A DNA stretch of 64,000 nt from assembly GCF_007859945.1 (NCBI RefSeq), contig NZ_SJPQ01000001.1:310001-374000 (forward strand). Direction: 5' to 3'. This document shows positions 1-64,000 of the stretch, in pieces; position 1 is the stretch's first letter, and each line of letters begins with the position of its first letter. Made by a program: the position numbers and the translations under genes. Source of the stretch: Pseudobythopirellula maris. GTDB taxonomy: Bacteria; Planctomycetota; Planctomycetia; Pirellulales; Lacipirellulaceae. The notes under the pieces were generated by a model. That model was not told where the DNA came from. It ran no database searches and saw only the letters and a list, made by a program, of their open reading frames with translations.

Positions 1-597
1 AGAGACCTCGGCGCCCAGGCGCCCTAGAGCACGGCTGATGCGCGACGCCACCAAGTGTGTCACAAGCATCACGGCGGCGATGGTCGCCCCACCTACCACG
101 AGCGGCGGGAGGAAAAGCGAACGCCACGCGGCGTTGTACTCGTCGCGTGGAAAGAAGACATGCAAAACGCGCGGCGCGCGGACGGCCGAGGGCCGAGTGA
201 GCCGCATCGAAGAGTGGTAATACCGGCGATCGGCGACCGTGACCATCTTTCCGAGCACGACCCGATCGGCCCCGGTGGCCGGCGGCGCGGTCGGTTGCGA
301 GGGGGGGCTGAGCCCCTCGCCGCTCGAAGCGACCCGGTTGCCCGACTCGTCGAGCAGCAGGTATTCGGCGCCCGAGAGGCCTCGCATCTGCCGCAGCACC
401 GCGTCGGTCAGCGGGAAGCGGCTCGCGTCGAGCACCGCCGCCACGCCACGCAATTGGTGCTCCACTCGGTCGCGGGTGCGCGACGTGGCGAGCCACGCAT
501 TGACCACCGCCACGGCGGCAAGGCTTGCTACGGCCACAGCCACGAGTGGGAACAAAAACTGATTTCGGATCGGCAGTCGCACGGGGCGTCTCGGCAT
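1..597 (-). CDS. Membrane sensor protein, probably histidine kinase (N-terminal part, cut by window edge)
   Basis: An open frame runs from ATG at 597 to the window edge without a stop (199 codons). It starts MPRRPVRLPIRNQFLFPL, followed by a hydrophobic helix (about residues 14-35). A periplasmic stretch follows with a YLLLDESGNRVASSG segment, as in dCache/sensor domains, then a second helix (LFLPPLVVGATIAAVMLV) and the start of what looks like a HAMP linker (SRISRALGRLGAEVS). This TM-sensor-TM-HAMP layout is typical of two-component sensor kinases, but the catalytic part lies outside the window. A diguanylate cyclase or chemoreceptor with the same front end cannot be excluded. It is divergent from the DUF1559 gene, with about 250 bp between them. 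Confidence 0.6.
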   Translation of the reverse strand, partial: MPRRPVRLPIRNQFLFPLVAVAVASLAAVAVVNAWLATSRTRDRVEHQLRGVAAVLDASRFPLTDAVLRQMRGLSGAEYLLLDESGNRVASSGEGLSPPSQPTAPPATGADRVVLGKMVTVADRRYYHSSMRLTRPSAVRAPRVLHVFFPRDEYNAAWRSLFLPPLVVGGATIAAVMLVTHLVASRISRALGRLGAEVS

Positions 598-845
598 GGC
601 ACAAGCGGTGGGAGCGCCGCATTGCGCGGCGCGAGTGTCGCGCCGTGCGACAGGTGTCGGCGCTATCTAACGCCGCGCTCTCGCGTTTTGGCCCCCTAAT
701 ATTCGCCCCGTGATTATAACCGGCGTGAGAGGGATCAGCATGGTACGCCAAATGCTTGTTGCACCGGCGCTTCGCCCGAAAGGAACAAGCCGCCGGGCGA
801 GGGCTCGCTCGGGCGTCAACAATCGTGGAACAGAGGAACCGAGGC

Positions 846-1871
846 ATGAAGTACAGATCAGGCCACAACGCCGCTGGGGCGTTCACGCTCGTCGAGCTAT
901 TAGTCGTGATCGCGATTATCGGCATTCTGGTGGCGCTCCTGCTGCCGGCGGTGCAATCCGCCCGCGAAGCGGCGCGTCGGAACCAGTGCAAGAACAACCT
1001 CAAACAGCTCGCCCTGGGAATCCATAACTACGAGGGCTCGTTCCGCGAATTGCCACCCAGCGCCAACGTCGACTTGTCTGTCACTTCGACCGGCAACAAC
1101 GGCTCTTGGGGCGTGCATGGCCGCATTCTGGACTACCTCGAAGAGTCTTCGCTCAGCCAACTCGTCAACCTCGAAGAGGCGTGGGACTTCCAACAACCGA
1201 TCAGCGGGTTGCGGATCTCGACGTTCCAGTGCCCCAGCGACTCGCGCGCTCTGGAGGTTCGCGACCCTGGCAAAGACAAGGTATTGCTCTACGCGACGAA
1301 CTACACCTTCAACATGGGGGTGTGGTTCGTGTACGACCCCAGCACCGACGAGGGGGGACAGGGGGTGTTTTTCCCCAACAGCAACCTACGCCTCGCCGAG
1401 GTGGTCGACGGAACCAGCAAGACGCTGCTCGCCGCCGAGGTGAAGGCCTGGACGCCATACACACGCAACGGCGGGCCCTCGCAAACCGACGTCCCGGAGA
1501 ACGCCGAACAGGCGGCGGCGATCGTCGCCTCGGGGCCCGAAGAGAAAACGACCGGCCACACCGAATGGCCCGACGGACGCGTTCACCACACCGGCTTCAC
1601 GGCGGCGATGACCCCCAACACCGCGGTGTGGTACGAGAACAGCAGCGGCGATACCGTCGACGCCGATTACAACTCGTGGCAAGAAGGCCGCAACGGATCG
1701 GCCGGCGCCCCGACTTACGCGATCATCACGTCGCGGAGCTGGCACCCAGGAATCGTGCAAGCCTCGATGGTCGACGGATCGGTGCAAACGATCTCCGACA
1801 ACGTGGAGCTCGATGTGTGGCGAGCGATGGCTACTCGCAACGGCGAAGAAGTCTTCAACGCCAATTTCTAG
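846..1871 (+). CDS. DUF1559 prepilin-like protein
   Basis: A 341-residue protein starting [19 protein letters not shown], a type IV prepilin-like leader with the prepilin peptidase site before FTLVELL. The hydrophobic helix follows ([18 protein letters not shown]), then the DUF1559 hallmark [17 protein letters not shown]. The C-terminus has the family's [15 protein letters not shown]-type motif. I chose ATG 846 because AGAGGA lies about 8 bases upstream; the longer frame upstream has no leader character. DUF1559 pseudopilin-like proteins occur in large paralogous families in planctomycetes and are thought to be exported or surface-assembled; the individual role is unknown. It stands alone, with no pilus assembly genes nearby. 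Confidence 0.92.
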
Positions 1872-1971
1872 CCGCTGCGGCCTGTAGGCCTAACCGCTTG
1901 AGCCGCAGTCGCTTGAGCCTAAGCAGCCACAAACAGTTCGGCGCCAGTTGAGAAATCACCGAGAAGAAAGT

Positions 1972-2044
1972 GACCCCGGCTGGATTCGAACCAGCAACCT
2001 TCGGCTTCGGAGGCCGACGCTCTATCCAGTTGAGCTACGGGGCC
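1972..2044 (-). tRNA. tRNA-Arg (anticodon CCG)
   Basis: The minus strand folds as a full 73-nt cloverleaf without encoded CCA. The acceptor GGCCCCG pairs with CGGGGTC (one G-T pair). The D arm is GCTC/GAGC and the anticodon stem TCGGC/GCCGA holds loop CTCCGAA, which gives anticodon CCG (decodes CGG). The T arm is GCTGG-TTCGAAT-CCAGC. The gene is between two plus-strand genes and reads against them. Confidence 0.95.
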
Positions 2045-2170
2045 GCACAAACGGGGCTCGGACAAGCCCCTCATCGTCCGACCGTGGCGCCTCGCTAGAG
2101 CCTTGATGGCAAACGAGGCGCCGTCTACGCGGCCAAGACGAGCCGCGCGAAGGGCGTCAGCCTAACGCCG

Positions 2171-2210
2171 CCTCGGTCGCTACGCAACGCGTAGCGACCG
2201 AGGTTTTTTT
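2171..2210 (+). terminator. Strong rho-independent terminator
   Basis: A perfect 15-bp stem (CCTCGGTCGCTACGC with GCGTAGCGACCGAGG), loop AAC, followed by seven T on the plus strand. The nearest plus-strand gene upstream is the DUF1559 gene ending 300 bp earlier, beyond the oppositely oriented tRNA. It may therefore close that transcript, or an unannotated short RNA. Confidence 0.85.
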
Positions 2211-2604
2211 ACGCACAACCACGACCGGCCGATCGCCGCCGTGTGTGAGCCGCGTCTCTGCCACGCCGTGCGGGAAAGCACTTTACAACGCTCTTCGTAC
2301 TCGTCGGTCGCCGGAAACTGGGTGATAACACCCAGCTTCCGGCCGGCGAAGTCCGCTAAACAGCACACGAAGCGGGCACTTTAGACATTAAAAATTGTCT
2401 AATCCTCCCTTGACGGTGAGTCCGTAGCTGATAATTTCTGTATTGAGACTCCGTATCAGGAGTGACGAGCCGATACAATCGACGTGAGATGAGCAACAAG
2501 CTTTGCTGGACTGATCGGCACGCCCCCCACCTTTGACTTCCCACCTTGCACCCACTGCAGAACGCCGCCCCCCCGTAGGGATGGCATGGAGAACGCTAAT
2601 TACG
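2211..2604. other. Intergenic stretch without recognised gene
   Basis: Between the terminator and the PEP-CTERM gene I see no coding frame with convincing content. The short minus-strand frames here have no domain character. The stretch around 2380-2460 is locally AT-richer than its surroundings and may hold the promoter of the PEP-CTERM gene, but I cannot name boxes with confidence. Confidence 0.4.
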
Positions 2605-3288
2605 ATGCGCACCGTGACCGCTTTGATGACCGCCGCCATGTTGCTCACGACCGCCGGCCTCCATGCCGCCGACGTGACGATCACCGAGAACTTTGAGACC
2701 GACGCGGCCAGCTGGGAAAACCCGACGTTCTCTCCTCTCACCCACGTGCCGGCAGCGGGCCCTTCAGCGGACGGCTACGTGTCGACCGACTACGCGTTCG
2801 GCGATCTGCCCGATGGCGCCTTCGGCTTGGTGCTCTTCCGGGGCGAATCCTTCAACGGCGCCAGCGACGGTGAATTTGCCGGCAACTACATCGCCGATGG
2901 CGTCAAGCAGTTCAAGGCCTTGGTCCGCCACAACGCACCGCTCCCGCTGGTTTACAACGTCCGCTTCGCCAGCCCGTTCAACTTCCCGGGCTCCTCCGCC
3001 ATTTTGCTGCCGCCCGTGATGCCGAACACCTGGACCGAGCTCGAAGTCAGCATCCGCCCGGGCAACAGCGAGTTTGTCACGTTCGAAGGAACCAACTTCA
3101 ACACGGTGTTTTCTGACATCGGCAACTTGCAGATCGGCGTGAGCGTCCCCGCCGCGTTCGCAGACAGCCCGACGCCTTTCACTTACGATCTCGATTTCGT
3201 GTCGATCTCGACCGTCCCCGAGCCCGCCACGGTGGGCCTTGTGATGCTGGCCCTGGCTGGCTTGGTTGGACGTCGTTCACGGAAGTGA
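2605..3288 (+). CDS. PEP-CTERM sorting domain protein
   Basis: A 227-residue exported protein: signal peptide MRTVTALMTAAMLLTTAGLHA, then a beta-rich region (DVTITENFETDAASWENP and onward) that resembles laminin-G/jelly-roll-like domains of planctomycete PEP-CTERM proteins. The C-terminal sorting signal is VPEPATVGLVMLALAGLVG followed by RRSRK. PEP-CTERM tails are recognised by exosortases and direct proteins to the cell surface or matrix. I prefer ATG 2605 because it gives a clean signal peptide; ATG 2581 in the same frame adds eight residues and is the alternative. The binding partner is unknown. Confidence 0.85.
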   Translation: MRTVTALMTAAMLLTTAGLHAADVTITENFETDAASWENPTFSPLTHVPAAGPSADGYVSTDYAFGDLPDGAFGLVLFRGESFNGASDGEFAGNYIADGVKQFKALVRHNAPLPLVYNVRFASPFNFPGSSAILLPPVMPNTWTELEVSIRPGNSEFVTFEGTNFNTVFSDIGNLQIGVSVPAAFADSPTPFTYDLDFVSISTVPEPATVGLVMLALAGLVGRRSRK

Positions 3289-3344
3289 TTCCTCACCCAC
3301 TAACGGATTAGGCAGACGGCCCGCCGGCCGTTCATTGAGAGAAG

Positions 3345-5516
3345 ATGGCCTCGATTCGGCATATTGCAGCCTTGTTTGTGTTGTCGCTGGCGGTTGAGCC
3401 AGGCGTTCTGTGGGGCGACACGGCTTCTTGGAGCCAGCCCGCCCTCGACACCGCGATCTACGGTCCGCTCGGCTCGCCCGGTTCGCGACCGCTGGGATCG
3501 TCGTTCGCCAATCAGTTCATGGTTTCCGAGGGGGCGTTCGTCGAGGGGGACCAGATCAACTCGGCGCGGCTGGGGCAGATCATGGCGGCGTTCGACACGT
3601 CCGAGGAGATCCCTACCGGGCTGCCGGCAAACCAGTACCAGATCGAGTCGCTCACGTTCACGGCGAGACTGTTCCCGGCGGGCGACGACCCGATGCTCTA
3701 CGAGCCCAACCACGTGTCGATCGACGACTACCTGAGCGATTTTATCAACGGCGGCGTCGACGGGCGCCAGCCGATCGAGCTGTTCGGCGCGGGGCTGCGG
3801 GAATACGACGCCCTCGCTTTGGGCGAGAACAACAGCGGGGCTTTGTTCAGCGAGGCCACGGCGCCCTTCAGCGCCGAGGACGGCGGCTACGCGATCTACC
3901 CGGTGGTGGGCGACCCGACCACCGGCGAGTTGGTCGACGTGTCGAACAGCCCCTCGGGCGGATTCAGCGCCACCGAGCCCGACAACCACACCGAGGCGTT
4001 CGACGCCGTGCCGTGGGCCGTTGGTCAGACGAGCCTCAGCCCGGGCGCGGTGGTGCCGTCGAACACCACGTTCTCGTTCGAGATCGATCTCGGACAGCCG
4101 GGCGTGGTGGACTACTTGCAATCGGGTCTCGCGCAAGGAGCGTTGGGGTTCTTCGTCTCGTCCCTTCACCAAACCACCCAGTCGCAAGACGGCGTGTTCG
4201 CACGCTGGTTCATGAAGGAAGGCTCGCAGTTTCCCGGTTTCGAGGCGGCGTCGTTGTCGATCGCCTACGACATCGTGGAGAGCTTCCCGCCAGGCGACTA
4301 CGACCGCAACGGCTTTGTGGACATGAACGACTATGATGCGTGGGTCGAAGCCTTCGGGGACCTCGTGGCCACCGCGGGCGACGGCGCCGACGGCAACGCC
4401 GACGGCGTGGTCGACGCGGCCGACTTCACCTTGTGGCGTGACAACCTGCCGCCCGCTGTGGCGCCCGCTATGAGTGTTCCCGAGCCGGCGTCGTTGGGCT
4501 TGCTGGCGGGAGCTCTGGTCCTGATGGGTGCTTCGCGCAGCCGCAGCCGTGTTCGAGCAGCGCGGCCTGCTGGCCGACCGACCGGTTTCACGCTCGTGGA
4601 GCTCCTGGTCGTGATCGCGATCATCGGCATCCTGGTGTCGCTGCTGCTGCCGGCCGTGCAGTCGGCCCGCGAGGCGGCCCGCCGCTGCAGCTGCCGCAAC
4701 AACATCCGCCAGATCGGCCTGGCCTCGCTCAACTACCACGACGTCAACCGCCACCTTCCCCCGCCTAAAGTCTCCGATCAAGGCCACTACCGCGAACGGC
4801 TGGGGGGCGCCTTGGTGCTGCTGCTGCCCTACTTGGAAGAGGGGAATCTGTTCGCCGGTTACGACCTGACGAAGACGATCAGCGACCCATCGAACACGCC
4901 GGTCACGACTTCGACGATCTCGGCCTACCTCTGCCCGTCGATGCGTTTGCCGACCAAAACTCCCGACTCGGGCGAGCGTCCCCTGGGACCGGGCAGCTAC
5001 CTGATCTCGGTGCAGACCGACATCTACAATTTCTTTGAGTACTCTGTCGGCGAAACCGTCAACGATGGCGCCTTCGATCACCTCCCCAAGTCGGGCCGCT
5101 ACGACTTGGACCTGGCGAAGATCACCGACGGCACGTCAAAGACGCTGCTGGCGGGCGAGATCAACTACGCCTACGAGCCGTACGAATCGGCGCCGGGGCT
5201 TACGCCGGCCAAGGCCGGCACGTTGTATACCTTCGCCTGGGCGGAGGGCTATCCGAATCTCGCCTGGGGGCAGATGGCCACGCTAGCCCCGCAGTACTCG
5301 GACGTCGACTTGTTCAACAACTCCCAGCTCAGCGAAGAAGAATACAAATCCGTCTCCTCCCAAGCCACTCGCACCTACCGCAGCGATCATCCCGGCGGGG
5401 TCAATTTCGTGTTCCTGGACGGCTCGGTGCGGTTCCTCCGCGACGGAATCGACCTCGAAACGCGTAAAGCGCTCGTCACTCGCAACGGTGGCGAAGTGGT
5501 CGCCGATAGCTATTAG
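3345..5516 (+). CDS. PEP-CTERM / DUF1559 prepilin fusion protein
   Basis: One uninterrupted 723-codon frame with two normally separate proteins. Residues 1-24 are a signal peptide. Residues 25-310 are an unrecognised extracellular region. Residues about 311-370 hold dockerin-like repeats ([18 protein letters not shown] and [17 protein letters not shown]). Residues about 378-400 are a complete PEP-CTERM tail ([18 protein letters not shown] then SRSRSR). Directly after it comes a prepilin leader ending [13 protein letters not shown] and a full DUF1559 domain ([14 protein letters not shown]) ending with [20 protein letters not shown]. An in-frame ATG at 4524 would start the second part as [21 protein letters not shown], itself a plausible prepilin leader. 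It may therefore be one fused protein or two overlapping products. The tail is in the middle, where exosortase would normally cut. Confidence 0.8.
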
Positions 5517-5615
5517 TCTCTTGCACCCAGGCTCACCACCCAGGCTATCTCCCATTCTCCCGCTGCGTCGCTCGTTATGCACGGCGGCGCCAGTGGTTAC
5601 GCAAGGATTTTTCAC

Positions 5616-7250
5616 GTGAAGACCCGATTCGTTAGCTCACTGGTTTGCTCGCTGGCCGTCCTCCTGCTGCTGGCCGCCCCCGCCTGGGCCCATTTCGCCT
5701 GGCTCGCCACCGACGACGAGGGCCGCGCCTTGCTGTTCTTCAACGAGAGCCCCGCCGAGCGCGACTACCACCTGCCCGAGAGCGTGGCCGAGGCCGAGGT
5801 CTTCGCCACGGTCGATGGCGCCGGGCCGGCGCGCGTCGAGCTGAGCGAGGTGGACGAAGAGGGCTTTGTCGGCTGCCGATCGGCCGAGCCGCTCGCCGCC
5901 GGCGCCACGCTGTCGACCGACTTCGTGTACGGCAACTACCACGGCACGCTGCTGACCTACTCCGCCCGCTACGCCGCCACGGCCGAGGGCCTGGCTTCCT
6001 CGACGAGCGAAGAGGGCCTCTCCGCCACGGCGGTGATGTCCGACGGCAAGCTCCGCGTGGCGGTCCGCTGGAACGGCCAGCCGCTGCCCGAGAGCACCGT
6101 GACGCTGCTCGCCGCCGGCGCTGAGCCTGTGGAAGCGACAACCAACATTGACGGCGCCGCCGAGTTCGACCCGCCGGCCGAGGGCCTGTGCGGCGTGCTG
6201 ATCGGCCACACCGACGACGACGCCAAGGGCGAGATCGACGGCGAGGAGTACACCAGCGCCTCGAACTTCCTCACGCTCACCTTCAGCAAGGGCGAGACCA
6301 AACAAGAATCGTCGGACGATGCTTCGCCCGACGAAGAGGACGAGGCGTCGTTCTTGCCCGAGCTGCCCGAGGCGGTCTCGAGCTTCGGCGCCGCGGTGGC
6401 GGACGGCTGGGTCTACGTCTACAGCGGCCACACCGGCACGGCCCACGACCACTCGCGGGCGAACCTGTCGACGCGATTTGTTCGCACCCGCGTGGGCGGC
6501 GATCTCGACTCGTGGGAGGAGCTGCCGATGGGCCTCCCGCTGCAAGGACTGCCGTTGGTGTCCCACGGCGGCAAGCTCTACCGCGTCGGCGGGCTGCTCG
6601 CGCACAACCTGCTCGACGAAGACGAAGACCTGCACTCGCAGGCGGCCTTCAGCGAGTACGACCCCGAGACGCGTCGCTGGACCGACCTCGAGCCGCTGCC
6701 GCTGGCCCGCTCTTCGCACGACGCCGTGGTGATCGGCGACAAGCTCTACGCCGTCGGCGGTTGGACGCTCCAGGGCGACGAGGGAAGCGAGTGGATCGAC
6801 AAGGTCCACGTCTACGACTTCGCCGACCCCGGCGCCGGTTGGACGGCGATCGACCAGCCGTTCGAGCGTCGCGCCTTGGCCGCGGGCGAGTGGAACGGCA
6901 AGCTGCTGGCGATCGGCGGCATGGAGTCGAGCCACGGCATCTCGCAAGAGGTCAACTGCTACGACCCCGCTAGCGGCGAGTGGACCACGCTGGCCGACTT
7001 CCCCGGCGAGGGGATGAGCGGCTTCGGCGTGTCGGCCTGGAACCACGGCGGCAAGCTCTACGCCAGCGGCTTCGAAGGCGTGCTCTACCAGCTCTCGGAT
7101 GACGGCGCCGAGTGGACCAACGCCGGCGAGCTAGCCACGCCGCGATTCTTCCACCGCCTGGCGCCGGGCGCCGGCAAGCAGATGCTCGTGATCGGCGGCG
7201 CGTCGGCCGAGAAGGGCCACCTGGCGAGCGCTGAAGCGCTGAGCCTTTGA
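5616..7250 (+). CDS. Exported kelch-repeat protein
   Basis: A 544-residue protein. I prefer GTG 5616 because AAGGA lies about 9 bases upstream and the product begins at once with a signal peptide (VKTRFVSSLVCSLAVLLLLA, cleavage after AWA); ATG 5577 is the upstream alternative. Residues about 30-235 resemble the DUF4198-type periplasmic domain that follows 'AHFAWL' in related proteins. An acidic linker (about 225-245) leads to a six-bladed-type kelch propeller with repeats such as GKLYRVGGLLAHNL, DKLYAVGGWTLQGD and GKLLAIGGMESSHG. Kelch propellers bind proteins or sugars; no catalytic residues are evident. It has no sorting tail. Confidence 0.8.
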   Translation: MKTRFVSSLVCSLAVLLLLAAPAWAHFAWLATDDEGRALLFFNESPAERDYHLPESVAEAEVFATVDGAGPARVELSEVDEEGFVGCRSAEPLAAGATLSTDFVYGNYHGTLLTYSARYAATAEGLASSTSEEGLSATAVMSDGKLRVAVRWNGQPLPESTVTLLAAGAEPVEATTNIDGAAEFDPPAEGLCGVLIGHTDDDAKGEIDGEEYTSASNFLTLTFSKGETKQESSDDASPDEEDEASFLPELPEAVSSFGAAVADGWVYVYSGHTGTAHDHSRANLSTRFVRTRVGGDLDSWEELPMGLPLQGLPLVSHGGKLYRVGGLLAHNLLDEDEDLHSQAAFSEYDPETRRWTDLEPLPLARSSHDAVVIGDKLYAVGGWTLQGDEGSEWIDKVHVYDFADPGAGWTAIDQPFERRALAAGEWNGKLLAIGGMESSHGISQEVNCYDPASGEWTTLADFPGEGMSGFGVSAWNHGGKLYASGFEGVLYQLSDDGAEWTNAGELATPRFFHRLAPGAGKQMLVIGGASAEKGHLASAEALSL

Positions 7251-7302
7251 GACCATGAAGCAGCGGTTAGCCTCGACAAAAACCTCCCCGCCCTGGAGTA
7301 GA

Positions 7303-10300
7303 TCACACCCCGAAGCGATCGTCTCCCACCGTTCGCACCAACTCGGGTGCCGCTTCCTCCTCGCCCTTGTCTTGGACGGAGCCTCTTAGCAGCTCGGCGA
7401 CTTCACGCACGGCGGGGGGCGCCGCGTCGTAGAGCAGCAGCAGGCCCGCGTCTGAGGCGGTCGCCGGCGCCGGCGTTTGGGGCGGCGCCTCGTAGGCGGC
7501 TTCGCTGAACGATGAATCGCTCAACAGGGCGAACACGGCTTGCCGTGCGCGCGTATCGACGGCCTGCGACGCGGCGTCCATGGGAGACGAGTTGGCGGCG
7601 GCGAGCGACACGACCGGCGCGATCGCCGCCACGCCGTAGAGCGTGGTCGTGTCGCCGAGTCGGTCCCGCCACACGGTGAAGTCGGCGGCGTCGACGACGC
7701 CGTTGTGGTTGCCGTCGGCGCCGAAGCCGGGGGCCGCCACCGCATCGCCGAAGGCGGCGACCCACGCCTGGTAGTCGTCCGTGTCGACGACGCCGCTGGC
7801 GTCGTAGTCGCCGGCGATCGGCAGGCCCGCGTCGCCCGGCGAGCCGAAGGGGTAGATGCTCGCGCGCCAGTTGCTCGGGTCGCTCGCGTCGCCTAGCGGG
7901 TCGACGATCTCGAGCGACGGCCCGTCGCCGTCGGGCGTGGTCGGCCATGGGGCGTCGTCGCTGTAGCTGAAGGTGTGGAGGAGCTGACCCGTGGGCCCGA
8001 GGAGCGTGACCGTTTCGCCGCCGTTGCTGAGGTTACGGTCGCCGAAGCCGGTCGGGGCGAGGTTGATCCCCGCGCCGTAAACCGACTCGAAGGCGGCCGT
8101 GTTGCGGGCCACGACGATCCGCTCGCCGGCGCCGAGCGTGAGGCCGTCGTCCAGCGAGTAAGCCTCGCTGGCGAAGCCGGCGATCTGCACGCCGTCGAGG
8201 CTCACCGGCGCCGCGCCAATGTTGAGGATTTCGAGGTACTCGAGGTCCTCGTCGTCCGGGATCCCTTCGAAATCGGCGGGGTGGTACTGCAACTCGACGA
8301 CGCGCAGCGCGGCGGGGTCGCCCATTTCGGCGGAGGTGAACTCGGCCTCATTGAGCGCAGACCACTCGCCGTTGTCGAGCACGCGAGCGCGGACCGTCGT
8401 GCCCGGAGCGACTGCGATCAGGCCGCCCTGGTGTAGTATCGCGTTCGGGTTGATCTCGCCGCCGATCTGGCGGGGATCGGAGCCGTCGAGGGTGTACCAC
8501 ACCTGGCCGGTGGGTGCGGAAACAGAGAGCTCAAAGCCGGGAGCAATCGGCCCGCCGTGCTGGCTGAACACCGGCGCCACGGCGTCCGGGTACAGCCCGT
8601 AAGCCTTGAATTCGTTCATCACGTAGCCGCCGCGATTCGGCAGGTACTCGTTGAGGATCCAGTCACGCTCGGCGAGCCAGTCGCCCTGGGTCAGCGGTGT
8701 GCTGTGTATGATGTCGCCCCAACGGGCAGACTCGCCGACGACGGCGAGCTCGACCTTATCCGCCAATTGCTGGTATCGCTCGATGAGTTTGTCGGGAGTG
8801 AGCAAGCCGTCGTTGAAGAAAAACTTGTGCACGTGGTCAGCGAATGCGATGCGGTATTCGGGGTTGGCCTGCAAGTTCTGGTGGGGCTGGCCCGCACTCG
8901 TGAAGGGCTGATTGAGCGTCACCGCATCCAGTGGAGAGCGGTAGCGATCATTGCCCATCGTGTTTTCGAAGTCCCAGTTAAAGAACTCGAAGCCGGTGGT
9001 GGTAGCGTCGATGCGGTCCCGGCCGGCCCACCAGTTCTTGAAGGGCCAATCCGCGTTTCCGCCCCACACATTGATGGCGATGTAGTCGATGTAGCTCTCA
9101 ACGTTCAGCAGGGGCGCCACCCCGCTGGGCTCGCCGTCCGGCCCTAGCCCCTGAAGTTCTAGGTAGGCTTGGAGAGAAGAACCGGCTGCTTCCGTTTTGT
9201 CTCGCATTGCGACCCAGGCGAGGTGATCGCCCTCCGACACCTCATCGGCATGCATCGAGTCCCAGTTCTCCGGTTCGCCGCCGAAGTACTCGGCGGCGAA
9301 CGCGGCGTCGGGGCGTTCGGTCGGGTTGTACAAACCCCAATAGACTCCATTGATGTAGAGGTGGGCGAAATCGCCATGCGCACTAGGCCGTCCCGCCGCG
9401 TTCTGCAGGCTGCGCCCGAACTCGTCGCGGGTGAACTGCTCCGTGTAGCGAGCGCTGCCCCACGAGTAGCCATCGTTGCCGCCCGCCCGCAGCACGAGGG
9501 TGTTGTAGGAATCGGTCGCGTCATCGAAGAGTGGGTACTGAAGCTCAGCGGCGCCATACTCGCTCTTGAATAACAGGCGGAAAGATCGCTTCTCGGATCT
9601 GCGGAAGTATCCGCCCTGGATGCGAAGGCCCGCGTTCTCTTGAAACTCCTGGTACCCATCGGCCGTGATCCACTCGACCGACGCGGGCCGCTCCCATCCA
9701 GGGCCTCGCCCGGAGGGGTTGTCATAGATGCCAGAGTCGCCAAACAGGTCGTCGATATCCGCCACAATCGAGATCGAGGGAATCGACAGCAGTCCCTCCT
9801 CGAGCAGAGCCGCGTACTGGCCGCCGTAGTTGTCGCCACCGATCGGGACGCCGTCTTCATCGAATTGGCCGACCACTTCGGAGTCGAGTCCGTAGAGTTC
9901 CGCCTCGTAGCCCTCTCGACCCGGAAATCCGGCCTCGTACGCCGCCGTCCCGTCCTGACGCAAGACATCATGCATGAATAGGTAAGTCTGGGTGTCGACG
10001 TTTGTCGCCAAGTAGTCGATCTTGGTAGCGACCGCGCGGAGCACCGTCGTCTGATCGATTGTCAGGGCGCCGCTGTACAGTGTGCCGTTCATCGGACCGG
10101 GGGCCGAGCCATCGGTTGTGTAGTAGATCGACGCCAGGGGCGTGTCGCTGCTGATCTCCACCTCGAACGGTGCGTCGTAGAAGCCGCGGTCGACGCTGAA
10201 CCGGGTGTCCCCGACCACGCCCATCAGGCCCGCGCCGTTCGGGCCGCCGGGGGTGGGAGCGTCGAAGTACCGCGGCTCGCCATCGCTGGCCAGTCCGTAG

Positions 10301-10779
10301 GAGACATCGGGAAACTGCTCAGGGAACTCGGGAGCGAACTGGTGGACGAGCGTAACGGCGAGCGTTGTGGGGTCTTCGTAGACGAGGGCTAGCTCTTCGC
10401 CCCCGGAGCTGAGCTTGAAGTTCGTGTGGTAGTACCCGCCGCCGTCCTGCTTATCGACGATCGGGATTCCCTCGTAATCGACCGGCGCCGACGCGAACAC
10501 GACCAGGTAGCCACCCGCTGGCAGCACAACGGCGGGCAACGCCCACTTCGTCGGGTCGCCGAGATCGTCTGTCAGGTAGTGGTTGCTAAGCTCGGCCGAG
10601 GCTTCGCCGGCGTTGTGGATCTCGACCCAGTCTTCGTACTCGCCGTCGCCACTCGGCAGCGTCGAGACGTTGGTCGCCATCAGCTCGGTGATCAACAGGT
10701 TCGAAGCCGTGAGCATCTGACGCGGCTCCAACGACTCAATACCGAAACGGCGACGCGGACGGGGATGGTGCTGGGGCAT
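7303..10779 (-). CDS. Large surface protein with lamin-tail, CotH and dockerin-like domains (LEPR-XLL)
   Basis: A 1158-residue protein. The N-terminus has FGIESLEPRQMLTA (residues 12-25), the LEPR-XLL motif of giant planctomycete exported proteins. Then, roughly: lamin-tail domain (26-150, LLITELMATN, EDWVEIHN); chitobiase/hexosaminidase C-terminal-like domain (195-255, IYYTTDGSAPG); CotH-like domain (335-720, GLRIQGGYFRRSEKRSFRL, LYINGVYWGLYNPTERPD); a second chitobiase-like domain (VWYTLDGSDPR); a second lamin-tail domain (EYLEILNIG); and dockerin-like repeats (GDYDASGVVDTDDYQAWV and [18 protein letters not shown]). CotH folds can be atypical protein kinases; whether this one is active cannot be told here. 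No PEP-CTERM tail follows. Confidence 0.88.
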   Translation of the reverse strand: MPQHHPRPRRRFGIESLEPRQMLTASNLLITELMATNVSTLPSGDGEYEDWVEIHNAGEASAELSNHYLTDDLGDPTKWALPAVVLPAGGYLVVFASAPVDYEGIPIVDKQDGGGYYHTNFKLSSGGEELALVYEDPTTLAVTLVHQFAPEFPEQFPDVSYGLASDGEPRYFDAPTPGGPNGAGLMGVVGDTRFSVDRGFYDAPFEVEISSDTPLASIYYTTDGSAPGPMNGTLYSGALTIDQTTVLRAVATKIDYLATNVDTQTYLFMHDVLRQDGTAAYEAGFPGREGYEAELYGLDSEVVGQFDEDGVPIGGDNYGGQYAALLEEGLLSIPSISIVADIDDLFGDSGIYDNPSGRGPGWERPASVEWITADGYQEFQENAGLRIQGGYFRRSEKRSFRLLFKSEYGAAELQYPLFDDATDSYNTLVLRAGGNDGYSWGSARYTEQFTRDEFGRSLQNAAGRPSAHGDFAHLYINGVYWGLYNPTERPDAAFAAEYFGGEPENWDSMHADEVSEGDHLAWVAMRDKTEAAGSSLQAYLELQGLGPDGEPSGVAPLLNVESYIDYIAINVWGGNADWPFKNWWAGRDRIDATTTGFEFFNWDFENTMGNDRYRSPLDAVTLNQPFTSAGQPHQNLQANPEYRIAFADHVHKFFFNDGLLTPDKLIERYQQLADKVELAVVGESARWGDIIHSTPLTQGDWLAERDWILNEYLPNRGGYVMNEFKAYGLYPDAVAPVFSQHGGPIAPGFELSVSAPTGQVWYTLDGSDPRQIGGEINPNAILHQGGLIAVAPGTTVRARVLDNGEWSALNEAEFTSAEMGDPAALRVVELQYHPADFEGIPDDEDLEYLEILNIGAAPVSLDGVQIAGFASEAYSLDDGLTLGAGERIVVARNTAAFESVYGAGINLAPTGFGDRNLSNGGETVTLLGPTGQLLHTFSYSDDAPWPTTPDGDGPSLEIVDPLGDASDPSNWRASIYPFGSPGDAGLPIAGDYDASGVVDTDDYQAWVAAFGDAVAAPGFGADGNHNGVVDAADFTVWRDRLGDTTTLYGVAAIAPVVSLAAANSSPMDAASQAVDTRARQAVFALLSDSSFSEAAYEAPPQTPAPATASDAGLLLLYDAAPPAVREVAELLRGSVQDKGEEEAAPELVRTVGDDRFGV

Positions 10780-11397
10780 GTTCGTCTTGAGAACTGACGC
10801 GAAGCTCGCCGACGCTGGGGGCGCGGGGAAAATCTATGGCGGGAAAAGATTGTCTTGTGAGACCCGTGTCGCTGTTGCGAGGGACTCGCCTATTGTAATC
10901 GATCGTGACCGTAGGATCCTAGTAATTGAACCCGCCATGGCGCCCCCCGGCCCCGTCGTCTCCAATCCCGTCGTTCCCAGCAAGGGGCTACAGGTGCAGA
11001 ACAGCCGGTCGATCGGCTCGTGTCGCTCCGCGATCCCGACATTATGCTGAATCGCGACTACAGTCGAGAACGGTCCGGCGTGCGTCAACCACTCGGCGCG
11101 CTGACCTGCGTTTGGGTGAGGTTGCTATTTCGTTCAGACAAAGCCGATCAGATCCACTCACGCCTCACACGATTCATCGCATACTGAAACGGCGCTCGCA
11201 TACCGATTCACTTCGACATTGACGCGACTGCGCCGCCCACCAACGATCTCCAACGTGTCCAGTGGCGTCTGACGGTCGATGCGATGCCTCACTTCTGGGC
11301 GCAGTTTTGCGTGCCCGTGCACGTCTTGGATCAAGTGGCTCCTGCCGATTCTCTGAGCTGAGCAAACCGTTCGAGATCGCGGCTCTGGCGCGGTACG
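10780..11397. other. Intergenic stretch without recognised gene
   Basis: About 600 bp between the CotH gene and the katG terminator. Short frames exist on both strands but none has a signal peptide, motif or convincing composition. It should hold the promoter of the CotH gene at the low-coordinate end. I see no RNA gene or repeat. Confidence 0.4.
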
Positions 11398-11437
11398 AAA
11401 AAACCCACCGCACGGCGGGGGGGCGCCGTGCGGTGGG
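11398..11437 (-). terminator. Rho-independent terminator of katG
   Basis: A perfect 14-bp stem (CCCACCGCACGGCG with CGCCGTGCGGTGGG, loop of six G on the plus strand). On the minus strand it is followed by six T. It is about 70 bp downstream of the katG stop codon and in the right orientation. Confidence 0.9.
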
Positions 11438-11507
11438 TGAGTGACGGGACACTCGGTCCCGTACGTATTTTCAGAGCGACGAGAGTCGCGGCGCCGAGTC
11501 TCGCGGG

Positions 11508-14048
<2,541 letters not shown>

Positions 14049-14068
14049 CTAACGCCGGGTATCTTCCG

Positions 14069-14123
14069 AAGTATAGGGCAGTTATTCCATACTTACCAAT
14101 GCACAGTTTCTATCGATTCGATA
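14069..14123. promoter_or_regulatory. Inverted repeats upstream of katG (possible operator)
   Basis: Two inverted repeats lie 78-132 bp upstream of the katG start: AAGTAT-N14-ATACTT (14069-14094) and TATCGA-T-TCGATA (14111-14123), in a locally AT-richer stretch. An oxidative-stress or metal regulator would be a natural guess for katG, but neither repeat matches a Fur/PerR or OxyR consensus that I can recognise. Confidence 0.3.
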
Positions 14124-14240
14124 ACCTGTGGCTATAGCTCCGCCGCCCTTGAGGAGCCTGCTTGGGGGGGCGTGGCAAGCGGCGGCAGCGGCGAACCAGA
14201 GGCGAGTCGCTGCTCGGCAAATACGGAGGCTGCGCAGGCG

Positions 14241-15344
14241 TTATTCGGCTTTCAGGGAGACACCCCAGTGTTCTACAACCGCAGCGAGTTCGCTCTCCGT
14301 GAGGTGGGTCACCGCGCCGTGCTTGGGACGCTCGAAGTTGACGCCCTTCATCACGCCTTCATTGAACCGGCCGAGGTGCGTGTAGTGCTCGAAGTCGGTC
14401 GTCTCGCTGAACCCCATGTTGTTCGGCCGGCCGGCGTAGACGTCGTACATCAGCACATAAGCCCCCGTGTCGAGACGCCGGAAGACGTTCGGCGCTTCGG
14501 TCGAGACACGCTCGGGGTCGATCCGGCCCGGCCGGGCGACGTAGCCCTGGTCGAGGCGGTCTGACTTGGCGTAGTAGACCTTGCCGCCGGCGACGTAGTG
14601 CATGTGGTACACGCCATCGACAACGGCGATGTCGGCGTCGATGCAATCGATGTCCGTGAGCCTCTGCGGCGTCGACTCGAACGCGGTGAAATCGTCGTTG
14701 GCGTAAGCGTAGTAGATGTTCGGCGCTCCGTTGCGGAAACGCATGGTGAAGTAGACCATCATCTTGCCCTCCGCCGGGTCGTAGATCGTCTGCGGGGCCC
14801 ACGTGCAGCCGATGTCGCCCAACTCGGGAAACGCCGAGTCGACCCGGTAGACGGCGTGGGTCCAGTGGATGAGGTCGTGCGACTTCATCAGCACCAACGC
14901 CCGGTTGTTGCCCCAGCCGTAGGCGTCCTCCGGTCGTTGCCAACGCTCGGACCGAAAACCTTTGCGGTCGCCGTAGATGTGCAGGTCGGTCATCGCGAGG
15001 TAGAAAGCGCCGTCGGGGCCGCGGGCGATGTGCGGGTCGCGGACCCCGTGCTGCTCGGCGAGATGTTCGCCGAGGAAGACCGGATCGCCGTCATTGACGT
15101 CCGTGAACGAGTAGCCGTCTCGGCTCACGGCGAGGTAGGCGCCGTGGGTCTCGTCCTTGAAGTAGACCATCGCGTAGCCGGCGAAATCTTTTTCGCTGGG
15201 CGCCTTGGCTCGTGGCGGCCCTTCCAGCTTGGGAACGATCACGACGCCCGGATCAGCGGCCTTCTCAGGAGAAGTCGCGGGTTGGGCGGCGGCGTGCCCC
15301 CCGAGTATCGCGGCGATAAGACCAGCTAAGAGAAGTCGGAGCAT
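14241..15344 (-). CDS. GH43-like glycoside hydrolase family protein
   Basis: A 367-residue protein from ATG 15344, which gives a signal peptide (MLRLLLAGLIAAILGGHAAA); a longer frame from 15380 adds twelve residues and no signal. The body has five-bladed propeller features of GH43/GH62/GH117-type enzymes: HGVRDPHIARGPDGAFYLAM (candidate catalytic Asp), CTWAPQTIYDPAEGKMMVYF, and STEAPNVFRR (candidate catalytic Glu). These families act on arabinans, xylans or algal galactans; the substrate cannot be read from sequence. It probably works in the periplasm. Confidence 0.75.
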   Translation of the reverse strand: MLRLLLAGLIAAILGGHAAAQPATSPEKAADPGVVIVPKLEGPPRAKAPSEKDFAGYAMVYFKDETHGAYLAVSRDGYSFTDVNDGDPVFLGEHLAEQHGVRDPHIARGPDGAFYLAMTDLHIYGDRKGFRSERWQRPEDAYGWGNNRALVLMKSHDLIHWTHAVYRVDSAFPELGDIGCTWAPQTIYDPAEGKMMVYFTMRFRNGAPNIYYAYANDDFTAFESTPQRLTDIDCIDADIAVVDGVYHMHYVAGGKVYYAKSDRLDQGYVARPGRIDPERVSTEAPNVFRRLDTGAYVLMYDVYAGRPNNMGFSETTDFEHYTHLGRFNEGVMKGVNFERPKHGAVTHLTESELAAVVEHWGVSLKAE

Positions 15345-15427
15345 GGGAAAATCGTTGAGAAGTGGGGGCGTTACCAACAAGATGAGCAGCAGCGCAACGT
15401 CGCCAAGTGATCATCTTATCGCATGCC

Positions 15428-15451
15428 GGGCACGCCTGCGCAGGCGTGCCC
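15428..15451. repeat. 24-bp perfect palindrome at the 3' end of the aldo/keto reductase gene
   Basis: GGGCACGCCTGC followed directly by GCAGGCGTGCCC, 19 bp downstream of the reductase stop. As RNA it can form a strong hairpin, but no T run follows on either strand, so it is not a classical terminator. It may stabilise the mRNA end. Confidence 0.5.
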
Positions 15452-15469
15452 CGCTCTGCAAGATAATTT

Positions 15470-16549
15470 TCAGCCGAGCGGCGGGGCCCAGCTTGGCCAG
15501 CCTTGATCGCCCTCGATGGTCTCGTGGCCGGTCTGGCTGGCGAAAGAGCTTTCCATCCAGTCGCGTGGGTAGCCGTGCTCGAAGCCGACGACGTCCGTCA
15601 ATCGGTCGCGCAGCTCTTGCGGCAGGTCTTCCGCGCCGGCGGCGAGGCTCGGGGCGATCTGCTCCGCGGTGCGGGCGCCAACGATCACCGAGGTCACGCG
15701 GCGCTCGCCCAACAGCCAAGAGACCGCCACCTGCACCGGGCTCCAGCCGAGCTCTTTGGCCACGGCCACGGTCTCGTCGATCACCTTGAAGCTGTCGTCG
15801 TTCCAGTAGCGCGGCAGGTCGACCTTCGCGCGGATGCCAACACGCGAGCCCTCGGGCGGGCCCGAGTTGCGGTCGTACTTGCCAGTGAGCAGGCCGCCGG
15901 CGTTCGCGCTCCAGCAGAGCACGCCCATGCCCTCCGCCTCGCAGGCGGGCAGGATGTCGCGCTCGATGTCGCGCCGCAGCAGGTTGTAGAGGTTCTGCGA
16001 GCTGACCAGCGGCGCGAGGCCGCGCAGTTCGGCCACCGCGTTCGCCTTGACCATCTGCCAGGCGAAGAGGTTGCTGCAGCCCAGGTAGCGGACCTTGCCC
16101 GCGCGCACGAGGTCGTCGCACGCCCGCAGGGTCTCTTCGATCGGCGTGTTGGGATCGGGGCCGTGCAGTTGGAAGAGGTCAATAAAGTCGGCGCCGAGCC
16201 GCTTGAGGCTCTTCTCGACCGAGTCGACCACGTGCTTGCGCGACAACCCCTTGGCGTTCGGATGCCCCTTCTCGCCCGGTGGGTAAGGCATGCGGAACCA
16301 GCACTTCGTGGCGAGCACGAGCCCGTCGCGTGGTCGGCCCTGCAACGATTTGGCGAGCATCTCCTCCGACACGCCGTCGGCGTACATGTCGGCGGTGTCG
16401 ATGAAGTTGCCGCCGGCGTCGAGGTAGCTGGCCGTGATGGCGTCGGCGGCCGCCTGGTCGCAGCCCCACCCCGGCGTGCCGAACGTCATCGTGCCGAGAC
16501 AGACCCGCGAGACCAACAGGCCCGATTCGCCGAGGTAACGGTGCTTCAT
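15470..16549 (-). CDS. Aldo/keto reductase
   Basis: A 359-residue NADPH-dependent oxidoreductase of the AKR superfamily. It starts MKHRYLGESGLLVSRVCLG. The catalytic tetrad is visible: Asp in GGNFIDTADMYADG, Tyr in the same motif, Lys in LATKCWF and His in LFQLHGPDP. The cofactor-binding end (SVIVGARTAEQI) is present. It resembles the YajO/IolS-type general AKRs; the substrate is unknown. ATG 16549 was chosen because the family start fits exactly; the frame upstream is out-of-frame reading through the next gene. Confidence 0.93.
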   Translation of the reverse strand: MKHRYLGESGLLVSRVCLGTMTFGTPGWGCDQAAADAITASYLDAGGNFIDTADMYADGVSEEMLAKSLQGRPRDGLVLATKCWFRMPYPPGEKGHPNAKGLSRKHVVDSVEKSLKRLGADFIDLFQLHGPDPNTPIEETLRACDDLVRAGKVRYLGCSNLFAWQMVKANAVAELRGLAPLVSSQNLYNLLRRDIERDILPACEAEGMGVLCWSANAGGLLTGKYDRNSGPPEGSRVGIRAKVDLPRYWNDDSFKVIDETVAVAKELGWSPVQVAVSWLLGERRVTSVIVGARTAEQIAPSLAAGAEDLPQELRDRLTDVVGFEHGYPRDWMESSFASQTGHETIEGDQGWPSWAPPLG

Positions 16550-16647
16550 CAGAGGACGCCTCCCGAGTGCGTTGCAGGGTTCCGGTCTATTAGCCGAAAC
16601 GATTACAACGCGCCGCGGGCGCCGCGACCAGAGTCGCCCGCCGACGC

Positions 16648-17388
16648 TCAGCAGCGTCCCAGACGGGCGGCGAGCTGATCGACTTGGCCTTTGAGGTTCG
16701 CCAGCAGCAGCTCGGGGCTCTCGCCCGTCGCCAGATCGGCGTAGAAACCCGCGGCGCCGCCGCTCTGGCGCCCGGCCAGGCTGTCGGTGGTGCGTTGCAG
16801 GCGACGGAGGTCGTCGTGCATCGAGCCGAGTTTGCCCGCCGCGGCGCGGCTGCTGGTCCACAGGTGCGAGGCCAGCTGCACGAGGCCGAGGATCATCAGC
16901 CCTTGCCCCACGAGCGTGGCCGCCAAGGCGGGGTTCCACAACTCGGGCCGTGCCTGGACTTGCGACCAGAGCATCAGGCCAACGCCCAAGCCCAAGCAGC
17001 CCGCCCCCAACGCGGCCACGGCCCAAGAGCCGGCCTGCTGCTTGGCCGCTTTCGCGGCCGGGGCCCGTCGCTTCTGAGCGGGGGGCCGGTCGATGATGTC
17101 GGGCGAGTCGCTCCGTCCCGGGATCTCGCGAGAGTCGCCGAAGTCGAAACGCAGCGAGCCGCTCGAGGGGCCGGCCTTCACACGGCTGTGCGCGGCGCGG
17201 AGCGTGCGGTCGATCTTGGCGAGCCGCTCGGCGTTCTTCGGGTCGTCGATCGAGTCGAAGGGATCGACCGTCGCCTCGACCGCGGGCGAGTCGGCGCCGA
17301 TCGGACGCCGGCAGCGGGCGCATTGAGCGGACCCGCTCGTGAGCGGGCCGAGACCGGGGACCTCTTGCTGGCAGTGACGGCACCACAT
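16648..17388 (-). CDS. Zinc-ribbon membrane protein, hypothetical
   Basis: A 246-residue protein from ATG 17388, which starts directly with a zinc ribbon: MWCRHCQQEVPG and QCARCRRPIG (two CxxC knuckles). A hydrophilic region follows with DPFDSIDDPKNAERLAKIDRTL, then two hydrophobic helices (about residues 125-145, AVAALGAGCLGLGVGLMLW, and 155-175, LAATLVGQGLMILGLVQLA). The C-terminus is a coiled-coil-like tail (LRRLQRTTDSLAG, LLLANLKGQVDQLAARL). I recall similar zinc-ribbon/TM/coiled-coil proteins in planctomycetes, but no function. Confidence 0.72.
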   Translation of the reverse strand: MWCRHCQQEVPGLGPLTSGSAQCARCRRPIGADSPAVEATVDPFDSIDDPKNAERLAKIDRTLRAAHSRVKAGPSSGSLRFDFGDSREIPGRSDSPDIIDRPPAQKRRAPAAKAAKQQAGSWAVAALGAGCLGLGVGLMLWSQVQARPELWNPALAATLVGQGLMILGLVQLASHLWTSSRAAAGKLGSMHDDLRRLQRTTDSLAGRQSGGAAGFYADLATGESPELLLANLKGQVDQLAARLGRC

Positions 17389-17526
17389 CGGAGGCTGGGC
17401 CCCTTTCTCGATCGAAGCGACTCGGCTGGCTACATGTGCGGCCAGAAAGACCACATATCGCTACCTATCGTCGCGAGAGGGCGTCGGACTTTAACGGTTG
17501 CGCGGGCGTCAGCTGATCGGCCGCGC

Positions 17527-18513
17527 CTACGCCATGCGGCTCACAAGCTCCGCTAGCAGCGCCGCCTTGGCCTCGGGGATCGGCCCCGGGATCCGCACGC
17601 CGGCCGCCTTGGCGTGGCCGCCGCCGCCGAAGACTTCGGCCACCTCGCGCACGTCGAAGTCGCTGCGGCTGCGCAGGCTCGCCTTCGTCTTGCCGTCTTC
17701 GGGCATCCAGGTGAGCAGCACCGCCACCTCGACGCCGGAGATGCTGAGCAACCGGTTGACCACGTCCTCCGTGTCGGCCGGGGCGGCGCCGGTCTCGGCG
17801 AAGTCCTCGGCCGTGGCGTGCCCAAAGGCGACCCGTCCGTCCAGCTCGGTGCGGATGCTCTGCAGCACCCGCCCCTGGAGCCACACGCGCTCGATCGTGT
17901 TGCGGTCGAACAGCGTTGAGAAAGTCTCCGCCGGGTTGGCGCCCGCCTCGACGAGCCGGGCGACCGTCTCGTAAGTGGCGGCCGTGACGGACGAGAAGCG
18001 GAACCAGCCGGTGTCGGTGGCGATCGCCGCGAACAGCGGCTTGGCCATCTCGGTGGTCAGCTCGACGCCCAGAGCGTCGATCGCTTCGGCCACGAGCCGG
18101 CCGACCGCCTCGGCCGTGGTGTCTTTGATCACGGCGCCGCCCAAGTCGTCGCCACTCAGGTGGTGATCGATCACCAGCTTCTTGGCGCCCGACTCGCGGA
18201 GCACATCGGCCATCGGACCGAGTTGGCCCCAAGCGCTCGTGTCGAGCACGATGTGGGCGTCGGCCTGGTGGACCTCCTCGGGGGTGACGCCCTGGCCGAG
18301 TGTCTCGACCTTTGTCTGGGGATCGATGAACGCGATGTGCGGCGGTGTGGTGTCGCCGTTGACGATCCGCACCCGCTTGCCGAGCGTCTCCAGGGCGAGA
18401 GCCAAGCCGATCTCACTGCCGATCGCGTCGCAGTCGGGACGCATGTGCGAGGTCAGCACGAACGAGTCGCACGAGGCGACCAGCTCTTTCAGCGGGGTCC
18501 AATCGAGCGGCAT
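17527..18513 (-). CDS. DHH-family phosphoesterase (NrnA-like oligoribonuclease / pAp phosphatase)
   Basis: A 328-residue protein with the DHH/DHHA1 layout. Metal-binding motifs: TSHMRPDCDAIGSEIGLAL, VLDTSAWGQLG, KLVIDHHLSGDD (the DHH motif) and AIATDTGWFRF. The C-terminal DHHA1 domain ends with FGGGGHAKAAGVRI. NrnA proteins degrade short oligoribonucleotides and 3'-phosphoadenosine 5'-phosphate in the cytoplasm. The start is 5 bp downstream of the ribF stop, so the two are probably one operon. Confidence 0.9.
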   Translation of the reverse strand: MPLDWTPLKELVASCDSFVLTSHMRPDCDAIGSEIGLALALETLGKRVRIVNGDTTPPHIAFIDPQTKVETLGQGVTPEEVHQADAHIVLDTSAWGQLGPMADVLRESGAKKLVIDHHLSGDDLGGAVIKDTTAEAVGRLVAEAIDALGVELTTEMAKPLFAAIATDTGWFRFSSVTAATYETVARLVEAGANPAETFSTLFDRNTIERVWLQGRVLQSIRTELDGRVAFGHATAEDFAETGAAPADTEDVVNRLLSISGVEVAVLLTWMPEDGKTKASLRSRSDFDVREVAEVFGGGGHAKAAGVRIPGPIPEAKAALLAELVSRMA

Positions 18514-18518
18514 CCGGT

Positions 18519-19514
18519 TCAATCCTGGGGCTTGTTGTCGCCGGCGCCCGCTTGGAGGGCGCCGATCGTATCGAGGTAGGCGTCGGCGATATTCTTCGCC
18601 GAGGCCGCGTCTTGCCGGATCTGTGCGACGAGCGCACCGGCCGACGGGAACGGTCGCACGTCGCGGAGCCGCTCGAGGAAATCGACCTCGATCAGCTTGC
18701 CGTAAAGCGGCTCGTGCAGGCCGACGAGGTGCGCCTCGACCTTGGGGTGCGTCTCGCCGAACGTCGGGTTGGAGCCGATGTTCACGGCGGCTGGCCACGC
18801 CCGGCCCATCACCCAGCCGGCGGCGGCGTAAACGCCGGGGGCCGGCAGCAGCGTGTCGATCCCCTCGAGGTTCGCCGTGGGGAAGCCGAGCTCGGCCCCG
18901 CGGCCGGCGCCGTGGGTGATCATGCCACGCAACTTGTAAGGCGAGGTGAGCATCCTGCGCGCCAGGCCGACCTTGCCGCCGGTGAGCAGCAACCGGCGGA
19001 TCCGTGAGCTGGAAATCCACTCGGCCCCACCGCCCGTGTCGAGCGCGACGGGCTGGACCACGTCGAGCGACATGCCGGCGCCCGCGGCCAGATCGGCCAG
19101 CAGCTGCACGTCGCCCTCGCGATTGTGGCCAAAGTAAAAATTAGGCCCCTCGATCATCGCCTTGGCGCCGATCGCCTCGACAACGATCCGACGGAAGAAC
19201 TCCTCGGCCGACAGGCACAGCAGCGCCTTGTCGGTGGGGTAGGCGATGACGCAATCGACCCCCAAGTCGGCGAGCAGCTCGGCCTTGCGCTCGGTCCAGG
19301 TGAGCGGAGGCGGGCATTCGGCCGGCCGCAGCAGCCGCACCGGGTGGGGGTCGAACGTGAGCACCAGCGCCGGCCCGCCGACCTCTTTGGCCTTGTCGAC
19401 GAGCCGGGCGATCAGCTCGGCGTGGCCGCGGTGGACGCCGTCGAAGTTGCCGATCGTCAGCGCCCCGCCGCGCAGCGATTCGGGCAGTTCGGCGAGGTGG
19501 CGGACGATCTGCAC
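18519..19514 (-). CDS. ribF: Bifunctional riboflavin kinase / FAD synthetase
   Basis: A 331-residue protein that makes FMN and then FAD. The N-terminal FAD synthetase domain has the nucleotidyltransferase motifs IGNFDGVHRGH and EGPNFYFGHNREGD, and SSSRIRRLLLTG. The C-terminal riboflavin kinase domain has GRGAELGFPTANLEG, GVYAA and VNIGSNPTFG with HLVGL. I chose GTG 19514 because VQIVRHLAELPESL matches the usual RibF N-terminus; an upstream GTG at 19601 would add 29 residues not seen in the family. The gene is 5 bp upstream of the DHH phosphoesterase. Confidence 0.95.
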   Translation of the reverse strand: MQIVRHLAELPESLRGGALTIGNFDGVHRGHAELIARLVDKAKEVGGPALVLTFDPHPVRLLRPAECPPPLTWTERKAELLADLGVDCVIAYPTDKALLCLSAEEFFRRIVVEAIGAKAMIEGPNFYFGHNREGDVQLLADLAAGAGMSLDVVQPVALDTGGGAEWISSSRIRRLLLTGGKVGLARRMLTSPYKLRGMITHGAGRGAELGFPTANLEGIDTLLPAPGVYAAAGWVMGRAWPAAVNIGSNPTFGETHPKVEAHLVGLHEPLYGKLIEVDFLERLRDVRPFPSAGALVAQIRQDAASAKNIADAYLDTIGALQAGAGDNKPQD

Positions 19515-19643
19515 GCGGTTTTCACGAGGTTTCAAGGGAGCAATACCACGAGTATCGGCTCTCGACGCGGGCAGGGTCAATCGTCGGCCGAGCGGCCGCA
19601 CAAGCGGGCCGCACTCCGCCTCCGCCCTTCAGCGCTCGGTTCT

Positions 19644-20498
19644 TCAGAACGGCGTCGGATCCAGCCGCTGGAAAGCGTGCGGTAACTCGTCGATCAGATC
19701 GGTGGCGATCATCGAAATCTGGCCCAGCCGCGCGGCGGCGAGGTCGCCCGCCACGCCATGGACGTGGGCGCCGAGCCGCGCCGCGTCAAACGGCCCCAGC
19801 CCCTGGGCCATCAGGCCGGCGATCACGCCGGTGAGCACGTCGCCCGAGCCGCCGGTGGCCATGCCGGGGTTGCCGGTCTTGTTGATCGCGTGTCGCTCGC
19901 CATCGGCAACCACGGTGCGGGCGCCCTTGAGGAGCACCGCGCCAGATGCGCCGCTCCGCCGAGCCAGCACGCCGGCCGCCTCGACCCGCTCGGCGTCGTC
20001 GCCGGTCGCCTTTGCGGCGAGCGACGCATCGCCCACCAGCCGGCCGTACTCGCCCGGGTGCGGGGTCAGCACGCAACGAGCGTGGACGTTCTCCAGCATC
20101 GAGCCGCGTGCCAAGGCGTTGAGGCCATCGGCGTCGATGACGGTTGGCTTGTTGGCCGCGAGCACGAGCGGCAGGAGCGTGTCCCAGTTCTCACCGAGGC
20201 CGGGGCCGATGGCGACAACCGTGGCGGCCTCGAGCGACTCACGAAAGTCCTCCGCCTTGCCGATCGCAACCGTCATGTAGACGGGGCAGAACGAGGCGAC
20301 CACGGGCGCCGACGCGGCCGGCGCCGCCACGGTCACGAGCCCCGCGCCGCTGCGCAGGCAAGAGAGGGCCGACATCGCGATCGAGCCCGCCATCCCCGGC
20401 GCGCCGCCAATGAGCAGCACGCGGCCGAAGTCGCCCTTGTGGCTCTCGGCGCCACGGCCCGCCAAGAGCGGCAACGGTTCTTGCGAAACGTCTTTCAC
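19644..20498 (-). CDS. nnrD: ADP/ATP-dependent NAD(P)H-hydrate dehydratase
   Basis: A 284-residue ribokinase-fold repair enzyme that dehydrates damaged NAD(P)H-hydrate. Motifs: HKGDFGRVLLIGGAPGMAG near the start, IGPGLGENWD, VIDADGLNALA, LTPHPGEYGRL and the nucleotide-binding NKTGNPGMATGGSGDVLTG. There is no fused epimerase (NnrE) domain, unlike in E. coli NnrR. It starts within the last codons of larB (4-bp ATGA overlap), so the two are translationally coupled. Confidence 0.93.
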   Translation of the reverse strand: MKDVSQEPLPLLAGRGAESHKGDFGRVLLIGGAPGMAGSIAMSALSCLRSGAGLVTVAAPAASAPVVASFCPVYMTVAIGKAEDFRESLEAATVVAIGPGLGENWDTLLPLVLAANKPTVIDADGLNALARGSMLENVHARCVLTPHPGEYGRLVGDASLAAKATGDDAERVEAAGVLARRSGASGAVLLKGARTVVADGERHAINKTGNPGMATGGSGDVLTGVIAGLMAQGLGPFDAARLGAHVHGVAGDLAAARLGQISMIATDLIDELPHAFQRLDPTPF

Positions 20499-21313
20499 GA
20501 ATCGGCGCCCTTCTCACTGGAGCAGCGGCCCGCGGCGGCTCGCGAAGCGATCACCCCGGCCAGGTAGCCCGCCTTAAAACCGGCGTCGATGTTCACCACC
20601 GCCACGTTCGACGAGCAGCTGTTGAGCATGCCCAAGAGCGCCGTCACGCCGCCGAAGCTCGCCCCGTAGCCGACGCTCGTCGGCACGGCGATCACCGGCG
20701 CCGCGACATGCCCGCCGACGACGCTCGGCAAGGCGCCCTCCATGCCGGCGGCGACGATCACCACGTCGGCGTCGCGCAATTCGGGCAGCCGCTCGGCGAG
20801 CCGCTGCGGCCCGGCGACACCGATGTCGTTGATACGAGTCACGGCAACGCCCATCCAGACGAGCGTTTCGGCCGCCTCCTCGGCGACCGGCAGGTCGGTC
20901 GTGCCGGCGGTCACCACGGCGACCGAACCTTGGGGCGCCTCTTGTTCGCAAGCGGCGCCGCCGACGGGGGCCGCCAGCCGCCAGGTGCGTGCTGTCGCGT
21001 TGTGGCAAGCGAGCGGGTAGAGCACTTCCAGGTCGGCCGCGGCCGCCGGGTCGATCCGCGTCACCAGCGACGGCTCGCCACGCTCCTGCTGGGCGGCGAT
21101 GATCGCGGCGATCGCATCGGGCGTTTTGCCCTCGCCATAAACGACCTCGGGGTAACCGCAGCGGTCGCGCCGCGCCGTGTCGAGCGACACGTCGCCACCG
21201 GCGAGAAGCCGCGTTTGCTCGCTCGCTTCGAGGAGTCGGTCGGCGAGCGTCTCGGGCGCGAGGGCGCCGTCGCGCACGGATTGGGCCAGGTTCAGCAGGG
21301 TGTCTCGATCCAT
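20495..21313 (-). CDS. larB: LarB, nickel-pincer cofactor synthesis carboxylase/hydrolase
   Basis: A 272-residue protein from ATG 21313. The C-terminal PurE-like (AIR carboxylase) domain shows VAVVTAGTTDLPVAEEAAET, NDIGVAGPQRL, IVAAGMEGALPSVVGG and AVPTSVGYGASFGGV; the N-terminal region DTARRDRCGYPEVVYGEGKTP is also typical. LarB converts nicotinate adenine dinucleotide to the dicarboxylated mononucleotide, the first step to the nickel-pincer cofactor of lactate racemase-type enzymes. LarC and LarE are not in the window. It overlaps nnrD by 4 bp. Confidence 0.92.
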   Translation of the reverse strand: MDRDTLLNLAQSVRDGALAPETLADRLLEASEQTRLLAGGDVSLDTARRDRCGYPEVVYGEGKTPDAIAAIIAAQQERGEPSLVTRIDPAAAADLEVLYPLACHNATARTWRLAAPVGGAACEQEAPQGSVAVVTAGTTDLPVAEEAAETLVWMGVAVTRINDIGVAGPQRLAERLPELRDADVVIVAAGMEGALPSVVGGHVAAPVIAVPTSVGYGASFGGVTALLGMLNSCSSNVAVVNIDAGFKAGYLAGVIASRAAAGRCSSEKGADS

Positions 21314-21323
21314 GGGACCAAGT

Positions 21324-23384
21324 TTAACCGGCATGGCGGCGTCGGCGCAGCCCACCGGCGACGACCGCCGCGGCGGCGAGCAGCCAGGCGGCCGGTTCCG
21401 GCGCCGTGACCGCCGAGGGCGACCCGGCGGTTTGGCCGAAGTTGCTGACCCATAGGTCGTAGTCGTCCTCGTCGACGATCAGGTCGCCGTTGCCGTCGGC
21501 CCGCAGGTCCGACTGCGACCCGAGCGTGTCACGCCACACGGTGAAGTCGGCCGCGTCGACCACGCCGTTGCCGTTGTAGTCGCCCGCAACGCCTGCGAGC
21601 ACCTCGCCAACGAGGCTGAGTGTGAGCGTTTGCTGCGTCGCCCCGGGGAGGTCCTCGTCGGAGAGCGTCAGCAAGTAGCTGGCGGCGAACTGGCCGGCGG
21701 CGGCGGTCGAGAGCGTGGCGGTGGCGCCGTCGCTCAGCCCTGCGGCGAGATTGGCGAACGTTTCGAGGCCGGTCGAAAACACGCCGGTGTCGCCCGTGCC
21801 CATGCCGATCAGGTCGAGGTCCAACCCGGCGGTGAGCCCCGGCGAGGCGACGAGGTTGAAGATATCAAAACCGACCTCGGCCGCTTCACCCAACGCCCGC
21901 TGGCCGAAGTCGATCGTCAACTCGTCGAGATCCATGCTCGCCGAGAACGACGCGTTCGCCGGATCGAGCACGTCCCAGTCGATCACCTGCGAGAACTCGC
22001 CGTTCTGCACGCCTTGGCTGGCGGAGGAAACGCCGAACGTGGCGCTGTAAGAGCCGGTAGCCGAGCTGGTGAGCGTGGCGTCGTGGAGCGTGGGACCCGC
22101 CAGGGCGAACGCCGTGTGGTCTGTTGACCCCGATAGGTCGCCGGTTTTCGACACGGTGTAGTCGAGTTCGTCGGCCCCCACCGCGGCGACCACCGGGGCG
22201 GTGTTCTCGACCGAAACGGCCACGCTCTGCCCCGCCCCGCCGAAGGCGCCGCGGATCACGCGGGGGGCGTGCCCCGTGGCGTACTGGGCGGTCATGATCG
22301 CCGGTAGTTGGTAATCGGCTACGACCGGCAAGTGGTCGCTGGCGTCCTCCAACGCGTTGAGCACCTGCGATGTTGTGTAAGACGTAACGCCCCGCGCCGC
22401 CAAGTCGATCGTGTTGCCGACGTTGATCGCGTCGTTGTAGGTCGAGCCGTTGTTGCCGAACGTGTGGTACGACCCCGCGATGTAGCTGAGCCCCTCGTCG
22501 TCTTGCAGCGTGGCGGTGATCAGTTGGAGATCGAAGCGGTCGTCGATCCCGCCGCTCGCAAAGCCGCCGCTGCAACTGAACTCGCACGGGCTCTGCGTGT
22601 GCCACTCGGCGTAGGACGAGTTGTTGTGCCAGGTGCCGAGCTGGTTGATTGGGTCGTGCGCCTGCGCCGGCCCGGCGGAGAGGAGGTGCTGGAACGCGTC
22701 CTCGTTGCTGCTGCGCATGTTGAAATCGCCGGCGTAAATCTGGTGGGCGTCGGCCCCCAGGTTGTCGGCGTGGGCGCGGATCAGCTGCGCCTCGAACAGA
22801 CGCCGGGCGCCTACGGTTGTTCCGCTGCTCGACGCGCCCTCGGTTCCCGCTTTGTAATGGCTGTTGTAGGCGTAGAAATCGGCCGTCTCGTCGTAGCCCA
22901 CCGGGCGGAGTTGGTAGCGGATCGGCTGACGAGGGTTGCGGTTCGTCGTCGGCGCACCAAGCCCCTGCTCGGCAATCAGTTCGACTGTGAGCGTGTTGTA
23001 GACCAAGCCTTGGCGGATACTCGAATTCGAAGGCGCACCCGCCCAGTCGCCGCGGGCGTACACCCCTGCCCCGTAATGCGAATTGAGCATGTCGACGATG
23101 TCTTGCGTGCTCTCGTCCGGATCGGTTTGCTCTTGGAGCAATAGCACGTCGATCGGCTTGGCGACGCCGCCGACGCTCTCCTCGCCGATCGCGCGTAGCA
23201 CGGTCTCGAGTTCGGGCCGAGGGCCTTGGAGCGTGTTGTAGGTAACGATCCGCAACTGCGCCTGGGCAGCCGAGCCGCAAGCTAAAGAGGCAGCCACCAT
23301 CAGCATGGCTACGCAGAACGAGCCAGCCCTACGCCGGGCGCCGCTCGAATGGTTTGCCAGGCCTGAAAATAGAGAAGTGACCAA
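21324..23384 (-). CDS. Exported endonuclease/exonuclease/phosphatase protein with PEP-CTERM tail
   Basis: The mature protein begins QLRIVTYNTLQGPRPEL and has EEP-superfamily signatures: LLLQEQTDP (metal-binding Glu), QIYAGDFNMRSSNEDAF (Asp/Asn) and DHLPVVADY (catalytic Asp-His). A beta-sandwich-like region follows, then dockerin-like repeats ([19 protein letters not shown] and ADGNGDLIVDEDDYDLWV) and a PEP-CTERM tail (APEPAAWLLAAAAVVAGGL then RRRRH). It may be a surface-held nuclease or phosphatase. The start is uncertain: TTG 23384 gives a basic n-region (GARRRAG) before the signal helix and is used here. ATG 23306 is the first ATG but lacks basic residues. It ends 10 bp before larB, which may be co-transcribed. 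Confidence 0.82.
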   Translation of the reverse strand: MVTSLFSGLANHSSGARRRAGSFCVAMLMVAASLACGSAAQAQLRIVTYNTLQGPRPELETVLRAIGEESVGGVAKPIDVLLLQEQTDPDESTQDIVDMLNSHYGAGVYARGDWAGAPSNSSIRQGLVYNTLTVELIAEQGLGAPTTNRNPRQPIRYQLRPVGYDETADFYAYNSHYKAGTEGASSSGTTVGARRLFEAQLIRAHADNLGADAHQIYAGDFNMRSSNEDAFQHLLSAGPAQAHDPINQLGTWHNNSSYAEWHTQSPCEFSCSGGFASGGIDDRFDLQLITATLQDDEGLSYIAGSYHTFGNNGSTYNDAINVGNTIDLAARGVTSYTTSQVLNALEDASDHLPVVADYQLPAIMTAQYATGHAPRVIRGAFGGAGQSVAVSVENTAPVVAAVGADELDYTVSKTGDLSGSTDHTAFALAGPTLHDATLTSSATGSYSATFGVSSASQGVQNGEFSQVIDWDVLDPANASFSASMDLDELTIDFGQRALGEAAEVGFDIFNLVASPGLTAGLDLDLIGMGTGDTGVFSTGLETFANLAAGLSDGATATLSTAAAGQFAASYLLTLSDEDLPGATQQTLTLSLVGEVLAGVAGDYNGNGVVDAADFTVWRDTLGSQSDLRADGNGDLIVDEDDYDLWVSNFGQTAGSPSAVTAPEPAAWLLAAAAVVAGGLRRRRHAG

Positions 23385-24111
23385 GCTGCTTCCGGGTGCA
23401 AGGGTTCGATCGCTCCAGCCGAGGGGGGAGCTCAATCAGGAGGGATAGCAAGGAAATCGGGTCTGCACAGACCCGCATCGACTCGAGAGCGGGGACGGCG
23501 TTGCGGCGCCTCAAAGCCTCACTATACCGAGGCGATCAGGAACGCTGGGTAGTGGGTATACGAATTTTTGATGAATTTTGCCTTACATATCCCCTCGTTC
23601 ATTGACCAAGGCTCGCGAACGGTTAGGATCGTTTCTATTGGTTATAGGGCGAGGTAGTGGGCTGTTTGGGGCAATCGCTCTGGCGTCGCCCCGTGTAGCT
23701 ACCTCGGCCCCTGCCTACGGCATTTACGACAAACCTTAATACGCCCTGGCCGGCGATTTGACGCCGCCAAGGGCTTTCCCTCCGCACACGTCGCCATCGC
23801 GTCTTCGATCAATCGCCCTTCGATGATTCGAAGTATGGTCTTTGGCCGCCCTCCCGACCCGTCGCTTAGATCCAGTCGCGTTGATTCGCTGACTCTCACG
23901 CCCCCCAAGGAAGTCGGGGGGACGTCCAGCCTTGGAGCTCACGAGCTGGCGCAAATCCCGTCGCGCGTGCGCCCCGCTGCTGAACGAGCCGCCAGTCGCC
24001 GAATGTGGCGGTTTGCGAGACAACCCGACTCATGCAGCTACCCCCTTAAGAACCTCGAGTCGTAGACAACGCCTCTCGTCCGCTAGTACTCCCCCTCAGG
24101 CCAAGTGGAAA
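23385..24111. other. Intergenic stretch with a hairpin-rich segment, no recognised gene
   Basis: This 700-bp region separates divergent genes. I find no convincing coding frame. One segment is self-complementary: CGAGGTAG (23650-23657) pairs with CTACCTCG (23699-23706), and inside it GGGGC (23668-23672) pairs with GCCCC (23688-23692). It could be part of a leader or a small RNA, or chance in GC-rich DNA. Confidence 0.35.
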
Positions 24112-25914
24112 ATGACCAAGATCACCCAATACCTGCGGACCGTGGCGGCCGCCGTCGCCCTGACGATTCTCCTCGCGACAACCGCGCACGCCCAGCTGAT
24201 TGTCACCGAGATCATGGCCGACCCTGGCACCAACACCAGTTCGAGCGACCCGGCCTGGGAGTGGATCGAGCTCTGGAACAATACCGATAACGCCATCGAT
24301 TTTTCGGCGACGCCCTATGTCATCGATGACGACGACGCGGACGCGGATAACGACTTCAACTCGAGCACTTACGCGCAGCTCTCTCAGCCCAACCTGAATG
24401 TCGGCGTGATCCCCGCTGGCGGGATTGCCGTGCTCTACAACCAATTCGAGTTGGACGACACCTACGACGGCGATTACCAATTCGAGGACGCCTGGGGCAC
24501 GCAGAACAGCCAGGGACAACCGATCACCTACATCCCCTTCACTATCAACGACAACCCGTCCGCCGGTTCGGGCCCGGTGGACTACAACTTCCTCTTCCCC
24601 GGTTTGTCGAACAGTGACGACCAAGTCGGTTTGTGGTCGTCCTACTCCGCTTACAGCTCGGAGACGCCGCTCAATGGCCCCGGCAGCCTGGCCGACGACT
24701 TCACGACCAATAACACCGTTTCGGGCGTCTACTACGGCGATCCCCCCACGACCAGGTCGGTGCAGTGGCGTGGCGTCGGCGACTTCAAGGATTTCAATAA
24801 CTGGGTCCGCTCCGAGCCCGATGTGGCCGGCGCCGTCGTGACCAATGTGATCGCCGAAGAGGGTGAAGGCGTGCTCAACGGCACCGACTTCGGCAGCCCC
24901 GGCATCACCCACGGCACGGGCGCGGCCCCCGCCGGCGAGTTGGTGATCACCGAGATCATGATGGACCCGAATTTCTCCGACTTTCAGTGGGAATGGATCG
25001 AGGTTCACAACAACACCGGGGCGGCGATTGACTTCGGCAGCACGCCTTACGTGTTCGACGACTTCCGCGGGAACGACCTCACCGAGGCGAATATCACCTC
25101 CGGCGTGATCCCCGACGGCTCGACGGCGGTGCTGTTCAACGAGGCCAACAGCGACCTCTTTGATCTGGCGAACGACCTGGGCGAGAACCCCGCTCCCGAC
25201 GTGCTCATGGAGCGGGCCTGGGGCTCAGGCATCAACTTCATCCCCGTCTCCACATGGTCGAGTCTCAACAACTTGCAGGGCGAGACTTCGGTGGGCGACA
25301 AGATCGGCATCTGGTCGTCGCTTGCCGACTACGAGGCGGAGCCGAATGACGATCCCGATCCCACCGGTGACGAGGGTGAGACGGTTCGCACTTTCGACAA
25401 CGCCACCGTGGTTGTTGAGTACGAATTCGGCCAGAACGGCTGGGACGATTACGTGTTCAACTCAGGCACCTCGATCTACCTGGAGGACCTCAGCTTCGAC
25501 CCGAGCGATCCCGCCAGCTGGGGCGTCTCCGGAGACGGCCCGGACCTCTTCGTTGGGTACCCCGCCGCATCGGTCGAAGGCGATTTGATCATCTACCCGG
25601 CCGACGACACGGGCTCGCCGGGATTGTTCTTGGCCCAGCCGATCCTTGTGGGCGACTACAACGACAACGGCGTGGTTGACGCGGCCGACTTCACCGTGTG
25701 GCGTGACAACTTCGAAACCGACGCCTCGTTGCCCAACCGCGACCCGGGTCTCTCGGGCGACATCTCGATGGACGACTACGCCGCCTGGGTGGCGAATTTC
25801 GGCGAGACGCTCGACGCGATGTCGAATGCGTCCTCGGCCGCCGTTCCCGAGCCCGCGGCCCTGGCCGTGCTCGCCATGGGGCTGGCCGGCTTGGTGTCGC
25901 GTCGCCGCCGCTGA
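24112..25914 (+). CDS. Lamin-tail domain protein with dockerin-like repeats and PEP-CTERM tail
   Basis: A 600-residue protein: signal peptide MTKITQYLRTVAAAVALTIL (cleavage after AHA), two lamin-tail domains (LIVTEIMADPG/EWIELWNNT and LVITEIMMDPNF/EWIEVHNNT), dockerin-like repeats ([20 protein letters not shown] and SGDISMDDYAAWVANFGE) and the sorting tail VPEPAALAVLAMGLAGLV then SRRRR. Lamin-tail domains are extracellular in bacteria, often with nucleases or CotH. ATG 24112 was chosen because the signal peptide starts there; the frame continues upstream without signal character. A strong terminator follows. Confidence 0.87.
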   Translation: MTKITQYLRTVAAAVALTILLATTAHAQLIVTEIMADPGTNTSSSDPAWEWIELWNNTDNAIDFSATPYVIDDDDADADNDFNSSTYAQLSQPNLNVGVIPAGGIAVLYNQFELDDTYDGDYQFEDAWGTQNSQGQPITYIPFTINDNPSAGSGPVDYNFLFPGLSNSDDQVGLWSSYSAYSSETPLNGPGSLADDFTTNNTVSGVYYGDPPTTRSVQWRGVGDFKDFNNWVRSEPDVAGAVVTNVIAEEGEGVLNGTDFGSPGITHGTGAAPAGELVITEIMMDPNFSDFQWEWIEVHNNTGAAIDFGSTPYVFDDFRGNDLTEANITSGVIPDGSTAVLFNEANSDLFDLANDLGENPAPDVLMERAWGSGINFIPVSTWSSLNNLQGETSVGDKIGIWSSLADYEAEPNDDPDPTGDEGETVRTFDNATVVVEYEFGQNGWDDYVFNSGTSIYLEDLSFDPSDPASWGVSGDGPDLFVGYPAASVEGDLIIYPADDTGSPGLFLAQPILVGDYNDNGVVDAADFTVWRDNFETDASLPNRDPGLSGDISMDDYAAWVANFGETLDAMSNASSAAVPEPAALAVLAMGLAGLVSRRRR

Positions 25915-25942
25915 GGCCGCTCGCGGCAAAGCTAAAGAACAA

Positions 25943-25978
25943 GGCCGCGGCCCCCGTTTGGGGCCGCGGCCTTTTTTT
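25943..25978 (+). terminator. Rho-independent terminator
   Basis: A perfect 12-bp stem (GGCCGCGGCCCC with GGGGCCGCGGCC), loop CGTTT, followed by seven T. It lies 28 bp after the lamin-tail gene and before the convergent ATPase gene. Confidence 0.93.
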
Positions 25979-26009
25979 GTGTGTAGCTGATTTTCTAGCG
26001 CCAGCCGGC

Positions 26010-26831
26010 TTACTCGAGAGAGGCGGTCACGAGCTCGTTGTTCACCGCGTCGATGTGATGCGCCTCGATACGAGGCGACCCGTCGGCGAAGCCAACCACC
26101 AAGGCCAAGTCGCCCAAGCGGTTGATCCTCCGCGGCACGCCGCCGGTGACCTGCGAGATCCGCTCGATCGCCTCGGCGGAGAAGACCTCGCGGGTGGCGC
26201 CCGCGGCTTCGAGGCGACGGCCGATGTAGCCGGACGTCTCCTCGGGGGTGAGCGTGCGGACCAACGCCTTGACCGCCAGCCGCTCGTCGAGGCCCGGCGT
26301 GCGTGCGAGCGTCGAGATCAGCCCCATCTGCCCCACCAGCAGGAGGGTCCAAGGGGCCTGCCCGCCATCGAACAGGTCGATCAGCAGCCGCACCGTCTCC
26401 AGCAGGCCGGCGTCTTCGAGCAATTGCGCCTCGTCCAGTACGACGACGGGCCGCACGCCGCTCTCGGCGTTGCGCTCCACCAGACGCTCAAGACGGCCAA
26501 GCGTGGCGTCGGCCGAAACGCGTCCCTCGGGGTCGGCGGGGGCCTCCAGCCGATCGGCCAGTAGGGCGAGCAGCTCACGGTCGCTCAGGCGCGGGAACGC
26601 CAGCCGCACGACCGGCGTGGTCGCCGGATCGAGTTCTGAGGCGAGACGCCTGAGCAGCAGCGTTTTGCCCACGCCGCTGGGGCCGGCGAGCGCCGCGGCG
26701 CCGCGGCCTTGGTCGATCGCATAGCGGAGCTTGAGCGCCGCCCCCTCGTGCGATTCGCAAGGGTAGTAGCCGGCCGGGCCGGGGTCGGCCTCGAACGGCT
26801 TGCTGTCGAGTTGCCAGTAGTCTTCGTACAT
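26010..26831 (-). CDS. ExeA/GspA-like AAA+ ATPase
   Basis: A 273-residue ATPase starting MYEDYWQLDSKPFEADPGP, the usual front of ExeA-like proteins (Y-x-x-F/W-x-x-x-x-x-PF). Walker A is AGPSGVGKTLLLRRL (about residue 49), Walker B VVVLDEAQLL, sensor motif LLLVGQMGL, and the C-terminal helical domain ends with TGGVPRRINRLGDLALVVG. ExeA-type ATPases work with peptidoglycan-binding partners in secretion, or in exopolysaccharide and transposition contexts. Here it is the last gene of a three-gene minus-strand set with a ParA-like protein and a membrane protein. Confidence 0.88.
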   Translation of the reverse strand: MYEDYWQLDSKPFEADPGPAGYYPCESHEGAALKLRYAIDQGRGAAALAGPSGVGKTLLLRRLASELDPATTPVVRLAFPRLSDRELLALLADRLEAPADPEGRVSADATLGRLERLVERNAESGVRPVVVLDEAQLLEDAGLLETVRLLIDLFDGGQAPWTLLLVGQMGLISTLARTPGLDERLAVKALVRTLTPEETSGYIGRRLEAAGATREVFSAEAIERISQVTGGVPRRINRLGDLALVVGFADGSPRIEAHHIDAVNNELVTASLE

Positions 26832-26989
26832 CGAAGGCCCCTCCCGGGCCGTCAGTCGCTGCGTCCTGAGTGTTGCTCTTCGCTAACGAGGGTCGCTGGA
26901 ATGTTTAGCGTTCGTGACGACGTGAATCAACACGGCCCTGTCGCCCACCAAGCCGCGCGTCGCACAGCAACCCCTTCGATCCCCGAGCT

Positions 26990-27856
26990 TCAAGACGCGG
27001 CGGCCACTTCGATAAGCCCGCACGGCCCGATGCCGAGACCTTCGAGTGATTTCCGAGCGTGGTCAATGTCCCGGGCGTCGTCGCCCTCGCTGTGGATGAG
27101 CGCCACGCGTGTCTCGAGCTTGCCGAAAGGCTGGAGCCCGTGGGTCAATCGCTGCGTGACGACCCCCATGTCGATCACGACCAGGTCGCTGGACGCAACG
27201 AGCTCTTCGCAGGCGCCGGGCGGCAGAGCCTCGAGCCTGCCCCCCTCGGCGAGCGCGAGGCGTGCGTCCGGCCAAGAGACCAGCGCCTCGCCGTACGCGT
27301 CGCCGCGTCCGATGCACTCGGTAAGCGTTTGCGAGGGGCGGGCGCCGAGCGCACGCGCCAGGCCCGCGTTCTGGGGGTTGGCGCCGACCAAGGTCGATCG
27401 CATCCCCGCCGCTGAGCAAGTCCGGGCGAGCGCGATCGCCGCGGTGGTGACGCCCGCCTTGGGCGCCACGCCGGCCAACGCGAGCACGCGGGCGCCATCG
27501 CCCGTCAGGCGGTCGATGAGCCGTGCGAGCTCAGCCCCCGCGGCCCAGTAGAGACGCTCCGCCATCGCCGGCCAGGGGGTCGCGTACAACTCGGCCGCGG
27601 CTCGGCATCGCGTGGGCGTGGCCTCGGCTGTGGTTTGCGTGCCGCTTGCCCCAGGCGCCGGAGGGCCAGCACCGAGCGGACCGAGGGGCGACTTGCCGAT
27701 CAGTTGGGACAACGGCGACCTCGCGCCGGGGCCCTCGGCGGCGTGGGTCTGGCGTTCGCTTGTCGCGTCGCTCTGTTGGGGGCTGCTCTGCCGGGAGGCA
27801 GTCGCCGCGGGAACGCGTCGGTAGGCGTCGATAAAAGCTTGGTCGGTGGTCGGCAT
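26990..27856 (-). CDS. ParA/CpsD-like P-loop protein with a degenerate Walker A
   Basis: A 288-residue protein. The first 100 residues are Ser/Pro/Gln-rich and look disordered. The rest resembles the MinD/ParA/BY-kinase fold: LALAGVAPKAGVTTAAIALA in the place of Walker A, STLVGANPQNAGLARALG as Walker A'-like, and LVVIDMGVV as Walker B. The P-loop reads PKAGVTT, one residue shorter than KGGxGKTT and without its second Lys, so ATP hydrolysis is doubtful. It is 26 bp downstream of the membrane-protein gene and 158 bp upstream of the ExeA-like gene, probably in one operon. Confidence 0.68.
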   Translation of the reverse strand: MPTTDQAFIDAYRRVPAATASRQSSPQQSDATSERQTHAAEGPGARSPLSQLIGKSPLGPLGAGPPAPGASGTQTTAEATPTRCRAAAELYATPWPAMAERLYWAAGAELARLIDRLTGDGARVLALAGVAPKAGVTTAAIALARTCSAAGMRSTLVGANPQNAGLARALGARPSQTLTECIGRGDAYGEALVSWPDARLALAEGGRLEALPPGACEELVASSDLVVIDMGVVTQRLTHGLQPFGKLETRVALIHSEGDDARDIDHARKSLEGLGIGPCGLIEVAAAS

Positions 27857-27882
27857 CGCGGTTGGCTTCTGCTGAGTGAGCT

Positions 27883-28887
27883 TCAGTGTGAGGAGGGCGA
27901 CCAGCGTGTGGCGCGGTGGGGGGTCTTGGGATACCCCTGCGCGTCGTTGCTTTGCTCGGCGTGCTGCGTCGCGGTCGATGGCCTAGCGGCTTGCTCGGCG
28001 GGAAGCATGGCTACCCGGTCGCTCGCCACCACGCGGTGGGGCTCAAGGGGCGTCAGCCGCTCGCCGAGGACCGCACGCGGCGCCGCGTCGCGGGCGGCGG
28101 CAAGGCCCACGGGGCCCGAGGCGGACAAACCGGTTGGCGATTGCGTCTGGCGCCGGGCCACGCCTTCTTGTGGTGACTCGTAGGCGGGCGGCACGTAGCC
28201 CGGCCGCGCGCCGCTCCGCAAGCTCGCGGCGTCGGAGTCGATCGGGCTGAGGCCGTCGTTGGCGAGCAACTCGCCGCCGCCCCAACCGGCGGGGTCGGAG
28301 CCCCAGGGCGTGGCGTCGAAATCGCCCATCACCGAATCGATTTCGGGTCCCGGCGCGTCGGCCTCCACGCCGCTGGCGGCGCCCGCCAGCAGAGCGATGC
28401 TCACTCCCGCTGCCGAAAGCAAGCCGAGCAAAACGGCCCAGCGAGCGGTCGTACCGACACGCTCGGACCAAGGCCCGCTGAGTTCGATCGCGACGGGGCT
28501 CTCGCCCTCGTGAAGCCGCACCCGGTCGCCGACTGTAGCTGAAGCGGCGTGACCGATGTCGATACGCACGGCTTCGTCCGTCGCCGCAACGGCTTCTGGC
28601 GCGATCTCCTTGACCGCGACTGCTCGATCGGCGGCTGACTGATCGGGCGTTGCTTGGGTCGAAGGGTCATTCGCCAAGGCGAAGTGCGAACTCGGCCGCG
28701 GCTGCGAGTTCGCGTCGACCCGCGTGCTCGTAGCGTCGCTCTTGGTCGCGTTCGCTTCCGACGTGTGGGACTCAACTTCCACCCACGGCAGCTTGAGAAG
28801 CGTCGGCGGCAACGGGGCGCCGGCGGCCTCGGGAGGGGCGTATCCCTCGACGGTGAACGTGTCGAAAGTCGAATACGGCTCGCTCAT
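27883..28887 (-). CDS. Single-pass membrane protein of the ParA/ExeA operon, hypothetical
   Basis: A 334-residue protein from ATG 28887, with AGGAAGAG about 7 bases upstream. The N-terminal 170 residues are hydrophilic and start MSEPYSTFDTFTVEGYAPPE. One transmembrane helix follows (about 180-205, WAVLLGLLSAAGVSIALLAG), then an Asp/Gly/Pro-rich tail. I recognise no domain. In exopolysaccharide and secretion gene sets, such a membrane partner often sits next to a P-loop protein and an ExeA-like ATPase. That is context only. Confidence 0.6.
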   Translation of the reverse strand: MSEPYSTFDTFTVEGYAPPEAAGAPLPPTLLKLPWVEVESHTSEANATKSDATSTRVDANSQPRPSSHFALANDPSTQATPDQSAADRAVAVKEIAPEAVAATDEAVRIDIGHAASATVGDRVRLHEGESPVAIELSGPWSERVGTTARWAVLLGLLSAAGVSIALLAGAASGVEADAPGPEIDSVMGDFDATPWGSDPAGWGGGELLANDGLSPIDSDAASLRSGARPGYVPPAYESPQEGVARRQTQSPTGLSASGPVGLAAARDAAPRAVLGERLTPLEPHRVVASDRVAMLPAEQAARPSTATQHAEQSNDAQGYPKTPHRATRWSPSSH

Positions 28888-29059
28888 TGACTCTTCCTGC
28901 GTGATCGGGCCGGGCGGCTGACGCGGCAGCAAACCCTGCACACCTTGCGCTGCGGACGCGCACTGCGACGTTACAGGTATCGGAGCGGGTTGGGGGGGTC
29001 TTGAGGATTGTTCCGCGCCCCGCCAGCGTCGCCCCTTAAGAGGGCCTCTATCCGCGGGC

Positions 29060-32000
29060 TCACCGGGCGCTCGGACCGCGAGAGGCCTGCGCCCCCGCCC
29101 CAGCCTGCCCAGACCCCCAGGAGTCGGCTGGCCACAAGATAGCGGCGCCGTCGCGGCTAGCGGTAAGGGCCGTGAGGCCATCGGGAGCGAACCCGACCGC
29201 AGTCACTTCCTGCGTGTGCCCGGCGAGCGAGAGAATCTCCTTGCCCGTGGCGGCGTCCCACAGCTTCACCGCGTTGTCGCGGCCGCCGGTCAGCACGCGG
29301 CGTCCGTCGGGGCTGATCGCCACGCTCGACACCCCCGCCGTGTGGCCCAAAAGCTCGGCCCGGGTTTCGCCCGTCGTGGCGTCCCACACACGGGCCGTGT
29401 TGTCCTCGCTGCCGGTAACGACCCAGTGGCCGTCGCGAGACACGGCGCCACACAGCACCGCCCAGGCGTGCCCTTCGAGCGTGAATTGGCTCTCCCCTGT
29501 AGCCGTGGAGCTGATCGCCGCGGCGCCATCGGCCGAGACCGTGAGCACCCGGTCGCCGGTGGGGAAGTAGATCGCGTCGAGCACGCGGCCGCGATGGACT
29601 CGCAGCTCGGGCCCGTTGCGTTTGCCGGTCGAGGCGTCCCAGCGACGCGCCACGCCGTCGTCGCCGCAGGTCAGCAGCTCGGAGCCGTCGGGCGAGAACC
29701 GGACGCCGTTGATCCCGCCCTGGTGGGCGTCGTTGAGTTTCAGCAGCGCCGAGCCCGTGGCGGCGTCCCACAGCTTGACCGATTGGTCCCAGCTGCCGGT
29801 GGCCACGCGGCGCCCGTCGGGCGACAGATCGGCCGACGCCACGGCGCCGTGGGCGCTGAAACGCATGGTGATTTGCAACGGGTCGAGCCTCCAGAGACGG
29901 GCGTCGTTGCCCCCGACAGTGATCACTCTCCGAGCGCCGCCGTCGCCCCGGTCTTCTTCGTTTTGGCCGGCGTAGCGGGCGGCCCACACGTAACCGGCGC
30001 CCTGATCGAAATCGATCAACTGTTCAAAAGCTCTTTCGGCGCCGGGCGCGAGGCGCCATTCGTAAACCGCCGCGGCGGCGGCCGAGGTGAGCAGCGCTCG
30101 CCGGCCGTTTGCCGCCAGATCGACCGCACTGAACACGGCCGCCTCGCCCGAGGGGAGCTTGAGCGGTTGCTCGGCCAGCAGTCGGCCGTCGTCGAGTCGC
30201 CACAAACGCGCCACCCCGTCGTCGCAAGCGGTCAGGGCCAGTCGGCCGTCGGCAGAGAGGTCGAGCGCCGAAACCCAATCGGGGTGTTTCAGCACGAGGC
30301 TCAGCAATTCGCGGCCGGTGCTCGGGTCCCATTGGGCGCAGGTCAGGTCGCCGCTCGACGAGACGAGACGCTCGCCACCGGGGGTGAATCGCAACGCCGT
30401 GACCGCCCGGCTGTGGCCCACCAACTCACGCTCTTGGCGCCAACCACCCTCGCTCGCCTGTCGCCAAAGGAGTATGCGTCCCCGCTCGTCGCCCGTGGCG
30501 AGCAGGTCGGCGCCGGAGAAAGCGACCGCGGTGACATCGGCCTCGTGCCCGGCGAGCGACTCCTGGAGTTCGCCGCCGGTGTTCCACAGCCTGACCCCGC
30601 GATTCGGTCCGCCCGTGGCGATCGTGCGGCCATCGGCCGACACGGCCAGCGCGCCGCTGCGGCCCGTGCCGGTGAGCGCCTGCGTTTCGGCCCCGGTCGC
30701 GACGCTCCACAGCCTGACCGTGTTGTCCCCTGCGCCCGTGGCCAGCATCCGCCCGCCATCGAACATGACGGCCGACGAGGCGAGGAACTCGTGGCCCTCG
30801 CTGAATCCTCGCAGCGGCTCCGCCGAGTCGGCGTCCCAGAGCACGGCGGTGCGGTCGCGGCTGGCGGTGAGCACTTGCGAGCCGTCCGCCGAGAAACGGG
30901 CGGCTAGCACGGCGTCGGCGTGCCCGTCGAGCACCTTGCCCCGCATCACGCGAGACTCGGCGTAGGCGGCTACATCCCACACACGGATTCGCGCGTCGTG
31001 GCCGGCCGAGGCGACGTGCGAACCGTCGGGGGAGTAGGCGACGCCGCGCACGCGGCCGCCGTGGCCACGGAGCGTTTTAATCGGCGCGCCGGTCCTGGCG
31101 TCCCACAGCTTGACGGTGTTGTCGTGCGAGCCGCTCGCCACGTGGCGCCCGTCGGGCGAGAAGGCGACCGCGCGGACCGCCTTGTCGTGGCCCTCGATCC
31201 GCAGGTAATCGTGCGGCGGGTCGGGCAGGCCGTCGAGGCGACGGTCGATGTCGACCGGCCTGACCCGCTCGGGATCCCAAACACACACCGCGCCGTCGTA
31301 ACCCGCCGTGGCGACTCGGTCGCCGGTCGGCGAAAACGCCGCGGCGTAAACCGGCCCGCTGTGACCATCGAATTCGGCGGCGCGCTCGTCGAACGGCCCG
31401 CTATCGGCGCCGGAACGGCGCCAGACGATCGCCTTGCCGTCTTGGCTGGCGGTGACCAAGAACTGGCCATCGGGTGAGAACTCGGCGTCCCAGACCCACC
31501 AGTTGTGCCCTTCGAGCTTGGCGGTCTGCCGGCCCGTGGCCAGGTCCCAAACCCGCGCGGTGTTGTCGTAGCCTCCTGTGGCGAGCCGAAGCCCATCGGG
31601 CGAGAACGCCACGGTGAGCACGGCTTCGTCGTGGCCTGTGAGGGTGCGAACGATGTCGCCCGTGGCGGCGTCAACCACGCGGGCCTTGCCGTCGCTGCTG
31701 CCCGTGGCGAGCCAGCGGCCATCCGGCGAGAAGGCGACCGCGTGGACGTATTGCCCCTGCCTGAAGGCGAGGAGCACCTTGCCCGTAGCGGCGTCGCGCA
31801 CCGCGGCTTGCCCCGACCAGTCGCCGCTTGCGACCCGCAAGCCATCGGGCGAGTAGGCGACCGCGTCGGCTGGCGCCGGCAGTGTGAACGTGCGTTCGTC
31901 GAGATCGCAGAGGTAGCGCAGCCGGCCCCACTCCCAGTGCCTCAGCTCGGCGGGGCAGTCTTTGAGCAAGTCGGCGGCGTAGTCGAAAGCGTTCTCGTCG

Positions 32001-34117
32001 ATCTTGGCCGCCGCCAACCCGATGCGGGCGACGTAAGCCTCGTAGCGTTCGCTCTCTTCGGCCGCCACCGCCTTGGCCTCCTCTTGCTCGGCGACCAGGC
32101 GTTGGCGGTTAGCCTCTTCCGCGTTTCGCTCGGCCTGCTCGGCGTTCAGCCTAGCCCTCTCGGCGTTGTCGTCGGCGATGCCTCGCTGCCGATCGGCCTC
32201 GTTCTTTTGGGCAACCGCCTCGGCCTCGTTCTTCTGGGCAAGCTCTGCGTTTTCCTCGGCCCGCTCACGCTGGGCGACCGCCTCGTTTTTCTGCTTGCTG
32301 ATTTCGAGGTACGAGTATGTGCCGCCGCCGATAAGCAGCAGCACGAGGCCCAGGGCCAGCAGCTTGGCGTTGCGCAGCCGACGCTGTCGCGCCGCGCGTT
32401 CGGCTTTGGCCCGATTGACCTCGGCGAGCAGCGAAGCCGCCTCGTCGGTCGGCTCGCCGTCGGTCGTCAGCAGCGAGGCCGCCAAGTCGTAGTCTTCGTT
32501 GCCGAAGGCGCAGCGGGCGTAGGCGAGGCGGGCGTCGTTCGCGAGCGTCGCGGCCCGGGTGTTGCCTTCCCACAGGGCGATCGCCTCTTCGAAGCCGAAC
32601 AAGGCGCGGGCAAAGATCTCGTAGTCGGCCCTCTCGGCGGCCAGCTCGAGGTTGCGTTGGGCGTTGGTGGTGAGCGCGAGGCTCTCCGAATGGGCTTGGT
32701 AACGCTCGACCGCCGCCTGGAACGCCTTGACCGTGGGGTAGCGGTCGGAGGGCTTTGTGGCCATCGCCCGCAGGGCGATCTCGATCAGCTCGCCCCGCTT
32801 GTCGGTCTCGACGATCTCGTTGCGAGCGGCCGCCATCAGGCACTGCATCACGTCTTTGCCGGTGTGCGGAGGGTCGCCCGTGACGACCTCGAACAGCATG
32901 GCGCCGAGCAGGTAGATGTCGCTGCGTGCGTCGATCGTCTCGACCGGGCCGCGGGCCATCTCGGGCGCCATGTAGGCGGGCGTCCCGCCGAGGCTGTCGC
33001 TCTGCACGACCGAGCCGGCGCTGCGGAACGACTCGTTCACGCGCGCCAGGCCCCAGTCCATCACGAGAACCTCGCCGTAATCGCCGAGCATCACGTTCTC
33101 GGGCTTCAGGTCGCGGTGCACCACTCCGCCGGCGTGGGCGAACGCCACCGCGTCGGCCACGCGCATCAGGATGCCGACATTCTCCGCGAGGGTTTTCTTG
33201 GTGAGCACCTCGTCCCACGGCGTCCCCTTCACCCGCTTCATCGAGTAGAAGAGAGCGCCCTTGGCGTTGGCGCCGAGGTCGTAGATCGGCACGATGTTCG
33301 GGTGCTCGAGCTCGCCGGTGACGACCGCCTCGGAGATGAACTTGTCGCGTGCTGCGGCCGCCTCCGCGTCGCCGCTGCCGCTCTTGCTCCCCTTGCCCCC
33401 CGGCTTGAGCATCTTCACCGCCACGGTGCGGGCGATCGACGACTGGCGGGCCGAGTAGACCACGCCCATGCCCCCCTGCCCCAGCATGTCGAGCAGCTCG
33501 TAGTCGGGCGCCTCGATCCCCTCCACAGCGCCGGTGAGCGACCGCGGCTTCACATCGCTGGTCGATTGCAGCGAACGCGACTTGATCGGCAAGGTCGACC
33601 GCTGGCCACCGACCGTCCTGCCAAGGGCGGCGCGGAGCGTGGCGCCGGTCTTGCCCTCGCTCGCCTCGGCGGCGGCGGCCCACTCGCCGGTCATCCGCAG
33701 GCCGAGCTCGTCGTCGGACTCGAGTGTCTCGAAATCGAGCGACGCCTCCCCGTCGCCCGCAGGGCCAACGCCGTCCAGGGTGGCGTAATCAACCGTCGCA
33801 TCGCCGGCGCCGCTGTGCGTCTGTCGGCCGGGCGGGAGCTCGACGGTCGCCCCCTCGTCGGCGCCGTCGAGCCGCAGCTCGTCGAACTCGACCGTCGCGT
33901 CCGCGCCGGTCACCGTGGCGTTCTTCTGCTTCTCGGGGCTCCCCTCGGTCGCTTCGTCCGGGATGATCGGGGCGTCGAAGTCGACGGTCGATTCACCCGA
34001 AAACTCGACCGTCCGGCCGGCATCGGACGATGCGTCATCGGGCGGCGTGCGGCCACACGCCGGGCAGGCGGCTGCGCGGTCGTCGAGTTCGGTTTGGCAG
34101 AACGGGCAAACGGGCAT
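29060..34117 (-). CDS. Ser/Thr protein kinase with zinc ribbon, TM helix, coiled coil and WD40 repeats
   Basis: A 1685-residue protein from ATG 34117. Residues 3-22 are a zinc ribbon (CPFCQTELDDRAAACPAC). Residues 35-150 are acidic, with repeated T-V-E/D-F/Y motifs. The PknB-like kinase domain (about 205-480) has LGQGGMGVVYSA, AVKML, the catalytic loop VVHRDLKPENVML, MDWGLA in place of DFG, and GTPAYMAPE. A tetratricopeptide-like stretch, a TM helix (LLALGLVLLLIGGGTYSYL, about 610) and a long coiled coil rich in Asn, Glu and Ala follow, then about 14 WD40 repeats (AFSPDGRWLATGS-type) forming probably two propellers outside the membrane. This layout is common in planctomycetes. It lies 80 bp downstream of the PKD-like gene. 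Confidence 0.93.
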   Translation of the reverse strand: MPVCPFCQTELDDRAAACPACGRTPPDDASSDAGRTVEFSGESTVDFDAPIIPDEATEGSPEKQKNATVTGADATVEFDELRLDGADEGATVELPPGRQTHSGAGDATVDYATLDGVGPAGDGEASLDFETLESDDELGLRMTGEWAAAAEASEGKTGATLRAALGRTVGGQRSTLPIKSRSLQSTSDVKPRSLTGAVEGIEAPDYELLDMLGQGGMGVVYSARQSSIARTVAVKMLKPGGKGSKSGSGDAEAAAARDKFISEAVVTGELEHPNIVPIYDLGANAKGALFYSMKRVKGTPWDEVLTKKTLAENVGILMRVADAVAFAHAGGVVHRDLKPENVMLGDYGEVLVMDWGLARVNESFRSAGSVVQSDSLGGTPAYMAPEMARGPVETIDARSDIYLLGAMLFEVVTGDPPHTGKDVMQCLMAAARNEIVETDKRGELIEIALRAMATKPSDRYPTVKAFQAAVERYQAHSESLALTTNAQRNLELAAERADYEIFARALFGFEEAIALWEGNTRAATLANDARLAYARCAFGNEDYDLAASLLTTDGEPTDEAASLLAEVNRAKAERAARQRRLRNAKLLALGLVLLLIGGGTYSYLEISKQKNEAVAQRERAEENAELAQKNEAEAVAQKNEADRQRGIADDNAERARLNAEQAERNAEEANRQRLVAEQEEAKAVAAEESERYEAYVARIGLAAAKIDENAFDYAADLLKDCPAELRHWEWGRLRYLCDLDERTFTLPAPADAVAYSPDGLRVASGDWSGQAAVRDAATGKVLLAFRQGQYVHAVAFSPDGRWLATGSSDGKARVVDAATGDIVRTLTGHDEAVLTVAFSPDGLRLATGGYDNTARVWDLATGRQTAKLEGHNWWVWDAEFSPDGQFLVTASQDGKAIVWRRSGADSGPFDERAAEFDGHSGPVYAAAFSPTGDRVATAGYDGAVCVWDPERVRPVDIDRRLDGLPDPPHDYLRIEGHDKAVRAVAFSPDGRHVASGSHDNTVKLWDARTGAPIKTLRGHGGRVRGVAYSPDGSHVASAGHDARIRVWDVAAYAESRVMRGKVLDGHADAVLAARFSADGSQVLTASRDRTAVLWDADSAEPLRGFSEGHEFLASSAVMFDGGRMLATGAGDNTVRLWSVATGAETQALTGTGRSGALAVSADGRTIATGGPNRGVRLWNTGGELQESLAGHEADVTAVAFSGADLLATGDERGRILLWRQASEGGWRQERELVGHSRAVTALRFTPGGERLVSSSGDLTCAQWDPSTGRELLSLVLKHPDWVSALDLSADGRLALTACDDGVARLWRLDDGRLLAEQPLKLPSGEAAVFSAVDLAANGRRALLTSAAAAAVYEWRLAPGAERAFEQLIDFDQGAGYVWAARYAGQNEEDRGDGGARRVITVGGNDARLWRLDPLQITMRFSAHGAVASADLSPDGRRVATGSWDQSVKLWDAATGSALLKLNDAHQGGINGVRFSPDGSELLTCGDDGVARRWDASTGKRNGPELRVHRGRVLDAIYFPTGDRVLTVSADGAAAISSTATGESQFTLEGHAWAVLCGAVSRDGHWVVTGSEDNTARVWDATTGETRAELLGHTAGVSSVAISPDGRRVLTGGRDNAVKLWDAATGKEILSLAGHTQEVTAVGFAPDGLTALTASRDGAAILWPADSWGSGQAGAGAQASRGPSAR

Positions 34118-34197
34118 AGGGAACGGCGCGGTTCTTGCGGAACTTGCGAAAGGCAGCGGCGCCTCGTGCGACGCTGCTTGAAAAGCGGATGCAGACT

Positions 34198-37100
34198 TCA
34201 GGGGCGGGGTTGGCGGTTCGCTCGACGCCAAACGCGGCGAAAGCGAGCCCACTGGGCTTTAGCGTCGCGACCCGCCAGCGCGCGGTCGAGCCGCTGGGCC
34301 CAAGCGCGATTGGCCCGGCTGCGGTCGATCGCGATCGGCGCGAGCGCAGCTGCGGCGACGAGCGGGGCGGCCGACGCTTCGGACGCCCCTTCGGCGGCTT
34401 CGGCCCCCTGAGCCGGGAACGGAATGCTCTCGATCGGCGCGGCTTCCGGCGGCTGTTGGGAGGGGTCCTCGTCGGCGGGCGAATCGGCCGGCGGGGTGCT
34501 GGGCTGCTCGAGCTGGCTCTCGCCAACCTCGCTGGTGGGCGGTCGGTCGCGGGCGCCGTCGGAGTCGTCCGAGGGGTCGATCAGCCGGCCCGAGCGGACG
34601 TAGACATCGATCACCAGCCGGCGTGAGCTGTTCTCGGTCCGCACCACGTAGACCCGGTAGCGGTTCTCTGGCAAGGTGCGGAACAGAGCCGGCAGGTCGT
34701 CGAGCGACTCGGTCTTGAGCCGATGCCCCTCGCCCTCCGTGCCGTCGGGATAAACGACCACCAATTCGAGGTAGCGTTCCGAGGCGACCGAGGCGTCGGA
34801 CCGGGCGGCGCCCTCGCTCGCGGAACGCGACTCGAGGTCGACATCGCTGACGCGCTCGGGCGGCAAAGCGACGACCTCGCGTTGGGGCAATTCCGCGGGG
34901 CCGCCCCCAGTCGCGAGCACGAACACCACCGTGTTGTCCTCGATGCCGGAGTTCTTGATCGCCACCGACTCGAGATTGCTCTCCCCCACCTGCAGGGCGG
35001 TCGAGCCGAAGTCGTCGTCCTGCACCTTCACGGTGATCACGATATCGGCCGAGGGATTCAGCGGGTCGGGGGGGCCGGTGTACGTGTGCTCGATGACAAC
35101 CGTCTGCGGAGTCGGCCCGGCGATCGTCTCCTCGGGCGTGAACCCGGCGCCGTCGCCCCAGTCGACAAGCACCACGAAGTCGTCGGCCCCGGGGTCTTCG
35201 AACGTGAGTGTGAGCGTCGTCTTGCCGTCGCCACCGACGTCGGTCGCGGCGACCGGGTCGAGCATCGGGTTGACGTTGAGCACCGTCACTTCGATCGTCT
35301 CGACGGTCACGCCGCCGTCGTCGTCGGTGAGCGTGACCGTGACCGTGTAAGTGTTGTCCTTCACCGTTTCGCCGAGCAGTTCTTCGTCCGTGTCGTTGTC
35401 GGTGTAGAAATGGCTCGCGGCGAGGGCGCCGGTTGTCGGCGTGCCCTCGGATCCGTTGACGGTCGACTCGGGCGGTCGCGGGGCGTCTTGCGTGCCGTCG
35501 CCCCAGTCGATCGTGTAGCTGAAGGTCTCGGTGTCGAACGCCGGGTCGGAAAACACGCCGAGCGCCGTGAGGTCGAGCGTTTCGCCTTCGTTGATCGTGA
35601 AAGGCTCGTCTGTGAGCACGAGGGTCGGCGCCACGTTCTCCACATGGACCGTCAACGCCGCGACAGCCACGCCGCCGTCGTCGTCGGTCAGGGTGACTGT
35701 GGCGGTGTAGTCGCCGTTGTCGCTGTAGATGTGCTCGCCGCTGAGAAAGCCAGCGCCACCCGACTCGGTGACCACGAGCGGCTCGGCCGCCGAACCGTCG
35801 CCCCAATCGATCGTGGCGGTGTGGGTGTCGTTGGTCCCCGGATCGGTGAAGCTGACAATCGGCGCCAACGCGCCCATCACCTCGGGAGTCAGCGTGAACA
35901 CCGCGCCTTCGTCCACGGTGGGATCAGCGATCGGGTCGAAAACCGGCGGCAGATTCGAGGTGTTGATCATCACGCTCGCCGAATCGGTCCCGGTGTCGTC
36001 GTCCGTGACCGTGAGTGTGATCGTGTACGAATCGACCGGCGTGCCGCTCGGGTTGTCGTCGATGTACTTGTGCGTTTCGCTGAACGCACGCTCGGCTGCC
36101 GAGTAGAGGAACGTCTCGGTCGAGCCATCGCCCCAGTCGACGGTGAGAGTGAACGTGTCCAGTGAGCCCGGGTCAACGATCACGCCGGTGAGGGTGGTCG
36201 AGCCGTTCTCATCGACATCGGTGGCCCCGATGCCTTGCAACGTCGGCGGCAGGTTCGCCACGTTGATCGTCGTGCTAGCGAGGCCGCGGTCGAGGTCGTC
36301 GTCCAACACTAAGAGCCGGATCACGACCGGGTCGGTCGCCGTGCCAGTCGGGTTGTCGTCGAGGTACTGGTGCGTTTCGCTGAAGGCGCGCTCGCCGGCC
36401 GCGTAGCTGAAAGTCTCGACCGTGCCGTCGCCCCAATCGACGCGGAGCGTGTGGGTGTCGAGCGTCCCGCCGTCGACGATCACGCCGCTGAGGGTCGCGA
36501 CACCGTTCTCATCGGCATCGGTCGCTGAGACGTCCGCAAGTTCAGGCGGCAGGTTCGATACTTCAATCGCGACGCTAGCTTCGCCCACGCCCCCGTCGTC
36601 GTCCTCGACCGTCAGCCGGATCGTCACCGGATCGACCTGGGTTCCCGAGGGGTTGTCGTCGAGGTATTGGTGCGTCTCGCTGAAGCTGCGGTCGGCGGCG
36701 GCGTAATTGAATGTCTCGACCGTGCCGTCGCCCCAGTCGACGGTGAGGGTGAAGCTGTCGGCCAAGCCGGGGTCGACGATGTCGCCGGAAAGCGTGGTCA
36801 CGCCGTTCTCATCGATGTCATCCGCCGTCACGTTCTCGAGTGCCGGGGCGACGTTTCCGACACGCACCGAATCGGTCACTAGGTCGCTCGCCCCGGTCGA
36901 GTCGGTCACGACCACCCGGGTGCGGTAGATGCCGTCATCGATGGGGGTGAACCGGAAAGCGGCGTCGTTGGACGTCTCGATCACAACGCCCGCCTGCAAG
37001 ATCGTCCACTCGAACTGCAAGTCGCCCGTGCCGGTCGCCTCGGCGCTGACCTCGACCGTGTCACCCTCCAACGCCGTGTTGGGCACGACCACATTCGTCA

Positions 37101-37275
37101 GCGTGGCGTCGAGCACGCGGCGTGGCTCGAGCCGGCGGACGACCAGGGCGTCGGCGCGGTCGCCGGGCGGACGCGTGGGACGCACTCGGCGGCCGAACCA
37201 GGCGGCGGGTTTTGAGGGCATACGCAAGACGGCGACCCGGAGGCGGTGGCGATCGTGTGATGGAAAACGGGGCAT
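34198..37275 (-). CDS. Large exported LEPR protein with PKD/cadherin-like repeats
   Basis: About 1025 residues. Near the N-terminus is VVRRLEPRRVLDATLTN, the LEPR motif. Seven or eight beta-sandwich repeats follow, with ENGVTTLSG, FTLTVDWGDGTVETF and FSETHQYLDDNPSGT as recurring units; 'DWGDG' is typical of PKD-like calcium-binding repeats. The C-terminal third is different: an acidic/Pro-rich region, a short hydrophobic helix (APLVAAAALAPIAI), and a basic tail of about 45 residues, a possible surface-anchoring signal. ATG 37275 has GAGG about 5 bases upstream and is used; ATG 37221 is the alternative. The kinase gene follows in the same direction and may share the transcript. Confidence 0.85.
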   Translation of the reverse strand: MPRFPSHDRHRLRVAVLRMPSKPAAWFGRRVRPTRPPGDRADALVVRRLEPRRVLDATLTNVVVPNTALEGDTVEVSAEATGTGDLQFEWTILQAGVVIETSNDAAFRFTPIDDGIYRTRVVVTDSTGASDLVTDSVRVGNVAPALENVTADDIDENGVTTLSGDIVDPGLADSFTLTVDWGDGTVETFNYAAADRSFSETHQYLDDNPSGTQVDPVTIRLTVEDDDGGVGEASVAIEVSNLPPELADVSATDADENGVATLSGVIVDGGTLDTHTLRVDWGDGTVETFSYAAGERAFSETHQYLDDNPTGTATDPVVIRLLVLDDDLDRGLASTTINVANLPPTLQGIGATDVDENGSTTLTGVIVDPGSLDTFTLTVDWGDGSTETFLYSAAERAFSETHKYIDDNPSGTPVDSYTITLTVTDDDTGTDSASVMINTSNLPPVFDPIADPTVDEGAVFTLTPEVMGALAPIVSFTDPGTNDTHTATIDWGDGSAAEPLVVTESGGAGFLSGEHIYSDNGDYTATVTLTDDDGGVAVAALTVHVENVAPTLVLTDEPFTINEGETLDLTALGVFSDPAFDTETFSYTIDWGDGTQDAPRPPESTVNGSEGTPTTGALAASHFYTDNDTDEELLGETVKDNTYTVTVTLTDDDGGVTVETIEVTVLNVNPMLDPVAATDVGGDGKTTLTLTFEDPGADDFVVLVDWGDGAGFTPEETIAGPTPQTVVIEHTYTGPPDPLNPSADIVITVKVQDDDFGSTALQVGESNLESVAIKNSGIEDNTVVFVLATGGGPAELPQREVVALPPERVSDVDLESRSASEGAARSDASVASERYLELVVVYPDGTEGEGHRLKTESLDDLPALFRTLPENRYRVYVVRTENSSRRLVIDVYVRSGRLIDPSDDSDGARDRPPTSEVGESQLEQPSTPPADSPADEDPSQQPPEAAPIESIPFPAQGAEAAEGASEASAAPLVAAAALAPIAIDRSRANRAWAQRLDRALAGRDAKAQWARFRRVWRRANRQPRP

Positions 37276-37476
37276 TCGGCCCTCGGCGGGCTCCCGTGGA
37301 AGCACTACCCATTATCACGAGAGGGCTTCGGTGCTGTCAAAATAAATGCTGTCGGATCCCACAAACGATTGTGCCGGATGCGCCGATTGGGCTGCAGCCG
37401 GGCGTCGAATCGGGCCGATCGACCTTGGGGTGGGCGAATTGCGCCCGGAGTTAAACGCGCTTGGGGGAGCGGCGTC

Positions 37477-38040
37477 ATGGCAAGAATACGGATACACGCG
37501 TGGCTGGCGTTGGTCGCCTGCGCCGCCTGTGCGACCACGCTTGCGGCCGCGCCGCTGGGCCCGGTTGCCAAGCCCCTGGCCGAGCCGGGGCCCGATGCTT
37601 ACGCCATCCGGCCGATCAACTCGCTCGGTGTGGGGATCGGCGCCAAGCCCGGCGTGCTGCCGACCAACTACGCCGCCGAGCACGGCGTGGCGAGCCCCTC
37701 GCCGCTGGCTTCGGCGCGCAGCTGGCCTATCACCTGCTACCACTGGGCCGCCAGCGCCTCACGCAGCAACCCGCTCTACTTCGAAGAGGTGAACGCCGAA
37801 CGCTACGGCTACGCCTGCGGCTGCTTGCAGCCGGTCGTGTCGACCGTCCACTTCTTCGGGACGGTCCCCTACTTGCCTTACTTGATGGCGAGCGACTGCC
37901 CGCGTGAGTGCGTCTACACGCTGGGGCATTACCGCCCCGGCTCGTGCGCGCCGTACCGCAGCCACGGCTGGCCGGTCGACCTGCTGGGCGCCGCCGCCGA
38001 GGGGGGCGCCGTGGCGGGGCTCATCTTGCTCGTGCCGTGA
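37477..38040 (+). CDS. Exported Cys-rich planctomycete protein of unknown function
   Basis: A 187-residue protein with GGGGGAG about 8 bases before ATG 37477. Signal peptide MARIRIHAWLALVACAACATTLAAA. The body has eight or so Cys and the motifs NPLYFEEVNAERYGY, GCLQPVVSTVHFFGTVPYLP and LGHYRPGSCAPY. I recall these motifs from many planctomycete genomes as a family without function. The C-terminus is Ala/Gly-rich and hydrophobic (AAEGGAVAGLILLV). It directly precedes the integron. Confidence 0.8.
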   Translation: MARIRIHAWLALVACAACATTLAAAPLGPVAKPLAEPGPDAYAIRPINSLGVGIGAKPGVLPTNYAAEHGVASPSPLASARSWPITCYHWAASASRSNPLYFEEVNAERYGYACGCLQPVVSTVHFFGTVPYLPYLMASDCPRECVYTLGHYRPGSCAPYRSHGWPVDLLGAAAEGGAVAGLILLVP

Positions 38041-38265
38041 AGCGGCAGAGCGTCAGAGCGGGGTCCTAAGCAGTTTCTGCAGCGATATACGCTAGGTGAA
38101 AACTGCTGAGGCGTTTCACGCCGAACGCTGTTTGCGAAACGCATTAAACCGCGTCGGTCGGCCAGACCGCTGCGAGTTGGCGATTCGGCTTGGGCGCCGC
38201 GGTTGAGGCAACCGACGAGATCTCCTGCCAAGTTCAATTGCGGGCGGGGAAAAGAGCCGCAGCAC

Positions 38266-39291
38266 TCAAGACGTTGCGACGCTGAGGGAGTCTAGCGGGC
38301 TTCGCACACCGCAGGCGCCTCGCTGCAAGACATGGGTATAGACCATCGTTGTTGAAACGTCATTGTGTCCGAGCAATTCTTGCACTGTGCGGATATCACT
38401 ACCCGATTCGAGCAGGTGCGTGGCGAACGAGTTCCGCAGGGTGTGACAGGTAACCCGCTTACGAATCCCAGCGCGGCGAGCCGCCTTACGGACCGCAGTC
38501 CCAACCGACGTCTCGTGCAGATGGTGGCGGCCCAACCGACCCGTTCGAGGGCATCGAGACAACTGTTCGGATGCGAACACGAATTGCCACGCCAGCGACT
38601 GGGCGGCCGACGGAGACTTCCGTTCGAATGCGGACGGCAGATCAACACGGGCGACGCCACGTTCAAGGTCTGACGCGTGCAGCTCCGACCTCCAAGCGAT
38701 CTGTCGCTCGACTGCGGAAAAGACCGACTCGGCAAGCGGGACTGCCCGGTCCTTATCCCCCTTCGCTTGTCGCAAGATCAACTGCCTACGAACGACGTCA
38801 ACGTCCTTGACCCGCAGCCGACAGCATTCCATCAGCCGCAGGCCACTGCCATACATGATCGAAGCCATGAGCCGGTGGGTTCCGTGGGCTCCTTGCACCG
38901 TGTCGAGGAGCCGAGATACCTCGCATTGGGCAAGCACGACAGGAAGCCGCTTTGGCCGCCTTGCTCGGACCGCGTCAAGCGAGGGTAAATCGATCTTGAG
39001 CACGTGCTTGTAGAGGAACAGCAGCGCGCATAGCGCTTGGGTCTGAGTGCTTGCAGACACGTTTTGCTGCACCGCTAGATGGGTCAGAAACCGTTCGATC
39101 TCCGGCCCGCCCATCTCACGCGGATGCCGCTTGTCGTGGAACAAGATGTAGCGGCGAGCCCAATAGACGTAGGCCTGTTCAGATCGGTAGGCGTAGTGCT
39201 TCGCACGAAGGGCTTCTCGCACAGCGTCCAAAAGACGCGGCGGTTGAGCAATAATTGCTCCAGCCTCCGGGGCACGGTAGATTGACGCCAT
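38266..39291 (-). CDS. intI: Integron integrase IntI
   Basis: A 341-residue tyrosine recombinase from ATG 39291, the usual IntI length. SAM-like N-domain: RLLDAVREALRAKHYAYRSEQ, HLAVQQNVSASTQTQALCAL. Catalytic residues: Arg in YGSGLRLMECCRLRVKD; His-Leu-Arg in TCHTLRNSFATHLLESG; His in ELLGHNDVSTTM; Tyr in VYTHVL. The extra IntI-specific segment is present between them (VARVDLPSAFERKSPSAAQ with WQFVFAS and RHHLHET), as is the C-terminal QRGACGVRSPLDSL. This patch separates IntI from XerC/D. The gene is divergent from the cassette array, the canonical arrangement. The reading frame is intact. IntI catalyses attI x attC and attC x attC exchange. Confidence 0.97.
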   Translation of the reverse strand: MASIYRAPEAGAIIAQPPRLLDAVREALRAKHYAYRSEQAYVYWARRYILFHDKRHPREMGGPEIERFLTHLAVQQNVSASTQTQALCALLFLYKHVLKIDLPSLDAVRARRPKRLPVVLAQCEVSRLLDTVQGAHGTHRLMASIMYGSGLRLMECCRLRVKDVDVVRRQLILRQAKGDKDRAVPLAESVFSAVERQIAWRSELHASDLERGVARVDLPSAFERKSPSAAQSLAWQFVFASEQLSRCPRTGRLGRHHLHETSVGTAVRKAARRAGIRKRVTCHTLRNSFATHLLESGSDIRTVQELLGHNDVSTTMVYTHVLQRGACGVRSPLDSLSVATS

Positions 39292-39430
39292 CGTTGCACC
39301 AGTGTCTTTGGGAGTCCGGGATGTGCACCCATGTACACTATTCGGCTGCCGAGGCGTCAAGCCGCTTACGCGGACAGTTTCTGCGTAAGTAGGATTACGC
39401 AGCGAAATCCCGTCTAATAACAAGTTATGC
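39292..39430 (+). other. attI: attI recombination region
   Basis: Between the intI start and the first cassette. The crossover core is GTTATGC (39424-39430), with G|TTATGC expected as the exchange point, preceded by AACA. Two half-sites related to TTACGC/GCGTAA lie upstream (39366-39402), in the place of the integrase-binding sites of known attI. The cassette promoter Pc should lie here or within intI, but I cannot assign its boxes. Confidence 0.75.
39381..39402. promoter_or_regulatory. 22-bp inverted repeat in the intI/attI region
   Basis: CTGCGTAA, six bases (GTAGGA), TTACGCAG: perfect 8-bp arms, 90 bp upstream of the intI start and 22 bp before the attI crossover. A further TTACGC half lies just upstream (39366-39371). 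It could be a repressor site (intI genes are often under LexA), or integrase-binding sites of attI. The planctomycete LexA box is not something I can match. Confidence 0.5.
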
Positions 39431-39484
39431 AGCTCAATGTAGAGGCTTGCAATTTCACTCACGCTCCAATTCATCGCATTTGGC

Positions 39485-39949
39485 TTGATTCTGCTCGTGT
39501 GCATCGCGTTGATTGGATTCCTCGCGGTCACATGGCCGCAATTTTTCTTTCCCGCTCTTGGATTGCTTTGGCTTGCTTCCGCAGTGTGGGATATCCGAAA
39601 CAGATATCGGACAATCAAAACGCTTGGCCAACAATATGATCAAATCGAAGCTGGCGAATCAGCAACATTCGTTGGGCTGTATCGACCGCATTGGGAAATC
39701 GGACACATTCAAATCGCTCTGACCAAGCGATGGCTCGGCTTTATTCCTTCATTTGAATCTTGGTCACCTTACTTTATCGCTGAGTTTCCAGTTAATTTTG
39801 ATACACTCGAAAACGACAGCAATTTCTTAATCAAATTCGTTGGTACACCGACGGACCGCGGACAATATGGTCACATGGGATCAATGTGCAGAGAAATCAG
39901 GATTGCCGAATTCCTCGATGTTGAACCCATCCCGAAAAACGCCGCATAA
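39485..39949 (+). CDS. Cassette 1: membrane protein, hypothetical
   Basis: A 154-residue protein. Two hydrophobic stretches at the N-terminus (ILLVCIALIGFLAVTW and FFFPALGLLWLASAVW) are followed by a soluble part with WEIGHIQIALTKRWLGFIPS and SPYFIAEFPVNFDTL. The stop codon lies inside the attC R'' core, which is common for cassette genes. The start is unclear: the first listed start is TTG 39485, while the frame stays open and hydrophobic back to 39443 without a normal start codon. ATG 39427, inside the core GTTATGC, is one base out of frame. A one-base shift, or a start at a rare codon, could explain this. No family recognised. Confidence 0.6.
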   Translation: MILLVCIALIGFLAVTWPQFFFPALGLLWLASAVWDIRNRYRTIKTLGQQYDQIEAGESATFVGLYRPHWEIGHIQIALTKRWLGFIPSFESWSPYFIAEFPVNFDTLENDSNFLIKFVGTPTDRGQYGHMGSMCREIRIAEFLDVEPIPKNAA

Positions 39950-40034
39950 CAATGGATTGCACACGGAGCCGCGGGCCGCGCGGGCTTTGAAATCAATACT
40001 GTTCGCCGCGGCCCGGTGAACCCTGACGTTATGC
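39944..40034 (+). repeat. attC: attC site of cassette 1 (91 bp)
   Basis: R'' GCATAAC (39944-39950) and R' GTTATGC (40028-40034) are exact complements. Inside, GGATTGCAC with CCGG...GTGAACC gives the L''/L' stem with one unpaired G, and a GC-rich inner stem (GCCGCGGGCC with CCGCGGCCC) surrounds the loop TTTGAAATCAATACTG. Confidence 0.9.
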
Positions 40035-40038
40035 CGCT

Positions 40039-40530
40039 ATGCAAATCACGATGGGTATGACGACAAATAAATCGTCGGTATCGATGTCTGACTCGCTTAT
40101 TCAACTGTACGATCTACGCCACGACACCGAGCAAATCGGTCACGTCCAACATGCGACTTTGCATCGCGATGGATTCGGTCTTGTTCCCGAAAACGGATTT
40201 TTTGGATCCCCTACATGGTGGTCCGCAATATCCGATGGGCTAATTCCCACTATCGAAATCAACGGTGACATAAGCCGCGTCTTTATGTCTGGCCACAACG
40301 ACTACGCTGAATTCGAGATCGACGATGGCGATTCAAAAACATCGTGGACCAGACAACTGTCGCCAACCGACAACGACACGCTCACAGACGAAGAGAAATG
40401 GAAGCTTTATCACGAAGGCAATGCCGTACGGCTTCAGTACGTCAAGCAAAAATTCAAGAGTCCGTCACCCGGTTTTGAAATCAGCCATTGTGTGTTGGGC
40501 ATTTGGGTCCGTCCGCCGGGCAACTCCTAA
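40039..40530 (+). CDS. Cassette 2: hypothetical protein
   Basis: A 163-residue soluble protein. ATG 40039 starts 5 bp after the recombination core, typical of cassettes. There is no signal peptide or TM helix. Segments: [28 protein letters not shown] and [20 protein letters not shown], then [10 protein letters not shown]. The pattern I-G-H-V/I-Q followed by G-F-x-P also occurs in the cassette 1 protein (GHIQIALTKRWLGFIPS), so the two may share a fold; this is a weak, by-eye similarity. Its stop is 17 bp before the attC. No family recognised. Confidence 0.7.
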
Positions 40531-40547
40531 TGGCCAACGTCTGCGCG

Positions 40548-40638
40548 GCATAACAAAAAAATGCACCCGAGTCGCGAAGTCGGGCGTTTTGACAATGGAG
40601 AATCTCTCGTCGCGACCGGGTGATTTTAGACGTTATGT
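40548..40638 (+). repeat. attC: attC site of cassette 2 (91 bp)
   Basis: R'' GCATAAC (40548-40554), R' GTTATGT (40632-40638). L'' AAATGCACCCG pairs with L' CGGGTGATTT, leaving one unpaired G, the strand-selecting feature of attC. By eye it differs from the attC of cassette 4 at only about three inner positions. Confidence 0.95.
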
Positions 40639-40871
40639 CGCTTGGTCGACTGCAACTCGCAAAGTATGTCAGCATGGCGGAGCCCCTCAGCAAATCACAA
40701 CAATCGTTACGGGGCCGCAAGATTTGTGACATGACCGAAGAGCAGCTTCGTGATTGGATCGACGCTTGCCTCATAATGGAGCAATGGGTTAGTGCTGCCA
40801 AGGCTCGTCGCGGATGGAGACTGAGCGGGATCGAAGCCGAACAAGAATTAGAGAATAGAACGGGTGGATAA
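40635..40871 (+). CDS. Cassette 3: small hypothetical protein
   Basis: A 78-residue protein. ATG 40635 lies inside the recombination core GTTATGT. Sequence [20 protein letters not shown], then [21 protein letters not shown] and an Arg/Glu-rich end. It looks alpha-helical and soluble. ATG 40674 (MAEPLSK) is an alternative start. About 140 bp without clear coding content separate its stop from the attC; a frame there (GTG 40864, reading on through the attC) is not convincing. No family recognised. Confidence 0.6.
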
Positions 40872-41012
40872 TGTGATACCCGACTACCGCTTAGTGCAAT
40901 TTGATTTGCTCGCTGTTTTGAACAATAATTGCCACCAAAAGGAACGGAGTGCTCTGTCAATGCACGCATGCTCCGAACCGCCAACCAACGCAACGCGAAC
41001 TCGTAGATCGCG

Positions 41013-41151
41013 ACATAACAATGCGTTGAACCGAAGCGGAGAGGCCTTCGCGGTTGGCAAATCGCCGGATGTTGCTATCGCACCATTGTATCCGGCTCCG
41101 TTTTCACTTATTTACATTTTTAGGTCCGCTCGGTTAACGCGGGCGTTATTT
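41013..41151 (+). repeat. attC: attC site of cassette 3 (139 bp)
   Basis: R'' ACATAAC (41013-41019) matches the cassette's own start (TTATGT); R' GTTATTT is at 41145-41151. L'' GCGTTGAACCGAAGCGGA pairs with L' TCCGCTCGGTTAACGC, leaving an unpaired G and A. The longest attC of the array, with an additional inner stem (GCCGGAT with ATCCGGC). Confidence 0.9.
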
Positions 41152-41156
41152 TGCAA

Positions 41157-41825
41157 ATGATACACTCAGCGTTTAGAACGATTATCTTCCTCGGCCTTCT
41201 GCTTGTCTGCATCAGCGGCTGCGACCAGTCTGGAAGAGCGACGTCTGATTCGCCATCTCAGATATCCGCATCTGAACGACAGCAGTTGCTCGACGCTGCT
41301 GCTCGGGCCGAACTTGAATCGCTGGACTCAAAACCGCCCGCGCCCAATATTACTCTTACCACACCGTCCGGATGGTCGAAAACGGAGACACGAGCGCTAC
41401 CACCAGCTGATCACGGATTCACCGTCGCCTACGAACATGACTCAGGATTGGCCGTCACACTGTATCAGTTTACCCGAGGCCACAATTCGATTTCCAACGA
41501 CGTGAATTCGCCGTTACTCAAGGAAGAGATGCAGCACGCAAAGAAAGGAATCGAACAAGCAGTTCAGCTCGGCTACTGGCAGGCTGCTAAAGAAACTGAA
41601 TTCAAGACTGTCAAACTCGGGGACTCCGAGCAGCAAGCGTTGTGGTCCCAGTTTCACCTCACTGTCGACGACATGATTCTGGCGTCAGACATTTACGTGT
41701 GGGCACAGAACAATACGTTTTTCAAGCTTCGCTGTACATCACGCAGCGAGGACATCGCATCAAATCAAGCAGCGCTTGATCCCCTGCTGACAGCGCTTGG
41801 TTCACCTGCCGCCACAGCAAAGTAA
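41157..41825 (+). CDS. Cassette 4: lipoprotein, hypothetical
   Basis: A 222-residue protein from ATG 41157, 5 bp after the core. The signal is [18 protein letters not shown] with lipobox ISGC, so it is probably membrane-anchored by lipid. The mature part has [39 protein letters not shown] and [19 protein letters not shown], resembling periplasmic proteins of the DUF-type 'PsbP-like' fold by eye only. The stop codon is inside R'' (AAGTAAC). No function can be given. Confidence 0.78.
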
Positions 41826-41910
41826 CGAAAAAATGCACCCGAGTCGCGAAGTCGGGCGTTTTGAAAATGGAGAATCTCTCGTCGCGACCGGGTGATTTTA
41901 GGCGTTAGCT
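41820..41910 (+). repeat. attC: attC site of cassette 4 (91 bp)
   Basis: R'' AAGTAAC (41820-41826) pairs with the cassette's start core GTTATTT through one G-T; R' GTTAGCT is at 41904-41910. The inner 77 bases are almost those of the cassette 2 attC, including AAATGCACCCGAGTCGCG and GTCGCGACCGGGTGATTT. Confidence 0.95.
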
Positions 41911-41921
41911 GGAACACACGA

Positions 41922-42443
41922 ATGACCGAATCGGAATTCTGGCAAGTCGTATCTCTCTTCGACTGGGACAAGACTGGCGACGACGAAGCAGTTCTGGAGC
42001 CCGCGTGCGTGGCACTGTCGGAAAAAGGCCCCGACAGCATCACCCAATTTGAGGACATACTGGCAGCGAAGCTTCACGCAATAGATACACGTCGCCACTG
42101 CAAAGCCTGTTATGCTGGTGAACTCGACCCAGACAATGGTGACGATTACATATCTGCAGACGACTTCCTCTATCAGCGGTGCGTCGTTGTCGCAAACGGG
42201 CGAGATTTCTACAACGACGTACTTGACAACCCCAGTGAGTTTCCGCAGGGCATGGAGTTTGAAGCCCTTTTGTCGCTCGGGCCGAATTCGTTCGAGCGTG
42301 CTGCAGGAAACGAATTCGATCATTGTACTGCAGTAAGCTACGAGAGCTTTCAGAATCACGAAGGCTGGGCAACAACGGCAGAAACGAAACCCGGCAAGTA
42401 TACCGGTGATGGTATTCCGCCCGGAAATCGACGACCAACTTGA
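41922..42443 (+). CDS. Cassette 5: DUF4240-like protein
   Basis: A 173-residue soluble protein starting MTESEFWQVVSLFDWDKTGD, then DDEAVLEPACVALSEKGPDS and FEDILAAKLHAIDTRRH, followed by YISADDFLYQRCVVVANGRDFY. This matches the DUF4240 family as I recall it (MTExxFWxxI...L..L...LyxLD...., DxFlYaRcxVVA.G..fY). DUF4240 proteins are widespread, of unknown function, and often seen near toxin or defence loci. ATG 41922 is 11 bp after the core. Confidence 0.75.
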   Translation: MTESEFWQVVSLFDWDKTGDDEAVLEPACVALSEKGPDSITQFEDILAAKLHAIDTRRHCKACYAGELDPDNGDDYISADDFLYQRCVVVANGRDFYNDVLDNPSEFPQGMEFEALLSLGPNSFERAAGNEFDHCTAVSYESFQNHEGWATTAETKPGKYTGDGIPPGNRRPT

Positions 42444-42452
42444 TTCAATTCC

Positions 42453-42542
42453 AGCTAACAAAGCCGTGAACTGGAGCACTCATTCACGCGGCAACTGAAA
42501 TCAAAGTCTTCAGTTCGCGCCCGGACACGGCAGACGTTAGGC
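42453..42542 (+). repeat. attC: attC site of cassette 5 (90 bp)
   Basis: R'' AGCTAAC (42453-42459) is the exact complement of the cassette's own start GTTAGCT. R' GTTAGGC is at 42536-42542. GCCGTG pairs with CACGGC as L''/L', and ACTGAA pairs with TTCAGT in the inner stem. Confidence 0.9.
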
Positions 42543-42545
42543 CAC

Positions 42546-42953
42546 ATGCGTTATCTCGCCCTTTGCTTCACGGTCGTGCTCGTTGCTACAGGTTGCAGCG
42601 ATTCACCCCAGCAACCGAAGACTTCGACCGCCGGGTGGCTCGATATCCACGCTGGCGACGAGCGACTTTACGGCCTTTACCTCACCTCAAGTACCGATTC
42701 GGAAATTCTTGACTCAAGCGGCGTTGTGCTCATGCCGTGGGATGACCGACCAGATATAAGCATCACCTTTGATGCGGGCGACACCGTCGTCACCATTGAC
42801 GGAAGGGTTCATCGCTTCCCTGGTCGCCCGGTTTTGCGGTGGAGTCCCGCTGGAATCTCGGTTGTGAAAGACGATTTGCCTCTCGATATTTTCGAATCGC
42901 GGGCAGAAGTTGATCGGGTTGTGTCTGAGTCCCTGAACGATCGACAGCCGTAG
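42546..42953 (+). CDS. Cassette 6: lipoprotein, hypothetical
   Basis: A 135-residue protein; ATG 42546 is 3 bp after the core. Signal MRYLALCFTVVLV with lipobox ATGC. The mature part is a small beta-rich domain (GWLDIHAGDERLYGLYLTSS, DISITFDAGDTVVTIDGRVH) with WSPAGISVVKDDLPLDIFES. No family recognised. Together with cassette 4 this gives two lipoproteins in the array. Confidence 0.75.
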   Translation: MRYLALCFTVVLVATGCSDSPQQPKTSTAGWLDIHAGDERLYGLYLTSSTDSEILDSSGVVLMPWDDRPDISITFDAGDTVVTIDGRVHRFPGRPVLRWSPAGISVVKDDLPLDIFESRAEVDRVVSESLNDRQP

Positions 42954-42957
42954 TCTG

Positions 42958-43065
42958 GCCTAACCACCGGCTGCAGTTGACCGGCTGCGGCCGCGATATG
43001 ATGGTGTTGCCGGTTTGGAGCCTGCTCTCCGCGGGCGGCCGGCAACTGAGCCTTTTACGTTAGAA
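42958..43065 (+). repeat. attC: attC site of cassette 6 (108 bp)
   Basis: R'' GCCTAAC (42958-42964) matches the cassette start GTTAGGC; R' GTTAGAA is at 43059-43065. It belongs to the 108-bp attC group shared with cassettes 8 and 11 (CCACCGGCTGCAG near one end, GGGCGGCCGGCAACTGAG near the other). Confidence 0.93.
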
Positions 43066-43092
43066 GCCGGCGGAAAAGAGAGTGAGAAAATC

Positions 43093-43659
43093 ATGCGACA
43101 TATCCTGACAATTTGTGCGTTCGCCCTGATCGGTGTGGAGTGGGGCTGCCACGTCTCGGCACAAGACGACGTGGATCGTTGGAGACAGTCCACGTGGCAA
43201 ATAGCCCTTGATCTCAACACGCCGAACCTTGTGCCCGCAGCAGTGCAATGGACTGTACTCGACAATGATCCGCTTGCCGATTTCAGCGACAGCGTAAGGA
43301 CTTCGCAAAGCAACTATCACTCACGATTGTCGGGAGCGTCAGACGACACAAGGGAGAAGCTGATACGTTTGTCGGAGATGACGGTGAATTGGGACCTTGG
43401 TTTCCGGCAGGTAACTGGGGACAAAGTATACCTACTGACATCCGCACCGGGTGTCGCTCATACCTTTTCATCAAATTCCCCCGCCGGCAAGAAATGGATA
43501 GTAAGCAAGATCGTGCGCCTGAAAGGGGCCCCTGTATGCTGGTGCATTCCCGTCGCGGTAGAAACAGGAAAAGAAGTGCGCGTCACACTGGACGAAAAGA
43601 ATATATTCGATTTGGCGGCTGCGTTCGATAACGCGATAGCTCAAATAGACGCCAAGTAG
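43093..43659 (+). CDS. Cassette 7: exported protein, hypothetical
   Basis: A 188-residue protein from ATG 43093, with a purine-rich GAGAGTGAG upstream. Signal peptide MRHILTICAFALIGVEWGCHVSA. Mature protein: VDRWRQSTWQIALDLNTPN, FSDSVRTSQSNYHSRLSGAS, KKWIVSKIVRLKGAPVCWCI and VRVTLDEKNIFDLAAAFDNAI. One CWC motif. No domain recognised. Confidence 0.7.
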   Translation: MRHILTICAFALIGVEWGCHVSAQDDVDRWRQSTWQIALDLNTPNLVPAAVQWTVLDNDPLADFSDSVRTSQSNYHSRLSGASDDTREKLIRLSEMTVNWDLGFRQVTGDKVYLLTSAPGVAHTFSSNSPAGKKWIVSKIVRLKGAPVCWCIPVAVETGKEVRVTLDEKNIFDLAAAFDNAIAQIDAK

Positions 43660-43662
43660 CGA

Positions 43663-43751
43663 TTCTTACCATGCCGTGCCGGAGCGGCCGACGACGCGGG
43701 TTTTGAAATCATGGTCTTTTGGCGGCCGCCCGGTTACGGCTGTTGTTATGC
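43663..43751 (+). repeat. attC: attC site of cassette 7 (89 bp), slightly degenerate
   Basis: R'' reads TTCTTAC (43663-43669) where the cassette start GTTAGAA predicts TTCTAAC, one mismatch. R' GTTATGC is at 43745-43751. GCCGTGCCGG pairs loosely with CCGGTTACGGC, and CGGCCG with CGGCCG inside. The centre GGTTTTGAAATCAT resembles the loop of the cassette 1 attC. Confidence 0.75.
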
Positions 43752-44086
43752 CCAACGCATTTGAGATCGCGGAAAAGCTATGTGCGAGACCAATCGCGGA
43801 TCGCCTCTACTTCTATGCCTTCTTCGCCCACGAATTGACCATTGACGTTCGGGCAGTGTGGTCTGACACTGAGCGTTCAAGCGAATCACAGGTCGCGGCG
43901 ATGAAGCGATTCAACGAACTCCAACATCGCGTCCTCGGTAAGTTGCTTTCACTCCAGCGTGGGGACGAATCTTGGAGCGACCGTGACTTTGTTGATGGCA
44001 TCCAAAAGGTTATTGCGGATTCTGACATACGGGGAGAGGTTGGTCGTGCTTTCAAGAGGGCCTGGCAACGGCTAGAAAGGGCCTAA
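43748..44086 (+). CDS. Cassette 8: small hypothetical protein
   Basis: A 112-residue, probably all-helical protein. ATG 43748 lies inside the core GTTATGC and the stop inside the attC R'' GCCTAAC. Sequence MPNAFEIAEKLCARPIADRL, then YFYAFFAHELTIDVRAVWSD, MKRFNELQHRVLGKLL and GEVGRAFKRAWQRLERA. The layout resembles small cytosolic helical proteins that are frequent in cassettes. No family recognised. Confidence 0.72.
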   Translation: MPNAFEIAEKLCARPIADRLYFYAFFAHELTIDVRAVWSDTERSSESQVAAMKRFNELQHRVLGKLLSLQRGDESWSDRDFVDGIQKVIADSDIRGEVGRAFKRAWQRLERA

Positions 44087-44188
44087 CCACCGGCTGCAGC
44101 TGACCGGCGACGCCCGCGAGTAGAATGTTGTTGTCGGTTTGGAGTCTGCTCTCCGCGGGCGGCCGGCAACTGAGCTCAAGCGTTAGGC
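44081..44188 (+). repeat. attC: attC site of cassette 8 (108 bp)
   Basis: R'' GCCTAAC (44081-44087), R' GTTAGGC (44182-44188). Same 108-bp group as cassettes 6 and 11. The R'' does not match its own cassette start (TTATGC), unlike most others, which suggests a past exchange or mutation at the junction. Confidence 0.93.
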
Positions 44189-44195
44189 GCCTTAG

Positions 44196-44603
44196 ATGCG
44201 TGCGATCGGCCTAGCATCGCTCACCTACTTCGGGATCGTTTTCGCGGTGGGTTTCGTGCTTGGAACTGTAAGAACGCTTTGGCTTGTGCAGGCTCTCGGT
44301 GAGCGCAACGCAGAATTACTTGAGGCCCCTGTGATGATAGCGGTGTCCTTTGCCGCGGCTGGGTTTGTCTTGGAGCGCTTCTCCATTGATACAATTCAGA
44401 GTGCAGCAACTACCGGCGTTGTAGCTCTCATGTTGCTACTAGCAGTTGAGTTCAGCGTTGTCCTGGGCATTCGAGGATTAACTGTGCAGGAGTATTTCGA
44501 GTCTAGAGACCCGATAGCGGGAGGCGTTTATGCGTTATCTTTACTTTTGTTTGCTGGATTCCCGTTAGTTCGAAGGGCATCTATATCAGGGCGCGGCGCC
44601 TAA
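44196..44603 (+). CDS. Cassette 9: four-helix membrane protein, hypothetical
   Basis: A 135-residue, very hydrophobic protein with about four transmembrane helices: YFGIVFAVGFVLGTVRTLWL, VMIAVSFAAAGFVL, VVALMLLLAVEFSVVLGI and GGVYALSLLLFAGFPLV. Conserved-looking charged residues sit between helices (GERNAELLEAP, EYFESRDPIAG). I recall similar short membrane proteins in other integrons and genomes but no name. ATG 44196 is 7 bp after the core; the stop is inside R''. Confidence 0.75.
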   Translation: MRAIGLASLTYFGIVFAVGFVLGTVRTLWLVQALGERNAELLEAPVMIAVSFAAAGFVLERFSIDTIQSAATTGVVALMLLLAVEFSVVLGIRGLTVQEYFESRDPIAGGVYALSLLLFAGFPLVRRASISGRGA

Positions 44604-44711
44604 CATGCGGTTGAAGTCGTTCGCTACGCTCACTCAGACGAAGCACCTGCGATCAAAATATGGATCACATTTTGATCCTCGGCGTCTTCGCCGCTTAACC
44701 GGGTGTTCGCT
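44598..44711 (+). repeat. attC: attC site of cassette 9 (114 bp)
   Basis: R'' GCCTAAC (44598-44604) matches the cassette start GTTAGGC. R' is the less usual GTTCGCT (44705-44711). GCGGTTGAAG pairs with CTTAACCGG with one unpaired G, and GATCAAAAT with ATTTTGATC form a perfect inner arm. Confidence 0.9.
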
Positions 44712-44729
44712 GACTGAAAGGATCAATCC

Positions 44730-45164
44730 GTGGGTGCCGCGTATTTCATCGTACTTAACTCTGACGATCCTGGATTCGACACGACCGTCGACGGCAAGGC
44801 TCTGTCCCGTCATTCGGCACGAATCAACGCCATTGCGACCAAGCTGGGATTCAAATCACTCGATGAACATTGCAGCCAATCTCCCGAAGACGCGCGGGCG
44901 ATGATGGCCGGGTTGATGGAACTGGAAGACGGGGACGATCTGCCGCCCGATTCGGAAGAGACTTTAGCGAACATGCCGCCTGAAGAATGGTACGACGCCG
45001 ATCACGGAATTGACTATGCGAAGCAAATCGCGGATTACATTCGACAGAACCCGGAATCCGTGAAGGATGTGGATGCCGTCCTTTACGATTTGGATTCGAT
45101 GCTAACCGTACTGGCACAAGCCAAAGAAAGAGAACTGAAGTGGCACTTGCAGGTCGACTTCTGA
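44730..45164 (+). CDS. Cassette 10: acidic hypothetical protein
   Basis: A 144-residue soluble acidic protein with GTG 44730 as start and AAGGA about 8 bases upstream. Sequence MGAAYFIVLNSDDPGFDTTV, then ALSRHSARINAIATKLGFKS, MPPEEWYDADHGIDYAKQIA and DVDAVLYDLDSMLTVLAQAK. This resembles small immunity-like or 'barstar-like' acidic proteins only in charge; I recognise no family. Confidence 0.72.
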   Translation: MGAAYFIVLNSDDPGFDTTVDGKALSRHSARINAIATKLGFKSLDEHCSQSPEDARAMMAGLMELEDGDDLPPDSEETLANMPPEEWYDADHGIDYAKQIADYIRQNPESVKDVDAVLYDLDSMLTVLAQAKERELKWHLQVDF

Positions 45165-45188
45165 TCGAATGGAACGTCCTGCGAAGGC

Positions 45189-45279
45189 AGCGAACAATCG
45201 GATGCACGACGAGTCGCCGAGTCGTGGTTTTTGAAGTGGAGGATCGCTCGCGGCGACCGCGTGATCCGTAACGTTAGGT
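45189..45279 (+). repeat. attC: attC site of cassette 10 (91 bp)
   Basis: R'' AGCGAAC (45189-45195) is the exact complement of the cassette start GTTCGCT, which confirms that unusual core. R' GTTAGGT is at 45273-45279. GGATGCACG pairs with CGTGATCC with one unpaired G. Confidence 0.93.
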
Positions 45280-45283
45280 CGCC

Positions 45284-45640
45284 ATGGAGCGCGTCTATTG
45301 CTGGCGATGCCGACGATCGGTCACTGCTTACCATGAGGAAGAGTATGCATGTATCGAGCGACTCTACTACGACGGCATAAAAGCTGTAAAAGCCTACCGC
45401 GAGCAGCATGGCTGCACACTTGCGGATACTCCGATCGCAGAACTTCACAGCCCACTCTACGAATTCCATAGAGATCTCACCGGTGAAACAGAGATACATC
45501 ACGACGAGATCGTTAAGCACCGTTTGAAGGAGTTTGGGCCACCATGCACGAAATGCGGCAAGAATCTACGTACACCTGTTGCATCCAAATGTTTTGAATG
45601 TGGACACATGGCGGGCGACCTAACCACCGGCTGCAGTTGA
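45284..45640 (+). CDS. Cassette 11: Cys-rich, zinc-ribbon-like protein
   Basis: A 118-residue protein; ATG 45284 is 4 bp after the core. Two Cys pairs at the start (CWRC) and the end (CTKCGKNL and CFECGH) suggest a zinc ribbon with a helical insert (YACIERLYYDGIKAVKAYRE, IHHDEIVKHRLKEFGP). The last residues (AGDLTTGCS) are read from the attC. Similar 'CWRC...CTxCG' proteins occur in environmental cassettes as I recall; function unknown. Confidence 0.72.
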   Translation: MERVYCWRCRRSVTAYHEEEYACIERLYYDGIKAVKAYREQHGCTLADTPIAELHSPLYEFHRDLTGETEIHHDEIVKHRLKEFGPPCTKCGKNLRTPVASKCFECGHMAGDLTTGCS

Positions 45641-45725
45641 CCGGCGACGCCCGCGATATGATGTAGTTGTCGGTTTGGAGCCTACTCTGCGCGGGCGGCC
45701 GGCAACTGAGCCTTTTATGTGAGCT
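45618..45725 (+). repeat. attC: attC site of cassette 11 (108 bp), decayed 3' core
   Basis: R'' ACCTAAC (45618-45624) is the exact complement of the cassette start GTTAGGT. The 3' core reads GTGAGCT (45719-45725), lacking the invariant GTT. Inside it is of the 108-bp group (cassettes 6 and 8). It is the last attC that I can find. Confidence 0.88.
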
Positions 45726-46009
45726 GCAGCGGTCTCTCTTTGATGGGGATATCTCATGCAGTTCGGGCAACTCTTGAGCTGCAGCGGTTGGACCATCCTC
45801 GGGCTCGGCGGCGGCTCGCGATGACGCTGAGGTCGAAACGACCGACGAGGATTTCGGAGTGATCGAATCGGCCTCGGCTTCATCGTTCGAAGCTGATTTT
45901 GGGCTTGTACTACCGTCCCGTTTTCCTTCGTTGCACCGGCTCTCTGGGACTTTGATTACCAGAACGAGTTGGCAGAACGCCGTAAAGCCGAATAACCTCA
46001 CTAGGTCTC
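45726..46009. other. Region between the integron and the export genes
   Basis: No convincing gene. TGAGCTGCAGCGGT occurs twice, 55 bp apart (45720-45733 and 45775-45788); the first copy overlaps the decayed core of the last attC. A plus-strand frame ends WDFDYQNELAERRKAE at 45992 but has no start. It may hold remnants of a lost cassette or the end of an older gene. Confidence 0.4.
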
Positions 46010-48235
46010 TTAATAGGCCGACCAGAAGAGCCGGCTGAGCGTGTCGAGCAGCCGCTCGCCGAGCGGCGTGGCGCCGGCGTCGATCTTCACGCGACCCAGG
46101 GCGCCGATCGGCAACTCGGCCGGCGGCTCGTCGAACTCGATGAGCGCCAAGCAAATCGCCTCTTCGCTGAGCGTGGCGCGAGAGCGAGCGAACCACAATC
46201 CCTGAGCGGGATTTTCCCGGTCGGTGTGCGCTGTGCGCCGCGAAACCTCGACGAGCTTGCCCGTGACCACCTTGGGGCCCAGGGCGCCGATCGCTAAACG
46301 AACCGGCTGGCCAGGGCGGATGAGGTCGGATTGCGACTCGTCGACAAACGCCTCGACGACCAAGTCGCTCGGCTCGCCCACCTGGCAGACCACGGTTCCC
46401 TCCTCGAGCCAAGCGCCAGCCAGCGGGGCGCGGTTCGCCGCGTCGAGCGGGCTCCCTCGCCAAGTCGAAAGCTCCCGATCGTCGGCTTCCGCTCCCGACG
46501 CCTCGCTCGGGGACGCGAGGTTCTGCGGCGCTGTGACGACGCCGTCGCGCGGGGCTCGCAGGGTGAGCCTTTCGGATTCGGCCTCGAGGTCGGTCAGCCG
46601 TTTGCTCAAGGCCTCAAGCGTCGCGCGAGCTGCTGGCAAGCGAGTCCCCGACTGGGGGTCTTCGGCGCGCAAGACACCGAGGTGCTCGACCACGAGCCGC
46701 TGCTCGGCGACTTCGCCGCGGAGGCGGGCGATCGCGTGCTCGGTGTCGGGATTGGCGAGCCGCGCGACAACGTCCCCCTGGGAGACCCAGTCACCCGGCG
46801 CGGCGGCGTGCACCAAGCGACCCGCCATGGTGACGGCCACGGCCGTCGCCCCGCGGGGCGCCACCACGGCCGCGGCGGTCACCCGGTGAGGCAGGGGCGT
46901 GTTGAGCGCCGCGGCGGCGATCACGATCGCCGCCAAGCTCGCCAACACCGCCCGCCCGCCGCGCAACCGCCGCCGCGCGATCGGGTTGCCGGCAAAGCCG
47001 ACCGCTTGGCGTATCGGGCCGGCGATCATGGCCGACGCCATCAAGATCGCGAGCCCCCAGGCTATCGCCTGCAACCTCAGCGGCGCTAACGAGGCGAACA
47101 GCAGCATCACGATGGTCGCCATCACGACCGTGAGATAAACACGAGAAACAACCCCGTAAGCGGCCATCCAAGTCGGCTCGGCGGGCGATGGGGGGCCGGT
47201 CGGAGGGCGGAAGAACCAGCGGCCCACGACAGCTGCGCTCGCCTTTCGCGAGCGTTCCCAAAGATTGGGCGTCCGCGTGAGGTCCGAGAGCAGGTAGTAA
47301 CCGTCGTAACGCATCAGTGGGTTCGCGTTCACGACCAGCGTGCCCAGAGCGCCTACCACGATGGTGTTCACGGCCAACAGTCGCACGAGTCCCGGCTCGC
47401 TGTAACGCCAAACCAGCACCGCGATCGAGGCCAGGGCGATCTCGACCAGCACCCCCGCGGCGCTGACGAGCATCCGCCCCGCGCGGCTCGGCAACCGCCA
47501 GGCGTCTGAGACGTCGCAGTAGAGACACGGCGTGAAGGCGAGCAGCATGACGCCGAGTTCGTGGACGGCGCCGCCGCCGCGTTTGCAACCGACGGCGTGA
47601 CCAAGCTCGTGCAAGGTTTTCATCGCGGCCACGGTCGCCAGCAACAGCAGCCACACGCCCGGCTGAGAGAGCGAATCGAGACGCGGCAGGTCGGCCAGGA
47701 AGCGGTCGAAGTTCGTGAACAAGATCGACGCGGCGATTGCCGCCAGCACAGCGATCGTGACGAGGCCCGCGAATGAGAAGATCCCTCCCAACCAAGGCGC
47801 AACGCCCTGCAAGAAACGGTCGGGGTCGACGCCGCGCGTGCGCATGGCGAGCAACCGGGTCCAGCCCCAGCGGCGCGAGTTCGCACGGCGTTTCTCCTCC
47901 ATACGCCACAAGGCGTCGGCCTGGCCGGGCAGTTCCGACACCACCAGCCCCGCCTCGGTGAGCCGAGACAGATAAGCCTGAAGCTCCGCCTCGCTCACCC
48001 GCCGCGGCGCAAAACGCCGCTCGAACAGCCGCCGCAACTGGCGGAGCGTCACGCCCTCTTTGTCGAGTCCGACTAGGAGCGCGTGCTCTTCTTCGCTCAG
48101 CTCGAAATGGGCGAGTGTGACCGGATCGGTCACGACGCAACGACCGGAAACGGCGCCGGGGCTCGTGGTGAGCACATCGCGACGCGGCGTAAGGCGGAGC
48201 GGTCGATCGGCCGCCGAGGCGAACGAGGCGTTCAT
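46010..48235 (-). CDS. PqqD-like / M50 (site-2 protease type) / HlyD fusion membrane protein
   Basis: A 741-residue protein from ATG 48235. Residues about 30-105 look like a PqqD-like winged helix (TLAHFELSEEEHALLVGLD, GVTLRQLRRLFERRF, LSRLTEAGLV). The membrane part has M50 metalloprotease signatures: TLHELGHAVGCKRGGG (HExxH, residues 209-213) and NANPLMRYDGYYLLSD (second motif, Asp311), plus FTPCLYCDVSDAWRLPSRAG. The C-terminal 250 residues are an HlyD-like adaptor with lipoyl halves (GDWVSQGDVVARLANPD, LTLRAPRDGVVTAPQ) and a coiled coil. It overlaps the next HlyD gene by 4 bp (ATGA). Probably part of an export machine in the inner membrane. Confidence 0.85.
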   Translation of the reverse strand: MNASFASAADRPLRLTPRRDVLTTSPGAVSGRCVVTDPVTLAHFELSEEEHALLVGLDKEGVTLRQLRRLFERRFAPRRVSEAELQAYLSRLTEAGLVVSELPGQADALWRMEEKRRANSRRWGWTRLLAMRTRGVDPDRFLQGVAPWLGGIFSFAGLVTIAVLAAIAASILFTNFDRFLADLPRLDSLSQPGVWLLLLATVAAMKTLHELGHAVGCKRGGGAVHELGVMLLAFTPCLYCDVSDAWRLPSRAGRMLVSAAGVLVEIALASIAVLVWRYSEPGLVRLLAVNTIVVGALGTLVVNANPLMRYDGYYLLSDLTRTPNLWERSRKASAAVVGRWFFRPPTGPPSPAEPTWMAAYGVVSRVYLTVVMATIVMLLFASLAPLRLQAIAWGLAILMASAMIAGPIRQAVGFAGNPIARRRLRGGRAVLASLAAIVIAAAALNTPLPHRVTAAAVVAPRGATAVAVTMAGRLVHAAAPGDWVSQGDVVARLANPDTEHAIARLRGEVAEQRLVVEHLGVLRAEDPQSGTRLPAARATLEALSKRLTDLEAESERLTLRAPRDGVVTAPQNLASPSEASGAEADDRELSTWRGSPLDAANRAPLAGAWLEEGTVVCQVGEPSDLVVEAFVDESQSDLIRPGQPVRLAIGALGPKVVTGKLVEVSRRTAHTDRENPAQGLWFARSRATLSEEAICLALIEFDEPPAELPIGALGRVKIDAGATPLGERLLDTLSRLFWSAY

Positions 48236-49173
48236 CGCGGCGCCTCGCGGTGTTCGCCGGCGTCGCGCGGCTGCCTGTCGCCGCGGCCCTGGGACTCCCC
48301 AATGCTGATCGTCATCTCGCCACGCGCGCCGGGCCGCAGTCGCCCGTGGCGGTTGTCGACTTCGGCCCACACGCGCACCTGCGCGTTGATCGGATCGACC
48401 TCGGGACTCACAAAGGCGAGGCGGCCCTCGACGACGGTCGGCGGCCCGGCGCCCGTCAATTCGAGCCGTACCACGTCGCCGGGATGGACTGCTGTGGCCC
48501 GGGATGCTTCGACGAACCCCTCGGCTTTGAGCGTGCTCGTGTCGACCAGCCGGAAGGCGCGTTGCCCCGGCTCGACCCATTCACCGAGGCGAACGAAAGA
48601 CTCCACCACCACGCCGCCGAACGGCGCGGTGATCTGGCGGCGCTCGACCTCGAGCTTGGCGACTGACAGCTCGTGCTCGCGGAGTTTGAGCTCCAGCAAC
48701 GCCTCTTTGTGATTCTCCTCGGCCTGCTCGTGCTCGAGCTCGGCCTGTTCGACTTTGAGCCGCTCGACGTCGATCTGCGACTGCGAGATGCTTTTAGCAA
48801 ACCGCTCGATCGACTCGCGCGAGCGGGCGAGTTCGGCGGCGGCGGTCTCGCCCGCCTTGGCGGAGAAACGGAGTTGCACGTCGTTGCGGGCCGCCTGCTC
48901 GGCGATCGCCCGCCGCGCCTCAGCGGCTAGCAGAGCGAGCCGCGCTTCGGCGTCGTCGATGCGCGCCAATGCCTGGCCGCGGCGGACCGTGTCGCCCTCG
49001 CGAACGAGCACCGCTTCGAGGGCGCCGCTGGCGCGCGAAGGCGCCTCGGCCTCGGTGATCAACCGCAGCACCACCCCTTCGACTACGACAGGCTCGCCGC
49101 CCCAGGCTAGGCCAGAGCTTGTTAGTGCCAGCCCGAGCGAGAGCAACATCGTTCTAGTAAAGATTGAACGCAT
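48232..49173 (-). CDS. HlyD-family periplasmic adaptor
   Basis: A 313-residue protein from ATG 49173, whose A is also the last base of the upstream stop (TGATG). Signal peptide MRSIFTRTMLLSLGLALTSS. Lipoyl half VLVREGDTVRRGQALARIDD, a long coiled coil (SISQSQIDVERLKVEQAELE), second lipoyl half TAPFGGVVVESFVRLGEWV and a beta-barrel (LKAEGFVEASRATAVHPGDV) make a complete membrane-fusion protein. Such adaptors bridge an inner-membrane pump with a TolC channel. It is translationally coupled to both neighbours. Confidence 0.92.
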   Translation of the reverse strand: MRSIFTRTMLLSLGLALTSSGLAWGGEPVVVEGVVLRLITEAEAPSRASGALEAVLVREGDTVRRGQALARIDDAEARLALLAAEARRAIAEQAARNDVQLRFSAKAGETAAAELARSRESIERFAKSISQSQIDVERLKVEQAELEHEQAEENHKEALLELKLREHELSVAKLEVERRQITAPFGGVVVESFVRLGEWVEPGQRAFRLVDTSTLKAEGFVEASRATAVHPGDVVRLELTGAGPPTVVEGRLAFVSPEVDPINAQVRVWAEVDNRHGRLRPGARGEMTISIGESQGRGDRQPRDAGEHREAPR

Positions 49174-51191
49174 CAGAATCGCCACCATGTCACGAGGGCG
49201 TCGACAAGGTCTCCCAACCACACGCGACCGAGAGGTTTCTGGCCGCAATGCACACGGGCGAGCACCGTCTCGCCTGGCCGCAGGGTGCGGCGCCCCTCGG
49301 CCTCGGAGAGCAGCGGCGAGTCGGGCTCGACCGTCACAAGCACCGACGGGCGGGCGCCATCGCCTACAGGCGCGGTTGCACTGGCCGCGATCTCGACGAC
49401 CCGACCGGTGAGCTCTTTGTCGCCCAGCGTCGACAAGCGGAATTCAACCGCCAGCGGTTCCGCCGACTCACGCTCGGCCGCCAGCAACCGGCCGATGCGG
49501 TCGTCTGGCGCCGCCAACTCCAGACGCCAGGGGGCGTCGTCGGCGACGACGGAGACGAGCAGCTGGCCCCGCTCGACCGGTCGCGCGTCGATCTTCTGTT
49601 CGATCCGCCAACTGATCACGCGCCCGGCGATCGGGCTGCGCACGGTGAGCGCCTGGCGGTCGCGTTCGTACAACGCCAGCTCTTCACGCAAGCTCTCGAG
49701 CCGTTGGCCGAGCTCGCGGGCCTCGGCCGAGAGTCGCAGAGAGTCGGTCGGCTCGCCCCGCCTCGAATCGAGGCTCGCCCGCGCGGCGGCGATCGCGTCG
49801 AGCTGCCGCTCGGCCGTGAGCAATTCGCCCGTGAGCCGGCTCAGCTGAAGATCGTTCTGCGGATCACGGAGCACGACGAGCGGCTGCCCCTCGGCGACCC
49901 GGTCGCCGTGCGCGACCTGCACGCGATCGACCAGACCGCTCGCCGGGGCGAACAAATCGCTCCGCACCGCGGGCCGCAACTCGCCGCGAGCAACCACGAC
50001 GTCGTCGGCTTGAATCAACAAGAGCGCCGCCGCCAACGCGGCCGTGACGACCGCCGCCAGCAGAACCCGCAGCCACCCGCCGGGACGTTTTAAAGCACGC
50101 AACGCCTTGGAGAATCCTAAAAGCGGCAGCGAATCGTATTCGATCGCCGCGCTAAGCGCCGGAGCGCACACGGCGGCCGACTCGAGCAACATGGGCTTGT
50201 CGAGCGGCTCGCCGTCGAATCGCTCGCCAATCAGCACGCCGAGAACGGGAGCAAGTTCCTCGCCAGGCTCCGGCGCCAGGCGGATCGGCACGGCGAGCAC
50301 CTGCCGGGCGTGCGAGCCGTCGGCGTGTTCGTGGAGCAGGTCCGTGGCGATCTCGGCTTCCGCGCCGCCCCGCTCGGTGTGATCTTGGTCGAGCCACAGC
50401 GGCTCGCCGTCGTGCCGGCAGAGACGCGCCAACCTTTCGAGCCGTCGAGCGGCTTGGCCACGCCGTTCGACGCGCGAGGCGCCGCTCACGGCCAGCAACT
50501 CGCAACGCGTCAGCCGCCCGGCGCCGGCGGTGCGCACCAGGCTCACCCGGTCGCAATGGCCGAGGCGCCGGCTGCCCTCGACGATTCGCATCGCCGTGGG
50601 CGTCAGTCGCGTGTCGCGGCCCGTGTCGCTCGCAAAACGGAGCAACGCGGCGAGATCGTGCTGCGAAGATCCCACGCCGGTCGCTTTATGGCGAGCAGCG
50701 GCGATCGCCGCCGCCTCGGCCAAGAACTCCGCAGCGCAATCGAGTCGCTCGGCGGGCGTGTCGGGGGCAAACAGCAACTCGATGAGCGCCGCCGTGCCGC
50801 CCGCCGCGGATCCCCCACCAGACGGCACGCGCGCGATCACGCACGACGAGCCCACATAAGTCGCCTCGCGATGCACCACCGCCCGCGAGAGGTCCGCCTC
50901 GCGGAGTTCGCGTTGTTCATCCTCGGCGCCAACGCCCAGCGCCAGCAGCGGCCGCAGACGGCCCGGTTCCTCGACAAGCCACACCGCCCCGCCAGCCGCG
51001 GCGAGACGATCGCTGCTCGCCCGGAGCAATTGTTCGTAGAAGGCTTCGGCCCCGCCCGCCCCCGCAGCCAGCAACGCCAGCTCTTCAAGCGTTTCGCCGA
51101 GCACGCTCCAGACCGCCTCGCCGTCGCGATCGCATGGCCGATCGGACTGCTCGCTAGCGGCGGTGTCGGCGTTGGAAGAGGTGGGGGCCAT
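49173..51191 (-). CDS. GAF-like sensor fused to an HlyD-type adaptor
   Basis: A 672-residue protein from ATG 51191. Residues 25-365 are cytoplasmic and look like two GAF-like domains (AGGAVWLVEEPGRLRPLLAL, HARQVLAVPIRLAPE, LGVLIGERFDGEPL). One TM helix (about 388-408, LRVLLAAVVTAALAAALLLI) leads to a HlyD part: VVARGELRPAVRSDLFAPAS, LVDRVQVAHGDRVAEGQPLV, a coiled coil (LLTAERQLDAIAAARASLD) and VRSPIAGRVISWRIEQ. This puts a ligand-sensing module on the cytoplasmic side of an adaptor. It is the first gene of the minus-strand set. Confidence 0.83.
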   Translation of the reverse strand: MAPTSSNADTAASEQSDRPCDRDGEAVWSVLGETLEELALLAAGAGGAEAFYEQLLRASSDRLAAAGGAVWLVEEPGRLRPLLALGVGAEDEQRELREADLSRAVVHREATYVGSSCVIARVPSGGGSAAGGTAALIELLFAPDTPAERLDCAAEFLAEAAAIAAARHKATGVGSSQHDLAALLRFASDTGRDTRLTPTAMRIVEGSRRLGHCDRVSLVRTAGAGRLTRCELLAVSGASRVERRGQAARRLERLARLCRHDGEPLWLDQDHTERGGAEAEIATDLLHEHADGSHARQVLAVPIRLAPEPGEELAPVLGVLIGERFDGEPLDKPMLLESAAVCAPALSAAIEYDSLPLLGFSKALRALKRPGGWLRVLLAAVVTAALAAALLLIQADDVVVARGELRPAVRSDLFAPASGLVDRVQVAHGDRVAEGQPLVVLRDPQNDLQLSRLTGELLTAERQLDAIAAARASLDSRRGEPTDSLRLSAEARELGQRLESLREELALYERDRQALTVRSPIAGRVISWRIEQKIDARPVERGQLLVSVVADDAPWRLELAAPDDRIGRLLAAERESAEPLAVEFRLSTLGDKELTGRVVEIAASATAPVGDGARPSVLVTVEPDSPLLSEAEGRRTLRPGETVLARVHCGQKPLGRVWLGDLVDALVTWWRF

Positions 51192-51427
51192 ACACGCCAG
51201 TTTATCAACGCCTCGCAAATCCCCCCCTCCCCGGGCGCGCCGAGCCGGCGGATTCTTTGCCGACTCGGCGAGCCGTAGCGATCCGGCCGATTACACCGCT
51301 TTTACTGGTTCGATCGCCTGCCGGCGCCGATGGCTACAACAAGAAACGGTGCGCTGCATCCGCCAAGGGATGGGCGACGCCATCACCCAGGGCAGCTGCT
51401 AGCACAACCCACGGGGACCGTCGTCCG

Positions 51428-53638
51428 GTGAAATTCCTGCGGAATAGTCGACCGAAGGCAAACACGCTGCGGGCCTTGCTCGCCGTGGCGGTCGTTGTCG
51501 CCCCAGCCGCGGGCTGCCGCTCGGGCGCGTCGAGCAAGTTCAAGGCTTGCTCGTCGGTCGTGGACCAGGACTGCTACACGCAGGCCGCCAGCGAGATCGA
51601 GTACCCGGCGGTGAGCCTTTGCACGCTCGAGGCGTGCAACGACCCGCTTGTCTCGGCCGCTCCTCACATGCTCAGCGACCCGACCCCCGCCGACTATCGC
51701 GAGTTGGTGCTCGAGGACGCGGTGCGCATCGGGCTGCAGCACTCGGCCGTGTTGCACGATCTGGGCGGAACGGTGCTCCGCGCCCCGGACGCCACGCGCA
51801 CGCGCTGGGACCCGTCGATCCGCGAAACCGATCCGGCCACCGGCATCGAAGCGGCCCTCAGCGCGTTCGACGCCGAGTTCACCACCAGCGTGTTCAACGA
51901 GAAGAACGACCGGGCGATCAACAACCAGTTCTTCGGCGGCGGCACCCGCATCCTGCTGCAGGACACGAGCGTCACGCAGATGCAACTGCGCAAACGCGGC
52001 GTGACCGGCACGGAGATGACGCTCCGCAACCTGATCGAGTTCGACTCGAACAACGCGCCGGGCAACTTCTTCCAGAGCGCCTGGACCACCAAAGTCGAAG
52101 GCGAGGTGCGCCACCCGTTCCTGCAAGGCGGCGGCGTGCAGTACAACCGCATCGCCGGCCCATCGACGACGCCAGGCGTTTACAACGGCGTGCTGATCGC
52201 GCGGGCGAACACCGACGTGCAATTGGCGGAGTTCGAGATCGCCGTCCGCAACCTGGTGAGCAACCTCGAGAACGCCTACTGGGATCTCTACTTCGCCTAC
52301 CGCGACCTCGACGCCAAGATCGCGGCCCGCGACGCGTCGCTGGAGACATGGCGGCGGGTGCAAGCTCTCTACCAAGCGGGTCGCCGCGGCGGCGAGGCGG
52401 AGAAAGAAGCCCAGGCTCGCGAGCAGTACTACCGCTTCCAGGAAGAAGTCCAGAACGCACTGAGCGGCAAGCTCGTCGATGGCACCCGCACCGGCAACGG
52501 CAGCCAAGGCGGCACGTTCCGAGCCACCGGCGGCGTGTACGCGGCCGAGCGGCAGCTGCGGCGGCTGATGGGACTGCCCACGAGCGACGGACAATTGCTA
52601 CGGCCCTCGACCGAACCGGTTGTTTCGCAGGTCGTGTTCGACTGGGAACACGTGGCCAGCGAGGCGGTCGAGCGTCGGGCCGAGTTGCGCCGCCAGCGGT
52701 GGCGGATCCGCCGCCGGGAGCTGGAGTACGTCGCCAGCAAGAACCACCTGCTGCCGCGTCTCGACGCGGTCGGCCGCTACCGCTTCCGCGGATTCGGCGA
52801 TGACTTCGCTCACTCGGGGGGCAACAACGGCCGGTTCGACAACTCGCTCGAGGACCTCACGACCGGCGATTTCCAGGAGTGGCAGGTCGGCGTCGAGCTC
52901 AGCGTGCCGATCGGCTTCCGCCAGGCCCACGCCGGCGTGCGCAACGCCGAACTCCACCTGGCCCGCGAGCGGGCGATTCTGTGCGACCAGCAGTCCGAAG
53001 TGGTCCACGAGGTCGCCGGCGCCGTGGCCGAGGTCGATCGTGCTTACCTGGTGTCGCAAACCAGCTACAACCGCCTGATCGCGAGCCGCGAGCAGCTCGA
53101 CGCCGTTTCGGCGGCCTTCGAGTCGGACAAGGCGCCCCTCGACCTGCTGCTCGAAGCGCAGCGCAAGGTGGCCGAGGCCGAGTCGCGGTTCTTCCGCAGC
53201 ACGGTGGAGCACGCCCTGGCGGTCAAGAACGTTCACTTCGTGAAGGGGACCTTGCTGGAGTACGATGGCGTGGCGCTCGCCGAGGGCCCCTGGCCCAGCA
53301 AAGCGTACCACGACGCGGCGGACCTCGAGTCGCGACGCGCCCGGCCGCGCAAGCTGAGTTACATTGCTGACCGCCCTGAGAAAGTCGCGCAGGCGCCCTT
53401 CGATCAGATCCGCGCCAGCAGGCCCACACCGCTGCCGTCACCGGTAGACGTCCCGACCTTGGTGCCCGCCCCACCGGCCAATTGGCCCGCGCCGCTGAGC
53501 GATGGCGCCCGTGCTCTGCCGCCAACCGATATCCTTCGGCCGGTCGAACTCAAGCCAGTGGGCTACAGCGAGCCCTTGAAACGAGACCCCGCATCGGCGC
53601 CGAAGCTGTTGGCTCCGCTCGCAACAGGCTCGCGTTGA
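51428..53638 (+). CDS. TolC-family outer membrane efflux lipoprotein
   Basis: A 736-residue protein, GTG 51428. Signal with lipobox AAGC (LLAVAVVVAPAAGC). The outer membrane efflux protein fold appears as two repeats with long helices: LVLEDAVRIGLQHSAVLHDL, FEIAVRNLVSNLENAYWDLY, HLARERAILCDQQSEVVHEV and LEAQRKVAEAESRFFRSTVE, and strands around QLRKRGVTGTEMTLRNLIEF. It is longer than most TolC proteins, with a Pro-rich C-terminal tail (PTPLPSPVDVPTLVPAPP). Divergent from the HlyD/M50 genes, it is the likely outer membrane channel of that system. Confidence 0.9.
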   Translation: MKFLRNSRPKANTLRALLAVAVVVAPAAGCRSGASSKFKACSSVVDQDCYTQAASEIEYPAVSLCTLEACNDPLVSAAPHMLSDPTPADYRELVLEDAVRIGLQHSAVLHDLGGTVLRAPDATRTRWDPSIRETDPATGIEAALSAFDAEFTTSVFNEKNDRAINNQFFGGGTRILLQDTSVTQMQLRKRGVTGTEMTLRNLIEFDSNNAPGNFFQSAWTTKVEGEVRHPFLQGGGVQYNRIAGPSTTPGVYNGVLIARANTDVQLAEFEIAVRNLVSNLENAYWDLYFAYRDLDAKIAARDASLETWRRVQALYQAGRRGGEAEKEAQAREQYYRFQEEVQNALSGKLVDGTRTGNGSQGGTFRATGGVYAAERQLRRLMGLPTSDGQLLRPSTEPVVSQVVFDWEHVASEAVERRAELRRQRWRIRRRELEYVASKNHLLPRLDAVGRYRFRGFGDDFAHSGGNNGRFDNSLEDLTTGDFQEWQVGVELSVPIGFRQAHAGVRNAELHLARERAILCDQQSEVVHEVAGAVAEVDRAYLVSQTSYNRLIASREQLDAVSAAFESDKAPLDLLLEAQRKVAEAESRFFRSTVEHALAVKNVHFVKGTLLEYDGVALAEGPWPSKAYHDAADLESRRARPRKLSYIADRPEKVAQAPFDQIRASRPTPLPSPVDVPTLVPAPPANWPAPLSDGARALPPTDILRPVELKPVGYSEPLKRDPASAPKLLAPLATGSR

Positions 53639-53683
53639 GTTTTGCCGTCTCGACAAGCGGGCGATGGCGAGGATGATAGGGGC

Positions 53684-55150
53684 ATGCTCGCTAGCCGATT
53701 GTATTGGAACCTCTTTTTCGCGCTCGCTTGCGTGTTTCTCGCTGCGGCGGTGTTCTGGCACTTCGTGACGCTCGACATCAGCGAACTCTCTGCCGTGGCG
53801 TCGTCCGAAGCTGCGACAGCAGCAGGGGCCGAGGCCTCCGGCGGTCTCGGCGCTGACCGGCCCGGCTCCAAGCGGTCTCAGCCCAGCGGGGTGCAGATCT
53901 TCGCCTGCGTTGTGCTGGCTGGGCTGGTGCTGATGTGCATCGCCTACGGCGTCGCTCGCCCGATCCTGAGGTCGATCCGCAAGCTTGACGCCGCGGTCAA
54001 GGAGATGGAGGCCGGGCGGTTCAAGCAGCGTGTGTTCACGCCCCACAACGACGAGATCGGCTCGCTCGCCGCGTCGCTCACCCAAATGGGCGCCGGGGTC
54101 GACGCCCTCGTGACCGAACTGCGCGAGAGCGACCGCCGCCAAGCGACCGTGCTCGGCGGCATGATCGAGGGGGTCCTCGCGATCGACAACCAGCAGCACC
54201 TGCTGCTGGTGAACAACGCCGCCGGGCGGCAGTTCGGCTTCCACCCCCTCGAAGCCGAGGGACGGCCGCTGCTGGAGATGGTCCGCAGCCACCCGCTGCA
54301 TCAGGCCGTGGCCGTGGGGCTCGATACACGCCAGCCGCAGCGGCTCGAGATCGACTGGGAGGGCCGCGCCCTGTCGGTGCAGGTCACCCCGTTGGTCGGC
54401 TCGGCGAGCGACGGCGCGGTGATCGTGCTGCACGACACGACCGATCTACGCAGGCTCGAATCGCTCAGACGCGACTTCGTGGCCAACGTTTCCCACGAAC
54501 TCAAGACGCCGCTCAGCTCGATCAAGGCTTACGCCGAAACGCTACTCGGCGGCGCCGTCAACGACCCGGAGACCAGCACCAAGTTCCTCGGCCGCATCGA
54601 GGAACAGGCCGACCGGCTCGACCTGCTGATCCAAGACATGCTGCGGCTGGCGCGGATCGAATCGGCGCAGCAGCCGTTCGAGATCGAGCCCGTGGCGATC
54701 GACCAAGCGGTGGCGGCCTGCATCGAAGACTTGCGTCCCAAGGCCGAGCAGAAACAAATCACCCTCACGGCCTTGCCCGATCACCCGCAGTTGCGTGTGA
54801 AGGCTGACACCGAGGGGATGCGGCTGATCCTAGAGAACTTGGTGGACAACGCGATCAAATACACGCCCGAGGGGGGCGAGGTGCGCGTGCTGTGGGGCGC
54901 TTCCACGGTGAACCCCAAGATGACCCAGATCAACGTGACCGACACCGGCCCAGGCATCCCCGAGGCGGCCCAGGCCCGCGTGTTCGAACGCTTCTACCGA
55001 GTCGATAAGGCCCGATCGCGTGAGCTCGGGGGCACCGGGCTGGGGCTGTCGATCGTGAAGCACTTGGTCCAATCTTTCGGCGGAACGGTGGCGGTGAGCT
55101 CCCCGCCCGGTGAGGGATCGACCTTCACAGTGACTCTGCCGACGGCGTAA
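53684..55150 (+). CDS. phoR: Phosphate regulon sensor histidine kinase PhoR
   Basis: A 488-residue kinase from ATG 53684. TM1 (LYWNLFFALACVFLAAAVFW), a short periplasmic part, TM2 (VQIFACVVLAGLVLMCIAYG), HAMP (PILRSIRKLDAAVKEMEAGR), a PAS domain (GMIEGVLAIDNQQHLLLVNN), the HisKA box FVANVSHELKTPLSSIKAYA with the phospho-His, and HATPase with N box LENLVDNAIKYTPEGG, G1 DTGPGIP, F box FERFYRVDK and G2 GGTGLGLSIVKHL. It is the upstream neighbour of a complete pst operon with phoU and phoB, which identifies it as PhoR. Confidence 0.93.
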   Translation: MLASRLYWNLFFALACVFLAAAVFWHFVTLDISELSAVASSEAATAAGAEASGGLGADRPGSKRSQPSGVQIFACVVLAGLVLMCIAYGVARPILRSIRKLDAAVKEMEAGRFKQRVFTPHNDEIGSLAASLTQMGAGVDALVTELRESDRRQATVLGGMIEGVLAIDNQQHLLLVNNAAGRQFGFHPLEAEGRPLLEMVRSHPLHQAVAVGLDTRQPQRLEIDWEGRALSVQVTPLVGSASDGAVIVLHDTTDLRRLESLRRDFVANVSHELKTPLSSIKAYAETLLGGAVNDPETSTKFLGRIEEQADRLDLLIQDMLRLARIESAQQPFEIEPVAIDQAVAACIEDLRPKAEQKQITLTALPDHPQLRVKADTEGMRLILENLVDNAIKYTPEGGEVRVLWGASTVNPKMTQINVTDTGPGIPEAAQARVFERFYRVDKARSRELGGTGLGLSIVKHLVQSFGGTVAVSSPPGEGSTFTVTLPTA

Positions 55151-55260
55151 GGCTTGCGGCGGGATAGCCGAGTCACGAGGTGGTTTTTATCGCCTGCGGC
55201 AATCCGGTGAACCGGTAAAAACAGCCATTTTGGTCGTTTTCGGGCCAATAGCCCCTCGTC

Positions 55261-55288
55261 CTTCACGCCGTCTTCACAGTTCCTTCAC
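55261..55288 (+). promoter_or_regulatory. Pho box: three CTTCAC direct repeats before pstS
   Basis: CTTCAC at 55261-55266, 55272-55277 and 55283-55288, exactly 11 bp apart, the repeat spacing of PhoB-binding sites. A possible -10 (TTAGACT, about 55298) follows at the right distance if the last repeat replaces the -35. The pstS start is 120 bp downstream. Confidence 0.8.
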
Positions 55289-55408
55289 ATAGGCGCCTTA
55301 GACTTCGCGGCTCAGAACCTCCCCCCTGACCTTCGAACTCTTAGCCCACCCCCAAGGTCGCGTCCTTACGCTGGACGTTGCTGCGGACAAGGAAGGACCT
55401 TCCCTACG

Positions 55409-56350
55409 ATGCTGACGAATCTCTTCCGTCGCCCCTCCGCCCCGTTTGTCGCCACGCTGCTGGCGCCGCTGACGATCGCTCTGGCCGGCTGCGGAGCGCC
55501 CCCGCAGGGGATCAAGATTGATGGTTCGAGCACGGTGTACCCGATCAGTGAAGCGGTGGCTGAGAAATACAGCAACGAGAACCCGGGGGCTCGCGTCACG
55601 GTTGGCTTCTCGGGCACGGGCGGCGGCATGAAGAAATTCATCGCCGGAGAGATCGACATTTGCGACGCCTCGCGAGGCATGAAGCAGTCGGAAGCCGACG
55701 CCTGCGCGCAGGCGAGCGTGGGGTTCATCGAGCTCACCGTGGCGTTCGACGGCTTGGCCGTGATCACCAACCCTGAGAACGACTGGTGCGACTGCCTCAC
55801 GGTCGAGCAGCTCGCCTCGATCTGGCGCCCCGACTCGCCGGTGAACAAGTGGAACGAGCTCGACCCGGCGTGGCCGGACGAGGAGATCAAACTCTACGGT
55901 CCCGGCACGGATTCGGGCACGTTCGATTACTTCACCGAAGTGATCGTCGGCGAGTCCAAGTCGAGCCGCCCCGACTACACGGCCAGCGAAGACGACAACG
56001 TGTTGGTGACCGGCATTTCCGAAGACAAGTACGCCCTGGGCTACTTTGGCTTCGCCTACTACATCGAGAACAAAGAGAAGCTCAAGCTGCTGTCCGTGGA
56101 CGACGGCGACGGGAACTGCGTGAAGCCGACGATCGAAACCGTGATGGCAAACACCTACAAACCGCTCTCGCGTCCGCTCTTCGTTTACGTGCGGAACTCG
56201 ACCCTCGCTCGCCCCGAGGGCAAGAAGTTCGTGCAGTACTACCTCGACAACGCCGCCGACATGGCGACCGTGGTTGGCTACGTGCCGGTCTCGGAGGACA
56301 TCGTCGCCCAGAACCTCGAGAGCTTCAACGGCGCTACTTCCGGCGAGTGA
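55409..56350 (+). CDS. pstS: Phosphate ABC transporter, substrate-binding lipoprotein PstS
   Basis: A 313-residue protein. Signal with lipobox LAGC. Phosphate-binding motifs: KIDGSSTVYPISEAVAEKY, VGFSGTGGGMKKFIAGE, CDASRGMK and GPGTDSGTFDYFTEVIVG. It is the SphX/PstS-2 type with an extra Cys pair (WCDCL). It binds phosphate outside the inner membrane and delivers it to PstCA. AAGGAAGGA lies upstream of ATG 55409. First gene of the pstSCAB-phoU-phoB run. Confidence 0.96.
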   Translation: MLTNLFRRPSAPFVATLLAPLTIALAGCGAPPQGIKIDGSSTVYPISEAVAEKYSNENPGARVTVGFSGTGGGMKKFIAGEIDICDASRGMKQSEADACAQASVGFIELTVAFDGLAVITNPENDWCDCLTVEQLASIWRPDSPVNKWNELDPAWPDEEIKLYGPGTDSGTFDYFTEVIVGESKSSRPDYTASEDDNVLVTGISEDKYALGYFGFAYYIENKEKLKLLSVDDGDGNCVKPTIETVMANTYKPLSRPLFVYVRNSTLARPEGKKFVQYYLDNAADMATVVGYVPVSEDIVAQNLESFNGATSGE

Positions 56351-56396
56351 ACAGCCGGAGTTCCGTGACCTTGGCCAACGCCTTAACGAGATCGAC

Positions 56397-57347
56397 TTGA
56401 CCAATTCCTCCCTGCCCAACGCCGACACCGCCGCGCTGGCCGACGACGACTGGCTCACCTCGGCCTCGAATCGCCACGGCTACGAGCGGGCGATCCACGC
56501 CTTCCTGCTGGCGTGCGCCGCGGTTTCGGTGTTCACCACGATCGGCATTGTCGTCGTGCTGCTGGCCGAGTCGCTGCAGTTCTTCCGCGAGGTCTCGATT
56601 TTCGAGTTCATGTTCGGGACACGCTGGACGCCGCTCTTCAGCGAGAAGCACTTCGGCATTTTGCCGCTGCTGTGCGGGTCGTTCCTGGTCACGGCCGGCG
56701 CGATCCTGATCGCGGGCCCGATCGGACTGGGCACGGCGATCTACCTCAGCGAGTACGCCAACCCGGTGGTCCGCGAGACCGTTAAACCGATCCTCGAGGT
56801 GCTCGCCGGCATCCCTTCGGTGGTTTACGGCGTGATGGCCGTAACGACGGTCTCGCCGGTGATCCGCTGGCTGTTTCAATCGGACAGCATCTTCAACGCC
56901 CTCAGCGCGAGTGTGGTGGTGGGGTTCATGGTCTTGCCGATGATCGTTTCGCTGAGCGAAGACGTGCTGCGGGCTGTGCCTCGCGACCTGCGCCTGGCGG
57001 CCTACGCCCTGGGCGCGACCAAGTTGCAAGTGACGCTCGGCGTGGTCACTCCCGCCGCTTTGTCGGGCATCATGGCGTCGTTCCTGCTAGCCATTTCGCG
57101 TGCGGTGGGCGAGACGATGGCGGTCACCCTGGCCGCCGGAGCCACGGCGCAGTTGACCCTCAACCCGCTCGAGAGCGTGCAGACCATGACCGCCTACATC
57201 GTGCAGGTGAGCGCCGGCGACACGCCGGCCGGCTCGCTCGAATACCGCACGATCTTCGCCGTCGGCCTCACGCTGTTCGTCAGCACGATGCTGCTCAACA
57301 TCCTCGCTCAGTGGATCCTCGACCGCATGCGGGAGGAATACGAATGA
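56397..57347 (+). CDS. pstC: Phosphate ABC transporter permease PstC
   Basis: About 316 residues with six TM helices; EAA-type motif DLRLAAYALGATKLQVTLGV and AISRAVGETMAVTLAAG. I chose TTG 56397, which begins LTNSSLPNADTAALADDDWL; no ATG or GTG fits before the first helix (AIHAFLLACAAVSVFTTIGI), and the upstream frame would overlap pstS. It forms the channel with PstA. Its stop overlaps the pstA start by 4 bp. Confidence 0.94.
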   Translation: MTNSSLPNADTAALADDDWLTSASNRHGYERAIHAFLLACAAVSVFTTIGIVVVLLAESLQFFREVSIFEFMFGTRWTPLFSEKHFGILPLLCGSFLVTAGAILIAGPIGLGTAIYLSEYANPVVRETVKPILEVLAGIPSVVYGVMAVTTVSPVIRWLFQSDSIFNALSASVVVGFMVLPMIVSLSEDVLRAVPRDLRLAAYALGATKLQVTLGVVTPAALSGIMASFLLAISRAVGETMAVTLAAGATAQLTLNPLESVQTMTAYIVQVSAGDTPAGSLEYRTIFAVGLTLFVSTMLLNILAQWILDRMREEYE

Positions 57348-58282
57348 GCGAAAAGAAACCTATCGCACACCTGACTCAAGGCGCCCCCATGGGCGTGGTC
57401 CCTCCGGACGGAGAGAACGAGCCGGGCATCGACACCCGTCGCCGCTATCTGGCGTCCGACGCCTTCGGCGTTCTCTGTTTCCTGGCGATGACCACTTGCC
57501 TGCTTGCCCTGGTGGGGCTGCTCGCCATGGTGATCATCAACGGCTTGCCCTGGGTCAGCTGGAAACTGCTGAGCAGCTTCCCCTCACGGACCCCCGAGAA
57601 CGCCGGCATCCTCTCGGCGCTCGTCGGCAGCGTTTGGCTGATCTCGCTGACGGTGCTGATCTCCGTGCCGATCGGCATCGGATCGGCGCTGTACCTTGAA
57701 GAGTACTCCAAGCCATCGCGGTGGCGTCGGCTCGTACAACTGAACATCGCCAACCTGGCGGGCGTGCCCTCGATCGTCTACGGCATCTTGGGGCTGGGTC
57801 TGTTCGTGCGTGCGATGTCTTTGCAGCGTAGCGTGCTCGCCGGCGCGCTCACTCTCACTCTGGTGGTGTTGCCTATCGTTATCCTCTCTGCCCAGGAAGC
57901 GTTGCGGGCCGTGCCGAAGTCGATTCGGCTGGGCTCTTACGCATTGGGCGCGACCCGTTGGCAAACGACCTGGCACCAAGTGCTGCCGGCGGCGTTGCCC
58001 GGCATGATGACCGGAGTCATCCTCGCGATGGCCCGGGCGCTTGGCGAGGCGGCGCCGCTCTTGGCCGTGGGCGCGGTGGCTTACATCGCGTACGTGCCGC
58101 GCACCCTCAGCGACGAGTTCACCGCGCTGCCTTTGCAGATCTACAACTGGGCGTCGCGGCCGCAAGCCGAGTTCCACGGCCTCGCCTCGGCGGCGATCAT
58201 CGTGCTGCTCGCCGTGCTGATCCTGCTGAATGCCGGGGCGGTTTTCGTCCGTTCACGCTACGGCAAACGGGTGAAATGGTGA
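57344..58282 (+). CDS. pstA: Phosphate ABC transporter permease PstA
   Basis: A 312-residue, six-helix permease. GGAGG is 7 bases upstream of ATG 57344, which overlaps the pstC stop (ATGA). EAA motif SIRLGSYALGATRWQTTWHQ and MARALGEAAPLLAVGAVAYI; DEFTALPLQIYNWASRPQ is typical of PstA C-termini. Confidence 0.95.
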   Translation: MSEKKPIAHLTQGAPMGVVPPDGENEPGIDTRRRYLASDAFGVLCFLAMTTCLLALVGLLAMVIINGLPWVSWKLLSSFPSRTPENAGILSALVGSVWLISLTVLISVPIGIGSALYLEEYSKPSRWRRLVQLNIANLAGVPSIVYGILGLGLFVRAMSLQRSVLAGALTLTLVVLPIVILSAQEALRAVPKSIRLGSYALGATRWQTTWHQVLPAALPGMMTGVILAMARALGEAAPLLAVGAVAYIAYVPRTLSDEFTALPLQIYNWASRPQAEFHGLASAAIIVLLAVLILLNAGAVFVRSRYGKRVKW

Positions 58283-58348
58283 CCGCCCTCAGAAGCAACG
58301 CAACCAACCGAGACCGGCCCCCCACCGGCTGAACCACGGGAACTATCC

Positions 58349-59233
<885 letters not shown>

Positions 59234-59298
59234 CCTTAGCCGTTTACGCCGCCGCCTATCGGCGCCGGATTTTCCTCAGTGGCACCACGGACCTCACG

Positions 59299-59973
59299 AT
59301 GAGTATTCATCTAGAACGCGACCTCGAGTCGCTCAAGCACGACATCCTCGAGCAATCCGCCCTCGTTGAGGAAATGATTCGCATCGCCTGCCGCGGCATG
59401 GTGGAGCGCCGGTTCGGCGTGTACGACGAGTTGCTCAGCCGCGAGCCGACGATCAACGAACGCGAGGTCGAGATCGAGGAGGAGTGCCTCAAGATCCTCG
59501 CCCTGCACCAACCCGTGGCGGTCGACCTGCGTCGCGTGGCCACGGTGATGAAAGTCAACACCGACCTGGAGCGGATCGGCGATCTTGCCGTGAACATCAG
59601 CGAGCGGACCGAGTCGCTCTCGGCGGCCCCCTCGCTCGAACTGCCCGACTGTGTTGAGGCGATGTCGGAGAGCGCGATCGAGATGGTGCGCGACGCGCTC
59701 GACGCGTTCGTCGAGCTCGACCCCAACGCGGCCCGCCAGGTCTGCCTGCGCGACGACGAAGTGGACGCCTACAACCGCACCGTCATCGAGGCCGTTTACT
59801 CGGTCATCCAAGACGAACCCGAGCTGGCTCAGCCGGTGCTGCATTTATTCTCGGCGTCTCGGAACATCGAACGCATCGCCGACCACGCCACCAACATCGC
59901 CGAAGACGTGATCTACCTCGTCGACGGCGAGATCACCCGGCACCAACGTCGGGGGCAAGAACACCATGGTTGA
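59299..59973 (+). CDS. phoU: Phosphate transport regulator PhoU
   Basis: A 224-residue helical protein with two PhoU repeats: VATVMKVNTDLERIGDLAVN and LFSASRNIERIADHATNIAE, each with the E/D-xx-R-x-x-D metal-binding motif. It signals phosphate status between Pst and PhoR. ATG 59299 is 65 bp after pstB; it overlaps the phoB start by 8 bp. Confidence 0.95.
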   Translation: MSIHLERDLESLKHDILEQSALVEEMIRIACRGMVERRFGVYDELLSREPTINEREVEIEEECLKILALHQPVAVDLRRVATVMKVNTDLERIGDLAVNISERTESLSAAPSLELPDCVEAMSESAIEMVRDALDAFVELDPNAARQVCLRDDEVDAYNRTVIEAVYSVIQDEPELAQPVLHLFSASRNIERIADHATNIAEDVIYLVDGEITRHQRRGQEHHG

Positions 59974-60727
59974 CCTCCAAACGCCGGAGCGAAACTCTCG
60001 CCCGGCTAAGTCCGACGGCAAGAATCCGATGGCCACGCATAGAATCCTGATTATTGAAGACGACCGCTCGCTGGCGGACGTGCTGGATTACAACCTCACC
60101 CAGGACGGTTACGAAACTTCAGTCGCCTCGGACGGCCAAGACGGCCTCACGCAGGCCAAGCTCCACGGGCCCGACCTCGTGCTGCTCGACCTGATGCTGC
60201 CGGTGATTGACGGCCTAGAAATCTGCCGCCGGCTGCGAGCCGACCCGGTCACGCGCGGCAGCCTGGTGCTGATGCTCACCGCCAAGGCCGAAGAGACCGA
60301 CCAGGTGGCCGGGTTCTCCGTAGGAGCGGACGACTACGTCACCAAGCCGTTCAGCGTGAAGGTCTTGCTGGAGCGCGTGCGGGCCTTGCTGCGTCGCAAG
60401 CGTGGCGCCCGCGACGACGGCGACACGCTCGTCAGCCAGGGCATCATGCTCGACCGTGAGCGGCACCGGGTCACCGCCGGCGACTCGGTGCTCGATCTCA
60501 CGCCGAGCGAGTTCGGCCTGCTCGAGGCTCTGATCCGCCAGCCGGGCCGTGTGTTCAGCCGCTCGGAGCTGATCGACGCCGCCCTGGGGGGCGACGCCCT
60601 CGTGCTCGAGCGCACGATCGACGTCCACGTGCGGGCGCTGCGTAAGAAGATGGCCGGGCACGCCCATCTCGTCGAGACCGTCCGCGGCCTTGGCTACCGG
60701 TTCCGTGACCCGGTCGGCGCCGCCTGA
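59966..60727 (+). CDS. phoB: Phosphate regulon response regulator PhoB
   Basis: A 253-residue OmpR-type regulator. Receiver with DD in LIIEDDRSLADVLDYNLTQD, phospho-Asp in LVLLDLMLPVIDGLEI, Lys in GADDYVTKPFSVKVLLERVR. Winged helix: LTPSEFGLLEALIRQPGRVF, VLERTIDVHVRALRKKM and VETVRGLGYRF. ATG 59966 overlaps phoU; ATG 60029 (MATHRILIIEDD) is an alternative. Likely binds the CTTCAC repeats upstream of pstS and closes a feedback loop. Confidence 0.93.
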   Translation: MVDLQTPERNSRPAKSDGKNPMATHRILIIEDDRSLADVLDYNLTQDGYETSVASDGQDGLTQAKLHGPDLVLLDLMLPVIDGLEICRRLRADPVTRGSLVLMLTAKAEETDQVAGFSVGADDYVTKPFSVKVLLERVRALLRRKRGARDDGDTLVSQGIMLDRERHRVTAGDSVLDLTPSEFGLLEALIRQPGRVFSRSELIDAALGGDALVLERTIDVHVRALRKKMAGHAHLVETVRGLGYRFRDPVGAA

Positions 60728-60758
60728 GCCGTCACCGGCGACGCTCAACGCCCGCGTC

Positions 60759-61589
60759 TCACCTGGGGGCGCCGGCGGAAGGCATCGAGAGGAACGGCAT
60801 GGGCGATTCGCCGCCGCCGGTGTAGACCGGCAGCACGCCGTCCCACTTCTCGATCGCCCGCAGCTGCAAGAGTTCGGCGCTGATCGTCTCGCGGAGCATC
60901 TGCTGCGCCTCGGCCTCGGCCCGCGCCCGGGCCAACTCGGCCTGGGCGATGCCCTCGGCCTTGGTCTGATCCTGCTTGGCCTCGATACGAATCCGCTCCA
61001 ATTCGTTCGAAGCCCGCAGGGCCGCCTGCTGGGCCACCTGCTTCTGCTCGATCGCGTCGTTGAACTCCTTCGAGAAGTTGAAGTCGATGATCGACAGGTC
61101 GGTCGGGATGATGCTTTTGGAACTCAACCGCGCGATGAGATCTTCTTCCATCTCCTGAGCCACCTCGGCCCGTTTGGTGATCAGCTCCTCGGCGGTGTAC
61201 TTGGCGCTGGTGGCCTTGATTGATTCCTGCAAGGCGGGCTGCACGATGGTGATCGGGTAGTCGAGCCCCAACTCCTTGAAGATCTTGCCCGCCTGCCCGG
61301 AGTCGATGCGGTAGTTGAGCGCAATCTTCGAGGTGACGATCTGCAGGTCCTTGCTGCTAGCCGTGGCGGCCTCTTCGACTTTCTTGACCCGCGTGTTGAC
61401 GGGGATGACGTCGGTCATGACGGGCACTTTGAAATGCAGCCCCGGCTGCAATGACTCGTCTTGTACGTCTCCGAAATGCGAGACCACCCCCACCGTGCCC
61501 GGCTCGACGACGGCCACGCCGTTCGTGGCGATCAAGGCGGCGATGAAGAGCACGACCAAAGCGATAACGGCGGCGGGATTGATTTGCAT
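60759..61589 (-). CDS. Prohibitin-family (SPFH) membrane protein
   Basis: A 276-residue protein from ATG 61589. One N-terminal TM helix (PAAVIALVVLFIAALIAT), then the SPFH domain (VAVVEPGTVGVVSHFGDVQD, PGLHFKVPVMTDVIPVNTRV, IVTSKIALNYRIDSGQ), followed by a helical region rich in Ala, Glu and Gln (DAIEQKQVAQQAALRASNEL, AEGIAQAELARARAEAEAQQ). Closest in layout to prohibitins. Bacterial prohibitins are membrane scaffolds, often with proteases; the role here is unknown. Convergent with phoB. Confidence 0.9.
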   Translation of the reverse strand: MQINPAAVIALVVLFIAALIATNGVAVVEPGTVGVVSHFGDVQDESLQPGLHFKVPVMTDVIPVNTRVKKVEEAATASSKDLQIVTSKIALNYRIDSGQAGKIFKELGLDYPITIVQPALQESIKATSAKYTAEELITKRAEVAQEMEEDLIARLSSKSIIPTDLSIIDFNFSKEFNDAIEQKQVAQQAALRASNELERIRIEAKQDQTKAEGIAQAELARARAEAEAQQMLRETISAELLQLRAIEKWDGVLPVYTGGGESPMPFLSMPSAGAPR

Positions 61590-62073
61590 CGGGAGTATGA
61601 TCCTGGGGATAGAAGCTAAGTAGTGCGGGCCGAGGAAGAAGGTTCTTCGTCCGAGAAGCCACGGTATTGGGCCCATCGGTGCGACGGCGAATCAGGCTGA
61701 ATGGCCACTCCGCTGGCGCCCTATTTCTGACGGTTTTTTTGACTCTATTTCCTTGCAGCCCTCCACGCTGACGGTTATAAATCGCTCGTGCGAGGCGGAC
61801 TCTTCGGATTATGCAGCTGGCTCCGGATGCAGCTAGCGTCCAATGCCGCGGCAGACGCATCAAAGAACGCCGGCGTCTCTCCTCGGCACTCGGACGAACT
61901 CACGCACCTTGACCACATCGCGGCGTGCCGCTGTTTCAGCACGCTGCATCCAGCAGATTCGACAACTTGGCTACACACCACAAAGCGGGTCGCGTCTTTC
62001 GAGGCGCGGCCCGCTTTCTGATTCTAGTGGGCCAGCATGTTCGGCAGTAGTGGCTAGCGTCTGCTCAGCGTGC
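61590..62073. other. Intergenic stretch without recognised gene
   Basis: Nearly 500 bp with no coding frame that I can support. It holds a run of T at 61733-61740 and a hairpin at 61982-62017. It should contain the promoter of the prohibitin gene at its low-coordinate end. Confidence 0.4.
61982..62017. terminator. Terminator-like hairpin, possibly bidirectional
   Basis: AAAGCGGGTCGCG and CGCGGCCCGCTTT pair with one bulge around TCTTTCGAGG. Short T runs flank both sides. It lies 57 bp after the stop of the minus-strand HD-GYP gene. Confidence 0.55.
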
Positions 62074-63321
62074 CTAGTTCTCGTCGGCGTACTCGAGTTG
62101 CACCGCAACGATCTCGTCGCGACGCGAGAAGAAGGCGTCGATCACCCGCGGGTCGAAATGGGTTCCACTCTCCTCGCGGAGGATGGCGAAACACCTCTCG
62201 AGCGGGAACGCCTCCTTGTAGCAGCGTCGGCTGCTCAGCGCGTCGAACACGTCGGCCACGGCGGTGATGCGGCCCTCCATCGGGATGTCTTCGCCCGCCA
62301 GGCCCACCGGGTAACCGCTGCCGTCCCACCACTCGTGGTGGGTCAGCGCGATGCGGCGGGCCATGGCCAGCAACGGCGAGGTGGCGCCGCTGAGGATCTT
62401 GGCGCCGATCGAAGAGTGCTCGCGCATCATGCCCTCCTCCTCGATCGTGCATTGTTGCAGAATGCGTTTTCCGAAGTTGCAGTGCTTCTTCATGAACGCG
62501 AACTCTTCTTCGGTCAGCTTGCCCGGCTTGAGCAGCACGTCGTCGCCGATGCCGATCTTGCCGACATCGTGGAGCTGGGCGGCCTGCTCCAGCTGGTCGG
62601 CGTCGTGCGGGTTCATGCCGAGGGCCTCGCCGATCAACCGGGCGTAGCGGCCCACGCGCAGCACGTGGAACCCGGTGTCGTTGTCGCGGTACTCGGAGGC
62701 GCGGGCCAGGCAATGGGCCACCTCGCGTTGGGCGTGTTGCAGCTCGGCGGTGCGCGAAGCGACGGCCTCCTCGAGGTTGCGGCTGTAAGAGGCGAGCCGG
62801 TCTTGGTAAGCCTTCGACCGCAGCACGTTCTTGATGCGCGGCGCGAGCTCGGTCGGGTCGATCGGTTTGTTGAGGAAGTCGGCCGCGCCCGCTTCGAGCG
62901 CTTGCTTGCGTGTCTCTCGGTCGCTGACCGCCGTGAGGATGATCACCGGAGTCTCGCGCAGCTTGTCGGCGCGGCCGAGGCGATCGAGGATCTCCAAACC
63001 GCTCACGCCGGGCATCATCAGGTCGAGCAGCAAGAGATCGGGCTTTTCATGCTCGACCATCTTCTCCGCGTTCTCGGCCTGGTTGGTCGTGACGAAGTTG
63101 ACGTAGCCCTCCAGCTCGAGCAACCGCCGGACCACCTTCACGTTGACCGGCTCGTCGTCGACGATCATCAACCGCGATCCGAGCAGCGACTCTTCCGAGG
63201 GCTGGCATTGGGCGTCCGAGACCGGCATTCCCGGGGACGGCTCCACCGCCTCTTCGATCGTAGGCGTGGGGGGCAGCGGGACCGCGCAGGTGTCGGCGGC
63301 GGAGGGTGTCATGGTGCTCAT
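62074..63321 (-). CDS. Response regulator with HD-GYP domain
   Basis: A 415-residue protein. Receiver (about 48-170): SRLMIVDDEPVNVKVVRRLL, LLLLDLMMPGVSGLEILDR with the phospho-Asp, FLNKPIDPTEL with the Lys. A coiled coil (YSRNLEEAVASRTAELQHAQ) leads to the HD-GYP domain: RVGRYARLIGEAL, QLHDVGKIGIGDDVLLKPG (HD), THHEWWDGSGYPVGLAGEDI (HD-GYP) and ITAVADVFDALSSRRCYKE. HD-GYP enzymes hydrolyse cyclic di-GMP. It begins about 40 bp after the neighbouring hybrid kinase gene on the same strand, probably its partner. Confidence 0.95.
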   Translation of the reverse strand: MSTMTPSAADTCAVPLPPTPTIEEAVEPSPGMPVSDAQCQPSEESLLGSRLMIVDDEPVNVKVVRRLLELEGYVNFVTTNQAENAEKMVEHEKPDLLLLDLMMPGVSGLEILDRLGRADKLRETPVIILTAVSDRETRKQALEAGAADFLNKPIDPTELAPRIKNVLRSKAYQDRLASYSRNLEEAVASRTAELQHAQREVAHCLARASEYRDNDTGFHVLRVGRYARLIGEALGMNPHDADQLEQAAQLHDVGKIGIGDDVLLKPGKLTEEEFAFMKKHCNFGKRILQQCTIEEEGMMREHSSIGAKILSGATSPLLAMARRIALTHHEWWDGSGYPVGLAGEDIPMEGRITAVADVFDALSSRRCYKEAFPLERCFAILREESGTHFDPRVIDAFFSRRDEIVAVQLEYADEN

Positions 63322-63361
63322 AATCAGTACTTATCTATTCGGGTGAACGCGTCACCTGAAA

Positions 63362-64000
63362 TCAAATGGAAGCGGTCACCCGTTCCGTAATCGAATTCAG
63401 CTCTGCAATCAAAGTATCGACGCCCTCGGCTTTCTTCTCGGCAGCCAGCTGCTCGAGACGCGAAGCCGTATCGGTGAACGCCTCGTAACCGGCCGTGCCG
63501 CCGGCGCCCTTGAGGGCGTGGGCCTGGTCGCGCAGCTGGTCGTACTCGCCCCCCGACGCCGCGACCTGCATCGCGCCGAGCCTCTCCGGCAACCCCTTCA
63601 CGAAATCGACAACGATCTCGCGGATCTCCGGGTCGTCGAGCGGCAGCGAGCACTCGACCTTGGTCGTGCGGGGGCGGGTCTCGGTGGCCTCGGCCGGGGC
63701 GGCCGTGTCCATGAGCGAGGAATGGATCATGCCGATCAGTTTGTCGCTGTTGACCGGCTTCGAAAGGTAGTCCGAGCAGCCGGCTTCCTGGCAGCGTTCG
63801 CGGTCGCCCTTCATCGCGTGGGCGGTCAAGGCGATGATCGGGCCCTCGAAGCCGCGTTCGCGGAGCTTGCGGCTGGCGGTGTAGCCGTCCATCACCGGCA
63901 TCTGCATGTCCATCAGCACGACGTCCGCGGGGTTCTCGTCGAAACGCCGTAGGGCGATCTCGCCGTTCTCGGCCATCACGACCTCCGCCCCGCGGCGGCG
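63362..64000 (-). CDS. Hybrid histidine kinase or response regulator, C-terminal part (receiver + HPt), cut by window edge
   Basis: The frame is open to the window edge. The receiver reads GAEVVMAENGEIALRRF, VVLMDMQMPVMDGYTASRKL (phospho-Asp) and DYLSKPVNSDKLI (Lys). It is followed by an Hpt domain with the phospho-His motif QLRDQAHALKGAGGTAGYE. This receiver-Hpt end is typical of multi-step phosphorelay hybrid kinases (BarA/Evgs-like); the sensor and kinase are outside the window. The downstream HD-GYP regulator on the same strand is a plausible output. Confidence 0.88.
   Translation of the reverse strand, partial: RRRGAEVVMAENGEIALRRFDENPADVVLMDMQMPVMDGYTASRKLRERGFEGPIIALTAHAMKGDRERCQEAGCSDYLSKPVNSDKLIGMIHSSLMDTAAPAEATETRPRTTKVECSLPLDDPEIREIVVDFVKGLPERLGAMQVAASGGEYDQLRDQAHALKGAGGTAGYEAFTDTASRLEQLAAEKKAEGVDTLIAELNSITERVTASI

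Follow-up and report, generated by a model that had tools for sequence, protein, structure and literature searches.

A planctomycete RRE–M50–HlyD gene module and its likely cargo, giant proteins with an N-terminal LExR tag

In type I secretion (HlyB/HlyD/TolC), HlyD adaptors and a TolC-type channel serve the export of large repeat proteins, as they probably do at the locus described here. In accessory Sec (SecA2), a second SecA is devoted to special, often large surface proteins, much as we propose below for one that would be coupled to HlyD and TolC parts. The closest described relative of our locus is a module reported by Kamneva, Poudel and Ward in 2015 (PMC4452313), in which a secondary SecA_DEAD protein is grouped with HlyD, Peptidase_M50 and GAF-HlyD proteins. 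These authors called its broader role completely unknown, noted the missing ABC transporter, proposed SecA as the ATPase and the M50 protein as the pore, and observed that parts of the module can lie apart; an OEP gene is present in some loci, and the secondary SecA lacks the wing-scaffold domain. The sections of their paper on which we draw describe the module without a cargo, a leader tag or a PqqD/RRE domain (PMC4452313). Because the module had already been described, the machine is not a discovery of the present work. What is new here is the cargo, which is likely to consist of giant repeat proteins carrying an N-terminal LExR tag rather than of a peptide or small protein. Similar N-terminal tags have been defined as LEPR-XLL (NF012209) and Planc_extracel (PF07595). 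The parts we consulted of two papers mentioning LEPR-XLL name no partner machine for it, and in the open-access literature we found nothing linking LEPR-XLL, Planc_extracel (not queried by name) or DUF4347 proteins to the machine. Leads to a Pectobacterium multi-repeat adhesin and a Dickeya hlyD gene, as far as the excerpts of those sources go, concern other systems and were set aside.

The window analyzed here is a 64,000-nucleotide stretch of the Pseudobythopirellula maris genome. On its minus strand, and in order of transcription, lie genes for a GAF-HlyD adaptor of 672 aa (49173..51191), an HlyD-type periplasmic adaptor of 313 aa (48232..49173) and a 741-aa fusion of an RRE/PqqD-like domain, an M50 site-2 protease and an HlyD adaptor (46010..48235). 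GAF-HlyD and HlyD overlap by 1 bp (TGATG), HlyD and M50 by 4 bp (ATGA). A divergent plus-strand gene (about 51428..53638) encodes a TolC-like outer-membrane lipoprotein, its start inferred from a lipobox-like APAAGC. Genes were taken as homology-ranked ORFs in this high-GC DNA; the coordinates and overlaps agree with a sequence-only reading of the window, which had described three coupled genes and a divergent TolC-like lipoprotein. Pfam places HlyD domains in three of the proteins and OEP in the fourth, NCBIfam adds to the HlyD assignment, and the fusion was assigned from Pfam, the family alignment and an AlphaFold model. The GAF-HlyD protein has a single predicted membrane segment (376–394), and its name comes from its relatives: GAF (PF01590) is found in 13 of 35 family members (best 6.8e-16), the window protein not among them, and single-protein Pfam and NCBIfam scans of the latter listed no GAF domain. 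Like the module of Kamneva et al., the locus combines an M50 protein with HlyD domains, HlyD and GAF-HlyD, and has no ABC transporter (PMC4452313, in the sections used here).

The AlphaFold model of the M50 protein, built with 41 aligned sequences, reached a mean pLDDT of 86.3. Residues 13–100 resemble the leader-binding domains of TbiB1 and TfuB1, both solved with leader peptides (Z 10.7 and 10.2), residues 187–321 the site-2 protease RseP (Z 10.7), residues 139–321 SpoIVFB (Z 9.6) and residues 448–722 the adaptor MacA (Z 15.5). Modelled alone (pLDDT 87.6), the front domain matched 5v1v best (Z 10.7, rmsd 2.6, 86 residues aligned), and its six best rows were 5v1v, 5v1u, 6jx3, TigE, MibB and PqqD 5sxy (Z 8.1); the nine best rows of a Foldseek search were all RRE proteins. 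A PDB sequence search with the front-domain profile gave weak and mixed matches, headed by the non-RRE winged-helix protein 2g9w (0.0077) and followed by 6jx3, 3g2b and 5v1u (0.012–0.047). The sequence-only reading had called this domain PqqD-like. The modelled fold bears that out, and a profile search recovers PqqD in 8 of the 41 aligned family members (best 2.2e-5), as well as above the cut-off in a Methylosinus relative (28.7 vs 23.4 bits) that NCBI names 'PqqD family protein'; but the window protein is not among the eight, and neither Pfam (E up to 1) nor NCBIfam lists PqqD for it. We conclude from the model that a winged-helix RRE/PqqD fold heads the M50 protein, for which leader binding is predicted. 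The fold is that of the RRE domains of RiPP pathways (TbiB1, TfuB1, PqqD), whereas here it is fused to a protease and an adaptor, and we propose a giant protein's N-terminus as its partner.

The Pfam M50 match of the window protein is weak (20 bits, cut-off 27.2). HELGH begins at residue 209, YCDVSDAW at 239 and NANPLMRYDG at 303, and H209, E210, H213 and D311 are invariant in all 41 alignment rows, window included. An intact HELGH with a second metal motif had been read from the sequence earlier; this conservation and the RseP and SpoIVFB folds agree with it. By these residues the protein is an M50 intramembrane protease with an intact catalytic site, whose cleavage is putative.

A leader-binding fold next to a protease could also suit a machine that matures and exports a small ribosomal peptide, the RRE reading a RiPP leader. 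The M50 part resembles the daptide protease NF041824 (2.3e-42; 145.5 bits, below the cut-off of 300) and the YydH/LiaK protease (NF058609), both of which have a similar M50 part and front domain, with a Pseudosulfitobacter relative (L130) at 3.1e-47. The proteins studied here, however, fall far below the cut-offs, have an HlyD part added and lie in no daptide context that we saw. Against a peptide product, too, the recurring tagged neighbours are giants, and no small precursor was conserved among the clustered neighbours of at least 50 aa; a short precursor could have been missed because the clustering listed no ORFs under 50 aa. We consider a RiPP product very improbable. From the earlier proposal that a leader-bearing peptide or small protein is exported, the leader-recognizing fold, the intact protease and the HlyD/TolC conduit survive.

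Neither an ABC nor an RND exporter is present in the four-gene set; the ABC gene noted in the window is pstB (58349–59233), a phosphate importer gene. Among 91 related loci, window excluded, a Walker A plus LSGGQ pattern detected an ABC-like ORF in three, one of which is a Phyllobacterium type I system, and one RND query, taken from locus L035, found that locus only. Homologues are therefore not regularly placed next to a pump, in line with the pumpless set first described, and a SecA-type motor is encoded elsewhere in the genome. Since the window HlyD exceeds the RND_mfp cut-off of NCBIfam (120.5 vs 94.9 bits), the adaptors and TolC might be thought to belong to a pump for drugs or metals whose gene lies elsewhere. 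Efflux, however, would not explain the RRE, M50, SecA or the tagged giants, and pumps are nearly absent from the 91 loci, so that we give this explanation hardly any credence.

A homologue search with the M50 protein yielded 74 loci, which with the window and a second copy from the same genome make 76. The fetched loci are mostly from Planctomycetota, with a few from Zixibacteria, Rokubacteria, Verrucomicrobia, Myxococcales, GN15 and Alphaproteobacteria. Clustering placed GAF-HlyD in 48, HlyD in 40 and TolC in 30 of the 76, counts to be read with many contigs ending early and the window's own HlyD missed by the clustering. Judged by these clusters, the grouping of GAF-HlyD, HlyD and TolC around M50 exceeds chance. 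The usual order in Pirellulales loci is TolC / GAF-HlyD, HlyD, M50. The second M50-HlyD-GAF-HlyD set of the window's genome (G000) lies at 7816–13492 of the stretch G000:C1:1720000-1739000, in which no tagged giant was seen.

Beside many of the exporters are encoded giant proteins that share an N-terminal tag, a basic stretch followed by LExRxx(L/F)(S/D/N)A, comparable with LEPR-XLL and Planc_extracel. Of the 903 ORFs of at least 400 aa in the loci, 24 have the pattern within their first 200 residues, where shuffled sequences lead one to expect 1.8. We judged 22 of the 24 to be real: 9 belong to Proteobacteria and 13 to Planctomycete loci, among them the window. Tag-like matches in L062 and L122 were discarded as chance occurrences. 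Only 13 of the 76 M50-centred loci, the window included, have a tagged ORF in view. NF012209 was not listed, even at E<=10, for the giants of L015, L041 and L043. Sec signals exceed the tag regions in hydrophobicity by only a small margin: one of 43 scored tag segments, a few of them chance tag matches, reaches 1.8, and the window's own Sec-type HlyD start scores 1.63.

In Proteobacteria, tagged giants accompany 13 of 16 assessable loci, namely 10 of 13 found through M50 (12 plasmids and L066) and 3 of 3 found through SecA. These come from the 14 of 75 plasmid records with M50 that were opened and from 3 of 125 with a SecA match, chosen for names other than SecA; L116, whose giant runs off the record start, and L122, at a record end, were left out of the count. 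No tagged giant was found in L112, L121 or L108, the last of which has an ABC type I system close by. The tagged ORF lies 4 kb downstream in L123 and, at 400 aa, 13 kb upstream in L120. Operons run giant, TolC, HlyD, HlyD, M50 or giant, HlyD, M50, SecA, with variations. As examples of the tag, Azospirillum has MALEPRFMFDAA, an E. coli plasmid ALESRQLFDGA, Pseudosulfitobacter LEPRFLLSAD and Methylosinus LEPRVLLNAD. The Pseudosulfitobacter cargo, which NCBI names a LEPR-XLL protein, shares its operon with HlyD, a site-2 protease and a SecA-like gene. The longest neighbour is a Variovorax gene of 48.7 kb, about 16,200 codons.

In Methylosinus and Mesorhizobium (L131, L132) a DUF3467 gene separates the giant from the HlyD genes; in Pseudosulfitobacter, M50 and SecA flank a SapC-family gene. 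On E. coli plasmids (L109; L113, pABWA45_1) the operon includes a 4457-aa Ig-like giant. The M50 gene was found in 24 of 5426 complete E. coli genomes and is plasmid-borne in 21 of 25 places. Since operon relatives occur on E. coli and Citrobacter plasmids, the system moves between hosts.

We then compared the distribution of tag and exporter across 391 Planctomycetota genomes. The M50 family (E<=1e-20) is present in 137 and NF012209 (E<=0.01) in 47, and 46 of these 47 LEPR-XLL genomes also have M50 (Fisher 1.2e-22, a p-value that, like those below, ignores shared descent); the exception is G132, of family f64. Outside the window's class, M50 is present in 33 of 34 LEPR-XLL genomes against 45 of 296 without the tag (1.1e-22), the outside-class status of genomes not among the M50 matches listed being read from row order. 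PF07595 is found in 28 genomes, 26 with M50 (the others being G048 and G139), and outside the window's class 4 of 6 have M50 (p 0.03). Our own tag model, which is partly circular, matched 43 genomes, every one with M50 at E<=1e-60. Conversely, 18 genomes with weak M50 matches only had no match to NF012209 or PF07595. Four families (f6, f10, f35 and f76) hold both kinds of genome, and among the genomes listed NF012209 occurs only beside a strong M50 match. In control genomes at loose E-values, NF012209 matched 7 of 14 and PF07595 8 of 14; at the thresholds used, these became 0 and 1 of 14.

Counting the M50 places listed, with at most two M50 candidates scored per genome (so that copy and adjacency counts refer to those places), 6 of 143 LEPR-XLL matches lie within 12 kb of an M50 gene where 1.04 are expected, and 11 of 106 matches of our own model lie near one where 0.79 are expected. 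Eight genomes of the same order as the window's genome have a Planc_extracel frame of 4.7–4.9 kaa starting about 30 kb from their second M50 gene, and a tagged giant also 1–4 kb from the first.

These counts bear on whether the giants are cargo or company. The machine might export something else, with tagged giants as frequent neighbours, for example if both were typical of large surface-attached genomes; many Planctomycete loci have no tagged giant in view, and the sections of Kamneva et al. that we cite left the role open (PMC4452313). The position of the giants within operons across two phyla, the near-complete co-occurrence with NF012209 (46/47) and the absence of NF012209 from close kin without a strong M50 match all argue against mere company, and we regard export of something else as improbable.

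With no ABC transporter in the locus, a secondary SecA is the candidate motor. The window's genome encodes one at G000:C1:573204-575072. This protein is 47% identical to the query sequence and has SecA_DEAD, P-loop and PP_bind domains but no SecA_SW match. Unlike in the module of Kamneva et al., its gene lies outside the locus, 215 kb from the M50 gene, and the surroundings searched, out to about 8–10 kb, showed no further component of the system. Neighbour clustering recovered secondary SecA (cluster c20) beside M50 in six loci. We surveyed the 47 LEPR-XLL genomes and 33 control genomes without a strong M50 match, using one secondary SecA as query (E<=1e-110). Matches occurred in 43 of the 47, and secondary SecA was counted in 41 of the 47 against 0 of 33 controls. 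The count takes frames under 830 aa, over 500 bits or beside M50, which sets aside canonical SecA; the length cut was chosen after seeing the rows, and the result does not change for cuts anywhere between 799 and 830 aa. Matches in 11 of the 33 controls fell in frames of 831–1690 aa and scored at most 455 bits. Among the M50 places listed, 25 of the 47 LEPR-XLL genomes have secondary SecA no more than 8 kb from M50. In the plasmid operons opened through M50, no SecA gene was seen, and therefore secondary SecA cannot be the partner everywhere, unless canonical SecA serves. Such operons must use another motor, perhaps canonical SecA.

Taken together, we favour, at a probability of roughly 0.7, a dedicated secretion system for giant repeat proteins of adhesin- or matrix-like type, leader-guided and SecA-driven, in which binding, cleavage and route are inferred. 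The RRE domain would bind the N-terminal tag in the cytosol, and the secondary SecA, standing in for an ABC pump, would push the chain through in unfolded form. The multi-helix M50 protein may form or join the inner-membrane entry and cut off the leader; the HlyD adaptors and TolC would carry the chain to the surface, and the GAF protein would regulate export. The system differs from type I secretion in that the locus has no ABC transporter, the proposed signal is N-terminal, and RRE, M50 and SecA are extra.

Alternatively, the giants may exit by Sec or type I secretion, and the RRE–M50–HlyD machine may later anchor, release or trim them at the envelope, as LapG acts there on LapA-like adhesins. 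The small difference in hydrophobicity between tag regions and Sec signals would permit a Sec exit, and generic ABC matches, below the LssB cut-off, are present in all 47 LEPR-XLL genomes; an LssB-type type I transporter scored over the cut-off in none of the 47. A Vibrio LEPR-XLL protein is described, in the portion of its paper used here, with C-terminal RTX and serralysin-like domains (PMC10868602), which also speaks for another exit. Yet, besides the protease, the operons encode HlyD and TolC parts and a motor of their own, ABC-like ORFs were as rare as noted above (3/91), and a leader-binding fold in the cytosol is best understood as acting ahead of export. We therefore think such a later role unlikely, though less so than the other alternatives.

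Dedicated export of tagged giants can be stated more broadly, as a secretion system of its own kind across Planctomycetota, Proteobacteria and plasmids, in which the RRE would read the LExR tag, a wing-less SecA would drive the chain, the site-2 protease would admit and trim it, and HlyD and TolC would give a one-step exit to proteins of up to about 16,000 residues with no ABC pump. To this full form we lean with somewhat less conviction. If the inferred steps hold, the system would deserve a class of its own. The gene module in print since 2015 would gain a probable function, and two orphan N-terminal motifs on very large bacterial proteins a machine. Leader recognition would extend from small peptides to giant proteins, and giant-protein export in planctomycetes and other bacteria becomes testable.

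In the window itself, we propose as cargo a PKD-repeat protein encoded on the minus strand (34198..37275), with an N-terminal VVRRLEPRRVLDA tag, a hydrophobic C-terminal segment and a basic tail. The proposal draws on pattern, synteny and homology, the protein sharing 44.6% identity with a giant encoded next to the exporter of a relative; it was listed neither by NF012209 (E up to 0.1) nor by PF07595 (E up to 0.01). The window exporter would serve this protein and probably also many tagged ones encoded at other places of the genome. A second candidate is a 1176-aa minus-strand frame (7306..10833) with FGIESLEPRQMLTA, whose PF07595 match (3.3e-4) reaches 23.8 bits and so falls short of the 25.5-bit cut-off. 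Genome-wide, apart from the window cargo, NF012209 exceeds its cut-off at four places and PF07595 likewise at four; at E<=10, PF07595 matches 23 places, 20 of them in frames of at least 750 aa. Our tag model matches 19 places at E<=1e-4, several of which are part of the model. An open frame of 7597 aa at G000:C1:897332 (minus strand) matches Planc_extracel weakly (E 1.5).

Divergent from the cargo gene lies a plus-strand gene (37477..38040) for a small protein with a signal-peptide-like start. Its homologues occur in 15 related loci, mostly beside the exporter, and usually adjoin a tagged giant; the family has a conserved LYFEExNxERYG and no Pfam match. On the other side, the minus-strand frame of a protein kinase-WD40 protein (29063..34258) overlaps that of the cargo. 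Several relatives have the same neighbour, and its membership in the system is doubtful.

Exporter and proposed cargo are separated by this small-protein gene and by an integron (38266–46009, about 38.3–46 kb), of a kind that we did not notice in the loci of the relatives. Its integrase (38266–39618, minus strand) scores 436.9 bits against TIGR02249 (cut-off 265). A strict attC scan does not discriminate, giving one pair here as against 0, 2 and 0 in three stretches used as controls. Past the integrase, the integron body spans about 7 kb at 51–55% GC, between flanks of 61–71%, and holds small plus-strand ORFs, one with DUF4240, with repeats of 85–105 nt between some of them.
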